A stretch of 51,999 nt of DNA from a virus, in the IMG/VR virus record IMGVR_UViG_3300031758_000112, positions 1 to 51,999 of that record; one strand, 5' to 3'. Both the position numbers and the translations under genes were made by a program. Below the pieces are notes generated by a model. It was given only the letters and a program-made list of their open reading frames with translations. It was not told where the DNA came from and ran no database searches. How positions within the stretch are numbered: the first letter of the stretch is position 1; each line of letters starts with the position of its first letter. Shown here one piece after another: positions 1 through 51,999 of the stretch.

Positions 1-2
1 TG

Positions 3-875
3 GGTCAAGCACTCGAAGATGGCACTAGCCTCGATGCTTGGCGCGTAGCCGCTGGCATGGATTGGAGAATCAAACGCGGTATCGTTCGCTACAACACTGA
101 CTTCGCCGGCGGACAGCTGGAGTTGCCAGAACAGCACGTTCTGTTCCGCTCTGACACAAAGAAGCCCCTCGGTGTTGTGTCTAGCCGCTACCAAGTTGTT
201 CAGCCCGGCGACGTTGTGGAATTCTTCCGCGACATTGCACGCGCTGGTGGCTTGGAACTCTCAGCAGCTGGCACCATCTACGGTGGCAAGCGCTTCTGGG
301 CAACAGCCAAGATCGGCGAAGCTGCTCCCACTTCGGTGGCAGACACGATCGGTGGCTACATCCTGATCAGCACAAGCGCTGACGGATCGCTGGCCACTGA
401 GGTGCGTCGCACCACTGTGCGCACTGTGTGCAAAAACACACTGGCCATGGCATTGGCTGACAAGTCGACGATCAAGGTTACTCACCGCTCTGTGTTCGAC
501 CCCGAGTCCGTTAAGGAATTCATGGGTCTGAACACTGCTGCTTGGGACGCCTTCCGTCACAACGTTGTCAAGCTGGCCAACATCGAGTTGCTCGAAGAAG
601 AGGCCGGCGAGATCACCGCCAACATCTTTGGCAACGGCGAGAAGGTCCGCGAAGCCGCCGGCTTCAAGAAGGTCCTGTCGTTGTTCAACGGTGCAGGCAT
701 GGGTGCTCAGATGGACGGTGTGATGGGTACACGTTGGGGCTTGCTCAACGCGTTCACAGAGTACGCTGACCACCACGCCCGTGCCCGCTCTGATGAGAAC
801 CGCTTCGTGGCTTCTCAGTGGGGCGCCGGTGCTGACCTCAAGCAGCGCGCTCTGGCTGCTTTGATGCCTGCTTGA
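3..875 (+). CDS. DUF932 family phage/plasmid protein, 5' end missing
   Basis: The reading frame is open from base 3 to the stop at 875. The first ATG in the window (base 57) is probably not the start: the codons before it read ...SLDAWRVAAG, which leads into MDWRI as DUF932 proteins lead into their conserved LDW motif near the N terminus. The gene therefore starts left of the window. The hallmark R-x-VCKNTL motif (about residue 122 counting from the ATG at 57) is typical of DUF932, as is a length near 300 residues. Members are common in phages and plasmids. Their biochemical role is not established, although they often sit among DNA-metabolism genes. It is followed by a hairpin and a palindrome, which suggests the end of a transcription unit. 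Confidence 0.85.
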   Translation, partial: GQALEDGTSLDAWRVAAGMDWRIKRGIVRYNTDFAGGQLELPEQHVLFRSDTKKPLGVVSSRYQVVQPGDVVEFFRDIARAGGLELSAAGTIYGGKRFWATAKIGEAAPTSVADTIGGYILISTSADGSLATEVRRTTVRTVCKNTLAMALADKSTIKVTHRSVFDPESVKEFMGLNTAAWDAFRHNVVKLANIELLEEEAGEITANIFGNGEKVREAAGFKKVLSLFNGAGMGAQMDGVMGTRWGLLNAFTEYADHHARARSDENRFVASQWGAGADLKQRALAALMPA

Positions 876-886
876 TCGTAGCGTGT

Positions 887-908
887 AGGGCACCCGCAAG
901 GGTGCTCT
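887..908 (+). terminator. Hairpin with GCAA tetraloop after the DUF932 gene
   Basis: AGGGCACCC (887-895) and GGGTGCTCT (900-908) form a 9-bp stem with one G-T wobble around a GCAA (GNRA) loop. It starts 12 bases after the DUF932 stop. No T-run follows, so it may be a weak terminator, a processing site or an mRNA-stabilising hairpin rather than a classical intrinsic terminator. Confidence 0.45.
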
Positions 909-912
909 ATGC

Positions 913-926
913 AGTGCGATCGCACT
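913..926. promoter_or_regulatory. Perfect 14-bp palindrome, candidate operator
   Basis: AGTGCGATCGCACT reads identically on both strands. It lies between the hairpin and the ribosome-binding site of the next gene (AGGAGG at 953-958). Its position and perfect dyad symmetry suit a dimeric repressor or activator site. The HTH proteins at 1207-1602 and 6558-6779 are possible partners, but nothing links them directly. Confidence 0.4.
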
Positions 927-962
927 ACCGATCTGACCGGATGTCAGGACTCAGGAGGATTT

Positions 963-1133
963 ATGTTTACACCAGAAAACGTCAAGCTGTTCAAGCAGCA
1001 AGTCATCGACGGCGACCCCGCCTGCCCTTGGTACAAAGATGAGGCAACCATGTGGCTGTCAGACGTCACCGGCATGTCGGTCGACGACGCTAAGTTCGAC
1101 GCTTTGTATGAAAAGTTTTGGGATGCTGTATGA
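963..1133 (+). CDS. Small hypothetical protein (56 aa)
   Basis: The start at 963 is chosen because AGGAGG at 953-958 is a strong ribosome-binding site at ideal spacing. An upstream in-frame ATG at 909 has none and would overlap the palindrome. The product (MFTPENVK...EKFWDAV) is acidic and aromatic-rich, without membrane segment or motif. It looks like a small soluble phage accessory protein. The stop overlaps the start of the next small gene (ATGA-type overlap at 1130-1133), so the two are probably translationally coupled. I do not recognise the family. Confidence 0.7.
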   Translation: MFTPENVKLFKQQVIDGDPACPWYKDEATMWLSDVTGMSVDDAKFDALYEKFWDAV

Positions 1134-1210
1134 ACTACGCATACGCAACCGTCTACGCCCTCGGGCTTATCGTCCTTTTTATGGACCTCATGGTATGGAG
1201 ACCTTTATGA
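1130..1210 (+). CDS. Tiny single-pass membrane protein (26 aa)
   Basis: The ATG at 1130 overlaps the previous stop and the TGA at 1208-1210 overlaps the next start, so three genes are chained by 4-bp overlaps. The product begins MNYAYATVYALGLIVLFMD and is almost entirely one hydrophobic helix with a short polar end (VWRPL). This suggests a small inner-membrane protein. It is short, so chance cannot be excluded, but the double stop/start overlap argues for a real coding unit. Confidence 0.5.
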   Translation: MNYAYATVYALGLIVLFMDLMVWRPL

Positions 1211-1602
1211 AACACCAAACTCTTGACGAATTTTTACAATCAAACGGTTGGTCAGCCGGTTTAACTTTTAAGTTGGCTCAAACTGCTGAAAACCCGGACG
1301 TCAAGTACCTTGTTGCTTGGGACAACGCTGGCCAGCTGTCGGCTTCGGCCTACACAACCAAGCCTGATGAATGGCCCGAGACTGCGGTGGCTATCTGGTC
1401 CAAGGACAAAGACCTTGACCCTGCTACCAAATCACGAACCATGTTGGCTGTTGACCGGGTTGAGAAGGACGGCATGACGGTCTACGCTGCTGCCAAGGCT
1501 CTTGGCATCAACCAGTCCGCTATTCACCGCGCCATCAAACGTCGCGAAGACAAAGACATTTGCCCCCACTGCAACCAAGTAATCAGAAGTCAATCTGCCT
1601 AG
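1207..1602 (+). CDS. HTH protein with C-terminal Cys-pair (131 aa)
   Basis: The start at 1207 is preferred over in-frame alternatives at 1039 and 1192 because GGAG (1197-1200) lies a few bases upstream and the ATG overlaps the preceding stop. Near residues 93-112, AAKALGINQSAIHRAIKR has the pattern of a helix-turn-helix that reads DNA. The C terminus carries CPHC, half of a zinc ribbon. A DNA-binding regulator is likely; the target is unknown, though the palindrome at 913-926 is a nearby candidate. The 3' end overlaps the convergent gene on the other strand by 20 bases. Confidence 0.7.
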   Translation: MKHQTLDEFLQSNGWSAGLTFKLAQTAENPDVKYLVAWDNAGQLSASAYTTKPDEWPETAVAIWSKDKDLDPATKSRTMLAVDRVEKDGMTVYAAAKALGINQSAIHRAIKRREDKDICPHCNQVIRSQSA

Positions 1603-2041
1603 CTAACTTCCTCATGATGGCCGCCGCGATCTCCTGCTCCAAGCGGGTGATTTCGGCGGCCAATTTTGTTTCTGCTTCACCTTTTAGTTCTCTGCGGCCT
1701 GCGCCCTTGCAGTCCAAACAAATCTCATCACTCAGGACAGGCGTGCCCTTGATGATGCTGTAGCCCCTGCCATGGCACACGGTGCACACGTCCTTGGACA
1801 AGTGGTGCATCACGTTGTAGACCACCAGCTCGCCGTACCCCATCGCAATCAAAGCCTCTGCAATGCGAAACACTTCCCGTGTATCGCCCGCATAGCGCCA
1901 ACGCCAAATGGCCAGCCCCAGCGGGTTGCCTGCGCCAGCCATCCCACAAGCCCTCACCAAGTCGATGTCGCCAATCTCGTTGGTTGGGACCTCGCCCAAA
2001 TTCTTTGACACCTGCGCTTTTGTAATTCGTTCTTTAAACAT
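1583..2041 (-). CDS. DnaJ-type zinc-finger protein, antitermination-Q-like
   Basis: Two CxxC motifs, C86-TV-C89-HGRG and C108-LD-C111-KGAG, form a CxxCxGxG pair as in the DnaJ cysteine-rich domain and in some phage Q-type antiterminators and recombination-associated proteins. A helical segment rich in K and E closes the protein. The start is taken at the ATG at 2041: it overlaps the helicase stop (TGATG) and follows AAGGGG. A GTG one codon earlier is possible. A nucleic-acid-binding regulatory role is inferred from the zinc finger. The gene is the last of the minus-strand replication operon and runs 20 bases into the convergent gene. Confidence 0.65.
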   Translation of the reverse strand: MFKERITKAQVSKNLGEVPTNEIGDIDLVRACGMAGAGNPLGLAIWRWRYAGDTREVFRIAEALIAMGYGELVVYNVMHHLSKDVCTVCHGRGYSIIKGTPVLSDEICLDCKGAGRRELKGEAETKLAAEITRLEQEIAAAIMRKLARQIDF

Positions 2042-3354
2042 CACTTCCCCTTTGCTTCGTTGACCGCGTCAATCAGTGCCTGCTGCATGTTGCCCTTGCT
2101 TGCAAGCACCGCCATGATTCTTTCGTCGATTGTGCCAACGGACACAAGGTGGTGCACGACAACCTCGTTCTTTTGGCCAGACCTGTGAAGCCTTGCATTG
2201 GCCTGCTCGTACAGGTCCAAGCTGAAAGGCAGGCCAAACCAAACAGCCACATTGCCGCCCACCTGAAGGCCGTCTACGCCGTGCCCGCCACTGGCCGGGT
2301 GCATCACCATCAACTTGATCTCTCCGGCCTGCCAGCGGGCCAATGAGGCCTCGCCGTCAAACTGCACCGCGTCCGGGAACCTTGCCTTGATCCGGTCCAT
2401 GTCATGCACGTATGCAGTAAAGCAAAGAACCGGCTCGCCCTGATCTACGATCTCTTCGAGTGCGTCCAGCTTGGCATCATGTATTGGGTGCACCTGCCGG
2501 TTGTCGTCGTACACCGCGCCGTTGGCCATCTGCCCCAGCTTGCCGGCCAGCACCGCTGCGTTGACCGCCATCACGTTGCCGCTCACCATGGTTGCTTCCA
2601 TGTCCCGGTATCGCTTCATGTCAAACGTCACTTGGACCACGTTGTCGATGCGCTCCGGCATCTCAACGCCGCTGTCCACGCTGACCATCACATCCCTCAC
2701 CGCCTCTTGGATCTCCTGCCTTGCACCCTTCCTGAGCTTCCAGCTGTAGATCGTTTGGCCATTGCGTTTGTCTGGCACGTACCACTTGTCCCGGTACTTG
2801 GTGATCCCGGTGCCCAGTCTTTTGCCGTTGTCCATGATGCTGATCTGGGCCCACAGGTCCAACAAATCGCCGTTGGGGTCTGGCGTGCCGGTCAGGATGT
2901 ACAGCTTCTGAATCTGATTGCGCACTGACTTCAGTGCCTGCCACGCCTTGCTGCCCCGGTCCTTGAACCCTCTGTTCTCGTCGATCACCACGCACTCAAA
3001 CGGCCATGGCTCTTTGCTCTCTTTGACCAAGGCCACCAGCCAAGTAAAGTTTTCTCGGTTGATCACGTACACGTCAGCTTCCATCAACAACCCCTCTGCT
3101 CGTTGCTTAAGAGGGCCTAGGACCTTCGATACGCGTAAGCCTGATAGGTGGTCCCACTTAGCCGCTTCCGTGTGCCACACGAGCTCTGCGACCCGTTTAG
3201 GCGCCACCACAAGGGTCTTCAAACCCAGCCTTTGGACAGCGGTCAAGGTTGCCACCGTCTTCCCGGCACCCATGCGAAGCGCGATCAGCTGGTAGGTCTC
3301 GTCCAGCATCCTTTGAATCGTCACGGCTTGCGCCGGTCTAGCGGAAAATTTCAT
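2041..3354 (-). CDS. SNF2-type DEAD/DEAH helicase (437 aa)
   Basis: Motif I is seen as RMGAGKT (residues 27-33), with a motif II-like VVIDENR near residue 123 and motif VI as LHRSGQKNEVVVHHL near the C terminus, followed by GTIDERIMAVLASKG as in SNF2/RapA-type helicases. The length and the compact two-RecA-lobe layout match phage SNF2-like helicases. These ATPases move on duplex DNA and are thought to help phage replication or recombination. Motif II reads DENR rather than DEAH/DESH, which is unusual. The gene overlaps the VRR-NUC gene upstream by 17 bases and the zinc-finger gene downstream by 1, so the three form one operon. Confidence 0.9.
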   Translation of the reverse strand: MKFSARPAQAVTIQRMLDETYQLIALRMGAGKTVATLTAVQRLGLKTLVVAPKRVAELVWHTEAAKWDHLSGLRVSKVLGPLKQRAEGLLMEADVYVINRENFTWLVALVKESKEPWPFECVVIDENRGFKDRGSKAWQALKSVRNQIQKLYILTGTPDPNGDLLDLWAQISIMDNGKRLGTGITKYRDKWYVPDKRNGQTIYSWKLRKGARQEIQEAVRDVMVSVDSGVEMPERIDNVVQVTFDMKRYRDMEATMVSGNVMAVNAAVLAGKLGQMANGAVYDDNRQVHPIHDAKLDALEEIVDQGEPVLCFTAYVHDMDRIKARFPDAVQFDGEASLARWQAGEIKLMVMHPASGGHGVDGLQVGGNVAVWFGLPFSLDLYEQANARLHRSGQKNEVVVHHLVSVGTIDERIMAVLASKGNMQQALIDAVNEAKGK

Positions 3355-3604
3355 CTACCTTCTCCATCGAGTCGACCACGCGCACATCGGCGCCCAGCCC
3401 CCTCAGTATTTCAATGATCCGGTCCTGAAGCGCTGTTGGCTTTTCGCCCGGCCGCTTCAGTTCCACAAAAATAATCTTGCCCCCCGGCAAAAAAACAATC
3501 CGGTCAGGCACCCCGCTCATGGACGGCGACACCCACTTGGCCGCCAGCCCACCCGCCTCTTTGGCCCTCTTCTTCAACCGCTCCTCAATTTTCTTCTCCA
3601 ACAT
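3338..3604 (-). CDS. VRR-NUC domain nuclease (88 aa)
   Basis: The protein has the compact VRR-NUC layout: a basic N-terminal helix (LEKKIEERLKKRAKEAGG), then GVPDRIVFLPGG and IIFVELKRPG, giving the D...ExK residues of the PD-(D/E)xK nuclease fold (about residues 33-53). Stand-alone VRR-NUC proteins of this size are typical of phages and cleave branched DNA such as Holliday junctions, often as dimers. It is directly upstream of, and overlaps, the SNF2 helicase, a common phage pairing. The candidate origin region lies immediately upstream of its start. Confidence 0.9.
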   Translation of the reverse strand: MLEKKIEERLKKRAKEAGGLAAKWVSPSMSGVPDRIVFLPGGKIIFVELKRPGEKPTALQDRIIEILRGLGADVRVVDSMEKVDEIFR

Positions 3605-3617
3605 CTTTTTCCAGTCT

Positions 3618-3836
3618 CAGGGTAATAGGGCATTACAGGGCAATTGATTTCCTATATATACCTCTGGCAAACACTATCATTTGCCACAACTGTCAACTAT
3701 CATCTTCCCAAAATATGTATATCTTTTTCTATTACCCTTATTACCCTAACTACTATATTCTTTAATGATTTCAAAGACTTAAGTCAGGGTAATAGGACAG
3801 GGTAATAGGCAGGGTAATAGACCCCCTTTACCCTGT
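3618..3836. repeat. Iteron-like repeats in AT-rich gap, candidate origin
   Basis: The 223-bp gap between the primase-helicase and VRR-NUC genes holds repeated copies of CAGGGTAATAG. Exact direct copies lie at 3618-3628, 3785-3795, 3798-3808 and 3810-3820, the last three spaced 13 and 12 bases apart (about one helical turn). The core AGGGTAAT occurs inverted at 3731-3738 and 3740-3747, and an inverted CAGGGTAAA lies at 3828-3836, reaching into the end of the primase gene. The sequence between is strongly AT-rich (for example TATATATA near 3653). Iterons next to an AT-rich unwinding stretch, placed between replication genes, are the classic layout of a replication origin. Operator sites for a replication regulator are the alternative. 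Confidence 0.6.
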
Positions 3837-6143
3837 AAATTCAGGCTCATCGGCAGGAACCAAGAAAACGACACGGCCATTTGTTTTTTTGCGCTGACCG
3901 CCGTTCAACTTTTTTAATGCCCTGCCGGCCGCAATCGTCTGCCCTTTTGACGGATCCCGCACACCAATCTTCATCAGCGCATCGGTTGCCGTCACCCACA
4001 AATCGTTTCCAAGCCCAAATTCCGACCAGCTAAATGCGGCCGCCAAGCGTTCCTCGATCGGATCAGCCACGGTGAACTCCTCGTTGTGTATGTTCAATTC
4101 GCCCATCTCTTGCATGTTCAAGGCCCAGTTTTCGCCGCTTGCCCACAACCCCTTCACTTCGGCCCAAAGCTGCTGCATATCAATACCGCTGTCCAAATTG
4201 AACCCGTCAACCTCGATCGACCAGAACCTGCGGTTGCCGGTCGGGTCATTCAGGTATTGGGATTCGTTGACCGTTCCGCCAAACACGGTGCGTCGTCCAA
4301 AGTTCGATTCGGTCGCAGCGTATGGCCGGCGCAGCTTGTCCATGGCCTGTGTCGTGAATGACTTGAGCGCGCTGATCTCGGACTTTGAGAAAGTCGCGTC
4401 AAGCTCACCCAGCTCCACGATCCAGTAGGACAGGGCAATGAAGATCGAGTCCTTGGACCTCATGTCCAGCGTGTGGCCTGTCAGGATTGCGTCAAGGTGG
4501 GCCGGCGCCAGCCTCTGGAACCAAGTTGTCTTGCCAATGTTCTGCGGTCCAACAAAGGTCAGGATGCCTTGGCCAGCGATCCCGTCAGGGCTGAAGGCCG
4601 CAGCCACTGCTTGAATGAGCCACTTGCGCATGAGCTTGCGCTTCATCTTCTCACCGCCGGCCGGCACCCGCACCGTGGCGTAAAAGTCATCGAGCCGCGA
4701 CACGCCGTCCCACGCCGAGCTGTCGATCCACGTCGCCACAGGGTTGTATTGGTTCTTGTCTGCAAGCGTGATCAGGAATTGGGCAACATGCTTGGTCGGC
4801 ATGCGCACGGTCTCGCACTCAGACAGGACGTGGGCTATGGCCGCGTTGTCCCGGTTGTCCCGTGTGAATGCGCTCCCCGGTATGAGCAGCTCGATGGCCT
4901 TCTTGATCACGTTGTATCGGACCCCATACCCCAGCTTGTCCATCAGCACGTAGAAGTTGGGCAAGGTGCACAGAGGGTAGCCGTCGTCGTTCAGGTTGAC
5001 AAAGCCGCCCGAGACCTTGACCCTCGCCCGAACCCACCCCCGGACAGTTGACAGTGGCAGTTTCGTGCCAAGGTCTTTGGCCCGCAGCTGGATCGCGACA
5101 GCGATCTGTTCGCGTTCCACGTCCGATATTTCGGCAGTGTGTGCGATGCCGGCAGCAATCTTTTCTTGCAGGTGGCGCACGTCAGTGCACGCGTCCACCA
5201 TGTCCATCACCGCAGCCAGAGCCACGTCGCGCTTGTCGAGCTTGGCCACTTCGCGTTTGTCTTTAGTGATGTGCAGCAGCGAGGCCAGCGTCACTGCCCC
5301 GCGCCCACCGGCCCTCTGCTGGCTAAAGCTGTCCCACTTCGACGCGCAGTAGCCCTCGATCCACTTGCCGGATGCAGCAGACCAGTTGTCCCAAGCATCA
5401 AGCCACTCCGGGTCACCGCCGCCTTGATGGTGCAATGCAGCACCCACCTTGAGCCAGTCACCGTAGCCAACGTCAGGGTCAAGGTGCACGAGCACTTCGT
5501 CGACCACGCGGTCAAGCTCCCACCCGTCGAGCGTGGACTTCAAGTTAGCGAAGGCGTCCTCGCCGGCGTCAGCGCCAGCGCTGAGCGCCTCGCCCCACAC
5601 CTTCTCGACCATCCAGCCTAGGTCCTGCGGCAGCATGGGCATCGACGCGTGTCCGTTGATCGCGTGGCCAGTCACTGTGAAATACCGGCCGTCTTTGTAC
5701 AGCTCAACGCCAGCCTCTTTTTTGGTGCGACTGCCATCAAGGTTGGTGGTCGTAAAGATCTTCAAGCCAGTGCCAGACGGCGACACTTCGGCGTAGCCTT
5801 CTACGCGGTCGAGTGTTTCTTGGGCAAGCTCACTCAGTGAGCCTGTGACCGGGTCGCGGCAGTCGTCTAGGTCGATGCCATGCAGAGTGCCGCCAAGCAC
5901 AATGCCGATGCCGTCGTAATCGCCCAGCAGGTATTCGTCTACGGCTGCACCGAACGACACCCACGTAGCTGCATCGGTCGAGCTGCCTGCGCCGCCCTTG
6001 GCAGAGAGCGGCATCTTGGCCCAGACCTTGTCGCCGTTGGGCTTGCTGCGCTGCACGTTCTTCCAAAGGACCCAGCGGTCCATCGCTTGCAGGTCGCGGG
6101 GTATGTTGTCTAAGCTAAGCGCCAGTACGTTGGGGCGAGTCAT
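3828..6143 (-). CDS. PrimPol / PriCT-2 / VapE-type primase-helicase (771 aa)
   Basis: The N-terminal ~180 residues resemble an archaeo-eukaryotic primase-polymerase, with GIDLDDC (about residues 87-93) supplying acidic residues and a later RYFTVTG motif. A PriCT-2-like helical segment follows (DPDVGYGDWLKVGAALHH, then a Trp-rich stretch). The C-terminal half is a VapE-like helicase with Walker A GPQNIGKTTW near residue 531 and the family's WIVELGELDATF and RRPYAA motifs. One protein can thus prime and unwind at the fork. Iteron-like repeats touch its 3' end. The first gene downstream is VRR-NUC, and it shares a 4-bp overlap with the upstream small gene. Confidence 0.9.
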   Translation of the reverse strand: MTRPNVLALSLDNIPRDLQAMDRWVLWKNVQRSKPNGDKVWAKMPLSAKGGAGSSTDAATWVSFGAAVDEYLLGDYDGIGIVLGGTLHGIDLDDCRDPVTGSLSELAQETLDRVEGYAEVSPSGTGLKIFTTTNLDGSRTKKEAGVELYKDGRYFTVTGHAINGHASMPMLPQDLGWMVEKVWGEALSAGADAGEDAFANLKSTLDGWELDRVVDEVLVHLDPDVGYGDWLKVGAALHHQGGGDPEWLDAWDNWSAASGKWIEGYCASKWDSFSQQRAGGRGAVTLASLLHITKDKREVAKLDKRDVALAAVMDMVDACTDVRHLQEKIAAGIAHTAEISDVEREQIAVAIQLRAKDLGTKLPLSTVRGWVRARVKVSGGFVNLNDDGYPLCTLPNFYVLMDKLGYGVRYNVIKKAIELLIPGSAFTRDNRDNAAIAHVLSECETVRMPTKHVAQFLITLADKNQYNPVATWIDSSAWDGVSRLDDFYATVRVPAGGEKMKRKLMRKWLIQAVAAAFSPDGIAGQGILTFVGPQNIGKTTWFQRLAPAHLDAILTGHTLDMRSKDSIFIALSYWIVELGELDATFSKSEISALKSFTTQAMDKLRRPYAATESNFGRRTVFGGTVNESQYLNDPTGNRRFWSIEVDGFNLDSGIDMQQLWAEVKGLWASGENWALNMQEMGELNIHNEEFTVADPIEERLAAAFSWSEFGLGNDLWVTATDALMKIGVRDPSKGQTIAAGRALKKLNGGQRKKTNGRVVFLVPADEPEFTG

Positions 6144-6325
6144 GATTTGTCACCCCGCTGTGCCGCAAGCGCTTGCAGCATTGCTTTGCGCATGCCGTTG
6201 TAGCTGTCGGACTGAATCAACGCCGCAATGATGGCGCCTTGGTGTTCTTCGTCAATGTCAAGGTCATCCACTGCTTGAACGCAGTCGGCAATAAGATCTC
6301 TGAAATACTCTGATCGCGAGTTCAT
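6140..6325 (-). CDS. Small acidic hypothetical protein (61 aa)
   Basis: I place the start at 6325 (MNSRSEYF...) because CAGGAG lies a few bases upstream; an in-frame start at 6352 has no clear ribosome-binding site. The product is helical and acidic (AVDDLDIDEEHQGAIIAAL), with no recognised motif. Its stop overlaps the primase start by 4 bases, implying coupled translation with the replication protein. Function unknown. Confidence 0.65.
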   Translation of the reverse strand: MNSRSEYFRDLIADCVQAVDDLDIDEEHQGAIIAALIQSDSYNGMRKAMLQALAAQRGDKS

Positions 6326-6366
6326 GCTATCTCCTGAATGCAACACCGGCATCCGGCCGGCTCGGT

Positions 6367-6561
6367 TTAATTTGGCAGATCGCTGATAGGCAACATGTGC
6401 AAAAGAGCGCGTTGCACCTGTGTGTAAAAAGCGTTGACCGCTTCGTCGTCACACGAGATGAACACGCGCACACCGTCTTCTTCGATGTCAAACACTAACT
6501 CGTCCCCTTCAACAATTGCACGCATTGCTTCCAAGGACAAGGCCAATCTAAGTTCTATCAC
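6367..6561 (-). CDS. Small hypothetical protein (64 aa)
   Basis: Product MIELRLALSLEAMRAIVEGD... with a predicted alternation of strands and helices (LVFDIEEDGVRVFISCDDEAV) that suggests a small alpha/beta fold. No motif is recognised. It overlaps the 3' end of the YdaS/Cro-like gene by 4 bases and so belongs to the same early minus-strand operon. Confidence 0.65.
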   Translation of the reverse strand: MIELRLALSLEAMRAIVEGDELVFDIEEDGVRVFISCDDEAVNAFYTQVQRALLHMLPISDLPN

Positions 6562-6779
6562 CGGCGTCCCTTAAGGGCGTCCCAGTCAATGTCTGGCCTC
6601 ATGTCTTCGGCACGCAGGCCGAGGCGCAGTAGGCGCGAGACGCGTACCAGCTCAGGCACGCGCGCCATTGGTATGCGGTTCTTGCTGGCCCACAGTGACA
6701 CCGCTTGAGAGCGAATGCCAAGGTAGTGGGCTAGGTTGACAGGGCCGCCAAAGCGGCTGATGATTTCACTTGTGGTCAT
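6558..6779 (-). CDS. YdaS/Cro-like HTH repressor (73 aa)
   Basis: Residues 6-32 (IISRFGGPVNLAHYLGIRSQ followed by AVSLWASKNRIP) match the YdaS/Cro helix-turn-helix pattern: a short helix with GG, a turn before GIRSQAVS as recognition helix, then the conserved W and IP. Such proteins are small phage repressors. It is the first gene of the minus-strand replication operon and starts 7 bases from the divergent control region with its inverted repeat, the natural place for autoregulation. Whether it controls lysogeny or only early-gene timing cannot be told, since no CI-type partner or integrase is visible. Confidence 0.85.
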   Translation of the reverse strand: MTTSEIISRFGGPVNLAHYLGIRSQAVSLWASKNRIPMARVPELVRVSRLLRLGLRAEDMRPDIDWDALKGRR

Positions 6780-6786
6780 GGGCTGC

Positions 6787-6861
6787 CATGATAGCGTTGT
6801 TTACATGTAACATGCAATAAATTTATTTTTTTCACAATTCTATGAAAGCGGTGCTATCATG
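6787..6861. promoter_or_regulatory. Divergent promoter/operator region with mirrored half-sites
   Basis: CATGATAGC (6787-6795) and GCTATCATG (6853-6861) are perfect inverted 9-mers, each containing TATCAT, a 5/6 match to a -10 box pointing outwards. For the plus strand, TTCACA (6831-6836) sits 18 bases before TATCAT (6855-6860). For the minus strand, TTGCAT (complement of 6812-6817) sits 18 bases before TATCAT (complement of 6788-6793). A perfect 10-bp palindrome TTACATGTAA lies at 6801-6810 within the left promoter spacer. The core between is A/T-rich. This looks like back-to-back promoters for the two early operons, with an operator that a Cro-like dimer could occupy. Confidence 0.65.
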
Positions 6862-6891
6862 ACCGCTCTAAACCAACCTAAAGGACTAAGC

Positions 6892-7230
6892 ATGATTACT
6901 ATCACATTCAACCCGCAGAACGCGGACCAAGTTCAGATTTTGGCTTGGGCCATGACCAAGCTCTTAGAGCCAACGGCCGATGAGCCAGCAGTCAAAGAAG
7001 AAGCGCCAGCAAAGAAACCCAAAGCAGTCAAGGCTGCACCCGTTGTTGAGCCAGAGGCGCCAGCTGCTGCCCCGGCGGTTACGCTTGAGGAAGTGCGCGC
7101 CAAGCTGGTGGCCTACAAAGAAAAAGGCAAGTCACTCAAGGACTTGTTTGAGACTGTCGGCTGCGCTAACCTCAGCGCCGTGCCGGCTGAGCGCTACGTT
7201 GAGCTGCTGGCCAACATAGACAAGTCTTAA
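6892..7230 (+). CDS. Phage protein with Ala/Pro/Lys linker and C-terminal helical domain (112 aa)
   Basis: The start at 6892 is preferred over an in-frame ATG at 6859 because TAAAGGAC precedes it exactly as before the DUF2815 gene at 10292, while 6859 lies inside the promoter's -10/operator element. The N terminus (MITITFNPQ...) is followed by a flexible EAPAKKPKAVKAAP-type linker and a helical C-terminal domain (LEEVRAKLVAYKEKGK ... AERYVELLANIDK). This C-terminal pattern recurs in small phage early proteins, sometimes annotated as rrp5-like, with no proven function. First gene of the rightward early operon. Confidence 0.75.
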   Translation: MITITFNPQNADQVQILAWAMTKLLEPTADEPAVKEEAPAKKPKAVKAAPVVEPEAPAAAPAVTLEEVRAKLVAYKEKGKSLKDLFETVGCANLSAVPAERYVELLANIDKS

Positions 7231-7241
7231 GCGGAGGGGTT

Positions 7242-7472
7242 ATGAAAGAACACTTCTGTTTAGTAGAGCAATCCGTCATTGCCTATCAAGGCCAATGCAA
7301 TTGGTGCGATGAAAAAGAATCGACGCAACCACAGCACGCATGGGTAGGGCTGACGGAGGATGACGCGCTTCATCTATTACCAATAATGCCGTACAAGTAC
7401 GAAGTTGATGTTGAAATGGTTGTTGAATTTGCCAAAGCCATCGAAGCCAAGTTGAAGGAGCTCAACACATGA
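7242..7472 (+). CDS. Hypothetical protein with CxxC motif (76 aa)
   Basis: Preceded by GGAGG (7234-7238). Product MKEHFCLVEQSVIAYQ... contains CNWC near residue 21 and ends in an acidic amphipathic helix (VDVEMVVEFAKAIEAKLKEL). No family is recognised. The stop overlaps the next start by 4 bases (ATGA), so it is part of a tightly packed operon. Confidence 0.65.
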   Translation: MKEHFCLVEQSVIAYQGQCNWCDEKESTQPQHAWVGLTEDDALHLLPIMPYKYEVDVEMVVEFAKAIEAKLKELNT

Positions 7473-7690
7473 ACTTTCGAGAGACAACAATCAAATACAT
7501 CAAAGACATTCTTCGAGCGAAGACTATTTCCGAGGTGATTCAAGTAGAGTTGCAGGAGGCGTATCTACGTAAGTTGGAAGCTGAGACTGCCGCCGAGTAC
7601 GCCCACGCAGCCATGCAATACAACGAAGAGCGCATTGCACGATTGCAGAAGCGGCTGGCGCAACACGCGGGGGAGGACAGGCATGATTGA
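7469..7690 (+). CDS. Coiled-coil hypothetical protein (73 aa)
   Basis: Product MNFRETTIKYIKDILRAK... is nearly all helix, with Leu/Ala heptad spacing and charged flanks (EVIQVELQEAYLRKLEAETA, then NEERIARLQKRLAQ), suggesting a short coiled coil. Its start overlaps the preceding stop by 4 bases and its end overlaps the next gene by 8. Small helical proteins of this kind are common in phage early regions. No function assigned. Confidence 0.65.
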   Translation: MNFRETTIKYIKDILRAKTISEVIQVELQEAYLRKLEAETAAEYAHAAMQYNEERIARLQKRLAQHAGEDRHD

Positions 7691-7883
7691 CCGACTCATT
7701 ATCAGTGCTGTGCTAGGCACAGTGGGGTTTAACGGCCTGTTCCCCGACCCGCCACCGCCGCTGACACCGGCACGGTTACAAGCACAAGCAAAAGAAAAAT
7801 CCATTAGCGCCATGTGCGACAAGGGGCCAAAGAGCAAGGAAGTAAAAGAGTTGTGCAGACGTTGGAGGAAACACAATGCTTGA
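7683..7883 (+). CDS. Small protein with hydrophobic N terminus and Pro cluster (66 aa)
   Basis: The start at 7683 follows GGGGGAGG; an upstream in-frame ATG at 7635 lacks a site and lies deep in the previous gene. The N-terminal IISAVLGTVGFNGLF is hydrophobic enough for a signal anchor. FPDPPPPLTPAR follows, then a basic helix with two cysteines (SAMCDKGPKSKEVKELCRRW). A membrane-anchored or exported protein with a disulphide is possible. Family not recognised. It overlaps both neighbours by 8 bases. Confidence 0.6.
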   Translation: MIDRLIISAVLGTVGFNGLFPDPPPPLTPARLQAQAKEKSISAMCDKGPKSKEVKELCRRWRKHNA

Positions 7884-8088
7884 ACGTATAAGAACCTTCT
7901 TTGGAAGAACTAAAAACAAATCAACGATTGTTGCTCAGGGGTCGGCGTGGTATTGCACAGACTGTGGTCTGGTGTTTTTAACCCAACGCGCTGGCGACCA
8001 ACACAGTTGTGAATATCATTTTCAAGATGCAATAGTAAAGATCAGAAAAGATGCCGAGACCAATAAGTATGGGGAGATAAACAATTGA
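7876..8088 (+). CDS. Small Cys/His zinc-finger protein (70 aa)
   Basis: Preceded by GGAGG (7864-7868). Central residues read YCTDCGLVFLTQRAGDQHSCEYH, with a CxxC pair followed by two histidines, the spacing of a C2H2-like zinc finger. The ends are basic. A nucleic-acid-binding accessory role is inferred. The gene overlaps the previous stop by 8 bases and the next TTG-initiated gene by 4. Confidence 0.65.
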   Translation: MLERIRTFFGRTKNKSTIVAQGSAWYCTDCGLVFLTQRAGDQHSCEYHFQDAIVKIRKDAETNKYGEINN

Positions 8089-8264
8089 AGTGCCCGATCT
8101 GCAATGTTTGGACCAGCGTGCTTGACACGCGAAACAAAAGAGACGTTACTGTACGCCGCCGCAAGTGTGCGAACGAACATATATTTATAACCGAAGAGCG
8201 GGTTACAGCGCCCAAGACAAAGGAAAAAGATGAGCTATCTAATTGCATCACTGCCACCGATTAA
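8085..8264 (+). CDS. Zinc-ribbon protein with NrdR-like N terminus, TTG start (59 aa)
   Basis: The frame opens with TTG at 8085, with GGGGAGA (8071-8077) upstream and a 4-bp overlap with the previous stop. The product reads (M)KCPICNVWTSVLDTR, then DVTVRRRKCANEHIFITEERV: a CPxC near the N terminus, then R-rich RRRKC and an H, followed by F-x-T-x-E. This is the pattern of the zinc ribbon of NrdR and of small phage regulators such as Ogr/Delta-like proteins. The NrdR ATP-cone is absent, so it is only the ribbon. It runs 35 bases into the next gene. A small transcriptional regulator is the best guess. Confidence 0.65.
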   Translation: MKCPICNVWTSVLDTRNKRDVTVRRRKCANEHIFITEERVTAPKTKEKDELSNCITATD

Positions 8265-8868
8265 GTGCTTTGTAAAGCGCGAGTTTTTGTACAACGACCA
8301 CAAGGGTCACGGCGAACTAGAGCCGGCCATTTGGGTCAGCTTAAAAGCTTTGCGCGGTCAAGTATTTCGCATCGAGTCTTTGTTGCCTGAGTACGGCGCG
8401 TTGTACGACAAGCTCCCGCTGCACGCTTACGTGTGGCACGACGAGACATCGACGTTGCCCACCTTGCCCATCGATGCTTTGCAATTGTGGGACTGCATGG
8501 GTTACCGTTTCACAATTGTTGAGAAGATCGGATTGCGTAACTTGGGCGTGAAGTTCTTGGGCAAAGACAAGCAGTGGCACTTTGGTCGATACATGTTCAC
8601 CGTCGACTTCTGCGCTGACGAGATGTCACTTGACACCGGGTTCACTGAGACGGCTGAAGAGCACAAGAGCTTTAACTTTATCCAACTAGACAACGGCCAG
8701 TTCGCTGCACAGCCAAACAACCGTTGCCTGTGGTACGACCAGTCTTTGATTCCTGCTGAAACAAAGTTCCCGGACTTTGAAGCAGCTCAAAAATTGTGGA
8801 CCGTAGACGGCACGCGCAAGTGGGCGGCCGGAGGCGATTGGTTTTATGACATACAGGAAAAAACGTAA
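8230..8868 (+). CDS. Conserved-looking phage protein, unknown function (212 aa)
   Basis: Product MSYLIASLPPIKCFVKREFL... is a globular, aromatic-rich protein with many strands and no membrane segment. Segments such as HAYVWHDETSTLP and RYMFTVDFCADEMSLDTGF look like a beta-rich fold. Its position before the DUF2800/DUF2815/polymerase cluster suggests an early DNA-metabolism or host-takeover role, but nothing in it allows a specific call. GGAAAAAG precedes the start, inside the preceding zinc-ribbon gene. Confidence 0.7.
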   Translation: MSYLIASLPPIKCFVKREFLYNDHKGHGELEPAIWVSLKALRGQVFRIESLLPEYGALYDKLPLHAYVWHDETSTLPTLPIDALQLWDCMGYRFTIVEKIGLRNLGVKFLGKDKQWHFGRYMFTVDFCADEMSLDTGFTETAEEHKSFNFIQLDNGQFAAQPNNRCLWYDQSLIPAETKFPDFEAAQKLWTVDGTRKWAAGGDWFYDIQEKT

Positions 8869-9113
8869 TGGCAAAAGTAACACTCATCATTGAAGACCAC
8901 GGCGACGAGGTCAAACTGCAAGGCACTGTTGAGCCTGAGATCACTGCGGACAAAGCGATATTCAGCACAGCTGAAATCATAGGCTTGTACTTGCAGCAGA
9001 ACATGGCCAACGTCATGGCTACTGCGGTCAAGTGGGCGCAGACGCCCGACCCAGTTGAAGAGGTGCCGGTCAAAGAACCGAGTCGCATCTTGTTGCCCGG
9101 GGCGCAGCTATGA
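8868..9113 (+). CDS. Hypothetical protein (81 aa)
   Basis: Product MAKVTLIIEDHGDEVKLQGTVEP... has a strand-rich N terminus and a helical middle (STAEIIGLYLQQNMANVM), then a Pro-rich tail. The first base of its ATG is the last base of the preceding TAA (TAATG), and it overlaps the DUF2800 start by 4 bases. It sits directly before the DUF2800 nuclease and may work with it, but this is only inferred from position. Confidence 0.65.
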   Translation: MAKVTLIIEDHGDEVKLQGTVEPEITADKAIFSTAEIIGLYLQQNMANVMATAVKWAQTPDPVEEVPVKEPSRILLPGAQL

Positions 9114-10282
9114 CCATTGAATTAGCACATGCCAAACTGTCCGCATCGGGCAGCGAGAAGTGGATGACCTGCACGCCAAGCGCGCGCATGGAAGAGCCGT
9201 TCCCAGACGAGGGCAGCGAGTTTGCCCGCGAAGGTACGTTTGCCCATGCAGTGTTTGAGCAGGAGTTGTTGACCTACCTTGGCCGCACCATCGAAGCCTT
9301 GCCGCCAGAGCTCGTGCATTTTGACAGCCCGGCTTTGCGCGACTACGTTAACGAGGCGGCTCAATACTGCATCAAGCGCATTGAAGCCGCGCGTAAGCGT
9401 TGCAAGGACCCGGTGTTCTACGTTGAGCGCAGGCTTGACTTCAGCCGCTGGGTGCCAGAAGGTTTTGGCACGGGTGACTTTGTCATCATCACCGACGACC
9501 TTGTTGAGGTGCTTGATTTGAAATACGGCAAGGGCGTCTACGTTGACGCAAAGAACAACAGCCAGATGCGCTTGTATGGCCTTGGTGCATACAACGAGTT
9601 GTCAGATTTGTACAACATACAAGAAGTGCGCATGACTGTATTGCAGCCACGCCTTGGCAACTACAGCAGCGAAGAACTTTTAATAGCTGATTTGCTCAAG
9701 TGGGCTGACGAAGCAGTTGTGCCGGCAGCCAAGCTGGCTTGGGATGGCGAGGGTACGTTTGTCCCCGGGCCACATTGCACAAGCAGCTTTTGCAAAGCTA
9801 GGTACACCTGCCCTGCACGCGCAGAGGGTGCGCTTGCTGTGGCCAGACAAGAGTTCAGTTCGCTGCCGCCGGCGGTGGACACATTGACATTGGACCGCAT
9901 CGCCGAGCTGCTGCCTAGCGCAGACGCTGTGATCGATTGGTTCACGGACCTGAAGGCGCATGCACTCAAGCAGGCCGAGAAGGGCACGACGGTTCCCGGC
10001 TACAAGCTGGTCGAGGGCCGGAGCAATCGCAAGTACAGCGACCAAGACGCCGTGGCCCAAGCGCTGCGGGCAGCCGAGGTCCCTGATGAAATTGCATACG
10101 AGCGCAGCTTGCTTGGCATCACTGCCATGGAGAAGGCGCTTGGCAAAAAGAAATTTGTCGACGTGCTGGGTGAGTTGATCACCAAGCCCGAAGGCAAACC
10201 AACGCTGGTACCCGAAGGGGACAAGAGGCCAGCAATCACATCGCGTGCAACTGCACTAGATGAATTTTCTAAACCAGTCTAA
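9110..10282 (+). CDS. DUF2800 PD-(D/E)xK nuclease (390 aa)
   Basis: The core GTGDFVI ... VEVLDLKYGKGV (about residues 122-143) gives the D...DxK catalytic pattern of the PD-(D/E)xK superfamily and is diagnostic of DUF2800. The N-terminal SASGSEKWMTC (C21) and three later cysteines in HCTSSFCKARYTC (about 223-234) reproduce the one-plus-three Cys layout of Cas4/AddB-type iron-sulphur nucleases. DUF2800 proteins are encoded beside DUF2815 and a family A polymerase in many phages, as here, and are taken to be recombination exonucleases. The start overlaps the previous gene by 4 bases. Confidence 0.9.
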   Translation: MTIELAHAKLSASGSEKWMTCTPSARMEEPFPDEGSEFAREGTFAHAVFEQELLTYLGRTIEALPPELVHFDSPALRDYVNEAAQYCIKRIEAARKRCKDPVFYVERRLDFSRWVPEGFGTGDFVIITDDLVEVLDLKYGKGVYVDAKNNSQMRLYGLGAYNELSDLYNIQEVRMTVLQPRLGNYSSEELLIADLLKWADEAVVPAAKLAWDGEGTFVPGPHCTSSFCKARYTCPARAEGALAVARQEFSSLPPAVDTLTLDRIAELLPSADAVIDWFTDLKAHALKQAEKGTTVPGYKLVEGRSNRKYSDQDAVAQALRAAEVPDEIAYERSLLGITAMEKALGKKKFVDVLGELITKPEGKPTLVPEGDKRPAITSRATALDEFSKPV

Positions 10283-10291
10283 AGGACCAAC

Positions 10292-10834
10292 ATGACTACC
10301 GACTACAAAGTTATCACAGGCAAAGTTCGCCTCTCTTTCACCAAGAACGTTTTCACACCTGATGAAAAGAATTCTTATTCGATCATGATCTTGGTTGACA
10401 AGAAAGACAAAGAGACGTTGGCCAAAGTCAACGGCGCTGTTGAGAAGTTCAAGACCGACCCGAAGGCAGTAACCATCTGGGGTTCCAAGTTCTTGGCCAG
10501 TTTCAAAACTCCTTTGCGTGACGGCGATACAGACCGTGACACCGAGAAGTACCCTGAGTACAAGGGCCACTACTTTATCAACGCCAACACTTACAACAAG
10601 CCAAGTGTGGTTGACGCAAAGATGAATGACATCATCGACAAGTCGGAGTTGTACAGTGGTTGCTACGGCCGTGTGTCTATCATGCCTGCGGCGTATAACG
10701 TCGACGGCAACAAGGGCATCAAGTTCTATTTGAACAACGTGCAGAAGCTGGCAGAGGGCGAGCCATTGGGCGGCGCCGGTGCATCTAATGCAGCCGACGA
10801 TTTCACTGCGGTCGAAGACGACTTCCTCAATTAA
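10292..10834 (+). CDS. DUF2815 family, probable ssDNA-binding protein (180 aa)
   Basis: The sequence from VITGKVRLSFTKNVF through YSIMILVDKKDKETL to GCYGRVSIMPAAYNVDGNKG followed by IKFYLNNVQKL is typical of DUF2815, a predicted OB-fold family. The C terminus is acidic and ends DDFLN, like the interaction tail of single-strand-binding proteins. TAAAGGAC precedes the start. It is paired with DUF2800 upstream and DNA polymerase downstream, so it likely coats single-stranded DNA during phage replication or recombination. Confidence 0.88.
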   Translation: MTTDYKVITGKVRLSFTKNVFTPDEKNSYSIMILVDKKDKETLAKVNGAVEKFKTDPKAVTIWGSKFLASFKTPLRDGDTDRDTEKYPEYKGHYFINANTYNKPSVVDAKMNDIIDKSELYSGCYGRVSIMPAAYNVDGNKGIKFYLNNVQKLAEGEPLGGAGASNAADDFTAVEDDFLN

Positions 10835-10840
10835 ATTTTA

Positions 10841-10916
10841 GGGGCCCAAAGCGGATGCTGCGTGACTCTGAAGTGAAGCGCATAGTAAGCAGTGCAGCGA
10901 GTAGGCCCCGCCTTTG
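10841..10916 (+). ncRNA. Candidate structured RNA between DUF2815 and the next gene
   Basis: GGGGCC (10841-10846) can pair with GGCCCC (10904-10909). Inside, GCTGC (10857-10861) pairs with GCAGC (10894-10898), extended by two wobble pairs. An alternative pairing of CAAAGCGG (10847-10854) with CCGCCTTTG (10908-10916) competes with the outer stem. The 92-base gap is long for this tightly packed operon. It lacks tRNA landmarks such as a T-loop. It could be a regulatory leader for the downstream genes, a processing site or a small RNA. Only base pairing by eye supports it. Confidence 0.3.
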
Positions 10917-10926
10917 AAAGCACAAC

Positions 10927-11127
10927 ATGACCGAACAAACCAAACCCCCAGTCCTGTCAATCAAGATGGTTCCCGCCGGCGTTGAGCTGGTGTTGGAAGC
11001 TCTGGCAAAGCTGCCGCATGAGAAGGTGGCGGATCTCTTCATGGAGATTCGCGGCCAAGCACTGTTTCAAATGGACGAGTTGCAAAAGGTAACGAAACCA
11101 GATGACGCAGCAGACGCCCCTAACTAA
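10927..11127 (+). CDS. Small hypothetical protein (66 aa)
   Basis: Product MTEQTKPPVLSIKMVPAGVELV... has a short beta segment followed by helices (LEALAKLPHEKVADLFMEI) and an acidic tail. A weak GAAAG sequence precedes the start, downstream of the structured region at 10841-10916. No family recognised. It lies directly ahead of the polymerase and overlaps the tiny gene at 11102. Confidence 0.65.
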   Translation: MTEQTKPPVLSIKMVPAGVELVLEALAKLPHEKVADLFMEIRGQALFQMDELQKVTKPDDAADAPN

Positions 11128-11212
11128 CGAGGAGCTTTGGATCTTGGTGCTCCACTACGAGCGCCTGATCCAATTACTTCTGGAACAACTAGATGGCAAC
11201 CCTGCGGATTGA
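11102..11212 (+). CDS. Possible tiny leucine-rich peptide gene (36 aa)
   Basis: A frame starting ATG at 11102 encodes MTQQTPLTNEELWILVLHYE and then RLIQLLLEQLDG..., a plausible amphipathic helix. It overlaps the end of the preceding gene by 26 bases and the polymerase start by 20. The polymerase ATG at 11193 has only a weak ribosome-binding site of its own, so translation through this frame could feed it. The site ahead of 11102 is also weak. Real but minor, or a chance frame. Confidence 0.4.
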   Translation: MTQQTPLTNEELWILVLHYERLIQLLLEQLDGNPAD

Positions 11213-13208
11213 CCTTGAGACGTACAGCGATGTCGACTTGAAAAAGTGCGGCGTGCATAAGTACGTCGAGTCGGACAACTTCGAAGTGATGTTGTTTGGA
11301 TTTAAATGGAGCACCGGCCAAGTGTGCGTCATTGATCTGGCCCAAGGGCAGGCGTTGCCCGAGCACATCGTTGCCGCATTGGACGACCCCACGATTACCA
11401 AGACCGCATACAACGCGGCCTTTGAGATTGCGTGCTTGAGCAAACATTTCAAGCGCCAGCTGGACGTGACCCAGTGGCGTTGCACCAGCGTGCACGCGCT
11501 GTACCTTGGCCTGCCCGGCAGCCTTGGTGATGTAGGCAAAGTGTTAGGGCTTGGAGACGACAAGCAAAAGCTGGTATCGGGCTGGGCCCTGATCCGCTAC
11601 TTCTGCCTGCCATGCAAACCGACACTGAAGAACGGTGGCCGCACGCGCAACCTACCGCACCACGATCCAGACAAGTGGGCGCTGTTCAAAGAATACTGCG
11701 CGCGTGACGTTGACTCAGAGGATGAGATCGCGATGAAGATCGCAAAGTTTCCGGTGCCCGATCAGGAGTGGAAGTTGTGGCACCTTGACCAACGCATGAT
11801 GAACAGGGGTGTAAGGGTTGACCGCGAGTTGGTCAACGCAGCCATCGAGTGCGACGGCATATTTAAAGAGCGGATGACCACCGAGGCCATTACTCTCACA
11901 GGTTTAGATAACCCTAACTCTCGGGACCAATTGCTCAAGTGGTTGCAGACCGAAGAGGAGGACGACACGATCGTTGACCTGACCAAGAAGAACGTGCCCA
12001 AGGTTCTTGAATCTACAGACAGCGCGACGGTGCGACGCGTGCTGGAGCTGCGCCAAGAGATGGCCAAGACAAGCGTGTCTAAGTATCACGCCATGGCCCG
12101 GGCCATGTGCGACAAGGACGACGCGGTCAAAGGCTTGACCCAGTTCTATGGTGCGAACCGCACCGGCCGTTGGGCTGGTCGTTTGGTGCAGGTGCAGAAC
12201 CTACCGCACAACAAGCTGCGCGACATCGACTTGGCCCGTAACTTGTTGAAGGCCCGTGACTACGAAACCCTTGAGCTGTTGTTTGGCAATGTGCCTGACA
12301 CGCTGTCACAGCTCATCAGGACTGCGTTCGTTGCGCGGGAGGGGTGCAGATACATCATCGTCGACTTCAGCGCCATTGAGGCCCGTGTGATTGCTTGGAT
12401 GGCATGGTGTCAGTGGCGGCTTGATGTGTTTGCCACACACGGCAAAATCTACGAAGCGTCGGCTGAGCAAATGTTTAACTTGCCGGCCGGCAGCGTCACG
12501 AAGAAATCGCCGTACCGCCAGAAGGGCAAGATCTCTGAGTTGGCTTTGGGATACCAAGGCGGGGCCGGCGCACTCAAGACTATGGGCGCGTTGGAGATGG
12601 GGCTCACAGAGGATGAGCTTGAGCCAATCAAAGACGCATGGCGCGGGGCCAACCCTGAGATCGTTCAGCTTTGGTACGCGTGCGAGCGCTCGGCCAAGGA
12701 CGCGGTGCTGGGCAAGAAGTCTGTCACGCTTTTGCTTGCAGGCAAGAAAGCTGCGCTGGTGTTTGCGTACGAGTCAGGGTTCCTGACGATCCAATTGCCA
12801 AGCAAGCGCAAGCTGTTTTATGTGAAGCCGCGCATTGAGGCTGAAGACCTTGTGCGTGAGACCAGTGCCGGCGGCAAATTCATTGCGGCCAGAGCAGGGT
12901 CCTTGACGTATGAAGGTCAGGACCAGAAGACCAAGCAGTGGACGCGCCTGTCTACGTACGGTGGCAAGCTGGTGGAGAACATTACACAGGCAGTGGCCCG
13001 TGATTGTTTGGCCGAGTCGATGCTGGCGCTGGACGATGCAGGCTACACGCAGCTGGCCACGGTGCACGACGAGATCATCATGGAGATGAAAGGCGGCACG
13101 TTGAAAGAAGCCGAAAAGATTATGGGCGAAGCCATTGCATGGGCGCCCGGCTTACCGTTGCGAGGCGACGGCTTTGAAACCAAGTACTACATGAAGGAGA
13201 TTGACTGA
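11193..13208 (+). CDS. Family A DNA polymerase with 3'-5' exonuclease (671 aa)
   Basis: The exonuclease domain opens with RIDLETYS (DxE at residues 7-9) and later YCARDVDSEDEI. The polymerase domain shows motif A VDFSAIEARV (about 389-398), an upstream RTGRWAGRLVQVQNLP region (about 322), an O-helix-like stretch around KKSPYRQKGKISELALGYQG, and motif C VHDEI (about 623-627). There is no 5'-3' exonuclease domain, as usual for phage enzymes. It copies the phage genome, probably with the primase-helicase encoded on the other strand. Length and motifs agree with phage PolA-type polymerases. The stop overlaps the next ATG. Confidence 0.95.
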   Translation: MATLRIDLETYSDVDLKKCGVHKYVESDNFEVMLFGFKWSTGQVCVIDLAQGQALPEHIVAALDDPTITKTAYNAAFEIACLSKHFKRQLDVTQWRCTSVHALYLGLPGSLGDVGKVLGLGDDKQKLVSGWALIRYFCLPCKPTLKNGGRTRNLPHHDPDKWALFKEYCARDVDSEDEIAMKIAKFPVPDQEWKLWHLDQRMMNRGVRVDRELVNAAIECDGIFKERMTTEAITLTGLDNPNSRDQLLKWLQTEEEDDTIVDLTKKNVPKVLESTDSATVRRVLELRQEMAKTSVSKYHAMARAMCDKDDAVKGLTQFYGANRTGRWAGRLVQVQNLPHNKLRDIDLARNLLKARDYETLELLFGNVPDTLSQLIRTAFVAREGCRYIIVDFSAIEARVIAWMAWCQWRLDVFATHGKIYEASAEQMFNLPAGSVTKKSPYRQKGKISELALGYQGGAGALKTMGALEMGLTEDELEPIKDAWRGANPEIVQLWYACERSAKDAVLGKKSVTLLLAGKKAALVFAYESGFLTIQLPSKRKLFYVKPRIEAEDLVRETSAGGKFIAARAGSLTYEGQDQKTKQWTRLSTYGGKLVENITQAVARDCLAESMLALDDAGYTQLATVHDEIIMEMKGGTLKEAEKIMGEAIAWAPGLPLRGDGFETKYYMKEID

Positions 13209-13459
13209 TGACACAAGACACGAAAATCTGGAGCGAAGACTTTGTATTGGCCAACCCTAAATTGGCAGCCGATGCCATTGGTTGTCTCATTGAGTTGAAC
13301 GAGTACGCGCGCAACAATACGCTTGATGAGATCTCAAAGAAAATAGCCGCCATGCCCGGAGACACGGCGGCTGGTATTGCCATCTGGATTCGAGAACAGA
13401 AAACTATTTCCGCTTCTCGCCCTCAACAGTTAGACCTTCCTTTAGACGCTGCTTCTTGA
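13208..13459 (+). CDS. Small hypothetical protein at end of early operon (83 aa)
   Basis: Its ATG shares one base with the polymerase stop (TGATG), so the two are coupled. Product MTQDTKIWSEDFVLANPKLA... is mainly helical, with a polar tail. No motif recognised. Its last 56 bases overlap the 3' end of the convergent 1588-residue gene, and no terminator separates the two operons. Confidence 0.6.
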   Translation: MTQDTKIWSEDFVLANPKLAADAIGCLIELNEYARNNTLDEISKKIAAMPGDTAAGIAIWIREQKTISASRPQQLDLPLDAAS

Positions 13460-16400
13460 TCTGCTGAAGCTCGCGTTGTGCATCGGCGTTCTTCTCAGTG
13501 ATGGCGCCTTTGCCAGCAAGCCTGTCGATCTGACGCATCTCAGCTTCAAGATCGCGTATCAGTTTTTCTTGCTGCGCTTTGTTGATCTGTTCTGATAACT
13601 CCAGATCGATTGGTCTTGCTTTGATACCCATGGTCTGCATTGCTGCGTAGCCGGGTTGTACTGGCAGGCCGTCTTTGCCTGTGCCGGTGTAGCCCAAAAT
13701 GTCTTGGCCGGTCACGTTGGCAATCACATTGAGCGCGCGGTCCCAGTGGTAGTTGCCAATGGCAACGGCCGGTGCAAACTGCTGCCACAACCACTTGCCG
13801 CGTTTGGCTGCGGCCTCTGCGCTGGTGTCGTTCTTGTCAACAATGTCTTTGCCAAAGAACGGGTCCTTGTTCCAGATCATTGCGCCGACTGTGTTGAGTA
13901 TCGGGTTGCTTGGTGTGATCGGCTGCAAAAGCGGGACGCCGCCGGCGTTGGCGTTTGCGTCTAGCAAGTCGCCGCCCGGGAAGACCCGGCTTACGTCCAA
14001 GAACACGGGCAGGTTGGTCACGTCGTCCATGCCAAGGCGGATAGCCTTTGGTGTGGCCAGCGTGGCGCTGGCGCCCTTCATCCAAGGCGGTAGGTTTTCG
14101 CGCTCTTGCTTCTCTATCTCGCGCGCCTTGTTCCTAAATTCAGGGTCGGTTGCGTAGCGGCGGATGACGGTCCACCAGTCTTCGTCCTCACCACCGCCAA
14201 GGCTGGCAGCCATTGCGTACATGAAGGCGTTGACTGTGTACAGCGCAGCAGCCGGGGCAGCGTATCGCATTGGGTGCTCAAGCGCCGTGCGCGCCAGCAC
14301 TGGCACGACCTTGTATGTGTAGCTAAAGAACGGCAGCGCAAAGTCACGAGCCAGACGCGCGCCCTTGGGCAGGTCGTCGTAGGTAAAGATAAAGTTCTGT
14401 GACCAATCGACCGCGTCTTCTACGTCGACCCCGCGCTTGCGCGCGTCACGGTAAATCAAGTAGCGGAAGAACAAGTCTTCGGCTTCGTACGCTTTGCCGG
14501 CCGGCTTGCGCAAGAAGAATGACAGGGCGTTGAACACCCGGTCAACAGCCATACCTGCTTTGGACTCCGTCATCTGGGCCATGGCCTTGAGCTGTTCTGG
14601 CAGCTGGTCCATTAACTCAGAACGGTTGAACGTGCCGCCAAACAAGCCAGCCTCTTTGGCTTCGTCAACCATGGGGTCGCCCTTGATCAGATCGCGCACT
14701 GCGCCGCCGTACTTACCGGCATCCCAGTAAGACACGCCAGCAAAGTGAGCCATGGTCAAGTTAGACAAAACGTTGTTGGCATGCGATACGGGATTGAGAA
14801 CGGTCTTGCCCTCTTTCCACATCGACAAACCTTTGAGATACATCTTGAGCAAATCGTTTTGCATTGATGTGTCAAAGGTGCTGAGCTGGTCCATCACTTC
14901 TTTGGGCACCCACTTACCGGCGAGCTTGCCATAGCGGCGAACGTTTGCGGTGTCTTCAATTGTGGATGAGGGAACCTTGACGTAACCGGGTTTTTCTACG
15001 CGACTTGCGTATGATGTTGCAAGGTTTTCATACAGACGGCCAAGCGCCATGTCGCGTTGGGATTTGTTGTAGCCCATGACAAAGCGGAACATGGCATCTC
15101 GGATCTCGCCCATGTCGTCGCGCTCGGTGCGTGTGTAGTCGCGCCACATTGTCACGACGTCACTGGTCAGCGGGTCGAACGTAGGATCGCGCACTTCCCA
15201 GCCTTCGTCGAGCCAGTCTTGCACGTCAGCAACGGGCACGTTCTCAAACATACCGCGAGCCTTGAGGCTGTTGCCGGTGATGCCCTGCATTGTGCGGGTG
15301 CGGCCCATCAAACTCTTGGCCGCTTTCATCCATGCTTTTGTTTCGTCGCCAATCTTGGACTCATAGAAACGTGGCAAGTATTTGCCGTCCCAGCGGCCAG
15401 CTGCTTCCGGTGTCAGCATGCCCAAGCGCACCAGTTCTGCGGTCTGTTCGGACATGATTGATTGCATTGAAGCGGCCAAATCTAACACACGCTTGGGTGG
15501 CTTGACGCCGCGCTTGAGTTCGCCCTCGATCACATCGCTGATCATCTGGCGCTCTTGCTCTGGCAAGTCTTTGAGGTTCTTGGCCACGTCGACCGTGAGG
15601 GCCTGCGCCTTCTCAACTTCGGTCTTCATCTTGCGCAGCGCGCGGCTCAGCTCAGGGCTGACTGGCTTCATGCCAATTCTGTCTAGTACGTTGTTGGCCA
15701 CATCGGCCACCAGACGGTAGGCCTTGGCGCCTGCACCAAAGCGGAAGCGGCCGGTGGCATCGCGGCTGAGGATCCAACCCTCAGTCTGGCGATTGCTGAA
15801 CATCATGTCAGCTGGGTTTTCTTGGCGCCACTGCGAGGCGGCTAAGACAAAGGCGTCAAAATCTTTGTCGCCAAACTCATCTATCGTTTTGTAGCCAGCC
15901 TCTTCGGCCTTCTCTTGCAGAAAGACCTGTTGCTGCTTGGCGTCTTCCGAAAGCTCTCTTTGTTTTACCGAGTAGCTTGGCCCTTCAAACTGACCCCGGC
16001 CTCGGCCTTCGCCAACAGCGCGCGTTTCGTCGCCAATAGTTTGGCCTGTGCTTCGGCCTTCTGGGCCGGTGTTAAAACCACGGGTGGTTGCGTCGTAGAC
16101 CGCTTGGTTGATGCGCCCTGCTTCAAGTTCTTTGTCTGTTGCATTTTGAAATTTCTCCCTCAAACCTTCTCTACTGACCACTGGAATTTCTTCAAGTGGA
16201 ACTACGGCAAAGTTACCGTTGCCTCGGCTGTTGTCGACCGCGACAATGTCGAACAATGGGTTGTCTGCAAAATCTCCTTGCAGCTTGAGCACCGTTTCGT
16301 TTGATCCTGCGTGGCCTTTTACCAAAGCATCAAGCGCAACAGTGCGCCCGTTCTTTGGGTCCATGGCTCGCTTGAATACCCCGGCAACTAGAGAGTCGAC

Positions 16401-18170
16401 AGGTTCGCGATATACATAAGCAATCATAACTGCTTGGCCAGAATCAAGAGCAAGCTGGATATTGCGCACGGCCTTGGCGTAACCAGACAGCGTGCCGTCA
16501 AGAATTGTGTTGGCTCGGTTGAACACATCGTCTAGCAAGGTCTCGGCACTGGACTTGCCGGAGCCGCCGCCACCGGCCATAAACAGCACAAGGCCGCCCG
16601 GTCTCTCGCGCATTTCTTGCATGCGTTTTTCAAACAGTTGCTGAGTAAAGGCGCTGGCTGCTTCGTGCACTTCAGGCGCGCGGTTGCGATCGGCCCTGTA
16701 TTCCGGCGACAGCAGGCGTGCCAGATCGGTGTCAAGCAGGCGGCCTTTTTTGGTGCCGTTGATTGCGCTGTACTCTTCAACAGCTGCGTCAAAGTCAGAA
16801 AAGATTTTTTGTTCAAGCAGCCTGTTGAGGTCGTCTTCTCTGGCGCTGAACGCAATCGGTGCGCCGGTGATGTCTTTGCCATCTTCGCTGAACGTGGCGT
16901 TCTTGGCCAACACCAAAGGGCCGATCTGGATCACCTCGTCGGCGCTCAGAACTGGGCGCATGGTGTCGCGGTCGTAGAAGTAGCTGTGGCGGAATGGGTC
17001 CATGCCGACCTGTGTCCAAGCCGAGTCTTTGATGGCGGCATCAGCCCGAACCTTTGCGGCTTGGTTGCTGATGGGTTTCCACTTACCAAGCATGGTGGCA
17101 ATCGTGCCCTTGCTTGTACCCTGTGCAATCTTGATTGCCGCCTTTTGGTTCATGCCAAAAGTTACGTCGGTCATTGATGCTACGGATTCGTAGCCAATGA
17201 CAGTGCCTGCGTCATACGCTGCTTGCACTTCACGGTTGGTGGACTTAGGTGTGTGAATGCTGACCACCCACGAGTCATGCTCTTGGTACGAAGGGATGTC
17301 CAAGCGCAGTTGGGCAAAGTCGCCTTTGGCCAAGGTGCTTGATGGCAGGCCATACTTGGCCGCCTTCTCCGGGCTTTGACCACGGCCATTGGCCAAAGCA
17401 TATTTAGCGTCGGCTGGTGTTGTGAGCGCAGGGACTTTTTCGTACGGATAGACCGGGCGAAGGTCGTCGACCATGGCGTTGTATTCGTCTTGGGTAATCT
17501 TGCCTTCTTGCAAGTCGGTGACGGCTTGCTGCAATTCGTCGGTTCGCTTGAATCGATCAGAGCTAACGTTGGACACGCGGCTTGCTGCCGCATTCTTTTG
17601 TTCGCGGCGGCTAAGGCTAGGTGCAATTACTTTACGGGCTACGATGCCAAGGCCAACATCAAGCTCGGTTGCATATCGAACCGGGTTTTCTACGGGGTAT
17701 AAATATTTAACGCCGCCCGGGGCAATGTCAAACTTAGAATCTTTGGGCACCAAAGTTTGATCTCGATATTGATCAAATTGTTTTTGAGTAGTTACTTTTA
17801 TAGGCTCGCCAATTGTTACCGCGCCAATTGCTTTAGCAGGGCCGTCGCCAGTTCTAACAATGGCAACTCGTTTTCCTACGTAGGGGCGAAGCGAATCCGA
17901 AGCCCTAGTTTCTAAAGTTTTTTGGCCGTCAACAATTTTATCTGCGTATTGATTTTCACCGTCTTGATTGACATTAATGCCAATGCTTTCAGTTTGTTCG
18001 CGTCGGCTAAGTGCTGGCGCCCCACCTCCGGCCTCAGCAAGCGCGGTTGCCCGAGCAGGCAAGTACTGAGCCAGCCCACCTTCAAGCAGGAATTCTTTAA
18101 GGGCGGGTATCCCCTTAACCGTGATGCTCTTACCGTCAGCACCAGTGAACGTGTATTTACATGTTGCCAT
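13404..18170 (-). CDS. Giant polyvalent protein with ASCH-like and zeta-toxin-like domains (1588 aa)
   Basis: A multidomain protein of the kind called polyvalent proteins, which phages are thought to inject with their DNA. Residues ~77-125 (KIVDGQKTLETRA ... GAVTIGEP) resemble an ASCH domain. Residues ~240-430 form a conserved-looking globular segment (SWVVSIHTPKSTNREVQ, GYESVASMTDVTFGM). Residues ~525-665 resemble a zeta-toxin kinase, with Walker A GGGGSGKS at 533-540. Residues ~820-1240 are helical (WRDYTRTERDDMGEIRDAMF), and a hydrophobic stretch near 1270-1310 (LPFFSYTYKVVPVLA, then AAPAAALYTVNAFMYAMA) could touch the membrane. The last ~70 residues are charged helix. It is the last gene of the late operon and overlaps the convergent early operon. 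Confidence 0.8.
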   Translation of the reverse strand: MATCKYTFTGADGKSITVKGIPALKEFLLEGGLAQYLPARATALAEAGGGAPALSRREQTESIGINVNQDGENQYADKIVDGQKTLETRASDSLRPYVGKRVAIVRTGDGPAKAIGAVTIGEPIKVTTQKQFDQYRDQTLVPKDSKFDIAPGGVKYLYPVENPVRYATELDVGLGIVARKVIAPSLSRREQKNAAASRVSNVSSDRFKRTDELQQAVTDLQEGKITQDEYNAMVDDLRPVYPYEKVPALTTPADAKYALANGRGQSPEKAAKYGLPSSTLAKGDFAQLRLDIPSYQEHDSWVVSIHTPKSTNREVQAAYDAGTVIGYESVASMTDVTFGMNQKAAIKIAQGTSKGTIATMLGKWKPISNQAAKVRADAAIKDSAWTQVGMDPFRHSYFYDRDTMRPVLSADEVIQIGPLVLAKNATFSEDGKDITGAPIAFSAREDDLNRLLEQKIFSDFDAAVEEYSAINGTKKGRLLDTDLARLLSPEYRADRNRAPEVHEAASAFTQQLFEKRMQEMRERPGGLVLFMAGGGGSGKSSAETLLDDVFNRANTILDGTLSGYAKAVRNIQLALDSGQAVMIAYVYREPVDSLVAGVFKRAMDPKNGRTVALDALVKGHAGSNETVLKLQGDFADNPLFDIVAVDNSRGNGNFAVVPLEEIPVVSREGLREKFQNATDKELEAGRINQAVYDATTRGFNTGPEGRSTGQTIGDETRAVGEGRGRGQFEGPSYSVKQRELSEDAKQQQVFLQEKAEEAGYKTIDEFGDKDFDAFVLAASQWRQENPADMMFSNRQTEGWILSRDATGRFRFGAGAKAYRLVADVANNVLDRIGMKPVSPELSRALRKMKTEVEKAQALTVDVAKNLKDLPEQERQMISDVIEGELKRGVKPPKRVLDLAASMQSIMSEQTAELVRLGMLTPEAAGRWDGKYLPRFYESKIGDETKAWMKAAKSLMGRTRTMQGITGNSLKARGMFENVPVADVQDWLDEGWEVRDPTFDPLTSDVVTMWRDYTRTERDDMGEIRDAMFRFVMGYNKSQRDMALGRLYENLATSYASRVEKPGYVKVPSSTIEDTANVRRYGKLAGKWVPKEVMDQLSTFDTSMQNDLLKMYLKGLSMWKEGKTVLNPVSHANNVLSNLTMAHFAGVSYWDAGKYGGAVRDLIKGDPMVDEAKEAGLFGGTFNRSELMDQLPEQLKAMAQMTESKAGMAVDRVFNALSFFLRKPAGKAYEAEDLFFRYLIYRDARKRGVDVEDAVDWSQNFIFTYDDLPKGARLARDFALPFFSYTYKVVPVLARTALEHPMRYAAPAAALYTVNAFMYAMAASLGGGEDEDWWTVIRRYATDPEFRNKAREIEKQERENLPPWMKGASATLATPKAIRLGMDDVTNLPVFLDVSRVFPGGDLLDANANAGGVPLLQPITPSNPILNTVGAMIWNKDPFFGKDIVDKNDTSAEAAAKRGKWLWQQFAPAVAIGNYHWDRALNVIANVTGQDILGYTGTGKDGLPVQPGYAAMQTMGIKARPIDLELSEQINKAQQEKLIRDLEAEMRQIDRLAGKGAITEKNADAQRELQQIKKQRLKEGLTVEGEKRK

Positions 18171-18174
18171 GTGA

Positions 18175-18666
18175 TCAGGCTCCCAGCTCCTGATCGATCA
18201 AGAGCATGCCCGCTTTGTCGCCATCTACTAGCTGGATGCGTGCAAGCAAGTCGCCGTACTCGCCAACGCTGGTACGCTGGAGCTCCAGAAACTGAAGCAA
18301 AAACTGTTGGACCACGGGGTCGCTGCTGGTCTCGGAGTACATATTTTTGTAAGTGTTATACAGCTCAAGCTCAGTTTCATAGGCCAATTCCATGGCATCA
18401 GAAAACGATTTGATTGAATCATCCATGGCCTCAATCATTGGGACCTTGGCCACGGTGCCTACATCGTTTTGAAATTGTGCGTGCAGTTGGTAGTGATCCA
18501 ACTCGGCTTCGCTTTCTTTCAAAAAGAATTTCATCGCGCCAAGGTAACCAAGGCGCTGCACCTGATTGGCGATGTGTTTGTACAGGTTTGCTGCGTAAAG
18601 CTCAGCGTGAATTGCGTCGTCAAGCATGCGCTTGATGTCAGCGGAGATGATCATTGTTGGTGTCAT
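18175..18666 (-). CDS. Ferritin-like diiron protein (163 aa)
   Basis: Length and pattern match bacterial ferritins: helix A with HAELYAANLYKHI (E22), helix B with ESEAELDHYQLH giving the ExxH pair E55/H58, helix C with AYETELELY (E97), helix D with FLELQR (Q130). Compared from memory with E. coli FtnA, these align with E17, E50, H53, E94 and Q127, so the ferroxidase pair is kept, while residues of the extra third iron site (E49, E126, E130) are not. The C-terminal MLLIDQEL resembles the FtnA ending YFIDKEL. The likely job is Fe(II) oxidation and storage, or detoxification. It lies between two giant polyvalent proteins in the late operon with gaps of only 4 and 9 bases. A rubrerythrin-like diiron protein is the main alternative. 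Confidence 0.82.
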   Translation of the reverse strand: MTPTMIISADIKRMLDDAIHAELYAANLYKHIANQVQRLGYLGAMKFFLKESEAELDHYQLHAQFQNDVGTVAKVPMIEAMDDSIKSFSDAMELAYETELELYNTYKNMYSETSSDPVVQQFLLQFLELQRTSVGEYGDLLARIQLVDGDKAGMLLIDQELGA

Positions 18667-18675
18667 GGTAGGCCC

Positions 18676-21600
18676 TTATTTGCAATTGATTTCGACTAAG
18701 CCAGCTGTGTCCAGCTCGTCGAGGATGTCGAGAAAATTGTCCTGCATGTATTGAATTTGAGCCGCGTCTGACCGCCGCGCAATCACGGCTTGAACGTTTG
18801 TCTTGGCAAGGCCTCGACCATCCAGCTTAGTAAACAGATTGACAAGGGGCATAGCATTTGCCCTGCTGTCTAAAGTTTTTTCGGTTCTTGCTCGGATGAG
18901 GTCTGATCGCTCTTGTCCTTGGAACGGACCCAACCTTTGACCCGCGCCGCCAACCGGTCCAGTTGTTCCGGCGTTTTGCTTTCCAGCCATTTGTCGTGCT
19001 GGTCCTGATCCTGATTTGGCTGCTGTGTTGATTCGTTTAGCATCGAAGCCTTCTTTCTTTAGGAGAGATTGTGCCGCACCAGCGTAGTCTTGGCTAGTCA
19101 CGCGGAGCCTTACGCCCAGCTTTTTATAGAGCTCTTGTTCAGGGTACCAGATCAAGGCTTGCAACGCGGCCGGCGGCACGCGCTTACCAGTTTGCTTTTC
19201 AACCAGATCTACCATCTCGCGAACAACGCTGCGCAAACGCTGGCGTTCACCGCCACTGGACGGGGCGTCCGTAGGCTTATCTGCTGATTTTAATATGGAC
19301 CCAGCTGCGCCAACCAATGCGGTCTTCTTGCGCGTGCCAGCGTCAAACTTGGCGCGCTCTTTGATGAACTGCCTGTTGTGCAAACTGAACACCTTGCGCG
19401 CCAAAGCAATTGCGCCTTCGTCGGTTTGTTGCGCGGCAGCAACATCTTCTGGTTTGAAGTCTGCGGCGTAAACGCCCTCGGCCGATGAGCCTGTCTCAGC
19501 CAAAGCAGCGCGCAGCTTGGCCACTTGTTTGGGAAACAGGGCCGGGTCAAACGCTGGCAGCGTGCCACTTAAACGGCCGACGGTGCGCATGAACCACATG
19601 TCCATGGTCACGGGTTCAAAGTTGCCGGTCAAGTTGCTGTAAAAGCCAAAGCCAATCTTGGGTCCAAACACAGCGGACCCTAAAACCGTTTCGCCCATTG
19701 ACTCGCCACCAATCTTAAAGCCCATGCCTTCGAGATCCCGCTTGGTCAATTCAGTTTGTAAGAACCTGCGCAGATCAGGGGCGCCCAATTCTCTTAGCAA
19801 GCTGTTGGCCAGCGCAAAATTCTTGGCCATCGCTGGCGCAGACTTGCCAGTGCCCTGCTCTGGAAATGCGCCCGTATCCGTTTTGCGAAGGGCTTCGCGG
19901 AACGCTTCGTATTGATTTGACGCATAGCGCAAGTTGTCTTCTACGTTCATGGTCTGCGACGAGATGGCCACGGCCATCAAAAATGCATTGCGCGCGTCTG
20001 GGTCTGTGTTTAGTTCGGGGTACTTGACAGCCATGACACGCAGCGTTTTAGCTACAGTCTCGTCGTACCATTCGACAGCATTGCCCGCGCTGCGAATTGC
20101 GCCAACAGCCTCGGCTGCCAGCATGCGTGCCAGCGTGCTGCGGTCGTCGGCCTTGTTAAGGTCAAGCACCGGCATGCCCGCGTCACGGTAGCGCTGGTCA
20201 AGCCATTGCACAACTTCCGGAATGCCGCCAACTTTAGGCGCATCAAACGCATCGCTTTTGGTTTTGCCTGTCATCAAACCTAGAACAGAAGCGTCGTATT
20301 GTTCCTTGGACAAACCAAGCGCGTCGGCCACATTGCGGAACGTACCGAGATCGGTTGGCTTTTCTTCAACAGGCTCTGCTTGTTTATCGCTAAACCTGAC
20401 GGTGCTGCCGATGCGCTCCAGCTCTGTGTTGGCCGCGTCGCGTGAGGCAACGGGGATCTCCAGATTGCCAGCAGCAACACGGGCGCCCGGTACACGGGAT
20501 GCCTCGATAGTGGCCAGCTCTTTGGAAAGGAGACCCTTCTTCAGCGTTGTTGGTTCGGCTGCAACAGGGGCTGGGGCGCCAGCCACGCGGCCTATAGACT
20601 TGACAGGTACGGCCGAATGGCGCGGACCCAACAGGACGACAGCAGCTTGATTGTTCCCGAAAGGGGCAATGTAACCGTCAAAACCCCCGTTAATTACTGC
20701 GGATTCGAAGGCGTTGAAGTTTCCTTTGACCGGGAGTATCTGCGTTTGGGGGTCGTAGATGTTGTTGAGTCGGACTTCGTGGGCGATGCCTCCGACTCCG
20801 GACTCGGGGCGGACGCCGGAGCCTTGGTCAACATAGAAATAAACGCGGTTTTTGAGGCGAGGATCTGGGCTACCGTCCAGTCGATCGCGCTCTGCACCTT
20901 TGAGACCAGTCCCATAATAAGCTCCATTTAACGAAGTGCGGGCTTCGGTTGAGTAGTGGCGGGCGAGGACTGAGATGGCGCCTTCGCGGGCTGTTCCATA
21001 CTCTGGGGTTTCACCGCGCCCATCTCCACCAGCGAGTTGTCGAGTTGACGCTGTAGGCCCTGATACGCCTTCACCGCCTGTGGTGCTAATGCTTCCATTT
21101 AAAGTTCCTTTGTTATACGCGACGAGTGCGTCGCGGGCTATTGCCTTTGCCTTGTTTAAATCACGCAGGTAGGTGTCGACTTTGGCAGATTCTTTTCTGC
21201 CTTGAGTTGACGTGCCCTTAAGCGTGTCAATCAAATTGTCAATGATCTTAATCCATTTGTCGACAAAACCTTTAAAGCCTTGTGGGTCAGCAGCTGCCAC
21301 GTCCTGCCAGAACTTTTTGTCTGTGGCCCGGTTGCCTAGGAAATCGGCAACCATTTCGGACCGCAGGGTCTTGCCGGCCATTGCTTCTTGCAAGCGTTGT
21401 TCCCGCGCAACAGGATCGGCGATTGCGCCCAGCTCTTCCTTCATCAGGAAGTTTTCAAGGTATGCGCGTTTACCCGCATCGGTCATCTCGTCAAAGATGC
21501 CGTCCATGCTGGCCACGTATTGCTGAGCGGCCGTGTTGGTTTGGCCTTGCTTGGCTTCCAGTTTTGCAAGCTGTTCAACCGTGTGATGGAATTCGTGTAG

Positions 21601-23934
21601 GCCTGTGCGCGCAACGTTGGTGTCAACGTTGGCTGTGTTAATGAAGGCCGCGCCGCCAATGGCCACGCCGTTTATGGCGTTGGCTCGGTCGTCGTTATAA
21701 GCGTAAACCCTAGCACCAAACTGGCTATTCAGCGCTTGAGCGATTTCATTGACTGCGCTGTCCAGTGCTACTGGAGACGCATTGAAAACCGCTGGGCTTT
21801 CTACACCGTTGGAAGTAGCCCACCTGTCGATAACATCTTGTGCAGTTGCTCTCGCTCCTGCTGCGGCAGACTCTCCTCCCACTGGCGCAATTGCGGCACC
21901 AGACACTTCCGATTCTGGGAGGGTAAGGGTTTTGTCGGCGGTGATGGTTTGGGTTGCTGCATCGGCTGATAGTACGGCAGGGACGTTTGTAAGTCCAGTG
22001 GCTGGGGTAGTACCAGCCACTTCCGCTTGACGCGCTGTGAGCTCAACTGACGCGCCTCTGCGGGTAATTGCAGGGATGGTCTCGTCAGTAGTGATGGCCT
22101 GAAGCTGGTCGTTGGACAGTTGCGAAACCGCAACACCTTGGATCTTTTGTGGACGCGGTGCAGTCAAACGCAACTTGTCCAAACCAAACTGTTGTTCTGT
22201 AGCAACGCTTGGTTCGGGCAACGTTAGGGCCTGCATTGTGTCAAGGGCAGGCAACGGCTCGTTGGGATCAAACGTTGGCTCGATCCGGCCAAGGGTATCT
22301 ACGGCCGGCAACGGCGGGGGTTCAATTGCAACAGGCGCAAGCGGCTTGGGTGTGATCTCCAGCGATCCGGCCAATTCATTTGCCGAGGTGACCGCGTCGT
22401 CAACCGAGGTTGATTGCAAAACGCGTGATGGGTCTGACGTTTGCAGCGGGCTGATCAACCGGGCGTCGTATGTCTGGGGACTTAATAGGTTACGGGCAGT
22501 TTGGTCAATACCTGTAAACTGGGTATTGGCAACGTTCTGTTCAATAGCCCGGGCAATCTGCGCGTTGGGGTCGTAGGCGCCCGTAGCAATGCCGGCAACT
22601 TGCGGCGTTGACATGACCGTGCCCGTAGCTGCGCCAATCACAGCGGCCTCACCAAGATCTTTGCTTAGCTCAATGTCTTTGCCTTGGAAAAACTTGTCAA
22701 GCACGTTGCCGCCAAATTGGGCAACCGTTTCTTCAACGGCGTTGGTAATGCCGTTGGCTGTGATTGCAACACCTGACTGCGCCAGTCTCTGTCCAGTAAT
22801 TGCCCAGATGGCGTTTTGCTTTGCAACCGATAGGCCTTTAAACGTGTCGCCCAATTTGTCAAAAACTTTTAACGGCAACATCTCTGTGCCGATTTCAATT
22901 GCGCCCTTGGTTACAGCTACCCGAGAGTCATCGCCCTGCGCGTAGCTTTGGCCAGCCGCTGTGCCGCCCATGCTGCCCAGCAAGGCTACGCGAAGCGGAG
23001 GTACAAAAGCCGCAGCCAATTGCTGTGCCATTTGAGGGGAGTTAGCCGCCAGCTTGGACATAAGCCACGGGCCAAACTCTTCGTTTTTCCACGCGCCTTC
23101 CATGCTGCGGGTGCCAATCTTAGGCATGTAATCTTGAGTGCTTTTGGCAAGGTATTCAGTACCAAACGCGGTAGGCGCTCTGGCCAAAGGTTTTAGACCG
23201 GCCAATTGCAAAACGGGGTTGACAACACTTTGGTTGATAAAGTCGGCCGCTACGCTTGGAATGTTTAAGGTGCCGCTAAGCAAACCCGCTGAACCGGCAG
23301 CAGCGCTGGCAAGCAAAGGGCTTTCTTCAGCAGAGCGTTGGCGACGCGCAGTTTCAACATCTTGCTGTAACAGCTCGTCGCTCTTTAACCGTTGAACCAG
23401 TTGGTCAAAAGTTTCGGCGCCTTGGGCTTCGCGAGCTTTGGCAACAGTAAGCGCGGGGCCCGGCTCAACCGGTACGCGCCCCATGCGCATTTGGTCGGCC
23501 TTGGCCACAGTCTCGCGACTGATAGGTCCTGCGCCATAGCCCAAGCGCTTGTCAATTTCGGCCTGTTGCTGTTGAGCTGTTAACGCAGGCGCTGTCTCCA
23601 ACACGCTTTTGTAGGGCGTGACTTTTTCCACAAAGGCGGGAACGATCCCACTAACCGTGCCTTTGATAGCCTCGGCCGCGCGCGACAGCACGCCCGGTGG
23701 CTCTTTTGGTTTAACAGGTGCAGGCGCGGGTGCAGGCGCGGGTGCAGGGGCTTCCTCCACTGGCGCCGCTTTGGGGGCAGCAACCCGACTCGTCAGGTGG
23801 CTTATGATTTCGTCGTCGCTAACGCCGTCCTTACGAGCGCTATCAACGTCGAAGTTTCTTTTGCTGGCAAGGTAGTCAGCAATCTCGGCCGGGCTGTATC
23901 CGTCCTTTAAAGCACCTTGAACGTCAAATGCCAT
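18676..23934 (-). CDS. Giant polyvalent protein with HEFHH metallopeptidase motif (1752 aa)
   Basis: The N terminus has two short repeats (ALKDGYSPAEIADYLA at 8-23 and ARKDGVSDDEIISHLT at 33-48), then an Ala-Pro linker. Residues ~200-450 contain Gly/Ala-rich hydrophobic stretches that could insert in membrane. Residues ~695-800 carry GLHEFHHTVEQ with HExxH at 780-784, typical of zinc metallopeptidases. Residues ~1030-1150 (AYYGTGLKGAERDRL, RVYFYVDQGSGVRPESG) match a domain frequent in phage polyvalent proteins that may be ADP-ribosyltransferase-like. Residues ~1200-1430 (MDMWFMRTVGRLSG) form another recurrent phage domain of unknown role. Probably a virion-interior protein ejected into the host. 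Confidence 0.78.
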   Translation of the reverse strand: MAFDVQGALKDGYSPAEIADYLASKRNFDVDSARKDGVSDDEIISHLTSRVAAPKAAPVEEAPAPAPAPAPAPVKPKEPPGVLSRAAEAIKGTVSGIVPAFVEKVTPYKSVLETAPALTAQQQQAEIDKRLGYGAGPISRETVAKADQMRMGRVPVEPGPALTVAKAREAQGAETFDQLVQRLKSDELLQQDVETARRQRSAEESPLLASAAAGSAGLLSGTLNIPSVAADFINQSVVNPVLQLAGLKPLARAPTAFGTEYLAKSTQDYMPKIGTRSMEGAWKNEEFGPWLMSKLAANSPQMAQQLAAAFVPPLRVALLGSMGGTAAGQSYAQGDDSRVAVTKGAIEIGTEMLPLKVFDKLGDTFKGLSVAKQNAIWAITGQRLAQSGVAITANGITNAVEETVAQFGGNVLDKFFQGKDIELSKDLGEAAVIGAATGTVMSTPQVAGIATGAYDPNAQIARAIEQNVANTQFTGIDQTARNLLSPQTYDARLISPLQTSDPSRVLQSTSVDDAVTSANELAGSLEITPKPLAPVAIEPPPLPAVDTLGRIEPTFDPNEPLPALDTMQALTLPEPSVATEQQFGLDKLRLTAPRPQKIQGVAVSQLSNDQLQAITTDETIPAITRRGASVELTARQAEVAGTTPATGLTNVPAVLSADAATQTITADKTLTLPESEVSGAAIAPVGGESAAAGARATAQDVIDRWATSNGVESPAVFNASPVALDSAVNEIAQALNSQFGARVYAYNDDRANAINGVAIGGAAFINTANVDTNVARTGLHEFHHTVEQLAKLEAKQGQTNTAAQQYVASMDGIFDEMTDAGKRAYLENFLMKEELGAIADPVAREQRLQEAMAGKTLRSEMVADFLGNRATDKKFWQDVAAADPQGFKGFVDKWIKIIDNLIDTLKGTSTQGRKESAKVDTYLRDLNKAKAIARDALVAYNKGTLNGSISTTGGEGVSGPTASTRQLAGGDGRGETPEYGTAREGAISVLARHYSTEARTSLNGAYYGTGLKGAERDRLDGSPDPRLKNRVYFYVDQGSGVRPESGVGGIAHEVRLNNIYDPQTQILPVKGNFNAFESAVINGGFDGYIAPFGNNQAAVVLLGPRHSAVPVKSIGRVAGAPAPVAAEPTTLKKGLLSKELATIEASRVPGARVAAGNLEIPVASRDAANTELERIGSTVRFSDKQAEPVEEKPTDLGTFRNVADALGLSKEQYDASVLGLMTGKTKSDAFDAPKVGGIPEVVQWLDQRYRDAGMPVLDLNKADDRSTLARMLAAEAVGAIRSAGNAVEWYDETVAKTLRVMAVKYPELNTDPDARNAFLMAVAISSQTMNVEDNLRYASNQYEAFREALRKTDTGAFPEQGTGKSAPAMAKNFALANSLLRELGAPDLRRFLQTELTKRDLEGMGFKIGGESMGETVLGSAVFGPKIGFGFYSNLTGNFEPVTMDMWFMRTVGRLSGTLPAFDPALFPKQVAKLRAALAETGSSAEGVYAADFKPEDVAAAQQTDEGAIALARKVFSLHNRQFIKERAKFDAGTRKKTALVGAAGSILKSADKPTDAPSSGGERQRLRSVVREMVDLVEKQTGKRVPPAALQALIWYPEQELYKKLGVRLRVTSQDYAGAAQSLLKKEGFDAKRINTAAKSGSGPARQMAGKQNAGTTGPVGGAGQRLGPFQGQERSDLIRARTEKTLDSRANAMPLVNLFTKLDGRGLAKTNVQAVIARRSDAAQIQYMQDNFLDILDELDTAGLVEINCK

Positions 23935-23942
23935 GAGGGTCC

Positions 23943-24803
23943 TTAGTCGTTTACTGCTTTGTCGCGTTCGTATTTCGTCAGGTCTTTGGGACCGCTGCTA
24001 GGCACAACAAGCTGGCCGCGTAAACGCGCTTCTGCTTGTTTGCGCTTTTCAGCTTCCGGCAGTTTGGCAAACTTGTAATCATCTTTGGCCATCTTGGTAA
24101 CCAAGTTGGACACGGTCTTGTCGTAGTCCGCCGCTTTACCAAGCACCCTCTCACTGCTGTCAGACATGATTGCAACTTTGTTACCGTCGCTGTTGGTGTA
24201 GGTGCTGCGTACTGTAATTTTGCCAGCGCCACCGGATGGTTTGTCTTTGACAGCGTCAGCCTTAATTTCAGCTATCTTAATGTCACCCGCTTTAGCGGCT
24301 TTCGACAATTTGCCCGTGCCTTCGAGATAGTCGTCGCTCTCTGACAGCGTTTTTGTTTCTGTAATTTTGGCTGCCGTGGCGGCCGTTGCTTTCTTACCTT
24401 CCAAAGCCTTGTTTTGTTCAAACTCAACGTCCCCGGCTTTGGCGTTAATAGGAGCCAGAGTTTCTCTAGTTTTAGCTGCGGCTGTGCCTTCTGCAACCAG
24501 CGCCCTAGCCTTGGCTTCTGGCACACCGGCTTTTATCAAAGCGTCAAATTTATCGGCCTCTGCTTTAGCCGTTGCTTCCAAATACGCAGGGGTCTGGACG
24601 CGGGCTTCTTCGGTAAGACGATCCGAAACATCACGCCCGCGCTTGATCTCATCGATGCGCAATTGCTTTTCGGTTTCAGCCTCCAAGAGCTGTTTCCTTA
24701 AATCCAGCTCGCCCTGCTTTTTCATTTCCATGTCAGCTGCCTTGCCGTAGCCTTCAGCTGTGCGGCCCATGACGCTGCTAATCAAGCCACCAAAACTAGC
24801 CAT
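23943..24803 (-). CDS. Coiled-coil virion-associated protein (286 aa)
   Basis: Opens with MASFGGLISSVMGRTAEGYG, then long Lys/Glu/Ala-rich helices (GELDLRKQLLEAETEKQLRI) and a helical, low-complexity middle. A short strand-rich section (RSTYTNSDGNKVAIMSDSS) precedes a charged C terminus. Composition and position among late genes suggest an internal virion or injection-apparatus protein, comparable in place to T7 gp14-16. No specific family is recognised. Confidence 0.65.
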   Translation of the reverse strand: MASFGGLISSVMGRTAEGYGKAADMEMKKQGELDLRKQLLEAETEKQLRIDEIKRGRDVSDRLTEEARVQTPAYLEATAKAEADKFDALIKAGVPEAKARALVAEGTAAAKTRETLAPINAKAGDVEFEQNKALEGKKATAATAAKITETKTLSESDDYLEGTGKLSKAAKAGDIKIAEIKADAVKDKPSGGAGKITVRSTYTNSDGNKVAIMSDSSERVLGKAADYDKTVSNLVTKMAKDDYKFAKLPEAEKRKQAEARLRGQLVVPSSGPKDLTKYERDKAVND

Positions 24804-24804
24804 A

Positions 24805-25305
24805 TCAAGCCCCCATCTGCTGCGGTGCAGCCGGAATGTTCTCGTCGCTGTATTGGTTCAACATCTGTTCCATCTTGTCCGGCGCAACGCCAAACTTTTC
24901 TAAGATGATGGCCATCATGATTTGTATGGCGTTTCCAATATCACCGTTGGTTGGGTTGGCCAGCTTAGTATTTCGCATGAAGTCAACCGCTTCCATAAGC
25001 AACTTAACGCCGGCCGGGATGATCACCTCGGGCGGCATCGTTTCGTTTGATTCTTTGAAAAGCAACAGCATTAAACCAGCGACGCCTTGGCCAAGGCGTT
25101 GATCTATAGGGCCTTCCTTTTGCAATTCTTTCAACATCATGCGGTGACTCTCTTTGGAGTACATCACCTTCATGCCGGCAACGACCACGCGGTCGTAAGC
25201 CTCCTGTAACTCAGGCGGCATTTGGATGTTGTCGGATACGTCTTTCGTTGAAAGGTCGTCGCCATCTGGTCGGCCCATGCCGTCTTGAATAATTCCTGTT
25301 GCCAT
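24805..25305 (-). CDS. Late virion-associated protein (166 aa)
   Basis: The start at 25305 is chosen because AAGGAG lies just upstream; the longer frame from 25350 would overlap the previous gene by 35 bases. Product MATGIIQDGMGRPDGDDLST... has a helical hydrophobic centre (GQGVAGLMLLLFKESNETMP, then GVKLLMEAVDFM, AIQIMMAIILEKFG). Similar small helical proteins accompany internal virion proteins in short-tailed phages. Function not assigned. Confidence 0.65.
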   Translation of the reverse strand: MATGIIQDGMGRPDGDDLSTKDVSDNIQMPPELQEAYDRVVVAGMKVMYSKESHRMMLKELQKEGPIDQRLGQGVAGLMLLLFKESNETMPPEVIIPAGVKLLMEAVDFMRNTKLANPTNGDIGNAIQIMMAIILEKFGVAPDKMEQMLNQYSDENIPAAPQQMGA

Positions 25306-25315
25306 GGTGTTCTCC

Positions 25316-26377
25316 TTATGCTGGGCGTGTTTGCATGTTGCTGGCCACAAGCCCGGGGGCTTGTGCGTTGGCGTTGGGGTTAACTGCTATGTTGGATTGC
25401 GGGCTTACTGACGTATAGCGATTAGTCATGTTAAGGCGGCGTTGCTTTTCTTTTGCAATAGCCAACTGAATTTCTTGCGCTTTTGCGTCAGCATAACCAG
25501 TGTTGGCTTCCAGCGCTGCAATCTCAGAGTCGGTCTTGCCGCTTAAGTAATCAGTTAGACCACCGATTGCTTGAGCCGCAACATAGGCACCTGTTGGATT
25601 GTTCTTCAACATGTCCATGGCGCCTGAACCAACAGCGCCGGCGGCGTCTATTAAGTTGCCCTTTTTCAAAGATTCCGCAAACGTGTCTTTATATGGCCCA
25701 TAAGAGGTGGGGGGTTTAACGCCGGGGGCGTAAGACATTTCGGGAAGTTTATTGCCAAGTATGTCCATACCGGGTTTAGCAAGCGGATCGACAGCGGGGT
25801 TCATGTTCAAAGACCGGGTGCCGCCGCCGGCAACGGGGACATCCGCGCCACCGCCACCGCCACCGGGAACGTTAACGTCAAGGTTCTTAGTATTTAAAGC
25901 AGCGTCATTAGATTGGAGCTTGATGTCTGCCGCGCTTGAGGGAACCTCAGCAACTGGTTTAACTTCGGGCGCGCCGGTTGGAGTCTGAGATAAAGTAGCC
26001 TCAGCACCTGTTTTAGCGGCGTCCATACCAAAAGTCTCGCCAACAGTGCCGGATTTAAACAAGCCTGCGCTTTCAGCAGCCATGCCTACACCGCCGGCGA
26101 TACCCGCGATCATGCCAATCTTTGATAAGGTCTTATTGCCCGTCACGTTGCCAATTAGGCTCAGGGCCGCGCCAGCAAAGGTGATGCCTTGCATCAAAGT
26201 CATTGCAGCAAACGTGCCGGCAGCCGCGTAAGTGCCCGCCATTGTCGAGATCGCAATGATCGCGCTGATTGGTTCGTTCTTTTCGCCGTAAGCTGCCCCG
26301 CCGGTGGGGTCACCGATAGGATGGTCAGCCGCCATTGCCCGGGTTTGTGTCCGGGTCAAATAAAATTTCTTAATCAT
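25316..26377 (-). CDS. Gly/Ala-rich internal virion-like protein (353 aa)
   Basis: Residues ~35-110 are Gly/Ala-rich and hydrophobic (AIIAISTMAGTYAAAGTFAA, GMIAGIAGGVGMAAESAGLF), followed by a Pro/Gly-rich flexible middle with a run of glycines and a helical C terminus (ALEANTGYADAKAQEIQLAI). This matches the general make-up of phage internal proteins that enter the membrane during genome ejection. The 4-bp overlap with the GNAT-like gene upstream shows they are in one unit. Confidence 0.65.
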   Translation of the reverse strand: MIKKFYLTRTQTRAMAADHPIGDPTGGAAYGEKNEPISAIIAISTMAGTYAAAGTFAAMTLMQGITFAGAALSLIGNVTGNKTLSKIGMIAGIAGGVGMAAESAGLFKSGTVGETFGMDAAKTGAEATLSQTPTGAPEVKPVAEVPSSAADIKLQSNDAALNTKNLDVNVPGGGGGGADVPVAGGGTRSLNMNPAVDPLAKPGMDILGNKLPEMSYAPGVKPPTSYGPYKDTFAESLKKGNLIDAAGAVGSGAMDMLKNNPTGAYVAAQAIGGLTDYLSGKTDSEIAALEANTGYADAKAQEIQLAIAKEKQRRLNMTNRYTSVSPQSNIAVNPNANAQAPGLVASNMQTRPA

Positions 26378-26763
26378 AGTTTCCTCTCAAATGGTAGGCT
26401 GCCAAGCAGGTAGTACTCAACGTTCCCGTCTTTCCAAGTGGGTTTGAACCCAAGTCGTGTTACAAACATTTTTTGATCCGCGTGCCCGTGCGCTATGCGC
26501 GTAGTCAAAAAGCCATGTCTTTCAAACATTGGTTTGAGAAAAGACCTGATTGACCCACGCATGCTGCCCTTGGGCCGCCAGTCAGGAACAAGCGCAAAGT
26601 GCACCTCGGTCCCCTTAGCCACCATCGTACAAACATGGCGCCCTTCAAAATCAAACGGGACGATTTCCCAATCAGCAAAATACTCAAGGATCTCATAACG
26701 AGACAGCGCTGTGCCCTTACGAATCGAAGAGATAATCGGTTCGAGAAAAGCTTCGCGTGTCAT
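26374..26763 (-). CDS. GNAT-like acetyltransferase-fold protein, T7 gp13-type position (129 aa)
   Basis: The C-terminal RLGFKPTWKDGNVEYYLLG is the usual end of a GNAT fold (after the acetyl-CoA-binding region), and GTEVHFALVPDWRPKGSMRG occupies the P-loop region, in which the classical Q/R-x-x-G-x-G/A is replaced. DUF2833 proteins, including T7 gp13, have this fold and are encoded just before the internal virion proteins, as here. It may be a structural or assembly factor rather than an enzyme. It overlaps both neighbours by 4 bases. Confidence 0.65.
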   Translation of the reverse strand: MTREAFLEPIISSIRKGTALSRYEILEYFADWEIVPFDFEGRHVCTMVAKGTEVHFALVPDWRPKGSMRGSIRSFLKPMFERHGFLTTRIAHGHADQKMFVTRLGFKPTWKDGNVEYYLLGSLPFERKL

Positions 26764-27764
26764 GTAAAGACCAACAAGTCTTTAAGCCCGGGGATGCCAG
26801 ACGTTGCGCTCAAAATTCCAAGCGCAGTTTTTAATTGCGCTTTTTGATCGTTGACCGCTGCGGTTACTTGGGTCGTATCTAAGTCAGGGTTGGCCATAAG
26901 ATCCGCAATGTTCTTAGACACTTGCTGGAAAATATCGTTTGCGCTTTGTGACGCCTGCATTTGGTTCTTGTACCTAGCTTCAGTTGCGGCCAAGTCTTTA
27001 CGGGTCGAGGCATCAATGTTTTGCAACTCAATCTTGGTATTTGAATCAGCGTTAGCCAAAGCAATTTTCATTGACTGGTCCATCATGTTTTGAACAGTGC
27101 TGTTCAAAGCCGTGGAGTATTGCTTAGACACATCGGTCTGCACGCCGGCCGTAAACTGGGCGGCTTGGTTTTGATTGGCCGCGTTGTTTAAGGCCGCTTG
27201 GTTCTTGGCGCCAGCAGTAAATTGAGACGCTTGGTTCTGCGCGCCCGCATTGGCCAAAGCCGCTTGATTTGCAGCGGCCGCGCCAAACTGCAAACCGGTG
27301 TTTGTTTGGCCGGTGTTGAACTGGGCGTTCTGGTTGGCCAAATTAGTGTTGAGCTGACCAGCGTTGGCAAAAGTCGTAGCGTCCTGCGACGCAATTGGCA
27401 GAGCTTGTTTGATAACGGCCTCTTGACCAGCGCCTATGGCCATGCTTGAATTGGTCAAACCGCGTTGGTTCATCTGGGCTAAAGAAGCTGCCCGAGCCTG
27501 TTGAAGCAAGGGCGAGTTAGCTGCAAGAATTCCGGTTAACTGACCCTGAACGGTTTCATTGCTTTGGGGAGTCAATGAAGTTAGGGCCGCGTTACCAGCG
27601 GTGTACCCGGTAGCCGCTGCGTTTGAGGCGTCGTAACCCGAAGCGCCAGCTGTCGCGGCGTTATACCCGGTCGCCTGCGGTGCCGACATAGCCTTTGTGG
27701 CCGCAGTAAGCAGGTTAGACCCGGTGTTGGTGTTTAGATCGAATGGATTGTTTGCTATAGCCAT
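26760..27764 (-). CDS. Asn/Gln/Ala-rich virion protein with repeats (334 aa)
   Basis: The start at 27764 is preferred over 27815 because GGAG lies just ahead and the longer frame would run back towards the terminator hairpin. The N-terminal third has degenerate repeats of A-T-G-Y-x-A-x-x-A (QATGYNAATAGASGYDASNA). The middle is a long Ala/Gln/Asn series (GAQNQASQFTAGAKNQAALN) and the C terminus is coiled coil. The low-complexity helical repeats suggest an internal core or ejection protein. It is the first gene after the terminator that closes the lysis cassette. Confidence 0.65.
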   Translation of the reverse strand: MAIANNPFDLNTNTGSNLLTAATKAMSAPQATGYNAATAGASGYDASNAAATGYTAGNAALTSLTPQSNETVQGQLTGILAANSPLLQQARAASLAQMNQRGLTNSSMAIGAGQEAVIKQALPIASQDATTFANAGQLNTNLANQNAQFNTGQTNTGLQFGAAAANQAALANAGAQNQASQFTAGAKNQAALNNAANQNQAAQFTAGVQTDVSKQYSTALNSTVQNMMDQSMKIALANADSNTKIELQNIDASTRKDLAATEARYKNQMQASQSANDIFQQVSKNIADLMANPDLDTTQVTAAVNDQKAQLKTALGILSATSGIPGLKDLLVFT

Positions 27765-27783
27765 ATTTGCTCCACAAATGAGA

Positions 27784-27802
27784 AAGCCGCGTGACGCGGC
27801 TT
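27784..27802 (-). terminator. Hairpin closing the lysis cassette
   Basis: AAGCCGCG and CGCGGCTT form a perfect 8-bp stem around a 3-base loop between the lysozyme gene and the next virion gene. On the minus strand it is followed by TCTCATTTG, a weak U-tract, so termination may be partial, allowing read-through into the internal-protein genes. No obvious new promoter was recognised in the 88-base gap. Confidence 0.55.
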
Positions 27803-27852
27803 CTTGCGGGCGCACGAGCCCCGCACAGATTTTACTTTAATAACCGGGTTGG

Positions 27853-28356
27853 TCAAGATAAAAATAACTCCCTTTCGGCCACCCGCCGCTTGACAAGCCC
27901 GGGCAGTACTTTGCCCCCGCCCTTGGTCCAAACCATGAAAGCCTCTGCTGCGCCCTCCCAATCCCCCCGGTTGGCCTTCATCCGGATTGTGCTGCGCTGG
28001 AGGTTACCTAATCCAAAATTAAAGGATATAGATACCAAAGCGTCAAAGCGACCTTGATGCCCAGCACAGCCGGGAACAAGTCGTAGAACACCACGTTCAA
28101 AAGACGCAACGTCATCAGCGAATAGTTTGTTGATTTCTTCTTTTGTCCAAACACGGTTGTCCTCCGATTGCAAAGGGTGCTCACTGCGGATCACGCCAGC
28201 GTAACCCTCCTTGCGCACCATGGGCAGCTTGATCTGGTCTTGGTACAACACATGCCCAAAACCAATTGTCCAAATGTTGGCCGGGCATAGGTAGGGTTTA
28301 CTCCTACACCCTTCAAAGCGGTGCATCAAATCAGCACCGGCTTTGCTCAATTTCAT
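27853..28356 (-). CDS. Endolysin, phage lysozyme GH24 family (167 aa)
   Basis: The N-terminal FEGCRSKPYLCPANIWTIGFGH is the GH24 active-site region: catalytic Glu in FEG, then the CPAxxxWTIGxGH stretch carrying the conserved Thr. FNFGLGNLQRSTI and a basic C terminus (GLVKRRVAERELF) follow as in P22/lambdoid lysozymes. It cleaves peptidoglycan at the end of infection. The start at 28356 has GGAG upstream and a 4-bp overlap with the holin stop; an in-frame start at 28368 is possible. No signal peptide is seen, so it should need the holin for release. Confidence 0.93.
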   Translation of the reverse strand: MKLSKAGADLMHRFEGCRSKPYLCPANIWTIGFGHVLYQDQIKLPMVRKEGYAGVIRSEHPLQSEDNRVWTKEEINKLFADDVASFERGVLRLVPGCAGHQGRFDALVSISFNFGLGNLQRSTIRMKANRGDWEGAAEAFMVWTKGGGKVLPGLVKRRVAERELFLS

Positions 28357-28877
28357 TTCTTGCTCCATCCGCGTGAGCCAAACCAGAATCCAATGATGCC
28401 GCCAAGCATGGCCATCTCATCGGGGCTAAAGATGATGTCGGTGTATCGCAGAACGTCGTCCATGTTCTGGATAAGGTTTGGGTTTGAGTACAGGTAGTAG
28501 CACAAGAAGGTATTGATGCACACCAGCTCAAGCACAAAAATGTAGGTTATTGTGGGGCGAACCGTGCCCACGTAGCTGGCCACCCATGTTGACGCTTTTG
28601 CCAACACTGCCTTGTCGTGCTCTTGGGCGCCTTGCACCATCTCAGCCTCAGCCTCGGCCATCTGTGCTTGGGTCTGCAAAGCCACCTGCTCGGTGCGGAT
28701 CTCTTCCACTCGGGCTTGAGCGGCAAACCCCGCAGCGGCCAGCTGAAGCTCTCGCTCGGTTTGGACAGCAGCCAAAGCCAGCTCGTGCTTTTGGTCAGCT
28801 TTATTCTGGAAATACTCCAGCAGTTTGGGCAAGCCTGAAATCAACAGACCGCCAAGAGTTGAGAATAGTGAAAGCAT
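28353..28877 (-). CDS. Holin of the 3TM family (174 aa)
   Basis: An N-terminal hydrophobic segment (MLSLFSTLGGLLISGLPKLL) is followed by a long Ala/Glu/Gln coiled coil. Two further hydrophobic segments then appear (RPTITYIFVLELVCINTFLC and MLGGIIGFWFGSRGWSKK). The TVRPTITY and GFWFGSR motifs are characteristic of the 3TM holins related to GTA holins. The protein makes lesions in the inner membrane that let the adjacent lysozyme reach the cell wall. GGAG precedes the start. Its 5' end lies 77 bases inside the upstream small gene, in another frame. Confidence 0.88.
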   Translation of the reverse strand: MLSLFSTLGGLLISGLPKLLEYFQNKADQKHELALAAVQTERELQLAAAGFAAQARVEEIRTEQVALQTQAQMAEAEAEMVQGAQEHDKAVLAKASTWVASYVGTVRPTITYIFVLELVCINTFLCYYLYSNPNLIQNMDDVLRYTDIIFSPDEMAMLGGIIGFWFGSRGWSKK

Positions 28878-29067
28878 TATTTTTCTCCAAGTTAATTTTT
28901 ACATCTACACAAATTGCTTCAACCGTTTTGTTTTGCTTGATAAGTTCATTTTTCTGTTGTGCAATTTCTTGCTCACATTTTTTCTCGTTTAACGTGTAAC
29001 TCTCTGATTGAAAAAAGGCACACTCCATTCCGATGCAAATGTATAGGACGGGAATATAAATTATCAT
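28801..29067 (-). CDS. Small secreted or membrane-anchored protein (88 aa)
   Basis: The N-terminal MIIYIPVLYICIGMECAFF is a signal-like hydrophobic stretch, followed by a polar helix with cysteines (KKCEQEIAQQKNELIKQNKT, then ICVDVKINLEK). GGAAGG precedes the start, which overlaps the previous stop by 4 bases. The final 25 codons overlap the holin gene in another frame. Its place in the lysis cassette suggests a lysis accessory protein, but it lacks a clear lipobox and is not a recognisable spanin. Confidence 0.6.
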   Translation of the reverse strand: MIIYIPVLYICIGMECAFFQSESYTLNEKKCEQEIAQQKNELIKQNKTVEAICVDVKINLEKNNAFTILNSWRSVDFRLAQTAGVFPE

Positions 29068-29246
29068 TTACCTTCCTTTTTAGAGATCAGAAAATTGATG
29101 ATTTGTTTGGAATCATCGGCGGGCAAAATATACAACAAGCCTAGCAACCAATCGATTGCAAGAACAACAGCGCAGCACTTGATGAAACGATCAATCCCAA
29201 GTCGCCAGTCAGCGCCAACATCAAACCATTTAAATATCTCAAACAC
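29064..29246 (-). CDS. Small membrane protein, GTG start (60 aa)
   Basis: Begins with GTG at 29246, two bases after the previous stop. Product (M)FEIFKWFDVGADWRLGIDRF followed by IKCCAVVLAIDWLLGLLYILPA has one strong hydrophobic helix and a charged tail (FLISKKEGK). A second holin, antiholin or pinholin-like protein is possible from position and topology; sequence alone does not decide. Confidence 0.55.
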   Translation of the reverse strand: MFEIFKWFDVGADWRLGIDRFIKCCAVVLAIDWLLGLLYILPADDSKQIINFLISKKEGK

Positions 29247-29247
29247 A

Positions 29248-29742
29248 TCAGCCGCATCTTCTTGTTTTTTCGCAGAAGTCTATGAGTTCGCTTACGCCAA
29301 CAAAAGCAAAGAACGCCACAAAGAAAAGAAAACCTATTGCCAAAGCAATCTCGGTCACCTCTTCCTCTTTTTGTTTGGCTTTCTTTTCCTCGGCTTTCAG
29401 CGCACTAATCTCTTTGGCATCAGCTAAGTTCATTTCAGCTTCGCGCGCTTTGATCTTGTTCCACACGTCTATCTTGCCGGTCTGCATGAAAAGCATTTTT
29501 AGCTCTTCCTCAAAAGCACGGGCTTGCTCCAAAGCCATCTCGATCTGGAGAGCCGTCCCCATGTTCGATTTATTTTTGGAACGCTTGGCCTCAAGCATGG
29601 ATTTTGTGGCCACACTTTTTGCGTCAAACAGCTTCCCAATCATGGGCGCCAAACTTGATAAATCGTTGGCGACCTTCGCCGCCTTCTTGACCAACGAGAT
29701 AGCCGACTGTATGCCCGCAAGCGCGGTGATCGGATCAATCAT
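29248..29742 (-). CDS. Helical protein with C-terminal membrane anchor (164 aa)
   Basis: Starts MIDPITALAGIQSAISLVKK and continues in long charged helices (EAEMNLADAKEISALKAEEK), then a C-terminal hydrophobic helix (EIALAIGFLFFVAFFAFVGV) and a short basic tail. The layout repeats that of the 223-residue gene at 30064, whose N terminus (MDPLSILLAANTCVAAIKQG) is also similar, so the two look like diverged paralogues. A tail-anchored lysis or virion accessory role is possible. The start overlaps the small upstream gene by 4 bases. Confidence 0.65.
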   Translation of the reverse strand: MIDPITALAGIQSAISLVKKAAKVANDLSSLAPMIGKLFDAKSVATKSMLEAKRSKNKSNMGTALQIEMALEQARAFEEELKMLFMQTGKIDVWNKIKAREAEMNLADAKEISALKAEEKKAKQKEEEVTEIALAIGFLFFVAFFAFVGVSELIDFCEKTRRCG

Positions 29743-29891
29743 TTTCTTTCAACCTTTTTCCATTCAAGGCAAATTACTTTGCGGTTATAAACATCACCGG
29801 TCCACGACCATCGGACACAACGGTATTCAGCCTTGTCTTTGCTAACAGCTATCGGTAGAAAAAGAAAAGCCGTGAGGATTAAACATCTCAC
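29739..29891 (-). CDS. Small secreted-type protein, GTG start, overlapping a terminator (50 aa)
   Basis: The frame opens with GTG at 29891 overlapping the previous stop (GTGA) and closes in a 4-bp overlap with the next ATG (ATGA), so both ends are coupled. The product starts (M)RCLILTAFLFLPIAVSKDKA, a good signal peptide, followed by EYRCVRWSWTGDVYNRKVIC and LEWKKVERK with a possible disulphide. The intrinsic terminator at 29868-29895 covers its first codons, so the T-run of the terminator also encodes the hydrophobic signal. Family not named; the coupling and composition make it credible. Confidence 0.6.
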   Translation of the reverse strand: MRCLILTAFLFLPIAVSKDKAEYRCVRWSWTGDVYNRKVICLEWKKVERK

Positions 29892-29895
29892 GGCT
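29868..29895 (-). terminator. Intrinsic terminator inside the lysis cassette
   Basis: AGCCGTGAG (29868-29876) and CTCACGGCT (29887-29895) form a perfect 9-bp stem with a 10-base loop. On the minus strand it is followed by TTTCTTTTTCTACC, a U-rich tract, so it has the full look of a rho-independent terminator. It lies at the stop of the 29888 gene and over the start of the next small gene, which suggests partial termination or attenuation of downstream lysis genes. Confidence 0.7.
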
Positions 29896-30064
29896 CAACG
29901 GCCTTGTCTTCTTTACGGTTCTGTTGTTGGATTTCTTTACGTAGTTTTTCCATCTTCTCAATCTGCTGCTTGGCCTCGTGCTTTGTTTGCAGCACGTCCA
30001 TGTACAACAGCCCGAGAAGCGGGAGCAACAGACCCGCCAAAACCAACGCCGCTATCCAACCCAT
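29888..30064 (-). CDS. Small membrane protein with coiled-coil tail, i-spanin-like topology (58 aa)
   Basis: The ATG at 30064 shares a base with the previous stop (TGATG) and has GGTGG upstream. A longer in-frame start at 30187 would lie 124 bases inside the neighbouring gene. The short form begins MGWIAALVLAGLLLPLLGLL (one transmembrane helix) followed by a charged coiled coil (KHEAKQQIEKMEKLRKEIQQ). An N-terminal anchor with a periplasmic coiled coil is the architecture of an inner-membrane spanin (Rz). No lipoprotein partner of Rz1 type is evident, so this is topology-based only. Confidence 0.55.
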   Translation of the reverse strand: MGWIAALVLAGLLLPLLGLLYMDVLQTKHEAKQQIEKMEKLRKEIQQQNRKEDKAVEP

Positions 30065-30735
30065 CACTGTCCACCAGTCTTGCTCAAGAGGCCGAGGAGT
30101 ATCCACATATACAGGAGGCCTAGGATAGTCACCAGTAGATATACCTGCCGTTCGTTTAGGAGCCGCTCCTTTTCTTTGCGTTGCCATGATTCAGCATCTC
30201 GCTTCTTTCTTGCCTTGTCTTGCTCGGCCTTAATAATGTCACGCATCTCGAACGTTCGGCTGTACAGGGCCCCCATCTCTTTAGGAGCGCCGTATACCAT
30301 CGCCTCTCGTATTTCCACTTCCAGCGCCGTAAACTGATCTTGAACCATGAGCCGCTTTAAGGCGGCCTCCATTAAATTTGCGTCAGGATCGTAAACGTTT
30401 TTTGATCGTTCTTCTTCGGCCCTTATGTGCTCAGCAAGCTGTTCTTGCAATTTGAAGAAATGGGAAAGTTGGGTGACGATGTCTGATAGGACTTGCGTTT
30501 CGTCGACGGCAACGTAAGCCTCTTTCTTTTTCGCCACAGACTTGGGGCTTGCGGTGGGCGTTGTTCCGAAGAGCTTTGACCAGAACCCTCTGACTGCTTT
30601 GACATCTGAAGCAACTTCATCAACCGTTTTCTTAATTTCCATGAAAGACGTTTTGGCGTCTTTATACAGCTTGCATCCCTGCTTAATTGCGGCAACACAG
30701 GTATTGGCTGCCAGAAGGATGCTGAGCGGATCCAC
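30064..30735 (-). CDS. Helical protein with C-terminal membrane anchor, GTG start (223 aa)
   Basis: GTG at 30735 lies 4 bases after the upstream stop. The product runs (M)DPLSILLAANTCVAAIKQG, then a long helical region (TVDEVASDVKAVRGFWSKLF) and a C-terminal hydrophobic helix (VYLLVTILGLLYMWILLGLL). It shares start sequence and layout with the gene at 29248-29742, implying a duplication. A lysis-cassette or virion-associated membrane protein is likely; no established family is recognised. Confidence 0.65.
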   Translation of the reverse strand: MDPLSILLAANTCVAAIKQGCKLYKDAKTSFMEIKKTVDEVASDVKAVRGFWSKLFGTTPTASPKSVAKKKEAYVAVDETQVLSDIVTQLSHFFKLQEQLAEHIRAEEERSKNVYDPDANLMEAALKRLMVQDQFTALEVEIREAMVYGAPKEMGALYSRTFEMRDIIKAEQDKARKKRDAESWQRKEKERLLNERQVYLLVTILGLLYMWILLGLLSKTGGQ

Positions 30736-30739
30736 ATCG

Positions 30740-30937
30740 TTACAGCCCTAAAAGTTTTTTCACAAACTCGGCTGCAACACCGGGTCCAAGCAAGACGGCC
30801 AAGATCACTGCGTACAAAAGGTACTCAATCTTGGTCATACGCTGGTCCCCTTTTTTCAGGGACATTGATATAGCGTTGTATCGTTCTGCGCAAATGGCTT
30901 CGTGCACGGCTACCCTCTTATCGATGTCGGCTTCCAT
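30740..30937 (-). CDS. XhlA-like membrane-associated lysis protein (65 aa)
   Basis: An N-terminal amphipathic helix (MEADIDKRVAVHEAICAERY) is followed by KIEYLLYAVILAVLLGPGVA (one transmembrane helix) and a basic end (KKLLGL). This resembles the XhlA/hemolysin-type phage lysis accessory proteins. It is first in the lysis cassette, directly after the tail-fibre assembly gene. A simple class III holin is the alternative. Confidence 0.55.
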   Translation of the reverse strand: MEADIDKRVAVHEAICAERYNAISMSLKKGDQRMTKIEYLLYAVILAVLLGPGVAAEFVKKLLGL

Positions 30938-30940
30938 TTA

Positions 30941-31270
30941 TCATTCCGGTTTAGTTGGCCAAGTGATTGTCCAAGGGAAGCCCACTTGTGTTGGCACGTC
31001 GCGCAGCGCTTGACAGTAATCCTTCCACTCTTGTGAGGGTGTCAGGTCACTGCGAAAACGCCAGTCAGTATCAGCAAGCAATTTGTTGCGCTCAAAGCGC
31101 ATTAAGTTGCTTTGGAATTGCTGAGAGGCCTTGGCTGTAAATTCTTTGTCAACATCAGCAACAACCCAGCCTGTGCCAACCCAACAACGTTGAGACTCGT
31201 TGTAAACAATCTCCGTCAGCGACTCTTCAATCACATCGCCTTCAGGCGTTAAGAGTTGATAGTTAGACAT
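30941..31270 (-). CDS. Tail-fibre assembly chaperone-like protein (109 aa)
   Basis: The C-terminal half (RNKLLADTDWRFRSDLTPSQ, then WKDYCQALRDVPTQVGFPWT and ITWPTKP) is the typical phage tail assembly chaperone motif, with the RN-x-LL-x-x-(S/T)DW, LRD(I/V)P and FP...WP signatures. Such proteins help fold fibres or are fused to their ends. It directly follows the beta-rich fibre/spike gene at 31272-32879, its probable client. Confidence 0.8.
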   Translation of the reverse strand: MSNYQLLTPEGDVIEESLTEIVYNESQRCWVGTGWVVADVDKEFTAKASQQFQSNLMRFERNKLLADTDWRFRSDLTPSQEWKDYCQALRDVPTQVGFPWTITWPTKPE

Positions 31271-31271
31271 T

Positions 31272-32879
31272 TCAAGTCATCCCAAAAAGATTTGCCGTCG
31301 AACCAATCACATTGCCTTTTGTCCCGGGCACCACTGTTGCGCGATTGTCAAAGTTGCCGCCCGATGAGTAGTTAGAAGTTAATTGATAAGTGCCCTTTGT
31401 AGTAAGCCGCACAGATCCATCAGCACTTACAGAATTCAAGGCCACACCCACAACAGACTTGCGCAAATTGTTGATCGTGTACGAACTAGGTTGGGACGAC
31501 ATAACCTTGCGCGAGACATGTATATTTCCGCTTGTAAAAAAGCTATAAATACTGGTTTGACTATTAGACGTTTGTACTACGATTACACTGCCGGATGTTG
31601 CGCCTGACATGTCGCAAACCAAATATTTTTGATCATAAGATGTGCTGTCATCATTGTTGCCCACATTAAAGACACCAAAAAAACCACCACCAAAATAAGT
31701 TGCATCTGGTCCGCACATAGCTACTGAGTTACTGCCTGCTGAATTCCCCCCTGAAACGGCGTTGTTTGAAATATTTCCACCCGCGTCTGAAAAAGTCAAA
31801 AGCCTAATGCTGCCGCTACTCCAAATTACAGTGGCAAAACCAGAACCAAAGCGACACAAACCGGGCCAAGTTGTTGACGAATTTGGAGCGTTTGAAGTCA
31901 AATTGATGTTACTAATCAGAGACAAATCAGAATTGCACAAATAAGCGTGAAGATATGATGTGCTGTTGTTCGCGTAGATTTTTACTATTTTTCCGCCAGA
32001 CAACTCTATGACATTATTGTCATCAAAATTTCCTCTAGCAAGGTTAGTTCCGGAGCTGGCTATGTTGACTTGTGAACCAACTCTGACACCACTAGAGTCG
32101 TATTTAGATATTGAACTTCTGTTGTTTTGAGCGCTGTACCAACCCACCACAAAACCGCCAGCCGCCAAAGGACAAACAGAAAAGTAAAAGGCATTGCTAC
32201 TGGCTTCGACAGCTGTTGTAGATCCTTGCAGCGTGCCTGATGAGTTGTATCGCCGAAAACTCAAAGGGTAAGGATTAACAGACCCGTTTCTCAAAATGAC
32301 AAATTCGCCATTGCTTAAATGTGAAAGCGTCCAGTACTCAGGGGTGCTGCTTTGAGAGTCTGTAAAAACCTCAAATTCCGCAGCTACTGGTGTGCCATCA
32401 TTGTTGTAAATTCTAGCTTTGACTGTAGTGCTAAAAGCCCAAGCGACAACAAATTTGTTTTGTCCGGGCAGTGAAGAAACTCTTGTGCAAGCTACGCTTG
32501 CATCCGTAGAAACTTTAACTCTGGAAATAACTGTGCCGTTACCAATATTGCGAACTACAAAATTTACATCACTGCTTTGAGTAGTTCCGTCGCCGGCATA
32601 AGTGTGAACAATATTTCCATTACTTAACTCACAAGAGGACCTATATCGATAGCCGGTATTGGGTCCGTAACTTCCGCTAGACTCAAAATTTGAAGAAGCA
32701 GAAATAGTCGTTGCGCCCGCAGTGGTTGAATTGTTTGTACTAAAAGCAAGATCTACGTTTGCTTTTACCGCCCGGCCACCATCAGTATTGATGACAAGAT
32801 CCCCGGCCGCAATCGTTGCTCCGGCAGTCATTGTGACGACACCTAAATCGTCCGTTTGTGTTGATGCTATGCGTCCCAT
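31272..32879 (-). CDS. Beta-rich tail fibre or spike protein (535 aa)
   Basis: The N terminus (MGRIASTQTDDLGVVTMTAG) suggests an attachment segment. The body is a series of strand repeats with LSNGNIVHTY, LSNGEFVILRNGS, LAAGGFVVGWYS and related motifs, the pattern of a beta-propeller-type receptor-binding domain. It is rich in Ser, Thr, Asn and Gly and visibly more AT-rich than adjacent genes, which may mark exchange of a host-range module. The chaperone-like gene follows immediately. Confidence 0.7.
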   Translation of the reverse strand: MGRIASTQTDDLGVVTMTAGATIAAGDLVINTDGGRAVKANVDLAFSTNNSTTAGATTISASSNFESSGSYGPNTGYRYRSSCELSNGNIVHTYAGDGTTQSSDVNFVVRNIGNGTVISRVKVSTDASVACTRVSSLPGQNKFVVAWAFSTTVKARIYNNDGTPVAAEFEVFTDSQSSTPEYWTLSHLSNGEFVILRNGSVNPYPLSFRRYNSSGTLQGSTTAVEASSNAFYFSVCPLAAGGFVVGWYSAQNNRSSISKYDSSGVRVGSQVNIASSGTNLARGNFDDNNVIELSGGKIVKIYANNSTSYLHAYLCNSDLSLISNINLTSNAPNSSTTWPGLCRFGSGFATVIWSSGSIRLLTFSDAGGNISNNAVSGGNSAGSNSVAMCGPDATYFGGGFFGVFNVGNNDDSTSYDQKYLVCDMSGATSGSVIVVQTSNSQTSIYSFFTSGNIHVSRKVMSSQPSSYTINNLRKSVVGVALNSVSADGSVRLTTKGTYQLTSNYSSGGNFDNRATVVPGTKGNVIGSTANLFGMT

Positions 32880-32881
32880 GA

Positions 32882-33193
32882 TTAGTCCTCGTATCCGTAA
32901 ACATTGACAGAAACATCTGCTGTACTAGCAAATGCCACCAAATTCTTTGTTGCAGAAGCAACAACGCCTGTTCGCTCAATCACACCATTGCCTTCAAGCA
33001 CGGTGTCGTACTCAATGTACTCAGCGTTAGTTGGTGTTCCAGAAGCGGCCACAGCCAATCTAATTGTGGCTTGTGTTGAACTGCGATTGCACACACTCAC
33101 ATTGAATGTTCCAATCTTCGCAACAGGCACGGTGTAAACCGTGGTGTTTGTCGTTGCGGCCAAAGCTGATTGACCTAGTGTTCCTGATGCCAT
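32882..33193 (-). CDS. Small beta-rich virion protein (103 aa)
   Basis: Product MASGTLGQSALAATTNTTVY... contains TVPVAKIGTFNVSVCNRSST, then a run of strands. It reads as a single beta-sandwich domain, as found in phage tail-tip or decoration proteins. Its fold pattern resembles the 116-residue protein at 34897-35247. It lies among fibre genes, so a fibre-associated role is likely. Confidence 0.6.
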   Translation of the reverse strand: MASGTLGQSALAATTNTTVYTVPVAKIGTFNVSVCNRSSTQATIRLAVAASGTPTNAEYIEYDTVLEGNGVIERTGVVASATKNLVAFASTADVSVNVYGYED

Positions 33194-33207
33194 GGTAAGA
33201 GCTCCTA

Positions 33208-33648
33208 TTAAAAGCCAGAAAAGAAATAACCTTTTGCGTTAGAAAAACTAACGGCCGCGTCAGCCCAAGTTGGCGCAGCCGCGCCCGCAGAAGTAAGCAC
33301 TTGGCCCGACGTACCCGCAGCCAGCATCTGTGTTGTGCCTGCGGCTGATTGGTAAGGGATCGTGCCAGCAGAACCGCCGGCCAAATTAGTTGCTGTAGTG
33401 GCTGAAGCAGGAGTAGCCCACGAAGGTGCACCAACCCCGTTTGTTTGCAACACTTGGCCAGCTGTACCAACAGCCAACATCTGCGTTGTGCCGCTTGCTG
33501 ACTGATAAGGAATCGTGCCGTTGGAACCACCAGCAATGTTGGTTGCGCTACCCACGGCTCCGCTAATGTTTGCCGCCGGGATGGCCGATGGGTTGTCAAG
33601 GACCCCACCGGTCGAGACCGTCGTTGCTAGTGTTTTTGCTTTAGACAT
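33208..33648 (-). CDS. Tail-fibre segment with a two-copy internal repeat (146 aa)
   Basis: Two copies of a ~42-residue repeat are seen, each containing GTIPYQSA-(S/A)-GTTQML, then GQVL and a (P)-(S/T)-W ending. This repeat is frequent in tail-fibre shafts. The N terminus resembles a short attachment segment and the C terminus ends in GYFFSGF. It may be a small fibre or a fragment that joins a larger fibre. It overlaps the next gene upstream by 8 bases. Confidence 0.65.
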   Translation of the reverse strand: MSKAKTLATTVSTGGVLDNPSAIPAANISGAVGSATNIAGGSNGTIPYQSASGTTQMLAVGTAGQVLQTNGVGAPSWATPASATTATNLAGGSAGTIPYQSAAGTTQMLAAGTSGQVLTSAGAAAPTWADAAVSFSNAKGYFFSGF

Positions 33649-34009
33649 TTGGTGTCACCTCGATCCATGAAGTTGTTGCTTCGTCCCATGCGTAACTTTT
33701 ACCGTCGTTAGGAGCCGCAATTGGTGCTTCCCAACAGCAGGTGTTCTCGTTTAACAACCAGCTTGCGTATGGCTTAGGCGAGATAAACGCGTCACGCTGA
33801 CCGTCATAGGTAAAACCAATGCCTGCAAAGTTTTTACGAAACGGCGTGCCGCCAAGAAGATGAACGCCACCAAGAGTGTTGTAGCTTGTTTGTTTATAGA
33901 CGTCGCCGGTTCTTTCAGTAAGTTCTGTTTCCTTGCCGTCGTCCTCTTGCCGTCCAACAGTCACAAAGACAACAATGTTGTTTGCGTCGAGTTTTGCAAA
34001 GTGCGCCAT
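33641..34009 (-). CDS. Conserved aquatic-phage virion protein (122 aa)
   Basis: MAHFAKLDANNIVVFVTVGR ... FRKNFAGIGFTYDGQRDAFI ... PKPYASWLLNENTCCWEAP is a recognisable pattern in structural proteins of cyanophages and other aquatic phages. The role is unknown; in those phages the gene is near tail-fibre or neck genes. Here it sits between the Gly-rich adhesin and the small repeat fibre. Confidence 0.65.
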   Translation of the reverse strand: MAHFAKLDANNIVVFVTVGRQEDDGKETELTERTGDVYKQTSYNTLGGVHLLGGTPFRKNFAGIGFTYDGQRDAFISPKPYASWLLNENTCCWEAPIAAPNDGKSYAWDEATTSWIEVTPNV

Positions 34010-34018
34010 GTTTTGTCC

Positions 34019-34897
34019 TTAAGAGAATAGAACCGTTTCGGATGTAGTTGATGTTGCAGTAACGGTGTATACCTTAAAACCAGAAACTGAGGTGCTAAGC
34101 GAAGAAGTAACGCCAGCAGAAAATGTTGCGGTTAAGGTGTCTGGGACGCGAATAATTACTAGACCAGACCCGCCAGCAGCGCCAGTACCAGAAGTACTAC
34201 CATCAGTGCCAGCGGCGCCGCCGCCGCCGCCAGTGTTTGCTGTGCCTGCCACACCGTTACCGGGGCCATTGCCGCCAGTACCGCCGCCGCCTGATCCACC
34301 TGATCCGCCAGCAGAGCCAGACCAACCACCGCCACCTCCAGCACCGCCTCGCGTTACTCCGCTGCCGGTTATATTGTTTGAAATACCGGCACCACCGTTG
34401 CCGCCGTTAGCGCCGCCAGAAGCAACACCGTTGGCTCCAGCACCGCCACCACCTCCACCGCCGCTACTACCGTTGCCGCCGTCAAAGCCCTGAGCTGTGG
34501 TGCCAGTTTGTGAATTTGCGCCAGCTCCGCCGCCGCCGCCGGTTCTGCTGCCGCTACCGCGTCCGCCACCAAGCGATGTAATGCTTGCAAAAACTGAACT
34601 TGACCCTTCAGCATTTAAGCCGCCGCCGGCGCCGACAACCACCGAATAGGAGTTACCTACGTACAGGGTAAGCGTAGCTTCCGCTGTTGAGTTTCGGCCC
34701 GAGGTTTGACCTACCACGTTTGTTCTGTATCCTCCAGCACCGCCACCACCAGAACCGCCAGTACCCGGAGACATGCTGGCCGTCCCGCCGCCGCCACCAA
34801 TGACAAGGTACTCAGCCGTCATTGCAGTCAAGTAAGCGGTTTCTGCCTTAAAATTGCGGATGTCTTTAAGACTATAAATTGCAGAAGTAGTAGCCAT
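34019..34897 (-). CDS. Polyglycine-rich tail adhesin (292 aa)
   Basis: After a short N terminus (MATTSAIYSLKDIRNFKAE), EYLVIGGGGG introduces a long series of Gly-rich stretches (GGNGSSGGGGGGGAGANG and others) ending in GLVIIRVPDTLTATFSAG. This is the layout of glycine-rich domains in phage adhesins such as the gp38 of S16-like phages, where polyglycine helices build a receptor-binding sandwich. It probably contributes to host recognition. The last codon overlaps the neighbouring gene. Confidence 0.75.
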   Translation of the reverse strand: MATTSAIYSLKDIRNFKAETAYLTAMTAEYLVIGGGGGTASMSPGTGGSGGGGAGGYRTNVVGQTSGRNSTAEATLTLYVGNSYSVVVGAGGGLNAEGSSSVFASITSLGGGRGSGSRTGGGGGAGANSQTGTTAQGFDGGNGSSGGGGGGGAGANGVASGGANGGNGGAGISNNITGSGVTRGGAGGGGGWSGSAGGSGGSGGGGTGGNGPGNGVAGTANTGGGGGAAGTDGSTSGTGAAGGSGLVIIRVPDTLTATFSAGVTSSLSTSVSGFKVYTVTATSTTSETVLFS

Positions 34898-35247
34898 TAG
34901 CTGAGCACCTCATAAGAGCAAACGCCATCTAATGACGCACCAGCGCTAGCCGTTAAGCGCAACGAATCTCCCTCTTCCAGATATATCGATTTGGTCAGCA
35001 CATCCACCGTGGCCCCCGGAGGAACAAGTAGTCCAAAAGCAATTTCATAAGCAGTGCTTGATCGAAACAAATCAACCGTTACCGTTACGTTAGTTCCGAC
35101 TAATGAGGCTATGTACAAGGCGTTAATTTTAAAGACTTGATTGCTGCTGCCAGCATTTGAAACAATTGCCGTGGCAGAAGTTCCAATAGCTTGAACAGAG
35201 GTCTTACCAGTAATGGTCGTGACGTTAACGATATTGGGTGCTGTCAT
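34897..35247 (-). CDS. Small beta-sandwich virion protein (116 aa)
   Basis: Product MTAPNIVNVTTITGKTSVQA ... with VFKINALYIASLVGTNVTVT and EEGDSLRLTASAG is wholly strand-rich, typical of a small phage decoration or fibre-associated domain. The length and pattern resemble the protein at 32882-33193. Its start is 3 bases from the end of the large fibre gene upstream and it overlaps the Gly-rich adhesin, so the three are expressed together. Confidence 0.6.
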   Translation of the reverse strand: MTAPNIVNVTTITGKTSVQAIGTSATAIVSNAGSSNQVFKINALYIASLVGTNVTVTVDLFRSSTAYEIAFGLLVPPGATVDVLTKSIYLEEGDSLRLTASAGASLDGVCSYEVLS

Positions 35248-35250
35248 GAT

Positions 35251-37788
35251 TTATCCTCCAAAGACAATTGCCATTGCAATGGCTTTGCCGGTTGTAAAAG
35301 GGGCCGCAGGTGCGGTTGATTGCCAAGTTGTGCCGTTACTTGTTAACACATTTCCAGCTGTGCTTGGCGCAACAAATGTTGGTGCCGATGTGCCGTTGCC
35401 CAAGATGACATTGTCGGCTGTAAGAGTGGTCAGGCTTGTGCCACCATTTGCAACAGGCAGCGCCGTACCAGACAAGGTAATTGCTAAAGTACCACTACTT
35501 GTAATTGGTGAACCCGCAACAGACAAAAACGAGGGCACTGTTGCCGCAACACTGGTTACCGCGCCCGGGAAAGTCTGGCCACCAGCAAAAGTGATTGCGC
35601 CCGTCATCGTGCCGCCGGACAGCAGCAACACGTTGGCAATATCGAACGCGCCGTAGGCCACGATGTCAACGATGTCACCGGACGTCAAGCCCGTGCCAAA
35701 CACCACGCTTGTGCCGTTGGTAGCCACGAAGTCGACGCTGACTTGCTGCTTTACACCGTTCAAGTAAACGTCAACATAGCCAACGTCGTAAATAGCGGCA
35801 AAGGTTGTTTGGGCTGCGGTAGCCGTGTAGACCACCCGCTGAGACGTGCCGTTGACCGAGGAGCCTGCGTTGACCCAAGCCGTGCCGGTGTACACCTTCA
35901 TCAGGTTGCCGGTTGTGTCAAAGTACAACGCCCCGGTCAGCAAAGCGTTGCCGTCGTTGTCAAGCGTAGGCGGCGTAGCCTTGGGGCCTAGGTAGCGGTC
36001 ATCAAAGCTGTCGTAGCTGGCAGCCGCAGCTGCCGCGCTACCTGCCGCAGCAGAAGCACTGCCAGACGCAGCAGAAGCGCTGCTAGACGCGTTGTTCTCG
36101 CTGGTTAAGGCATTGGCCGCACTTGTAGACGCCGCAGCCGCTGAGGCTGCCGCAGACGCTGTGGTGCCAAACAACACGTCAATGTAGTTCTTGGTCGCGG
36201 CGTCTTGTGCGCTTGTTGGATCGCCGACACCGGTGATCTTGTTTGTGCCCATCGCAATCGCGCCGGACATTGTGCCGCCGGTCTTAGCCAACAAGCCAGA
36301 CACCGTGGTGTCTACCTCAGTTTTGGTGTAGGCGTTGGTGATGTTGTACCCGGCAATAGTCGTTGGGTTTGTCCCGGCAGTCACGCGCCCGTAGGCGTCG
36401 ACTGTCATTGATTGATACGTGCCGGCAGTTACTGCCGTTGTGGCCAAGTCAATGTTGTCGGAGTTGACAACAATACGTGAGCTTGATGCGGTGCCGACAT
36501 CCAGCGTGTTGCCGGTCTTTGTCAAACCCGCGCCAGCTGTGATCTGGCCAGCTCCGGAGAACTGGACCCAAGTTACCGACGTGCTGCCAAGCGTGCCGCC
36601 CGCAGCTATCGTGCAAACAAAGCCGTTGTTGGCATTGACCGTGCCGGACTCCACAAACACGTAAGCGTGAACCAATTCATCCCAAGTATCGGCGTCGGTA
36701 GACCGAGCCCACGTACTTGCAGCCGCAACGTAAATACCGTTGTTGGCCGTAGTGGTTTGGTCCTTAACCAACACCCGGTCGCCCGCAATCACGGCCACGC
36801 CGTCAATTGTTTGAGTGCCGCTTAGGGTAATGTTGGCTGTTGTTCCGGCGCGGCAAGATGCTTTAGCGTCTAAACCTTGGACCGTGTTGTCAACGTAGTT
36901 TTTAGTCGCCGCGTCTTGCGCAGCTGTTGGATCGCCCAAGCCTGTGATCTTGGCGGTGCCCATTGCAATGGCGCCAGACATTGTGCCGCCAGCTAGGTTT
37001 AGCTTAAGCGCGTCTGCTGTGTCGACATAGCCTTTATTGGCTGCGTCTGTCGCGTTTGTTGGCGTGCTCAATCCCGAGATCGTGCTGCCCGTAGCCGAGT
37101 TCATGTCTAACGAACCGTTGATGGTTACGTCGTTAAATGTGGACGTGCCCGAAGACGCGGTTACGTTGCCGGTCAAAGTGCCGGCTAAAGTGCCGGAAAC
37201 CGTCACGTTGTTAAAAGTTGACGTACCGCTTGCTGCGGTAACGTTACCCGTCAAATTGCCGGTCACATTACCAACCACGGCGCCCGTTAACCCGCCAACA
37301 AAACCAACCGTTGCTGTAACCGTTGTACCTTGAATCGTGGTAGCTGTTGTTGCGCCAATCGTTGTACCGTTAATTGTGCCGCCAGAAATGGTCACGCTGG
37401 CAAAGCTGTTGGAGCCGGACGAAGTCACGTTGCCGACTAAGTTGCCGGTCACGTTACCGGTCACGTTGCCGGTGATGTTGCCGGTGATGTTGCCGGTAAA
37501 ACCGCTGCTTGCTGAGACCGTAGTAAACGCACCAGATGATGCCGTAGTTGCGCCGATCGTTGTGCTGTTGATTGTCGAAGCTGTGATGGCCAAGGCTTGC
37601 AAAGCAGCTGAAGCAATTAAAGCTGTACCCGCAGAATTAACCATAGCCACCTTGTACCCATTGCCGGACAAAGTCGGCAACAGATCAAAACCAAGGGTGA
37701 CATTCTCCAACTCATTGCGCATCGTCGCCGATGAGCCGGGCGAGTTGGGCGTCGGGTAGGTGGTGTGGGTATAGTACGGATTGCTCAT
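35251..37788 (-). CDS. Large tail-fibre protein with shaft repeats (845 aa)
   Basis: Residues ~95-230 carry many short NxTG-type repeats (GNITGNITGNVTGNVTGNLV), encoded in part by a 12-bp DNA repeat at 37441-37500. Two copies of GGTMSGAIAMGT-x-KITG-x-GDPT followed by AQDAATKNY occur near 265-305 and 495-540. Between them is a domain with TIDGVAVIAGDRVLVKDQTT and NNGIYVAAASTWARSTDADT seen in many fibre proteins, and an Ala/Ser coiled-coil stretch follows. The C terminus ends in fibre-tip-like strands. The N terminus overlaps the tail protein at 37785, the likely attachment partner. Confidence 0.82.
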   Translation of the reverse strand: MSNPYYTHTTYPTPNSPGSSATMRNELENVTLGFDLLPTLSGNGYKVAMVNSAGTALIASAALQALAITASTINSTTIGATTASSGAFTTVSASSGFTGNITGNITGNVTGNVTGNLVGNVTSSGSNSFASVTISGGTINGTTIGATTATTIQGTTVTATVGFVGGLTGAVVGNVTGNLTGNVTAASGTSTFNNVTVSGTLAGTLTGNVTASSGTSTFNDVTINGSLDMNSATGSTISGLSTPTNATDAANKGYVDTADALKLNLAGGTMSGAIAMGTAKITGLGDPTAAQDAATKNYVDNTVQGLDAKASCRAGTTANITLSGTQTIDGVAVIAGDRVLVKDQTTTANNGIYVAAASTWARSTDADTWDELVHAYVFVESGTVNANNGFVCTIAAGGTLGSTSVTWVQFSGAGQITAGAGLTKTGNTLDVGTASSSRIVVNSDNIDLATTAVTAGTYQSMTVDAYGRVTAGTNPTTIAGYNITNAYTKTEVDTTVSGLLAKTGGTMSGAIAMGTNKITGVGDPTSAQDAATKNYIDVLFGTTASAAASAAAASTSAANALTSENNASSSASAASGSASAAAGSAAAAAASYDSFDDRYLGPKATPPTLDNDGNALLTGALYFDTTGNLMKVYTGTAWVNAGSSVNGTSQRVVYTATAAQTTFAAIYDVGYVDVYLNGVKQQVSVDFVATNGTSVVFGTGLTSGDIVDIVAYGAFDIANVLLLSGGTMTGAITFAGGQTFPGAVTSVAATVPSFLSVAGSPITSSGTLAITLSGTALPVANGGTSLTTLTADNVILGNGTSAPTFVAPSTAGNVLTSNGTTWQSTAPAAPFTTGKAIAMAIVFGG

Positions 37789-39830
37789 CGGAGTCCTCGA
37801 CGTAAGGTGTAGTGCACGATGATGTTATTCACCGTGAAAGACGAAAAAAGGTCAGAGTTTGAAGAAATGCGGATAGCTATGTTTTCAGCAGTTCCCGAAA
37901 CTTCAATCTCAGACGGAGATATGTCAGACCCGTCCCACACAAAATTGTCCCAAACCATTTCATCCCAGTAGCTAGAACGCAAATCGTTTTGGTATGAAGC
38001 GTCTTCGGCCTGAGTCAATGCTGTTGTACGGTAGCCAAGGTCATAGCCAAACTGAATTTCGGCGTAGGAATCCCCTGACAATTCTACGGCAGCTTTGCGA
38101 TACCGTTTCAAAATTCGTGGCGATTTTATAGAGTTATAGACCAAGTTCATGTTGGCCGGAATCTGCTCCCCGTCAAAGCTCGTGCCCAAATCCATTTGAT
38201 ACACGTAGCCGTTGGTTGAACCGAAGAATTGGACCGTGCCACCGGTAGGCGCTTCGCTGTCGATTGCACAGTTGATGTTGTGCTGAAACTGCATCGGCAT
38301 GCTGCCCAAGACCCGGCCGTTTAGGATTGTCAGGTAAAGGGCTGATCCATCTGAAAAGAACACACGGTACTGGCCCTTGTCTCGGTTGACCGTACTGCCA
38401 ACAGACAGCCCACGGTGTTGCTCGATAAATTTAGGGATGTTCATGGTCAACGCCGCTGGCACGAAGTTACCAAAGTTCAAAGACGTTCCCAAGCTCATGA
38501 TGCCGCGATCGTCAAGCACATAGGCTTGGTCCATGTTTTGCGCGGTGTAAGGGAAAGCCCCGGTGCCGGAGTTAAATGTCGATAAGCTGAAGTTAGCTGA
38601 ACTTGTGCCGTACAGCACCGATGTATCGCTGCGGGTGTAAACGCCTAGAGCGCCACTTGACTGGTCGCCCGGCAACACCAGCAAGTTGGTAACTTCCGCG
38701 TTCATCGCAATCTCGCCGGCGCCCAGCAAGGGGGTCCACTGGTAAGGAAAACCAAGGGCTGAAAATTGCACAGAAGCGTTAAAGCTCAAAAACAAATGTT
38801 GTTTGTGAAAGCAAATATGTGAAGGCGTGTCCACGGTCATGCCGGTGACAATAGGAACAAAGGTCGTGCCATCAAACTCAAATGCTCGGTTAACACCGTC
38901 ACATCCGTAGAGCTTGTAGTTGGCCGTACCGCCGCCAAAGTTGGCAACCACGGTCTCATAACGGCCGCCCGTTGTAAGCGTGATTTGTGTGGCCGCACCA
39001 CCCGCTATGGCTTTTACCGCTGCCGCAACTGTAAGATTTTCACCATTTGTAAAAACGCCAGTAGAAGATGAAAGAATAAGCCGGCCAGCCGCATTGCCCG
39101 AAGCAAAAGTGCCCGACTGCAATACAACCCTAGCCACTACGCCGGTTGCGCCGCTGGTGGCTCCCGTGACCGTGTTCCCATCTACGATTGCAGCTGTACC
39201 CGTGCCAAAGCTCAACTCTTTGCCAAGCGTAATAGCAACCCAGCCTGCGCTGGTTGATTTGTGCATCACGGCAGCAGTGCCGCCTGCGTTATTGCGCCAT
39301 GCGTAAACCGTGCCGTTGTAATAGGCTACGCCAAGAACAGACCCTGATCCGGGCACAACAGTAATGTCAGCGCGGTAGTTGTCGGCCGCAAGGTTTTGGT
39401 ATTGGGCGTCAAGCAGACCATCGGCCGCCACACCTTCTACCGATGTAATAGTGCCCACAAAACCAGAGCCATTGTTTAAAACATCTCCGGCAGCAAAGGT
39501 TCCGGTCTCTCGGGTAATAACCAAAGAGGCCGTATTCACCACAATGACGCGACCGGTTGCCCCCGACACACTGCCGGTAACTGTTTGACCAACAGTAACC
39601 GTGGCCGTAAACGTCAAAACTAAAATGTTGTAGTTGGCAGCGGACGGGCTGGGCCTGCCGTCAAAACGCTCATAGCCAGCAATACGGGTGTAGCCGCCTG
39701 TAATTGAACACTCAAAATTAGCAGCTCGACGGGCAACACCCGGAGGCAAAGAAAGCGTAGGAGTTACCTGATCCAAACCGCCACCAAGGCGAATTAGATC
39801 GTAGTTAACTTTGGGCGTGGTCAGCTGCAT
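37785..39830 (-). CDS. Tail/neck structural protein, nozzle-like (681 aa)
   Basis: Product MQLTTPKVNYDLIRLGGGLD ... PPGVARRAANFECSITGGYT RIAGYE-type start is seen in large tail proteins of short-tailed phages, where a long strand-rich body (repeated GATG-type turns, ETVVANFGGGTANYKLYGCD) forms the tail nozzle. Its place between the adaptor gene and the main fibre agrees with a tail-tube or hub role. A specific family cannot be assigned. Confidence 0.65.
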   Translation of the reverse strand: MQLTTPKVNYDLIRLGGGLDQVTPTLSLPPGVARRAANFECSITGGYTRIAGYERFDGRPSPSAANYNILVLTFTATVTVGQTVTGSVSGATGRVIVVNTASLVITRETGTFAAGDVLNNGSGFVGTITSVEGVAADGLLDAQYQNLAADNYRADITVVPGSGSVLGVAYYNGTVYAWRNNAGGTAAVMHKSTSAGWVAITLGKELSFGTGTAAIVDGNTVTGATSGATGVVARVVLQSGTFASGNAAGRLILSSSTGVFTNGENLTVAAAVKAIAGGAATQITLTTGGRYETVVANFGGGTANYKLYGCDGVNRAFEFDGTTFVPIVTGMTVDTPSHICFHKQHLFLSFNASVQFSALGFPYQWTPLLGAGEIAMNAEVTNLLVLPGDQSSGALGVYTRSDTSVLYGTSSANFSLSTFNSGTGAFPYTAQNMDQAYVLDDRGIMSLGTSLNFGNFVPAALTMNIPKFIEQHRGLSVGSTVNRDKGQYRVFFSDGSALYLTILNGRVLGSMPMQFQHNINCAIDSEAPTGGTVQFFGSTNGYVYQMDLGTSFDGEQIPANMNLVYNSIKSPRILKRYRKAAVELSGDSYAEIQFGYDLGYRTTALTQAEDASYQNDLRSSYWDEMVWDNFVWDGSDISPSEIEVSGTAENIAIRISSNSDLFSSFTVNNIIVHYTLRRGLR

Positions 39831-39839
39831 TTGTGCGCC

Positions 39840-40532
39840 TTATGCAAGCGGCGGGCCGCTGACAACTGTTGGCAGTTGGTCGATGTCCAATCGGTTCATC
39901 AACCTCTTAAATTCAAATTCACCACGTTGATAGACTTCCGGCGCTGATTCATAGCCGCCATAGAACATCATGGCCCTGTAAACAATCATCATCTGAAAGC
40001 GGTCAGGAAACACAGTAGGCGGCGCATCAGTGGCCAATGCAAACTCTGTTGGCTGAACATAGTACTCACCCACAATGACGTAAGGCTGGTCCGGTATTGA
40101 GCCAAAACCCAAGTTCTTATCTGGGTCAACCGTGACAACCACAGGGCGCGCGTACGTTGTGCGCATATTCCCGTACATGTACAGGTTGCGGAACGTCGTG
40201 TAGTCCATGTAGTTCATCAGCTGCTCGTCTTTGTAGTTTTGTCCTACAGACGAAGCGCGCCAGCTATCACGTTTCCAGTTTCCAAAAGTAGACCCCACAC
40301 CGGCTTGGGTGGGGGTGTAAATTTGCTGTTGCGTAACCGTGTTAAATTCCACTGGATTACGCATCCACTGCCAATCTTCCTTGGCCGTTTGCACATCGAC
40401 CCAAGCACTATTGATCCAACTTGCCATCCGGTAGGACTCGCCGGTCAAACCAGTGACGGTGATCAGCGGCGTGCTGGCGCCAGAGACGCCGCACTCCACA
40501 CGCAATCGGTTGATAAGCTGGAGATAGTTCAC
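39840..40532 (-). CDS. Head-tail adaptor protein (230 aa)
   Basis: Product MNYLQLINRLRVECGVSGAS... WINSAWVDVQTAKEDWQWMR ... with a later IVGEYYVQPTEFALATDAPP and PDRFQMMIVYRAMMFYGGYE matches the phage adaptor pattern: an N-terminal helix hairpin with WxxxAWxDIQ, strands, then a C-terminal helix. It likely sits between the portal and the tail. Its location after the capsid genes and before the tail protein supports the call. Confidence 0.8.
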   Translation of the reverse strand: MNYLQLINRLRVECGVSGASTPLITVTGLTGESYRMASWINSAWVDVQTAKEDWQWMRNPVEFNTVTQQQIYTPTQAGVGSTFGNWKRDSWRASSVGQNYKDEQLMNYMDYTTFRNLYMYGNMRTTYARPVVVTVDPDKNLGFGSIPDQPYVIVGEYYVQPTEFALATDAPPTVFPDRFQMMIVYRAMMFYGGYESAPEVYQRGEFEFKRLMNRLDIDQLPTVVSGPPLA

Positions 40533-40547
40533 TGGGTCGCCCTGTGT

Positions 40548-40970
40548 TTAAGCGGGTTCAGCCAATACGTTTTGAAGCCATGCGCGGCCACGAGGATTCT
40601 CGTCGCTCAGCATTTCAAAAGGATAGGCCAAGCCATGGCGCGCGATCATGTCGATCTGATCAGGCGCTGCTGGGTTGCGAGTTACTTGGCTGTATTTAGT
40701 TTCCTTCATACGTGCCAAGATCTCAACGTACTTGCGGCGAACGCGTGTTGGCACGCCGCGCAGGATAGGCTGGTTGGTTCCGTTGCAATTGAGGATTACG
40801 TGAGGAGCTTGGTTTTCGTCGGTGCTGGAATGCACCATAACTTCAACCATCTCGTTCATGAATGCTTCGCTTGCTGCAAGCTCACGAAGATCCGCAACTT
40901 GGGAAACTGGATCGATTGTTGGTGTGTCGTCTAGGATCTCGATGCCTGCGACTACTTCTTTTTTTGCCAT
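40548..40970 (-). CDS. Hypothetical morphogenesis protein (140 aa)
   Basis: Product MAKKEVVAGIEILDDTPTID... has an acidic N terminus, then a central segment (HVILNCNGTNQPILRGVPTR) and basic helices (RRKYVEILARMKETKYSQVT). In related phage genomes small proteins of this type sit between the capsid and adaptor genes. A capsid- or neck-associated role is inferred only from position. It follows a strong terminator hairpin. Confidence 0.6.
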   Translation of the reverse strand: MAKKEVVAGIEILDDTPTIDPVSQVADLRELAASEAFMNEMVEVMVHSSTDENQAPHVILNCNGTNQPILRGVPTRVRRKYVEILARMKETKYSQVTRNPAAPDQIDMIARHGLAYPFEMLSDENPRGRAWLQNVLAEPA

Positions 40971-41013
40971 CTTCTATTCTCCGTTAGGTTTAAAAAAATC
41001 GGTTTGCCAAAAA

Positions 41014-41037
41014 GCAGGTTGCCCGAAGGCAACCTGC
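41014..41037 (-). terminator. Strong intrinsic terminator after capsid-region genes
   Basis: GCAGGTTGCC and GGCAACCTGC form a perfect 10-bp stem with a 4-base loop (TTCG on the minus strand, an extra-stable tetraloop). On the minus strand TTTTTGG follows at once. It is placed between the 145-residue gene and the neck genes and should separate highly expressed capsid transcripts from tail genes. Confidence 0.85.
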
Positions 41038-41065
41038 AAAACCCTCCGTTAGGAGAGATGGCAAC

Positions 41066-41503
41066 TTACTGGGCGCTACCGGGCATGTCCATGCAGTCGC
41101 TAAAGGTATCAGTGATACCGGTAGCGCTGAGGTCAGTCGAGCCGGGAGTAAAGGTAGCAGAAGAGCTGGTAACTACTTTGATCAAACCGACCAAAGTTGT
41201 ACCGGCTGTAACTTGGCCGGGCACTGGACATGGATCGTCAGCAGCAACGATAGGACCTTGTGTGGTCGATACCGTGCCGCCAGATGTGATCCACACCGCA
41301 AACAAGCAAGCCTGAGAATTACCCAGAGCTGTGCCGGCCGTAAAGGTCAAGTTGTCAGTAGCAGCCTTAGACTTAAAAATACCATTGCTTGTGTAAGTCA
41401 AGGTGTTTGTAGTCTTAAAAGTGTTGGCGTTTGTGCCTTCGGCTAGGCCGGCAGCGGTCAGCGAGAGATAGCCACTATTGGCTTGTTCGATGTTGTATGA
41501 CAT
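41066..41503 (-). CDS. Beta-rich capsid-region protein (145 aa)
   Basis: Product MSYNIEQANSGYLSLTAAGL... is rich in Ser, Thr, Gly and Ala with alternating strands (TNTLTYTSNGIFKSKAATDN), typical of head fibre or decoration proteins. It shares style with the 156-residue protein upstream. Two genes downstream of the major capsid gene and just before a strong terminator, it is likely produced in large amounts. Confidence 0.6.
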   Translation of the reverse strand: MSYNIEQANSGYLSLTAAGLAEGTNANTFKTTNTLTYTSNGIFKSKAATDNLTFTAGTALGNSQACLFAVWITSGGTVSTTQGPIVAADDPCPVPGQVTAGTTLVGLIKVVTSSSATFTPGSTDLSATGITDTFSDCMDMPGSAQ

Positions 41504-41529
41504 GATTTATTCCTTTAGGAAAAAGATTA

Positions 41530-42000
41530 TTAAGAAGCTGTTGTGAAAGTCACGCCAGCAGCCACGGCGCAATGCGCATAAGCAAACCAGCTTGTACCGT
41601 CACTGATGACAGTTACGCGATCGCCTGCAACTGACGAGCCATCTACAAAAGAGATGGTGTCATCGGCTGTGCCTGTATCACCAGCGGCGCCAGAAGCGGG
41701 ATACGCTTGGCCCTTAATGATGTTGGCACTGCCGTTGGTCACGATCGTGTAGCTGGCGCCAGAAGGTGCCGCAGCCACAATGAAGGTGTATGTCAAACCC
41801 GCAGCAGGCAAGGGCAGAGTAGTTGCGAATTCAGTAGCCGAAGACAAGAAATATGTCTCACCGCTGTCCGCCGCCGTCAGTGATGACGCAGCAGCAAGCG
41901 TAGCGTTTGCAACGGGACCCAAGATGGGAGCCGTAACAGACAGCGCGGATACATCGTTCAAACGGTCTTCGTTTAGAAGTTTCCAGTAGTTTGATTGCAT
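41530..42000 (-). CDS. Probable head decoration protein (156 aa)
   Basis: Product MQSNYWKLLNEDRLNDVSAL... followed by a strand-rich Ala/Thr/Ser domain (YFLSSATEFATTLPLPAAGL, TYTFIVAAAPSGASYTIVTN). Such compact beta domains directly after a major capsid gene often decorate the capsid. No family motif is certain. It is preceded by a hairpin in the capsid-decoration gap. Confidence 0.6.
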   Translation of the reverse strand: MQSNYWKLLNEDRLNDVSALSVTAPILGPVANATLAAASSLTAADSGETYFLSSATEFATTLPLPAAGLTYTFIVAAAPSGASYTIVTNGSANIIKGQAYPASGAAGDTGTADDTISFVDGSSVAGDRVTVISDGTSWFAYAHCAVAAGVTFTTAS

Positions 42001-42023
42001 GGTAGTGTCCTTTAAGTTAAGAC

Positions 42024-42043
42024 GCTGGGACTTGCGTCCCAGC
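42024..42043 (-). terminator. Hairpin after the major capsid gene
   Basis: GCTGGGAC and GTCCCAGC form a perfect 8-bp stem; the minus-strand loop is GCAA (GNRA type). There is no T-run afterwards, so it may stabilise or separate the abundant capsid message from the next gene rather than stop transcription completely. Confidence 0.5.
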
Positions 42044-42050
42044 TAGTCCA

Positions 42051-43109
42051 TTACAGAGCGGTCACACCGGCTTCGATACGGGCCATGAAGGCGTCGTTGA
42101 GACGCACAGTCGCGAACCATGTAGAAGCACCCACGTAGCCGAATTGGCCCAATGGGTTGGCGTGGTTGGTCTGTGAGGCTTTGAGGACCACAGGCTTGAT
42201 GGCAGACATGCCCTTAAGAGCGACTTGGCCCCAGCAGTCTTCACCGATGATGATGAAGGGATACACGTCAACGTTAGCAGCGCCAACAGACAACATGCCG
42301 TTCAAGGTTGCAGAACCAGCAGCAGCAAAGGATTTCAACAGCGGTGAGCTGATGAAACGGAAGTCTTCGCAAGCGCCGATTTCGCGGTCATGGATTGGCT
42401 TGAATGAACCGTACTCTTCCACACGGGTGAAGCCGGGCAAGTTACGGATGTCGCTGACAGCGTCAGTGTGGCAGAAGATAACGTATGCGGGCTGCACAGC
42501 GCGAGTGCCGAAGTTGACACCGGGAGCCAGACGGCTGGTCACACGGCGTGAACGGTTGGACTCAAGCGTACGAGCTGCTTTACGAATTGCGTTCAAGCTG
42601 ATTGCTGTGTTGATTGCAGAGCGGCTAGAACCGTTTGCATAGATCACAGTAGAACCGGCTTTCAGCACACCGTAACGAACCATCTCCATCACCTCAGCCA
42701 AAGTCTCGCCTGTGAGCTTGACCATTTCGCCGGGGATGTCATCTTCGTACAGCTGCTCAACTTTGCTGGAGTACTTGAACAGCACGCCATATTGTTGCAA
42801 CTGAACAGACACGTCTTGGAAAGAGATCGTGTTTGCGTTGGGTGTCACACCTTCAGCCAACACGAAGTTGGAAGCGGTGATGTCAGGAGTGCCAACGTAG
42901 CGAGAAGAGTTCTCGATTGTTGTACCTGCGGTAGATGCGCCGAAAGGCAGAGTACGACGGAACACCAAGGTGTCTGTCGAGTTCTGTGGCATCTCACGTT
43001 GAGTACCGAAGTCGCCCAAAACAGTGATGGGCTGTGCGTGTTCAAGCATACCTTGGGCGGCGCGGATTAGATTTCGCGATGCTACGGTGCCGTAATTTTG
43101 AATAGACAT
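42051..43109 (-). CDS. Major capsid protein, N4-gp56 family (352 aa)
   Basis: The sequence MSIQNYGTVASRNLIRAAQG, LPFGASTAGTTIENSSRYVG, VQLQQYGVLFKYSSKVEQLY and later FCHTDAVSDIRNLPGFTRVE and IIGEDCWGQVALKG are typical of N4-gp56-type major capsid proteins with the HK97 fold. The length agrees with the family. It is preceded by the scaffold gene and followed by likely decoration genes, the standard capsid module order. Confidence 0.93.
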   Translation of the reverse strand: MSIQNYGTVASRNLIRAAQGMLEHAQPITVLGDFGTQREMPQNSTDTLVFRRTLPFGASTAGTTIENSSRYVGTPDITASNFVLAEGVTPNANTISFQDVSVQLQQYGVLFKYSSKVEQLYEDDIPGEMVKLTGETLAEVMEMVRYGVLKAGSTVIYANGSSRSAINTAISLNAIRKAARTLESNRSRRVTSRLAPGVNFGTRAVQPAYVIFCHTDAVSDIRNLPGFTRVEEYGSFKPIHDREIGACEDFRFISSPLLKSFAAAGSATLNGMLSVGAANVDVYPFIIIGEDCWGQVALKGMSAIKPVVLKASQTNHANPLGQFGYVGASTWFATVRLNDAFMARIEAGVTAL

Positions 43110-43137
43110 GGTCTAGTTTCCTTTTCTGAAAATTGAT

Positions 43138-44028
43138 TTAATAGCCGCGTTCTTTGAGCTCTCGCTCGCGTTTCTTGGCTTCATAGTTCCACAGTTCCGC
43201 TGGTGACATGTCGCCAAGTGTTTTAGGCGGCGGTGTCTGGCCAGTTCGAGTTGTCGCGGCGGCAGCGAGACGTGCTCCGCGCTCTTGCTTGATGTCACCG
43301 GCTGATCGCGTTTGAGCTGTTGAAAATAAATCCAACATCTTGATCGCGTCTCTGGCAATAGGGCTGTCGGCCAAAGCTCTGGTCTGCGGGTTTTGTACAG
43401 TAAACCATTGCGCGAATTCGGTCGTGTTGATCGTCTCGCGCCAGTTTTCGTACTTACCTTCGATTCGTGCTTCTTCCATGAGGCGACCCATCTCAGCCTT
43501 GGTGTTAGCAACTTCCTGCTGTACAAACTGAGCCACCGCTTCCGGTGACAAACTTTGTTGCTGAGAAGGCACTCCAATTTTGGATGTGACGTATTCCTCC
43601 ATCGCCCCGGCCCACTCCGGGAAATCTTGCTTGAGCTGCTCCCACTTCTCCGGGTTCTTGGCTGCGCTGCTGATAGCTGTCTGCGTAGGCGCTTCTTGCA
43701 TTGCTGCTTGACGTGCCTGCTGAGCTTCTCTTTGCATCGCTGCCACGCGACCCTCAGTCGTTTTGACATGGTGCAGCAGTTGAGCATTTGCCTGTGCTAA
43801 ATCATCAATCTGTGCCAGCTTGGCACGGACCGTCAGGGATAGCCCAGCTAAGGGATCTTCCGGCTGTTCGGGTTCGGTTTGCGCTTGCTCAAGATCAAGG
43901 TCCTGCGGCGTTTCCGGCGCAGCGGCTAAAGAATCAGATGCGAACGTATCACCGTCGGCATTTAATTTTGACGCCTCTTCATCCCACAAGTTTTGCACTT
44001 CTTCCGAAGACAGTTGGTTTTCTTCCAC
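43138..44028 (-). CDS. Capsid scaffolding protein, GTG start (296 aa)
   Basis: GTG at 44028 has GGAGAG upstream at good spacing. The protein is acidic at the start ((M)EENQLSSEEVQNLWDEEASK), has a long coiled coil in the middle (RAKLAQIDDLAQANAQLLHH) and ends with a basic helix (NYEAKKRERELKERGY), the usual shape of a phage scaffold that binds capsid through its basic C terminus. It is directly upstream of the major capsid gene. Confidence 0.85.
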   Translation of the reverse strand: MEENQLSSEEVQNLWDEEASKLNADGDTFASDSLAAAPETPQDLDLEQAQTEPEQPEDPLAGLSLTVRAKLAQIDDLAQANAQLLHHVKTTEGRVAAMQREAQQARQAAMQEAPTQTAISSAAKNPEKWEQLKQDFPEWAGAMEEYVTSKIGVPSQQQSLSPEAVAQFVQQEVANTKAEMGRLMEEARIEGKYENWRETINTTEFAQWFTVQNPQTRALADSPIARDAIKMLDLFSTAQTRSAGDIKQERGARLAAAATTRTGQTPPPKTLGDMSPAELWNYEAKKRERELKERGY

Positions 44029-44047
44029 TTTTTGCTCTCCAAATAAA

Positions 44048-44065
44048 GGCCGTCTTTCAACGGCC
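44048..44065 (-). terminator. Hairpin between the 66-aa gene and scaffold
   Basis: GGCCGT and ACGGCC pair in a 6-bp stem with a 6-base loop. On the minus strand it is followed by TTTATTTGG, a short T-rich stretch. This looks like a weak terminator or attenuator ahead of the scaffold/capsid genes. Confidence 0.45.
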
Positions 44066-44088
44066 CACTAAAAAGGCCAAGCGGGACG

Positions 44089-44289
44089 TTAATCCGGCTC
44101 GACCACCACACCCCGAGTTGCCGCATTTGGCAAGTCGAGAAATCTTTTTAGCATGCGTATCTCACCCCGCATCGCCGCTGTCTCAACATCGGAGAGGGCA
44201 ACAGCGTCGTTCTTGATTCTGGCTTGCTCAAGCTGGGCTTCCGCCCACTTGCGCAAAACATGCCATGTGCTTGATGAGTAATCAGTCAT
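44089..44289 (-). CDS. Small helical hypothetical protein (66 aa)
   Basis: Product MTDYSSSTWHVLRKWAEAQL EQARIKN... is helical and acidic/basic mixed, with a W-x6-W pattern near the N terminus, and ends in NAATRGVVVEPD. Similar short proteins are found ahead of scaffold genes in short-tailed phages. The start lies just after a terminator hairpin and downstream of a candidate promoter, so it heads the capsid unit. No clear ribosome-binding site is seen. Confidence 0.6.
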   Translation of the reverse strand: MTDYSSSTWHVLRKWAEAQLEQARIKNDAVALSDVETAAMRGEIRMLKRFLDLPNAATRGVVVEPD

Positions 44290-44294
44290 AGAAA

Positions 44295-44316
44295 AAGCCA
44301 GCTCGGTGGCTGGCTT
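44295..44316 (-). terminator. Intrinsic terminator before the capsid unit
   Basis: AAGCCAGC and GCTGGCTT form a perfect 8-bp stem with a 6-base loop; on the minus strand the 3' arm runs straight into a TTTTT tract. It lies downstream of both the 254-residue gene and the candidate promoter, just ahead of the 66-residue gene, so it would act on transcripts from either source. An attenuator role is possible. Confidence 0.65.
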
Positions 44317-44350
44317 CGGTAAATTTTGGGCGCAACTCGCCCGAAGAAAT

Positions 44351-44378
44351 TTTATAACAGATCGTGGCGCTTATGCAA
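44351..44378 (-). promoter_or_regulatory. Candidate sigma70-type promoter for capsid genes
   Basis: On the minus strand TTGCAT (complement of 44373-44378) and TATAAA (complement of 44351-44356) are separated by 16 bases, in one of the few AT-rich intergenic gaps of the late region. It points towards the 66-residue, scaffold and capsid genes. The -35 match is only moderate. Confidence 0.45.
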
Positions 44379-44397
44379 CAGTTATCTTTGGTCATTT

Positions 44398-45162
44398 TTA
44401 AGTTGGTTCTTCTGTGGCCGGAACCGGCTTTTCGTCCAGTTTTTTGCGAACAATTCCTTTGAGCCCGGTTTTCAACCCTCTACTTTGAAGCACCTCGCCT
44501 ATGAGGCCCATTTCTTGTTGGGCCAGTGATGGTTGCCCGGCTCGGTCCAACTGGGCCTTGGTTGGATCTGGCGCCTTCTTGTCAAAGGTTTCGGTAAACT
44601 CACCCGGCTTGTCTATAAAACTGTTTACGTCGTACTCAATCGTGTACGTTGGAATGCTGGCGCCCATCCCGCTTCTTGCGCCCTCCGTTACAGCAACCAC
44701 GCGAACTTTGCTGGCGTCAAGCTGCCTTGAGGTTGGCGTACCCATCGGGTTTCCCGGGTTCCGTTCTCCGGGTAGGTAGAAATACTCAGGGCGTGGCCTA
44801 CCCCACCCGTCAGTCCCACCGCCGCCCTTGGTAGCACCGGTAAAAGTTTTTGTTTCTTTGCCAGTCGGGTTTTGCCTAAGCATTGAGTACCCGGGGCTAT
44901 CAGTGTTAGCCGTCATCCCAGCATATTGCGCTGGCGCTGAAGTGTCAGTTAATTGGCCCGACGCTTTATCAGCCGTGTAAAACTGTCCGGTGTTAAACCC
45001 CGCAGGGTCGTACTCGCCGCTATAGACGTAGGGGTTTCCACTAGGGTCCCTTACAAAGCTCTCGTTGTACTTACCCACGCCGCTGTTGTAGCTGCCCGCT
45101 CTGCGCTGGTAGGCGGCTAGGGCGCGGTTGTAAGCGTCAATGTCTCGGGCGAGTACTGACAT
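44398..45162 (-). CDS. Portal-region hypothetical virion protein (254 aa)
   Basis: Product MSVLARDIDAYNRALAAYQR RAGSYN... opens with a helix and continues with a Gly/Pro/Tyr-rich, probably flexible body (YVYSGEYDPAGFNTGQFYTA, GWGRPRPEYFYLPGERN) and a basic C terminus. No family recognised. Its neighbours are the two paralogous genes and the portal, and it ends the first late transcription block before a terminator. Confidence 0.6.
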   Translation of the reverse strand: MSVLARDIDAYNRALAAYQRRAGSYNSGVGKYNESFVRDPSGNPYVYSGEYDPAGFNTGQFYTADKASGQLTDTSAPAQYAGMTANTDSPGYSMLRQNPTGKETKTFTGATKGGGGTDGWGRPRPEYFYLPGERNPGNPMGTPTSRQLDASKVRVVAVTEGARSGMGASIPTYTIEYDVNSFIDKPGEFTETFDKKAPDPTKAQLDRAGQPSLAQQEMGLIGEVLQSRGLKTGLKGIVRKKLDEKPVPATEEPT

Positions 45163-45165
45163 AGG

Positions 45166-45918
45166 TTAGACGTTAAAAGGGTTGGCCACGCCGGGAGGTA
45201 GTTTGACGTTGGGGTTGGTGTTAAACAGCTGCTGGCTCTGATTGGCAATTAAACCGCCGGTGTTGACGTTACCAACTTGAGAGTCGTTGGCCATAAAGCC
45301 CCTAGCCGTTGTGCCACCGCCCCCTGCGCCCAAAGTGTCAGCGCCAGCAATTGCGCCCACAGGTTTTGTGCGGGTGTAGTTGGTCACGCCGGCAGCAATG
45401 GCAGACGCAGCCGAGCTGTACATTTTGCCATCAGGGCCATAGACCACGCCAGAAGTGCCGGCGCCCGAGTTGCTTGTATCAATGCTTGTACCGCCGGCAT
45501 CTACTGTTGCGCCGCCGGTAGTGGTGCCGGTGCTCGTAGTGGTGCCGGGAGTTTTACTTTTTGCCAACAAGTCTTTGTAACTGTTTTGCAGCTCAAGTAT
45601 TTGTTTTTGCAAGTAGCTTGTAGACGGCTTCTTAAGCGCTTGGTCGTAGTAGTTATCGTACCCAGCAGCTGCCAAGGCAGAGTCATTGACTGTGTTGCCC
45701 GGTGCGTACGACATGTTGCCGTAGCCCTGAGCTGCAATAGTTGGCCCATATTTTTTAATGGCTTCGTCGCTTGGGGCGCCCATATTACCGCCGGCCGATT
45801 TGGCCAAACTGTACACGGCGTCGTAGCCGCCGGCCGCATTAAATTCTGAGGTTGGGACGCCGGTCAGCATTGACCGGTAGATCATCTCTTGCGCTTGTGC
45901 TGGGGTTAGTGTCGCCAT
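45166..45918 (-). CDS. Tandem paralogue A of the portal region (250 aa)
   Basis: The C-terminal ~90 residues (GPDGKMYSSAASAIAAGVTN ... GGGGTTARGFMANDSQVGNV ... LPPGVANPF) align almost position by position with the C terminus of the next gene at 45922. The N-terminal part (MATLTPAQAQEMIYRSMLTG) is different. The Gly/Ser/Thr-rich linker (TTSTGTTTGGATVDAGGTS) suggests a flexible arm. Probably a virion protein; function unknown. Confidence 0.6.
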   Translation of the reverse strand: MATLTPAQAQEMIYRSMLTGVPTSEFNAAGGYDAVYSLAKSAGGNMGAPSDEAIKKYGPTIAAQGYGNMSYAPGNTVNDSALAAAGYDNYYDQALKKPSTSYLQKQILELQNSYKDLLAKSKTPGTTTSTGTTTGGATVDAGGTSIDTSNSGAGTSGVVYGPDGKMYSSAASAIAAGVTNYTRTKPVGAIAGADTLGAGGGGTTARGFMANDSQVGNVNTGGLIANQSQQLFNTNPNVKLPPGVANPFNV

Positions 45919-45921
45919 GAT

Positions 45922-46791
45922 TTAAGTCCTAAAAGGGTTGGGGACGCCGGTGGGCAAATTGATTTGGGTAACCGGATTAAACAATTGCGAGTTTTGGCTG
46001 GCAATCAAACCCCCGGGATTGACATTGCCGGTGCTGATAGCGTCAGCCATGAAGCCCCTAGCCTCTGTGCCGCCGCCGCCAGAACCCATCAAGTCCGCAT
46101 TGGCAATCAAACCTGCGGGTTTTGTAAGGGTGTAATTGGTAACGCCAGCAGCAATAGCTGCTGCTGGGGAGACATATGATCTGCCATCTGGACCATAGAC
46201 TGCGCCGGTAGTAGGGGTGCTGGCGCCAGTGTTGATGTTTGTGCTGCCCGTGTTTACGGTTGTGCCACCGCTGGTAAGTGTTGGGTTGCCGCCGTACTTT
46301 TTCCAATAGGAAGCGGTAAACGTGTCTGTAGCAACGGGGTCGTTGGCTGCTTTAGTAACACCGGCTAAATAACCCGGCGTGTCAATCTTGCCTGCAAATT
46401 GCGAACCTGACGACCAGTTTGAGTCGTACGTTGAACCAACCCGACCCTGCATTTGTTGATACGTGTAGTCCGCTTGTTCAGGCAAATAGCCTTGCCCCAT
46501 TACGTGGCTGGCGTTGGCAACCAAATAAGCCTTGTCGCTGTACATGTCTTTAAGCGCTTTTTCAGCAGCCTCAAGCGGGTTGCTGGAAGCCATAATGGTT
46601 TTCCAGTCGCGGGCGTCTAGGTTGGCGCCGACGTTACCGTACATTGCGTTTGAAACCCTTTGAACCAATTCTTGCTCTCCGGGTTGGCTGTAGTCGAGAG
46701 GGCGGCCCGTAGTTGCCTCCACCAACGTTCGCAGATCCACGCCGCTTTTAGGCGTTGCCTTATCTAAGCCCGAGTAACCGCTTGTAGCCAT
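45922..46791 (-). CDS. Tandem paralogue B of the portal region (289 aa)
   Basis: Shares its last ~90 residues (GPDGRSYVSPAAAIAAGVTN ... GGGGTEARGFMADAISTGNV ... LPTGVPNPF) with the gene at 45166. The N-terminal part includes TTGRPLDYSQPGEQELVQRV and NASHVMGQGYLPEQADYTYQ, helical and unrelated to the other copy by eye. A Thr/Gly/Asn linker joins the halves. It follows the portal gene closely, pointing to a portal- or neck-associated structural role. Confidence 0.6.
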   Translation of the reverse strand: MATSGYSGLDKATPKSGVDLRTLVEATTGRPLDYSQPGEQELVQRVSNAMYGNVGANLDARDWKTIMASSNPLEAAEKALKDMYSDKAYLVANASHVMGQGYLPEQADYTYQQMQGRVGSTYDSNWSSGSQFAGKIDTPGYLAGVTKAANDPVATDTFTASYWKKYGGNPTLTSGGTTVNTGSTNINTGASTPTTGAVYGPDGRSYVSPAAAIAAGVTNYTLTKPAGLIANADLMGSGGGGTEARGFMADAISTGNVNPGGLIASQNSQLFNPVTQINLPTGVPNPFRT

Positions 46792-46803
46792 AATTGTTCT
46801 TCC

Positions 46804-49032
46804 TTAAATTCCTGAGCCAGTCTGTAAAGCCAAGTCGCGCTCAGCAGCAAACAGCTCTTTACGGCTGCGCTCTTTCATAGCGGTGTCGGCCAATTGGGCC
46901 TTGATCTTCTCAAGGCTAATGTTCTGCGAGTTGGACAACTTCAGCATCTCGATCTCACGCGTCATCTCCAGCTGCATGATGTGCAGGTCGGCCTCTTGCG
47001 CAGAGATTGCCTGACGCACTTGCAGTTCTTGCAAGTCGCCTTGATTCTGCAATTGGACTTTCTGCATCTCGGCCTGCGCGCGAACTTGGGCCACGGCCAT
47101 GGCTGGGTCGGGCGGTGGCCCTGCGGCTGCCGCCTGCTTCTGCATTTCCTTGATTTGCTCAATCTCTTCCTCTGGCTTGAACACCTCGGCCGGGTCGATG
47201 TGCTGGGCCTGCAAGGCCTTCTCAAATAACTTCTGTGTGTCAAGGTACATGCCGTAAACCGGGTTGGCCCCAGCGGCAAGCAGGTTCAAGAACGATTGGT
47301 TCTGGATGTCACGGACCACCAACGCGCTTGAGCCACGGGCGTCGATTGTGAAGTCGCCCTTGATCTCTTCGTCGTCGTTGTACATCATGTTGTAGTCGTA
47401 GTAACGACGGATGTGCGACTTGGTGACCATGTCGTCGAACTGTTTGACGAGCCTGCGCAAAACCACGTTGGCGCTGTTCATCAACATTTGCATGCCACCG
47501 ACAGTGTCTGGCGCTGCTCCCTTCTCGCCTTGCATGATAGTAGGCACGCCGGTCTCAGCGTCTGCCAGCTCGGTGGCCATCTTGATGATGCCTGCCAGCT
47601 CGGCTTGGTGTGAATTGAATTCAAAGGTCGAGAACGCCTTGCGCACGTCGTCGATGTCGTCGGTTGCGTACCAGATCTTGCGGGCAGACAGCTGCCACTG
47701 CTTGTCGGCTGGCTGGATCGCACCCGGCTTGATGACGATCTGTGGACCGCTGGACACGCCGGCGTTGTCCATCATCTGGCGCCATGCAGCGTTCAAGACC
47801 TTCTGCTGTGAACGCATGAGGTACGGGATGCCGTAGCCCCACATTGAGCCCGCAACCTTTTCCCAGACATAGAAGTCGTAGGGTATGTCGCCGCCTTCCA
47901 GTGGGTTCAGGAACGCCTTGACCACGGTGTTGTTGATCATGACGACGCACGCGCTGATGCTGCGCAGCTCGTCTTTCTCGCCCATGGATACTCCCGCAGA
48001 CTCAAGGTCGTCGTGGTCCACTTCGCCCCAATAGGTCCACATCTCGTAGGTCAAACGGGCCATGTCGCGCTGGTCTTCGTCGGTCATCTCGCGCAATGTG
48101 GCGGACTGCTTAGGCCCCTCTTCCAATACTTTGCGCAGCTGGTCTTTCATGAAGCCGGGCTGCTTGGCAAGGTCGCGGATCTGTTTGGCCGTGACCTGTT
48201 CGCGCTCGTAGATGCCTTTGCCGTTGTGAATGTTTTCGCCGCAGCCGGGATCTGGCCAGACGTTGCGCGGGTCAACGCGGAACGAAGCAGGGCTGATCTC
48301 TTGCACGATCTCGATCTGGTGGACCGTTTGGCCCATGCTGTCTGTCATGGGCTGCCACGCCTTGCGTGTGCGGTTGGTGACGATCGGACCCTTGACCACG
48401 CCTGTGCCAAGCACGGCGGCGTCGTGAATCATTTTGCGCAACTCGCCGTTGTAGTTGCATTCGACCAGCTGATCTTCGATCTCGGTCTGCATGGCCAAGG
48501 CCTTCTTGTTGGCCATCTCAAGCACAGCCTTGACAACGTCACGAACGCGGACTGGTTGCCCGTCCTCACCCATGACTGGCTGGCCTTGTGGGTCCATGGC
48601 CATCTTGTTGTCTTTGCTCATGCCCATCAACTCGGGGCTTGGCGTGGGCTGTATGCCCCAGTTGCGGTCGTCGGTCGGCAGCAGAATGTCTGCAAGGCGG
48701 GCCTCGGCAGCATTGGTCTTTTGACGCGTCATGCCGATAAACACCGTCGAGCGGTGGGGCTTGGCGCCCTGCGTGGTCACAGGGTAGCCCTGCTCCACGC
48801 TGGTCATCATCTGGCTGGCTGCCTTGTTGATGTTGTCCTTGCCGTTGTACTGGTCCTCGTCCTCAATCCAACGCTTGTCGACGCCGTAGGAGCCGCGCGA
48901 ACGAATCCATTCGTCACGTTGGCCACTGAGCGAAGAGCCGAAAGATTGCAGCTTCTCCGCCTTCTTGCGCATCCGCTCTTCTGGATCTTCGTACTCGACC
49001 TCGACGTCGATTTGTTGTGGTTGGATTTGCAT
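46804..49032 (-). CDS. Portal protein (742 aa)
   Basis: The length, acidic/basic N-terminal region (EDPEERMRKKAEKLQSFGSS), central motifs (YPVTTQGAKPHRSTVFIGMT, MWGYGIPYLMRSQQKVLNAA WRQMMDNAG) and long C-terminal helical Gln-rich tail (QAEMQKVQLQNQGDLQELQV) fit large portal proteins of short-tailed phages. It forms the dodecameric ring through which DNA is packaged and ejected. It lies between the terminase and capsid modules, its normal place. Confidence 0.85.
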   Translation of the reverse strand: MQIQPQQIDVEVEYEDPEERMRKKAEKLQSFGSSLSGQRDEWIRSRGSYGVDKRWIEDEDQYNGKDNINKAASQMMTSVEQGYPVTTQGAKPHRSTVFIGMTRQKTNAAEARLADILLPTDDRNWGIQPTPSPELMGMSKDNKMAMDPQGQPVMGEDGQPVRVRDVVKAVLEMANKKALAMQTEIEDQLVECNYNGELRKMIHDAAVLGTGVVKGPIVTNRTRKAWQPMTDSMGQTVHQIEIVQEISPASFRVDPRNVWPDPGCGENIHNGKGIYEREQVTAKQIRDLAKQPGFMKDQLRKVLEEGPKQSATLREMTDEDQRDMARLTYEMWTYWGEVDHDDLESAGVSMGEKDELRSISACVVMINNTVVKAFLNPLEGGDIPYDFYVWEKVAGSMWGYGIPYLMRSQQKVLNAAWRQMMDNAGVSSGPQIVIKPGAIQPADKQWQLSARKIWYATDDIDDVRKAFSTFEFNSHQAELAGIIKMATELADAETGVPTIMQGEKGAAPDTVGGMQMLMNSANVVLRRLVKQFDDMVTKSHIRRYYDYNMMYNDDEEIKGDFTIDARGSSALVVRDIQNQSFLNLLAAGANPVYGMYLDTQKLFEKALQAQHIDPAEVFKPEEEIEQIKEMQKQAAAAGPPPDPAMAVAQVRAQAEMQKVQLQNQGDLQELQVRQAISAQEADLHIMQLEMTREIEMLKLSNSQNISLEKIKAQLADTAMKERSRKELFAAERDLALQTGSGI

Positions 49033-49049
49033 GGGGTTCAGTCCTCAGC

Positions 49050-49415
49050 TCAGTAAGGTGCTTTGGCGTAGCGTGCGTGGATGGCTACAACGCCTTTGAT
49101 TACAACGCTGGTGCCGCTGGTAACTGCGGGACGAATCCACGCCGGGTTCTCATTGGCGGTACCCATTCCAGCCGCCGTAAAAGCCATGGCCGTGGTGCCG
49201 CTTCTCTGGGTTAGCGAGCTCCAATTGGTGTTGTCGTTGGATCCTTGCCACGTAATCGTGCCGCCGCCAAAGGTGCCGGTCGCTTGGGTAGTTAGGTCAG
49301 CTGCATAGGCAATGGGCACGCCGGCGCCCACGTCGTTGGTAGCCATGGCAGCCCATGAGGCAAGGACCACGCCGGGGATTGAGTCGCGATCGATTGTTGG
49401 TGTGATAGTAGCCAT
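49050..49415 (-). CDS. Small beta-rich structural protein (121 aa)
   Basis: Product MATITPTIDRDSIPGVVLAS... contains GTITWQGSNDNTNWSSLTQR and PAWIRPAVTSGTSVVIKGVV, strand-rich like the small domain proteins found in phage heads or necks (the GSNDxxNWxxL motif is common in such domains). It is between terminase and portal. A head-associated structural role is inferred. Confidence 0.6.
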   Translation of the reverse strand: MATITPTIDRDSIPGVVLASWAAMATNDVGAGVPIAYAADLTTQATGTFGGGTITWQGSNDNTNWSSLTQRSGTTAMAFTAAGMGTANENPAWIRPAVTSGTSVVIKGVVAIHARYAKAPY

Positions 49416-49439
49416 AAAAGTTTCCTCTGTTAAGGTTAA

Positions 49440-50909
49440 TCAATACCCGGTGACCGGGTCGAATACGTTGAACTCAAGCGTCGGGGCCATGCGGCTAGAA
49501 CGCATGCGGCCCTCGGCTTCTTCTTGTGTCTTGGCAAAGCGCCTCATCATCATGGCGTATCGCGTTGCCGACATCAAGTCATCGCTGATTTTAACGACCA
49601 TACCGTCTTTGCGGTGGTACAGCCTGAATTCTTCAAACCAGTCTTCCAGATGTGAGAACACGCGCAAGCGCATGGTCTGCATGCGTGTCAGCATCTCGGA
49701 CAGGCCGGCCTCGACGCCGTTGCTGCCGTCCTCGAACGTAGCCCGGTTGGCCATCATGTTCAAGCCTTGGTCCTTGTACTGCTTGGCCAGCTGCTCACCG
49801 CTGCCGCCCTTGTCGCGCTGCAAGCCGTCATGCGGCCAAGCCATTGGCACCCATTCGCCCCGTGCACGCACAGCCATCGAGTGGCCAGCAATGCCGGGCT
49901 CACTGCGTCTGTAGCAGTCGGTCACGTAGAGCGTGTCGCTGTCCTTGTCCCAAGCCATCCACACGACGGCGGTAGGGTGGTCGACACCGAAGTCAATCGC
50001 CGCAATGCGCGCCCAGTGTGGCGGGATCGGGAAGGCCCGGATCTTGATCGCCTCCTCGACCACAGGAAACACACGGCCAGATCCCAAAATGGGAATGCCT
50101 TTGGCACGGGCTTCACGCTCGTGCTCCGGGTAGCTGGCAATGATCGCCGCAGCCTGCTCGGGTGTGTAGTGCTCGGCGTCGCTGATCGTCATGTTGGTGA
50201 CGGTCGATGACGCCGGCTTCTCCAGCAGGAATCGCTTGACCACTTCGGACATGCCAAGCAACGGCGTAAAGGTCACGAAGACCTGACCGGCTGTTGCCTG
50301 CGTACGGGTCAAGCCCTCAGAATAAATTGGCAGCGGTGGCTCCTCGTCGAACCACACCAGATCCACGGTGTCGGCCTGCCACTTGGTGCGGCCTTGGTCG
50401 TAGCTGTTGAACTGGATCACGCTGTCTTCACCGCATTCGTGCCGCACGACAATGCTTGAGACCGCATCGGGCACGCCCTGCTTCATGCTGGTGTCGCGCA
50501 CACAGGCAAACGGAATGGCGCCTGTGCCCCACTCCTCGCGCATCTCTGGCGGCCCAAGCAGCAAGCGCTGAATACCCTTGCGGGTCAGCTCGGCCGATTC
50601 GGATCCAACCATGCAGCGGATAGCGTAGTTGTATCGCTTGCCCGTCCACCACGATGGGTAGCGGCCTGTTGCGTGCATCGCGACCTCAAAGGCCCCGGCC
50701 CACGTCTTGCCAAGCTGGTTGCCTGCCATGAACAAGCGCTCACGAAAGTCAAGGCCGGCATTGTGAAACTCGATCTGCTTTTTGTACGGCGCATAGGTCG
50801 CCAGTCGATTGCGCTTGGCCCGAATGTCTTTCATGCGCAGCAGCTCGTACAACTCTCGCTTCTCGTCGTCGTCTAGCAGCGCAGTGTTGATACGGTCAAG
50901 CTGGATCAT
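49440..50909 (-). CDS. Terminase large subunit (489 aa)
   Basis: Walker A is GNQLGKT (residues 63-69) and Walker B with the catalytic Glu is VDLVWFDEE (about 182-190). The nuclease domain shows AAIDFGVDHP (D306 and D310 as candidate metal ligands) and later acidic residues. This is the motor and nuclease that packages DNA into the prohead. Its start overlaps the upstream candidate small-subunit gene by 4 bases. Confidence 0.95.
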   Translation of the reverse strand: MIQLDRINTALLDDDEKRELYELLRMKDIRAKRNRLATYAPYKKQIEFHNAGLDFRERLFMAGNQLGKTWAGAFEVAMHATGRYPSWWTGKRYNYAIRCMVGSESAELTRKGIQRLLLGPPEMREEWGTGAIPFACVRDTSMKQGVPDAVSSIVVRHECGEDSVIQFNSYDQGRTKWQADTVDLVWFDEEPPLPIYSEGLTRTQATAGQVFVTFTPLLGMSEVVKRFLLEKPASSTVTNMTISDAEHYTPEQAAAIIASYPEHEREARAKGIPILGSGRVFPVVEEAIKIRAFPIPPHWARIAAIDFGVDHPTAVVWMAWDKDSDTLYVTDCYRRSEPGIAGHSMAVRARGEWVPMAWPHDGLQRDKGGSGEQLAKQYKDQGLNMMANRATFEDGSNGVEAGLSEMLTRMQTMRLRVFSHLEDWFEEFRLYHRKDGMVVKISDDLMSATRYAMMMRRFAKTQEEAEGRMRSSRMAPTLEFNVFDPVTGY

Positions 50910-51370
50910 CTAGCAGCCTTTGCAAGCAACATGTTTAGCCGATTGTCCAGCTGTTCGCTGGTCAGGTCCAACGTGCCGGACATCTTGAGCTCAACGCTTT
51001 TCAGCTTTGGTTGCGTGTATTGCAGAAACTCATTGAGCGTCCGCATGCGCGTGTCAACGTCAAGCAGAGGAACCATGATGTTCTTGCCTTTGTCGTCAAG
51101 CACTGGCTGGCCACTGCGCATCATCGGGATCGTGGCCTTCAGGGCCTTGGCGATCTCGACGGCTGGATCGAGCCCCTCTTCGATGCAGGCTTCTGCAACA
51201 GCTCGAAGGTTGATCCGGTGCGGCGCGCGGCTCGTGCTGGCGCTCTTGCTCACTGGGTGCGCACGGCCTGTCTTGGCCGCTGTCGGAATCGCCAGATCGT
51301 CCATGGTCGCCAGCTTTGGTGGCGCCCCGGCTAAGTCGGCGTTGCGACTTGGATTTCGTTTACTTGCCAT
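50906..51370 (-). CDS. Candidate terminase small subunit (154 aa)
   Basis: A basic, Ala/Ser/Pro-rich N terminus is followed by a helix bundle segment (INLRAVAEACIEEGLDPAVE) and a C-terminal part with RMRTLNEFLQYTQPKLKSVE and LDNRLNMLLAKAA. Its position immediately before and overlapping the large terminase, together with its size, suggests the DNA-recognising small subunit. A clear winged helix or HTH is not obvious, so this is mainly by context. Confidence 0.6.
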   Translation of the reverse strand: MASKRNPSRNADLAGAPPKLATMDDLAIPTAAKTGRAHPVSKSASTSRAPHRINLRAVAEACIEEGLDPAVEIAKALKATIPMMRSGQPVLDDKGKNIMVPLLDVDTRMRTLNEFLQYTQPKLKSVELKMSGTLDLTSEQLDNRLNMLLAKAAR

Positions 51371-51680
51371 TCTTCATTGCTCCCCGCACAAGGCCTTCAT
51401 TGCGCGCGCTGATCGCTTTGGCCTTTGCCTTGGCGTCAGCTTTGCTGCTGGCGCCCCAAGCATTGAGACTCAGCAGCAATCGCGTGGGCTCACCGTCCTT
51501 GCGTTCAGGGCCGGGCATGTTGCCCATGCGCGCCAAAAAGGAAGCGCGGCGAGGGTTGTCGCCGGCTTTGACTGGGGCCTTGAGGTTCATCCCCTCAGCC
51601 TTCGCGCTGGCGCGGCCTTTGGCATTGAGGCCGCCTGATGGCGCCTTGCCTTCTTTGCGTTGCCAAGCGGGGCTCTTCAC
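51360..51680 (-). CDS. DUF6321-like basic protein, GTG start (106 aa)
   Basis: (M)KSPAWQRKEGKAPSGGLNAK GRASA... GDNPRRASFLARMGNMPGPE ... PTRLLLSLNAWGAS is the pattern of DUF6321, a short basic protein frequent next to phage terminase genes. It may bind DNA, given its charge, but its role is unknown. GTG at 51680 overlaps the previous stop (GTGA), and its end overlaps the next gene by 11 bases. Confidence 0.8.
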   Translation of the reverse strand: MKSPAWQRKEGKAPSGGLNAKGRASAKAEGMNLKAPVKAGDNPRRASFLARMGNMPGPERKDGEPTRLLLSLNAWGASSKADAKAKAKAISARNEGLVRGAMKNGK

Positions 51681-51856
51681 TTCATCGCCCCTCGGATAAT
51701 GCCGGCCTTGGCCGGCTTGGCCGTCTTGGCCGACTCGACAAAGTCAGCCTTGGTAGGTGCGCCCTTTTCGCCGGGCTGGCGCATACGTTCACCCGAGCCA
51801 GAGGCTATGCGTGCCCTCTTGGCTTGGATGTTGGCGTACAAGCCGGGCTTGGCCAT
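51677..51856 (-). CDS. Small basic protein next to DUF6321 (59 aa)
   Basis: Reading frame from ATG at 51856 to TGA at 51677-51679: MAKPGLYANIQAKRARIASG then SGERMRQPGEKGAPTKADFV and a Lys/Ala-rich tail. Similar short Lys/Arg-rich proteins with the GLYANI-x-AKR-x-RI-x-x-GSGE start accompany DUF6321 genes in phages. The start shares a base with the upstream stop (TAATG) and the end overlaps the DUF6321 start, so all three are coupled. Function unknown; a DNA- or capsid-binding accessory is possible. Confidence 0.7.
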   Translation of the reverse strand: MAKPGLYANIQAKRARIASGSGERMRQPGEKGAPTKADFVESAKTAKPAKAGIIRGAMK

Positions 51857-51999
51857 TAGATCATTCCGTTGATGATGCCGTTGTTGAAGCCAACGGGTGC
51901 CTTGACCGCGCCGCCTTCTTTCTTGAACTCGGGCTGTGTGGTGTTGGTGCCGGGCATTGGTACAGACACTTTGCCGGGGATCTCGCCAGCGCCTTGCGT
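51856..51999 (-). CDS. C-terminal end of an unidentified gene, cut by window edge
   Basis: The frame is open from the right edge to the TAA at 51856-51858 and encodes the last 47 residues (...GKVSVPMPGTNTTQPEFKKE then GGAVKAPVGFNNGIINGMI). It is Gly/Pro-rich with no motif. Its stop overlaps the next start by one base, so it belongs to the same late operon. The rest lies outside the window. Confidence 0.65.
   Translation of the reverse strand, partial: TQGAGEIPGKVSVPMPGTNTTQPEFKKEGGAVKAPVGFNNGIINGMI

What the first reader, a model, noticed from the sequence alone, without database searches (positions are those of the whole stretch)
18175..18666. A complete ferritin-like gene inside the late operon of a phage
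The 163-residue product keeps the helix A Glu (E22), the ExxH pair (E55/H58), a helix C Glu (E97) and a helix D Gln (Q130) expected of a ferroxidase centre, and its C terminus resembles bacterial ferritin. It is sandwiched with 4- and 9-base gaps between two giant proteins that look virion-linked. Phage iron-storage genes are unusual. If made late or packaged, it could supply or trap iron during infection, protect DNA from Fenton chemistry, or place iron in the particle.
Basis: partly seen in the sequence, partly recalled or inferred. Interest (0 to 1): 0.88.

Follow-up and report, generated by a model that had tools for sequence, protein, structure and literature searches.

The report
Phage-specific ferritin linked to ejection proteins
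A bacterial virus carries a complete iron-oxidising ferritin gene, one of a virus-only branch of the ferritin family found in many uncultured phages, and in almost all of them it sits right beside genes for head or DNA-ejection proteins, which suggests (but does not prove) that phages carry or build with an iron-handling cage protein.

Summary
In detail: window 18175-18666, minus strand, encodes a 163-aa ferritin (Pfam PF00210, E=1.7e-15; AlphaFold pLDDT 94, five helices; TM-score 0.95 to Thermotoga ferritin). One residue needs correcting: the helix-C ferroxidase glutamate is E99, not E97. E22, E55, H58, E99 and Q130 are invariant in 108 related sequences, whereas E97 is kept in 83. FtnA's third iron site is absent. 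The gene is under strong purifying selection (dN/dS 0.02-0.11). It belongs to a well-supported virus-only clade found in IMG/VR contigs and in no cultured phage record searched. Its neighbours in the window are two giant "polyvalent" proteins (relatives carry LPD38, ART-PolyVal, Zeta and RelA domains, plus a conserved HExxH). In other lineages the ferritin directly follows the portal gene, a minor head (MuF-like) gene, or lies between unrelated giants. Two close relatives lack it; in one, the two giants are a single 3169-aa protein. Best reading: an active ferritin that belongs to the head/ejection module and probably travels in the virion. The main rival is a late protein that only handles iron or Fenton stress inside the infected cell. 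No virion proteomics or iron assay exists to choose between them.

The parts
18175..18666 (-). Phage-clade ferritin, 163 aa; ferroxidase set E22, Y29, E55, H58, E99, Q130; helices A 9-38, B 42-68, C 88-112, D 117-146, E 151-162
   Evidence: PF00210 1.7e-15; AF2 pLDDT 94.2; Foldseek TM 0.95 to TmFtn; 108/108 ligand conservation
18676..23934 (-). Upstream giant protein, 1752 aa, polyvalent-type, with HExxH (HEFHH, about residue 780) and a distal invariant Glu
   Evidence: HExxH in 21 of 22 homologues; invariant H-E-H and E in 36 homologous segments; relatives carry DUF7178, Zeta_toxin, ART-PolyVal. Zincin fold not confirmed by Foldseek
13404..18170 (-). Downstream giant protein, 1588 aa, polyvalent-type: Zeta_toxin-like P-loop region (551-634), Phage_L5_gp82-like region, weak ASCH; conserved C-terminal half
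   Evidence: relatives carry ART-PolyVal 13/30, LPD38 7/30, Zeta 6/30, RelA_SpoT 4/30
13345..13372 (-). Terminator-like hairpin (12-bp stem) just after the downstream giant, likely end of the late transcription unit
   Evidence: consensus scan only
23943..27764 (-). Five small genes upstream of the giant, probably other internal-virion/ejection proteins (inference; no family hits apart from weak ones)
42051..43109 (-). Major capsid protein (late module)
   Evidence: phrog_1357 1.7e-57
46804..49032 (-). Portal / head-tail connector
   Evidence: phrog_332 3.4e-49
49440..50909 (-). Terminase large subunit
   Evidence: phrog_2 1e-35

Best explanation
The gene makes a true, ferroxidase-competent ferritin of a phage-only clade. 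It is translated from the late mRNA between two giant proteins of the type that phages are predicted to pack in the head and eject with DNA. Shown here: family identity, intact A/B diiron-site residues, purifying selection, clade, conserved gene context. Inferred: it assembles with or beside the head/ejection proteins, is carried in the virion, and after entry (as subunits, since a 12-nm 24-mer cage would not fit a portal channel) or inside the capsid oxidises Fe(II), keeping Fenton chemistry away from phage DNA and proteins and possibly bringing or holding iron.
For: Ferritin identity and fold. Ligands E22/E55/H58/E99/Q130 in 108/108 sequences. dN/dS 0.02-0.11. Virus-only clade, support 99/98. 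A neighbour of at least 600 aa upstream in 87/108 loci and downstream in 87/108, never fused. Giants carry polyvalent-protein domains, a class predicted to be injected with DNA (PMC5512222). In other lineages the gene sits directly after portal (L086, L192, L206, L211, L212; one 100-aa gene away in L051/L052) or after a minor head/MuF-like gene (L215, L200). The ferritin stays 85% identical in L011 although the downstream giant there is only 22% identical.
Against: No proteomics; no virion protein of this phage group has been identified experimentally that I could find. Context is also compatible with mere late expression. Some members lie elsewhere: after a GroES-like gene (L203 group) or alone (L214). 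Two phages with a 95%-identical capsid protein lack it, so it is not essential for the particle. A 24-mer cannot be ejected intact (physical argument, own knowledge).
Confidence: 0.5

Rival explanations
1. Late virocell iron handling: an auxiliary metabolic gene expressed with late genes that stores or oxidises Fe(II) released as host proteins are degraded, limiting hydroxyl-radical damage to progeny DNA; it is not in the virion.
For: Same intact ferroxidase site. Late-strand position explains expression. Phage Dps and Mn-catalase are proposed to act this way (PMC8008677; PMC6669764), and infected marine cells raise iron storage (PMC12282109). Absence from two close relatives fits an accessory gene.
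Against: It does not explain why unrelated lineages put the gene beside portal, minor head protein or giant ejection-type proteins rather than anywhere in the genome.
Confidence: 0.36
2. A structural role: the ferritin bundle is used as an assembly partner or scaffold for the ejection proteins, and the diiron site is kept for fold stability or as a metal sensor rather than for storage.
For: Phage-specific invariant residues outside the ferroxidase site (Y106, F126, E128, R131, D139; 108/108) hint at a conserved partner surface. In G006, without ferritin, the two giants are one polypeptide.
Against: Every ferroxidase ligand is invariant over more than 100 diverged sequences, which a purely structural role does not demand.
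Confidence: 0.09
3. Recent capture of a host ferritin, or host DNA wrongly assembled into a phage contig.
For: Ferritin is common in bacteria: all 14 control genomes have the family.
Against: Virus-only clade with a long stem. Only two GTDB hits, both on 5-6 kb contigs that carry the phage giant too. Conserved synteny in many independent assemblies.
Confidence: 0.02

Closest known systems
Bacterial non-heme ferritin FtnA (E. coli) and Thermotoga maritima ferritin
   Same: Fold with helix E, length, A/B-site ligands, helix-D Gln
   Different: About 18-24% identity; lacks FtnA third-site Glu126/129/130 (here L/I, T/K, S); phage-only clade; encoded with virion genes
Phage Dps and Mn-catalase (Gratiaviridae, Lactobacillus phages; PMC8008677, PMC6669764)
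   Same: Ferritin-like superfamily enzymes carried by phages; possible Fe/ROS control
   Different: This is a ferritin with helix E, not Dps; those were reported as accessory genes, in Lactobacillus phages near DNA-metabolism genes
NCLDV ferritins (PMC7136201)
   Same: Virus-encoded ferritin
   Different: Giant viruses of eukaryotes; described there as the eukaryotic iron-storage protein; no virion gene context described in the passages read
Polyvalent proteins of phages (PMC5512222)
   Same: The two flanking giants carry domains of this class (relatives: ART-PolyVal, LPD38, Zeta, RelA/SpoT; HExxH)
   Different: The ferritin is a separate polypeptide; the words 'ferritin' and 'iron' do not occur in that paper's main text
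Ferrojan Horse hypothesis (Bonnain et al. 2016, cited in PMC12282109 and PMC10980836)
   Same: Links iron to phage particles
   Different: That idea concerns iron in phage tails and host iron receptors, not a ferritin

Membership tests
Ferritin (non-heme, FtnA/H type) | Profile match above curated cut-off over the full domain | tested here: met
   PF00210, 57.6 bits against 24.5, residues 14-146
Ferritin (non-heme, FtnA/H type) | Four-helix bundle plus C-terminal helix E | tested here: met
   AF2 model and Foldseek TM 0.92-0.95, rmsd 1.0-1.5 to ferritins
Ferritin (non-heme, FtnA/H type) | Diiron A/B ligands E, Y, E, H, E and helix-D Gln | tested here: met
   E22, E55, H58, E99, Q130 108/108; Y29 92 Tyr, 16 Trp. 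Distances in the model were not measured
Ferritin (FtnA subtype) | Third iron site (FtnA E126, E129, E130) | tested here: not met
   Aligned residues L/I, T/K, S/A; so it is not FtnA-like in that respect
Ferritin (non-heme, FtnA/H type) | 24-mer cage, ferroxidase activity, iron core | not testable with these tools
   Needs purified protein
Bacterioferritin | Helix-D Glu and His ligands (Bfr E127, H130) and inter-subunit haem | tested here: not met
   Positions aligned to Bfr E127/H130 are S133 and E136 (His in only 7 of 108)
Dps | Inter-subunit ferroxidase site and no helix E | tested here: not met
   Intra-subunit ferritin ligands and a helix E are present; best PDB matches are ferritins, not Dps
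Polyvalent proteins (flanking giants) | Giant multidomain protein near late genes with several unrelated enzymatic domains | tested here: met
   Zeta-like, L5_gp82-like, weak ASCH in the window's own downstream giant; ART, LPD38, RelA_SpoT in relatives
Polyvalent proteins (flanking giants) | Zincin-like MPTase fold | tested here: inconclusive
   HExxH with distal Glu conserved, strands and helices in the published order, but no significant Foldseek match; best 3c37 Zn peptidase, E=0.23
Virion protein | Present in purified particles | not testable with these tools
   Needs proteomics

The most novel reading that the evidence does not exclude
Phages pack a ferroxidase ferritin in the head or ejection apparatus and deliver it with DNA, making iron control part of the first minutes of infection, as a recurring cargo that unrelated phage lineages place next to portal, minor head protein or polyvalent effectors.
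Probability: 0.4. Interest if true: 0.87.

Novelty: new variant of a known kind. Interest (0 to 1): 0.66.

Why it matters
No true ferritin with this gene context was found in the 50,697 phage records or in the papers searched. The clade is common in uncultured phages, its active site is invariant, and it keeps company with head and ejection genes. That turns the loose question of whether phage particles or infections control iron into a direct test: look for this protein in virions, and assay it.

Tried and rejected
Host contamination or recent host capture: rejected by the tree and by synteny. E97 as ferroxidase ligand: rejected. Ferritin as an essential core gene: rejected, because G004 and G006 have 95%-identical capsid proteins and no ferritin. 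Ferritin fused to a giant: no fusion seen. E. coli-type FtnA in phage records: six hits only, all on unannotated records, four of them short faecal-virome fragments; bacterial-type FtnA hits in IMG/VR come from contigs whose names point to isolate genomes and mostly lie near contig ends, which I read as host DNA. Zincin fold by structure search: no support. Pfam on more distant giants: mostly nothing, one LPD38. Cargo genes in the G004 slot: no Pfam hit. Literature searches for phage ferritin gave only NCLDV ferritin, phage Dps and unrelated papers.

Full report
Observation. The gene is on the minus strand at 18175-18666 and gives 163 aa. The gaps are 9 bases to the upstream giant (18676-23934, 1752 aa) and 4 bases to the downstream giant (13404-18170, 1588 aa). 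Pfam Ferritin scores 57.6 bits, E=1.7e-15; PHROGs has it only as phrog_16594, unknown function; the NCBIfam FtnA equivalog model matches weakly, far below its cut-off. The PDB sequence hits shown are ferritins or ferritin fusions. The window is a virus record with terminase, portal, capsid protein and endolysin on the same strand as the ferritin, so it sits in the late region.

Structure and active site. AlphaFold with 42 homologues gives pLDDT 94.2 and helices A-E. Foldseek finds ferritins only at the top, TM 0.95 and rmsd 1.0 to Thermotoga maritima ferritin, 0.93 to E. coli FtnA. In an alignment of 108 phage sequences with bacterial ferritins and E. coli FtnA, FtnB and Bfr, E22, E55, H58, E99 and Q130 are invariant; Y29 is Tyr in 92 and Trp in 16. 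The FtnA third site (E126/E129/E130) is missing, so the centre resembles the two-iron H-chain type. Distances were not measured in the model. Two of the 108 sequences are duplicates of the same contig fetched twice (L053/L194, L085/L199).

Selection and ancestry. Pairwise dN/dS against close relatives is 0.02-0.11. A maximum-likelihood tree separates phage and cellular ferritins (99/98) with a stem of 2.6 changes per site. Cellular sampling was mostly Pseudomonadota FtnA plus Thermotoga and Helicobacter, so a closer cellular group elsewhere is not excluded. Of 398 genomes of the phylum, ten matched at all; the best (G049) is the phage contig itself, the others are ordinary FtnA-like proteins. 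In GTDB the pattern scan found two loci, both small contigs that also encode the phage giant, binned in Burkholderiales/Rhodoferax MAGs: a weak host hint. In 50,697 phage records no member of the clade was found; the single hit, 23.5% identical, groups with Thermotoga ferritin in the tree. Structural neighbours in BFVD include a few entries named viral ferritin or Dps.

Context. In IMG/VR the family has over 100 loci. In 87 of 108 the upstream neighbour and in 87 of 108 the downstream neighbour is at least 600 aa (some of the rest are cut by contig ends), usually with short gaps or small overlaps. The giants vary: upstream homologues share 19-71% identity with the window's, downstream 16-96%. 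Their relatives carry ART-PolyVal, LPD38, Zeta toxin and RelA_SpoT domains, the domain set of polyvalent proteins, which are predicted to be injected with phage DNA (PMC5512222). The upstream giants have HExxH in 21 of 22 and an invariant distal Glu, as described for their metallopeptidase domain, but Foldseek did not confirm the fold. In L011 the downstream giant is replaced by a 22%-identical one while the ferritin stays 85% identical.

Other lineages. In L086, L192, L193, L206, L211 and L212 the ferritin directly follows the portal gene; in L051/L052 one 100-aa gene lies between; in L215 and L200 it follows a minor head (MuF/DNA-pilot type) gene; in L203/L204/L208 it follows a GroES-like gene; L214 has no such neighbour. 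The distant giants in L196, L201, L202, L053 and L195 have no Pfam hit; L213's downstream giant has LPD38.

Natural absences. Seven of nine records of 50 kb or more with a near-identical capsid protein have the ferritin. G006 lacks it and has one 3169-aa protein combining DUF7178 (seen in upstream giants) and LPD38 (seen in downstream giants). G004 has a 2048-aa giant, six unrelated genes, then a 1016-aa LPD38 giant. The space between the two giants therefore behaves as a cargo slot that ferritin occupies in most of these phages. This is inference from two absences.

Mechanism. Shown: ferritin fold (predicted), intact ligand set, selection, phage clade, gene company. Inferred: Fe(II) oxidation, cage assembly, late expression (gene position; terminator-like hairpin at 13345-13372; ribosome-site-like AAGG before the start), and virion carriage. 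I put 0.5 on the virion/ejection reading and 0.36 on late virocell-only action. A 24-mer is too wide for a portal channel, so delivery would have to be as subunits, or the cage stays in the head.

Novelty. Virus-encoded ferritin (NCLDV, PMC7136201) and phage Dps/Mn-catalase (PMC8008677, PMC6669764) are known. A phage-only ferritin clade tied to head and ejection genes was not found in the papers or annotated records searched. I rate it a new variant of a known kind.

Noticed in passing
L168:5075-14584 (G006): A relative without ferritin has a single 3169-aa protein that joins upstream-giant (DUF7178) and downstream-giant (LPD38) domains, suggesting fission or fusion of polyvalent proteins at the ferritin site.
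   Followed up: partly
L167:6333-12209 (G004): Six genes with no Pfam match fill the slot between two giants in another ferritin-less relative.
   Followed up: partly
window 27783-27856: A terminator-like hairpin (27803-27783) and a promoter-like match (27856-27829) lie between the endolysin gene and the next gene, whose true start is probably the ATG near 27764; the ejection module may be its own transcription unit.
   Followed up: no
window 11193-13208: Family A DNA polymerase is closest to phages of Firmicutes (Brevibacillus phage Emery, 56%), whereas related contigs were binned with Burkholderiales.
   Followed up: no
window 34306-34764: Short-period repeats (8 copies of a 33-nt family) in a glycine-rich stretch of a likely tail protein gene.
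   Followed up: no
L203, L204, L208: Ferritin directly follows a 276-aa gene with a C-terminal GroES-like region.
   Followed up: partly
window 18175-18666, protein residues 106, 126, 128, 131, 139: Y106, F126, E128, R131 and D139 are invariant in the phage clade but not in bacterial ferritins; function unknown, possibly a partner or assembly surface.
   Followed up: no
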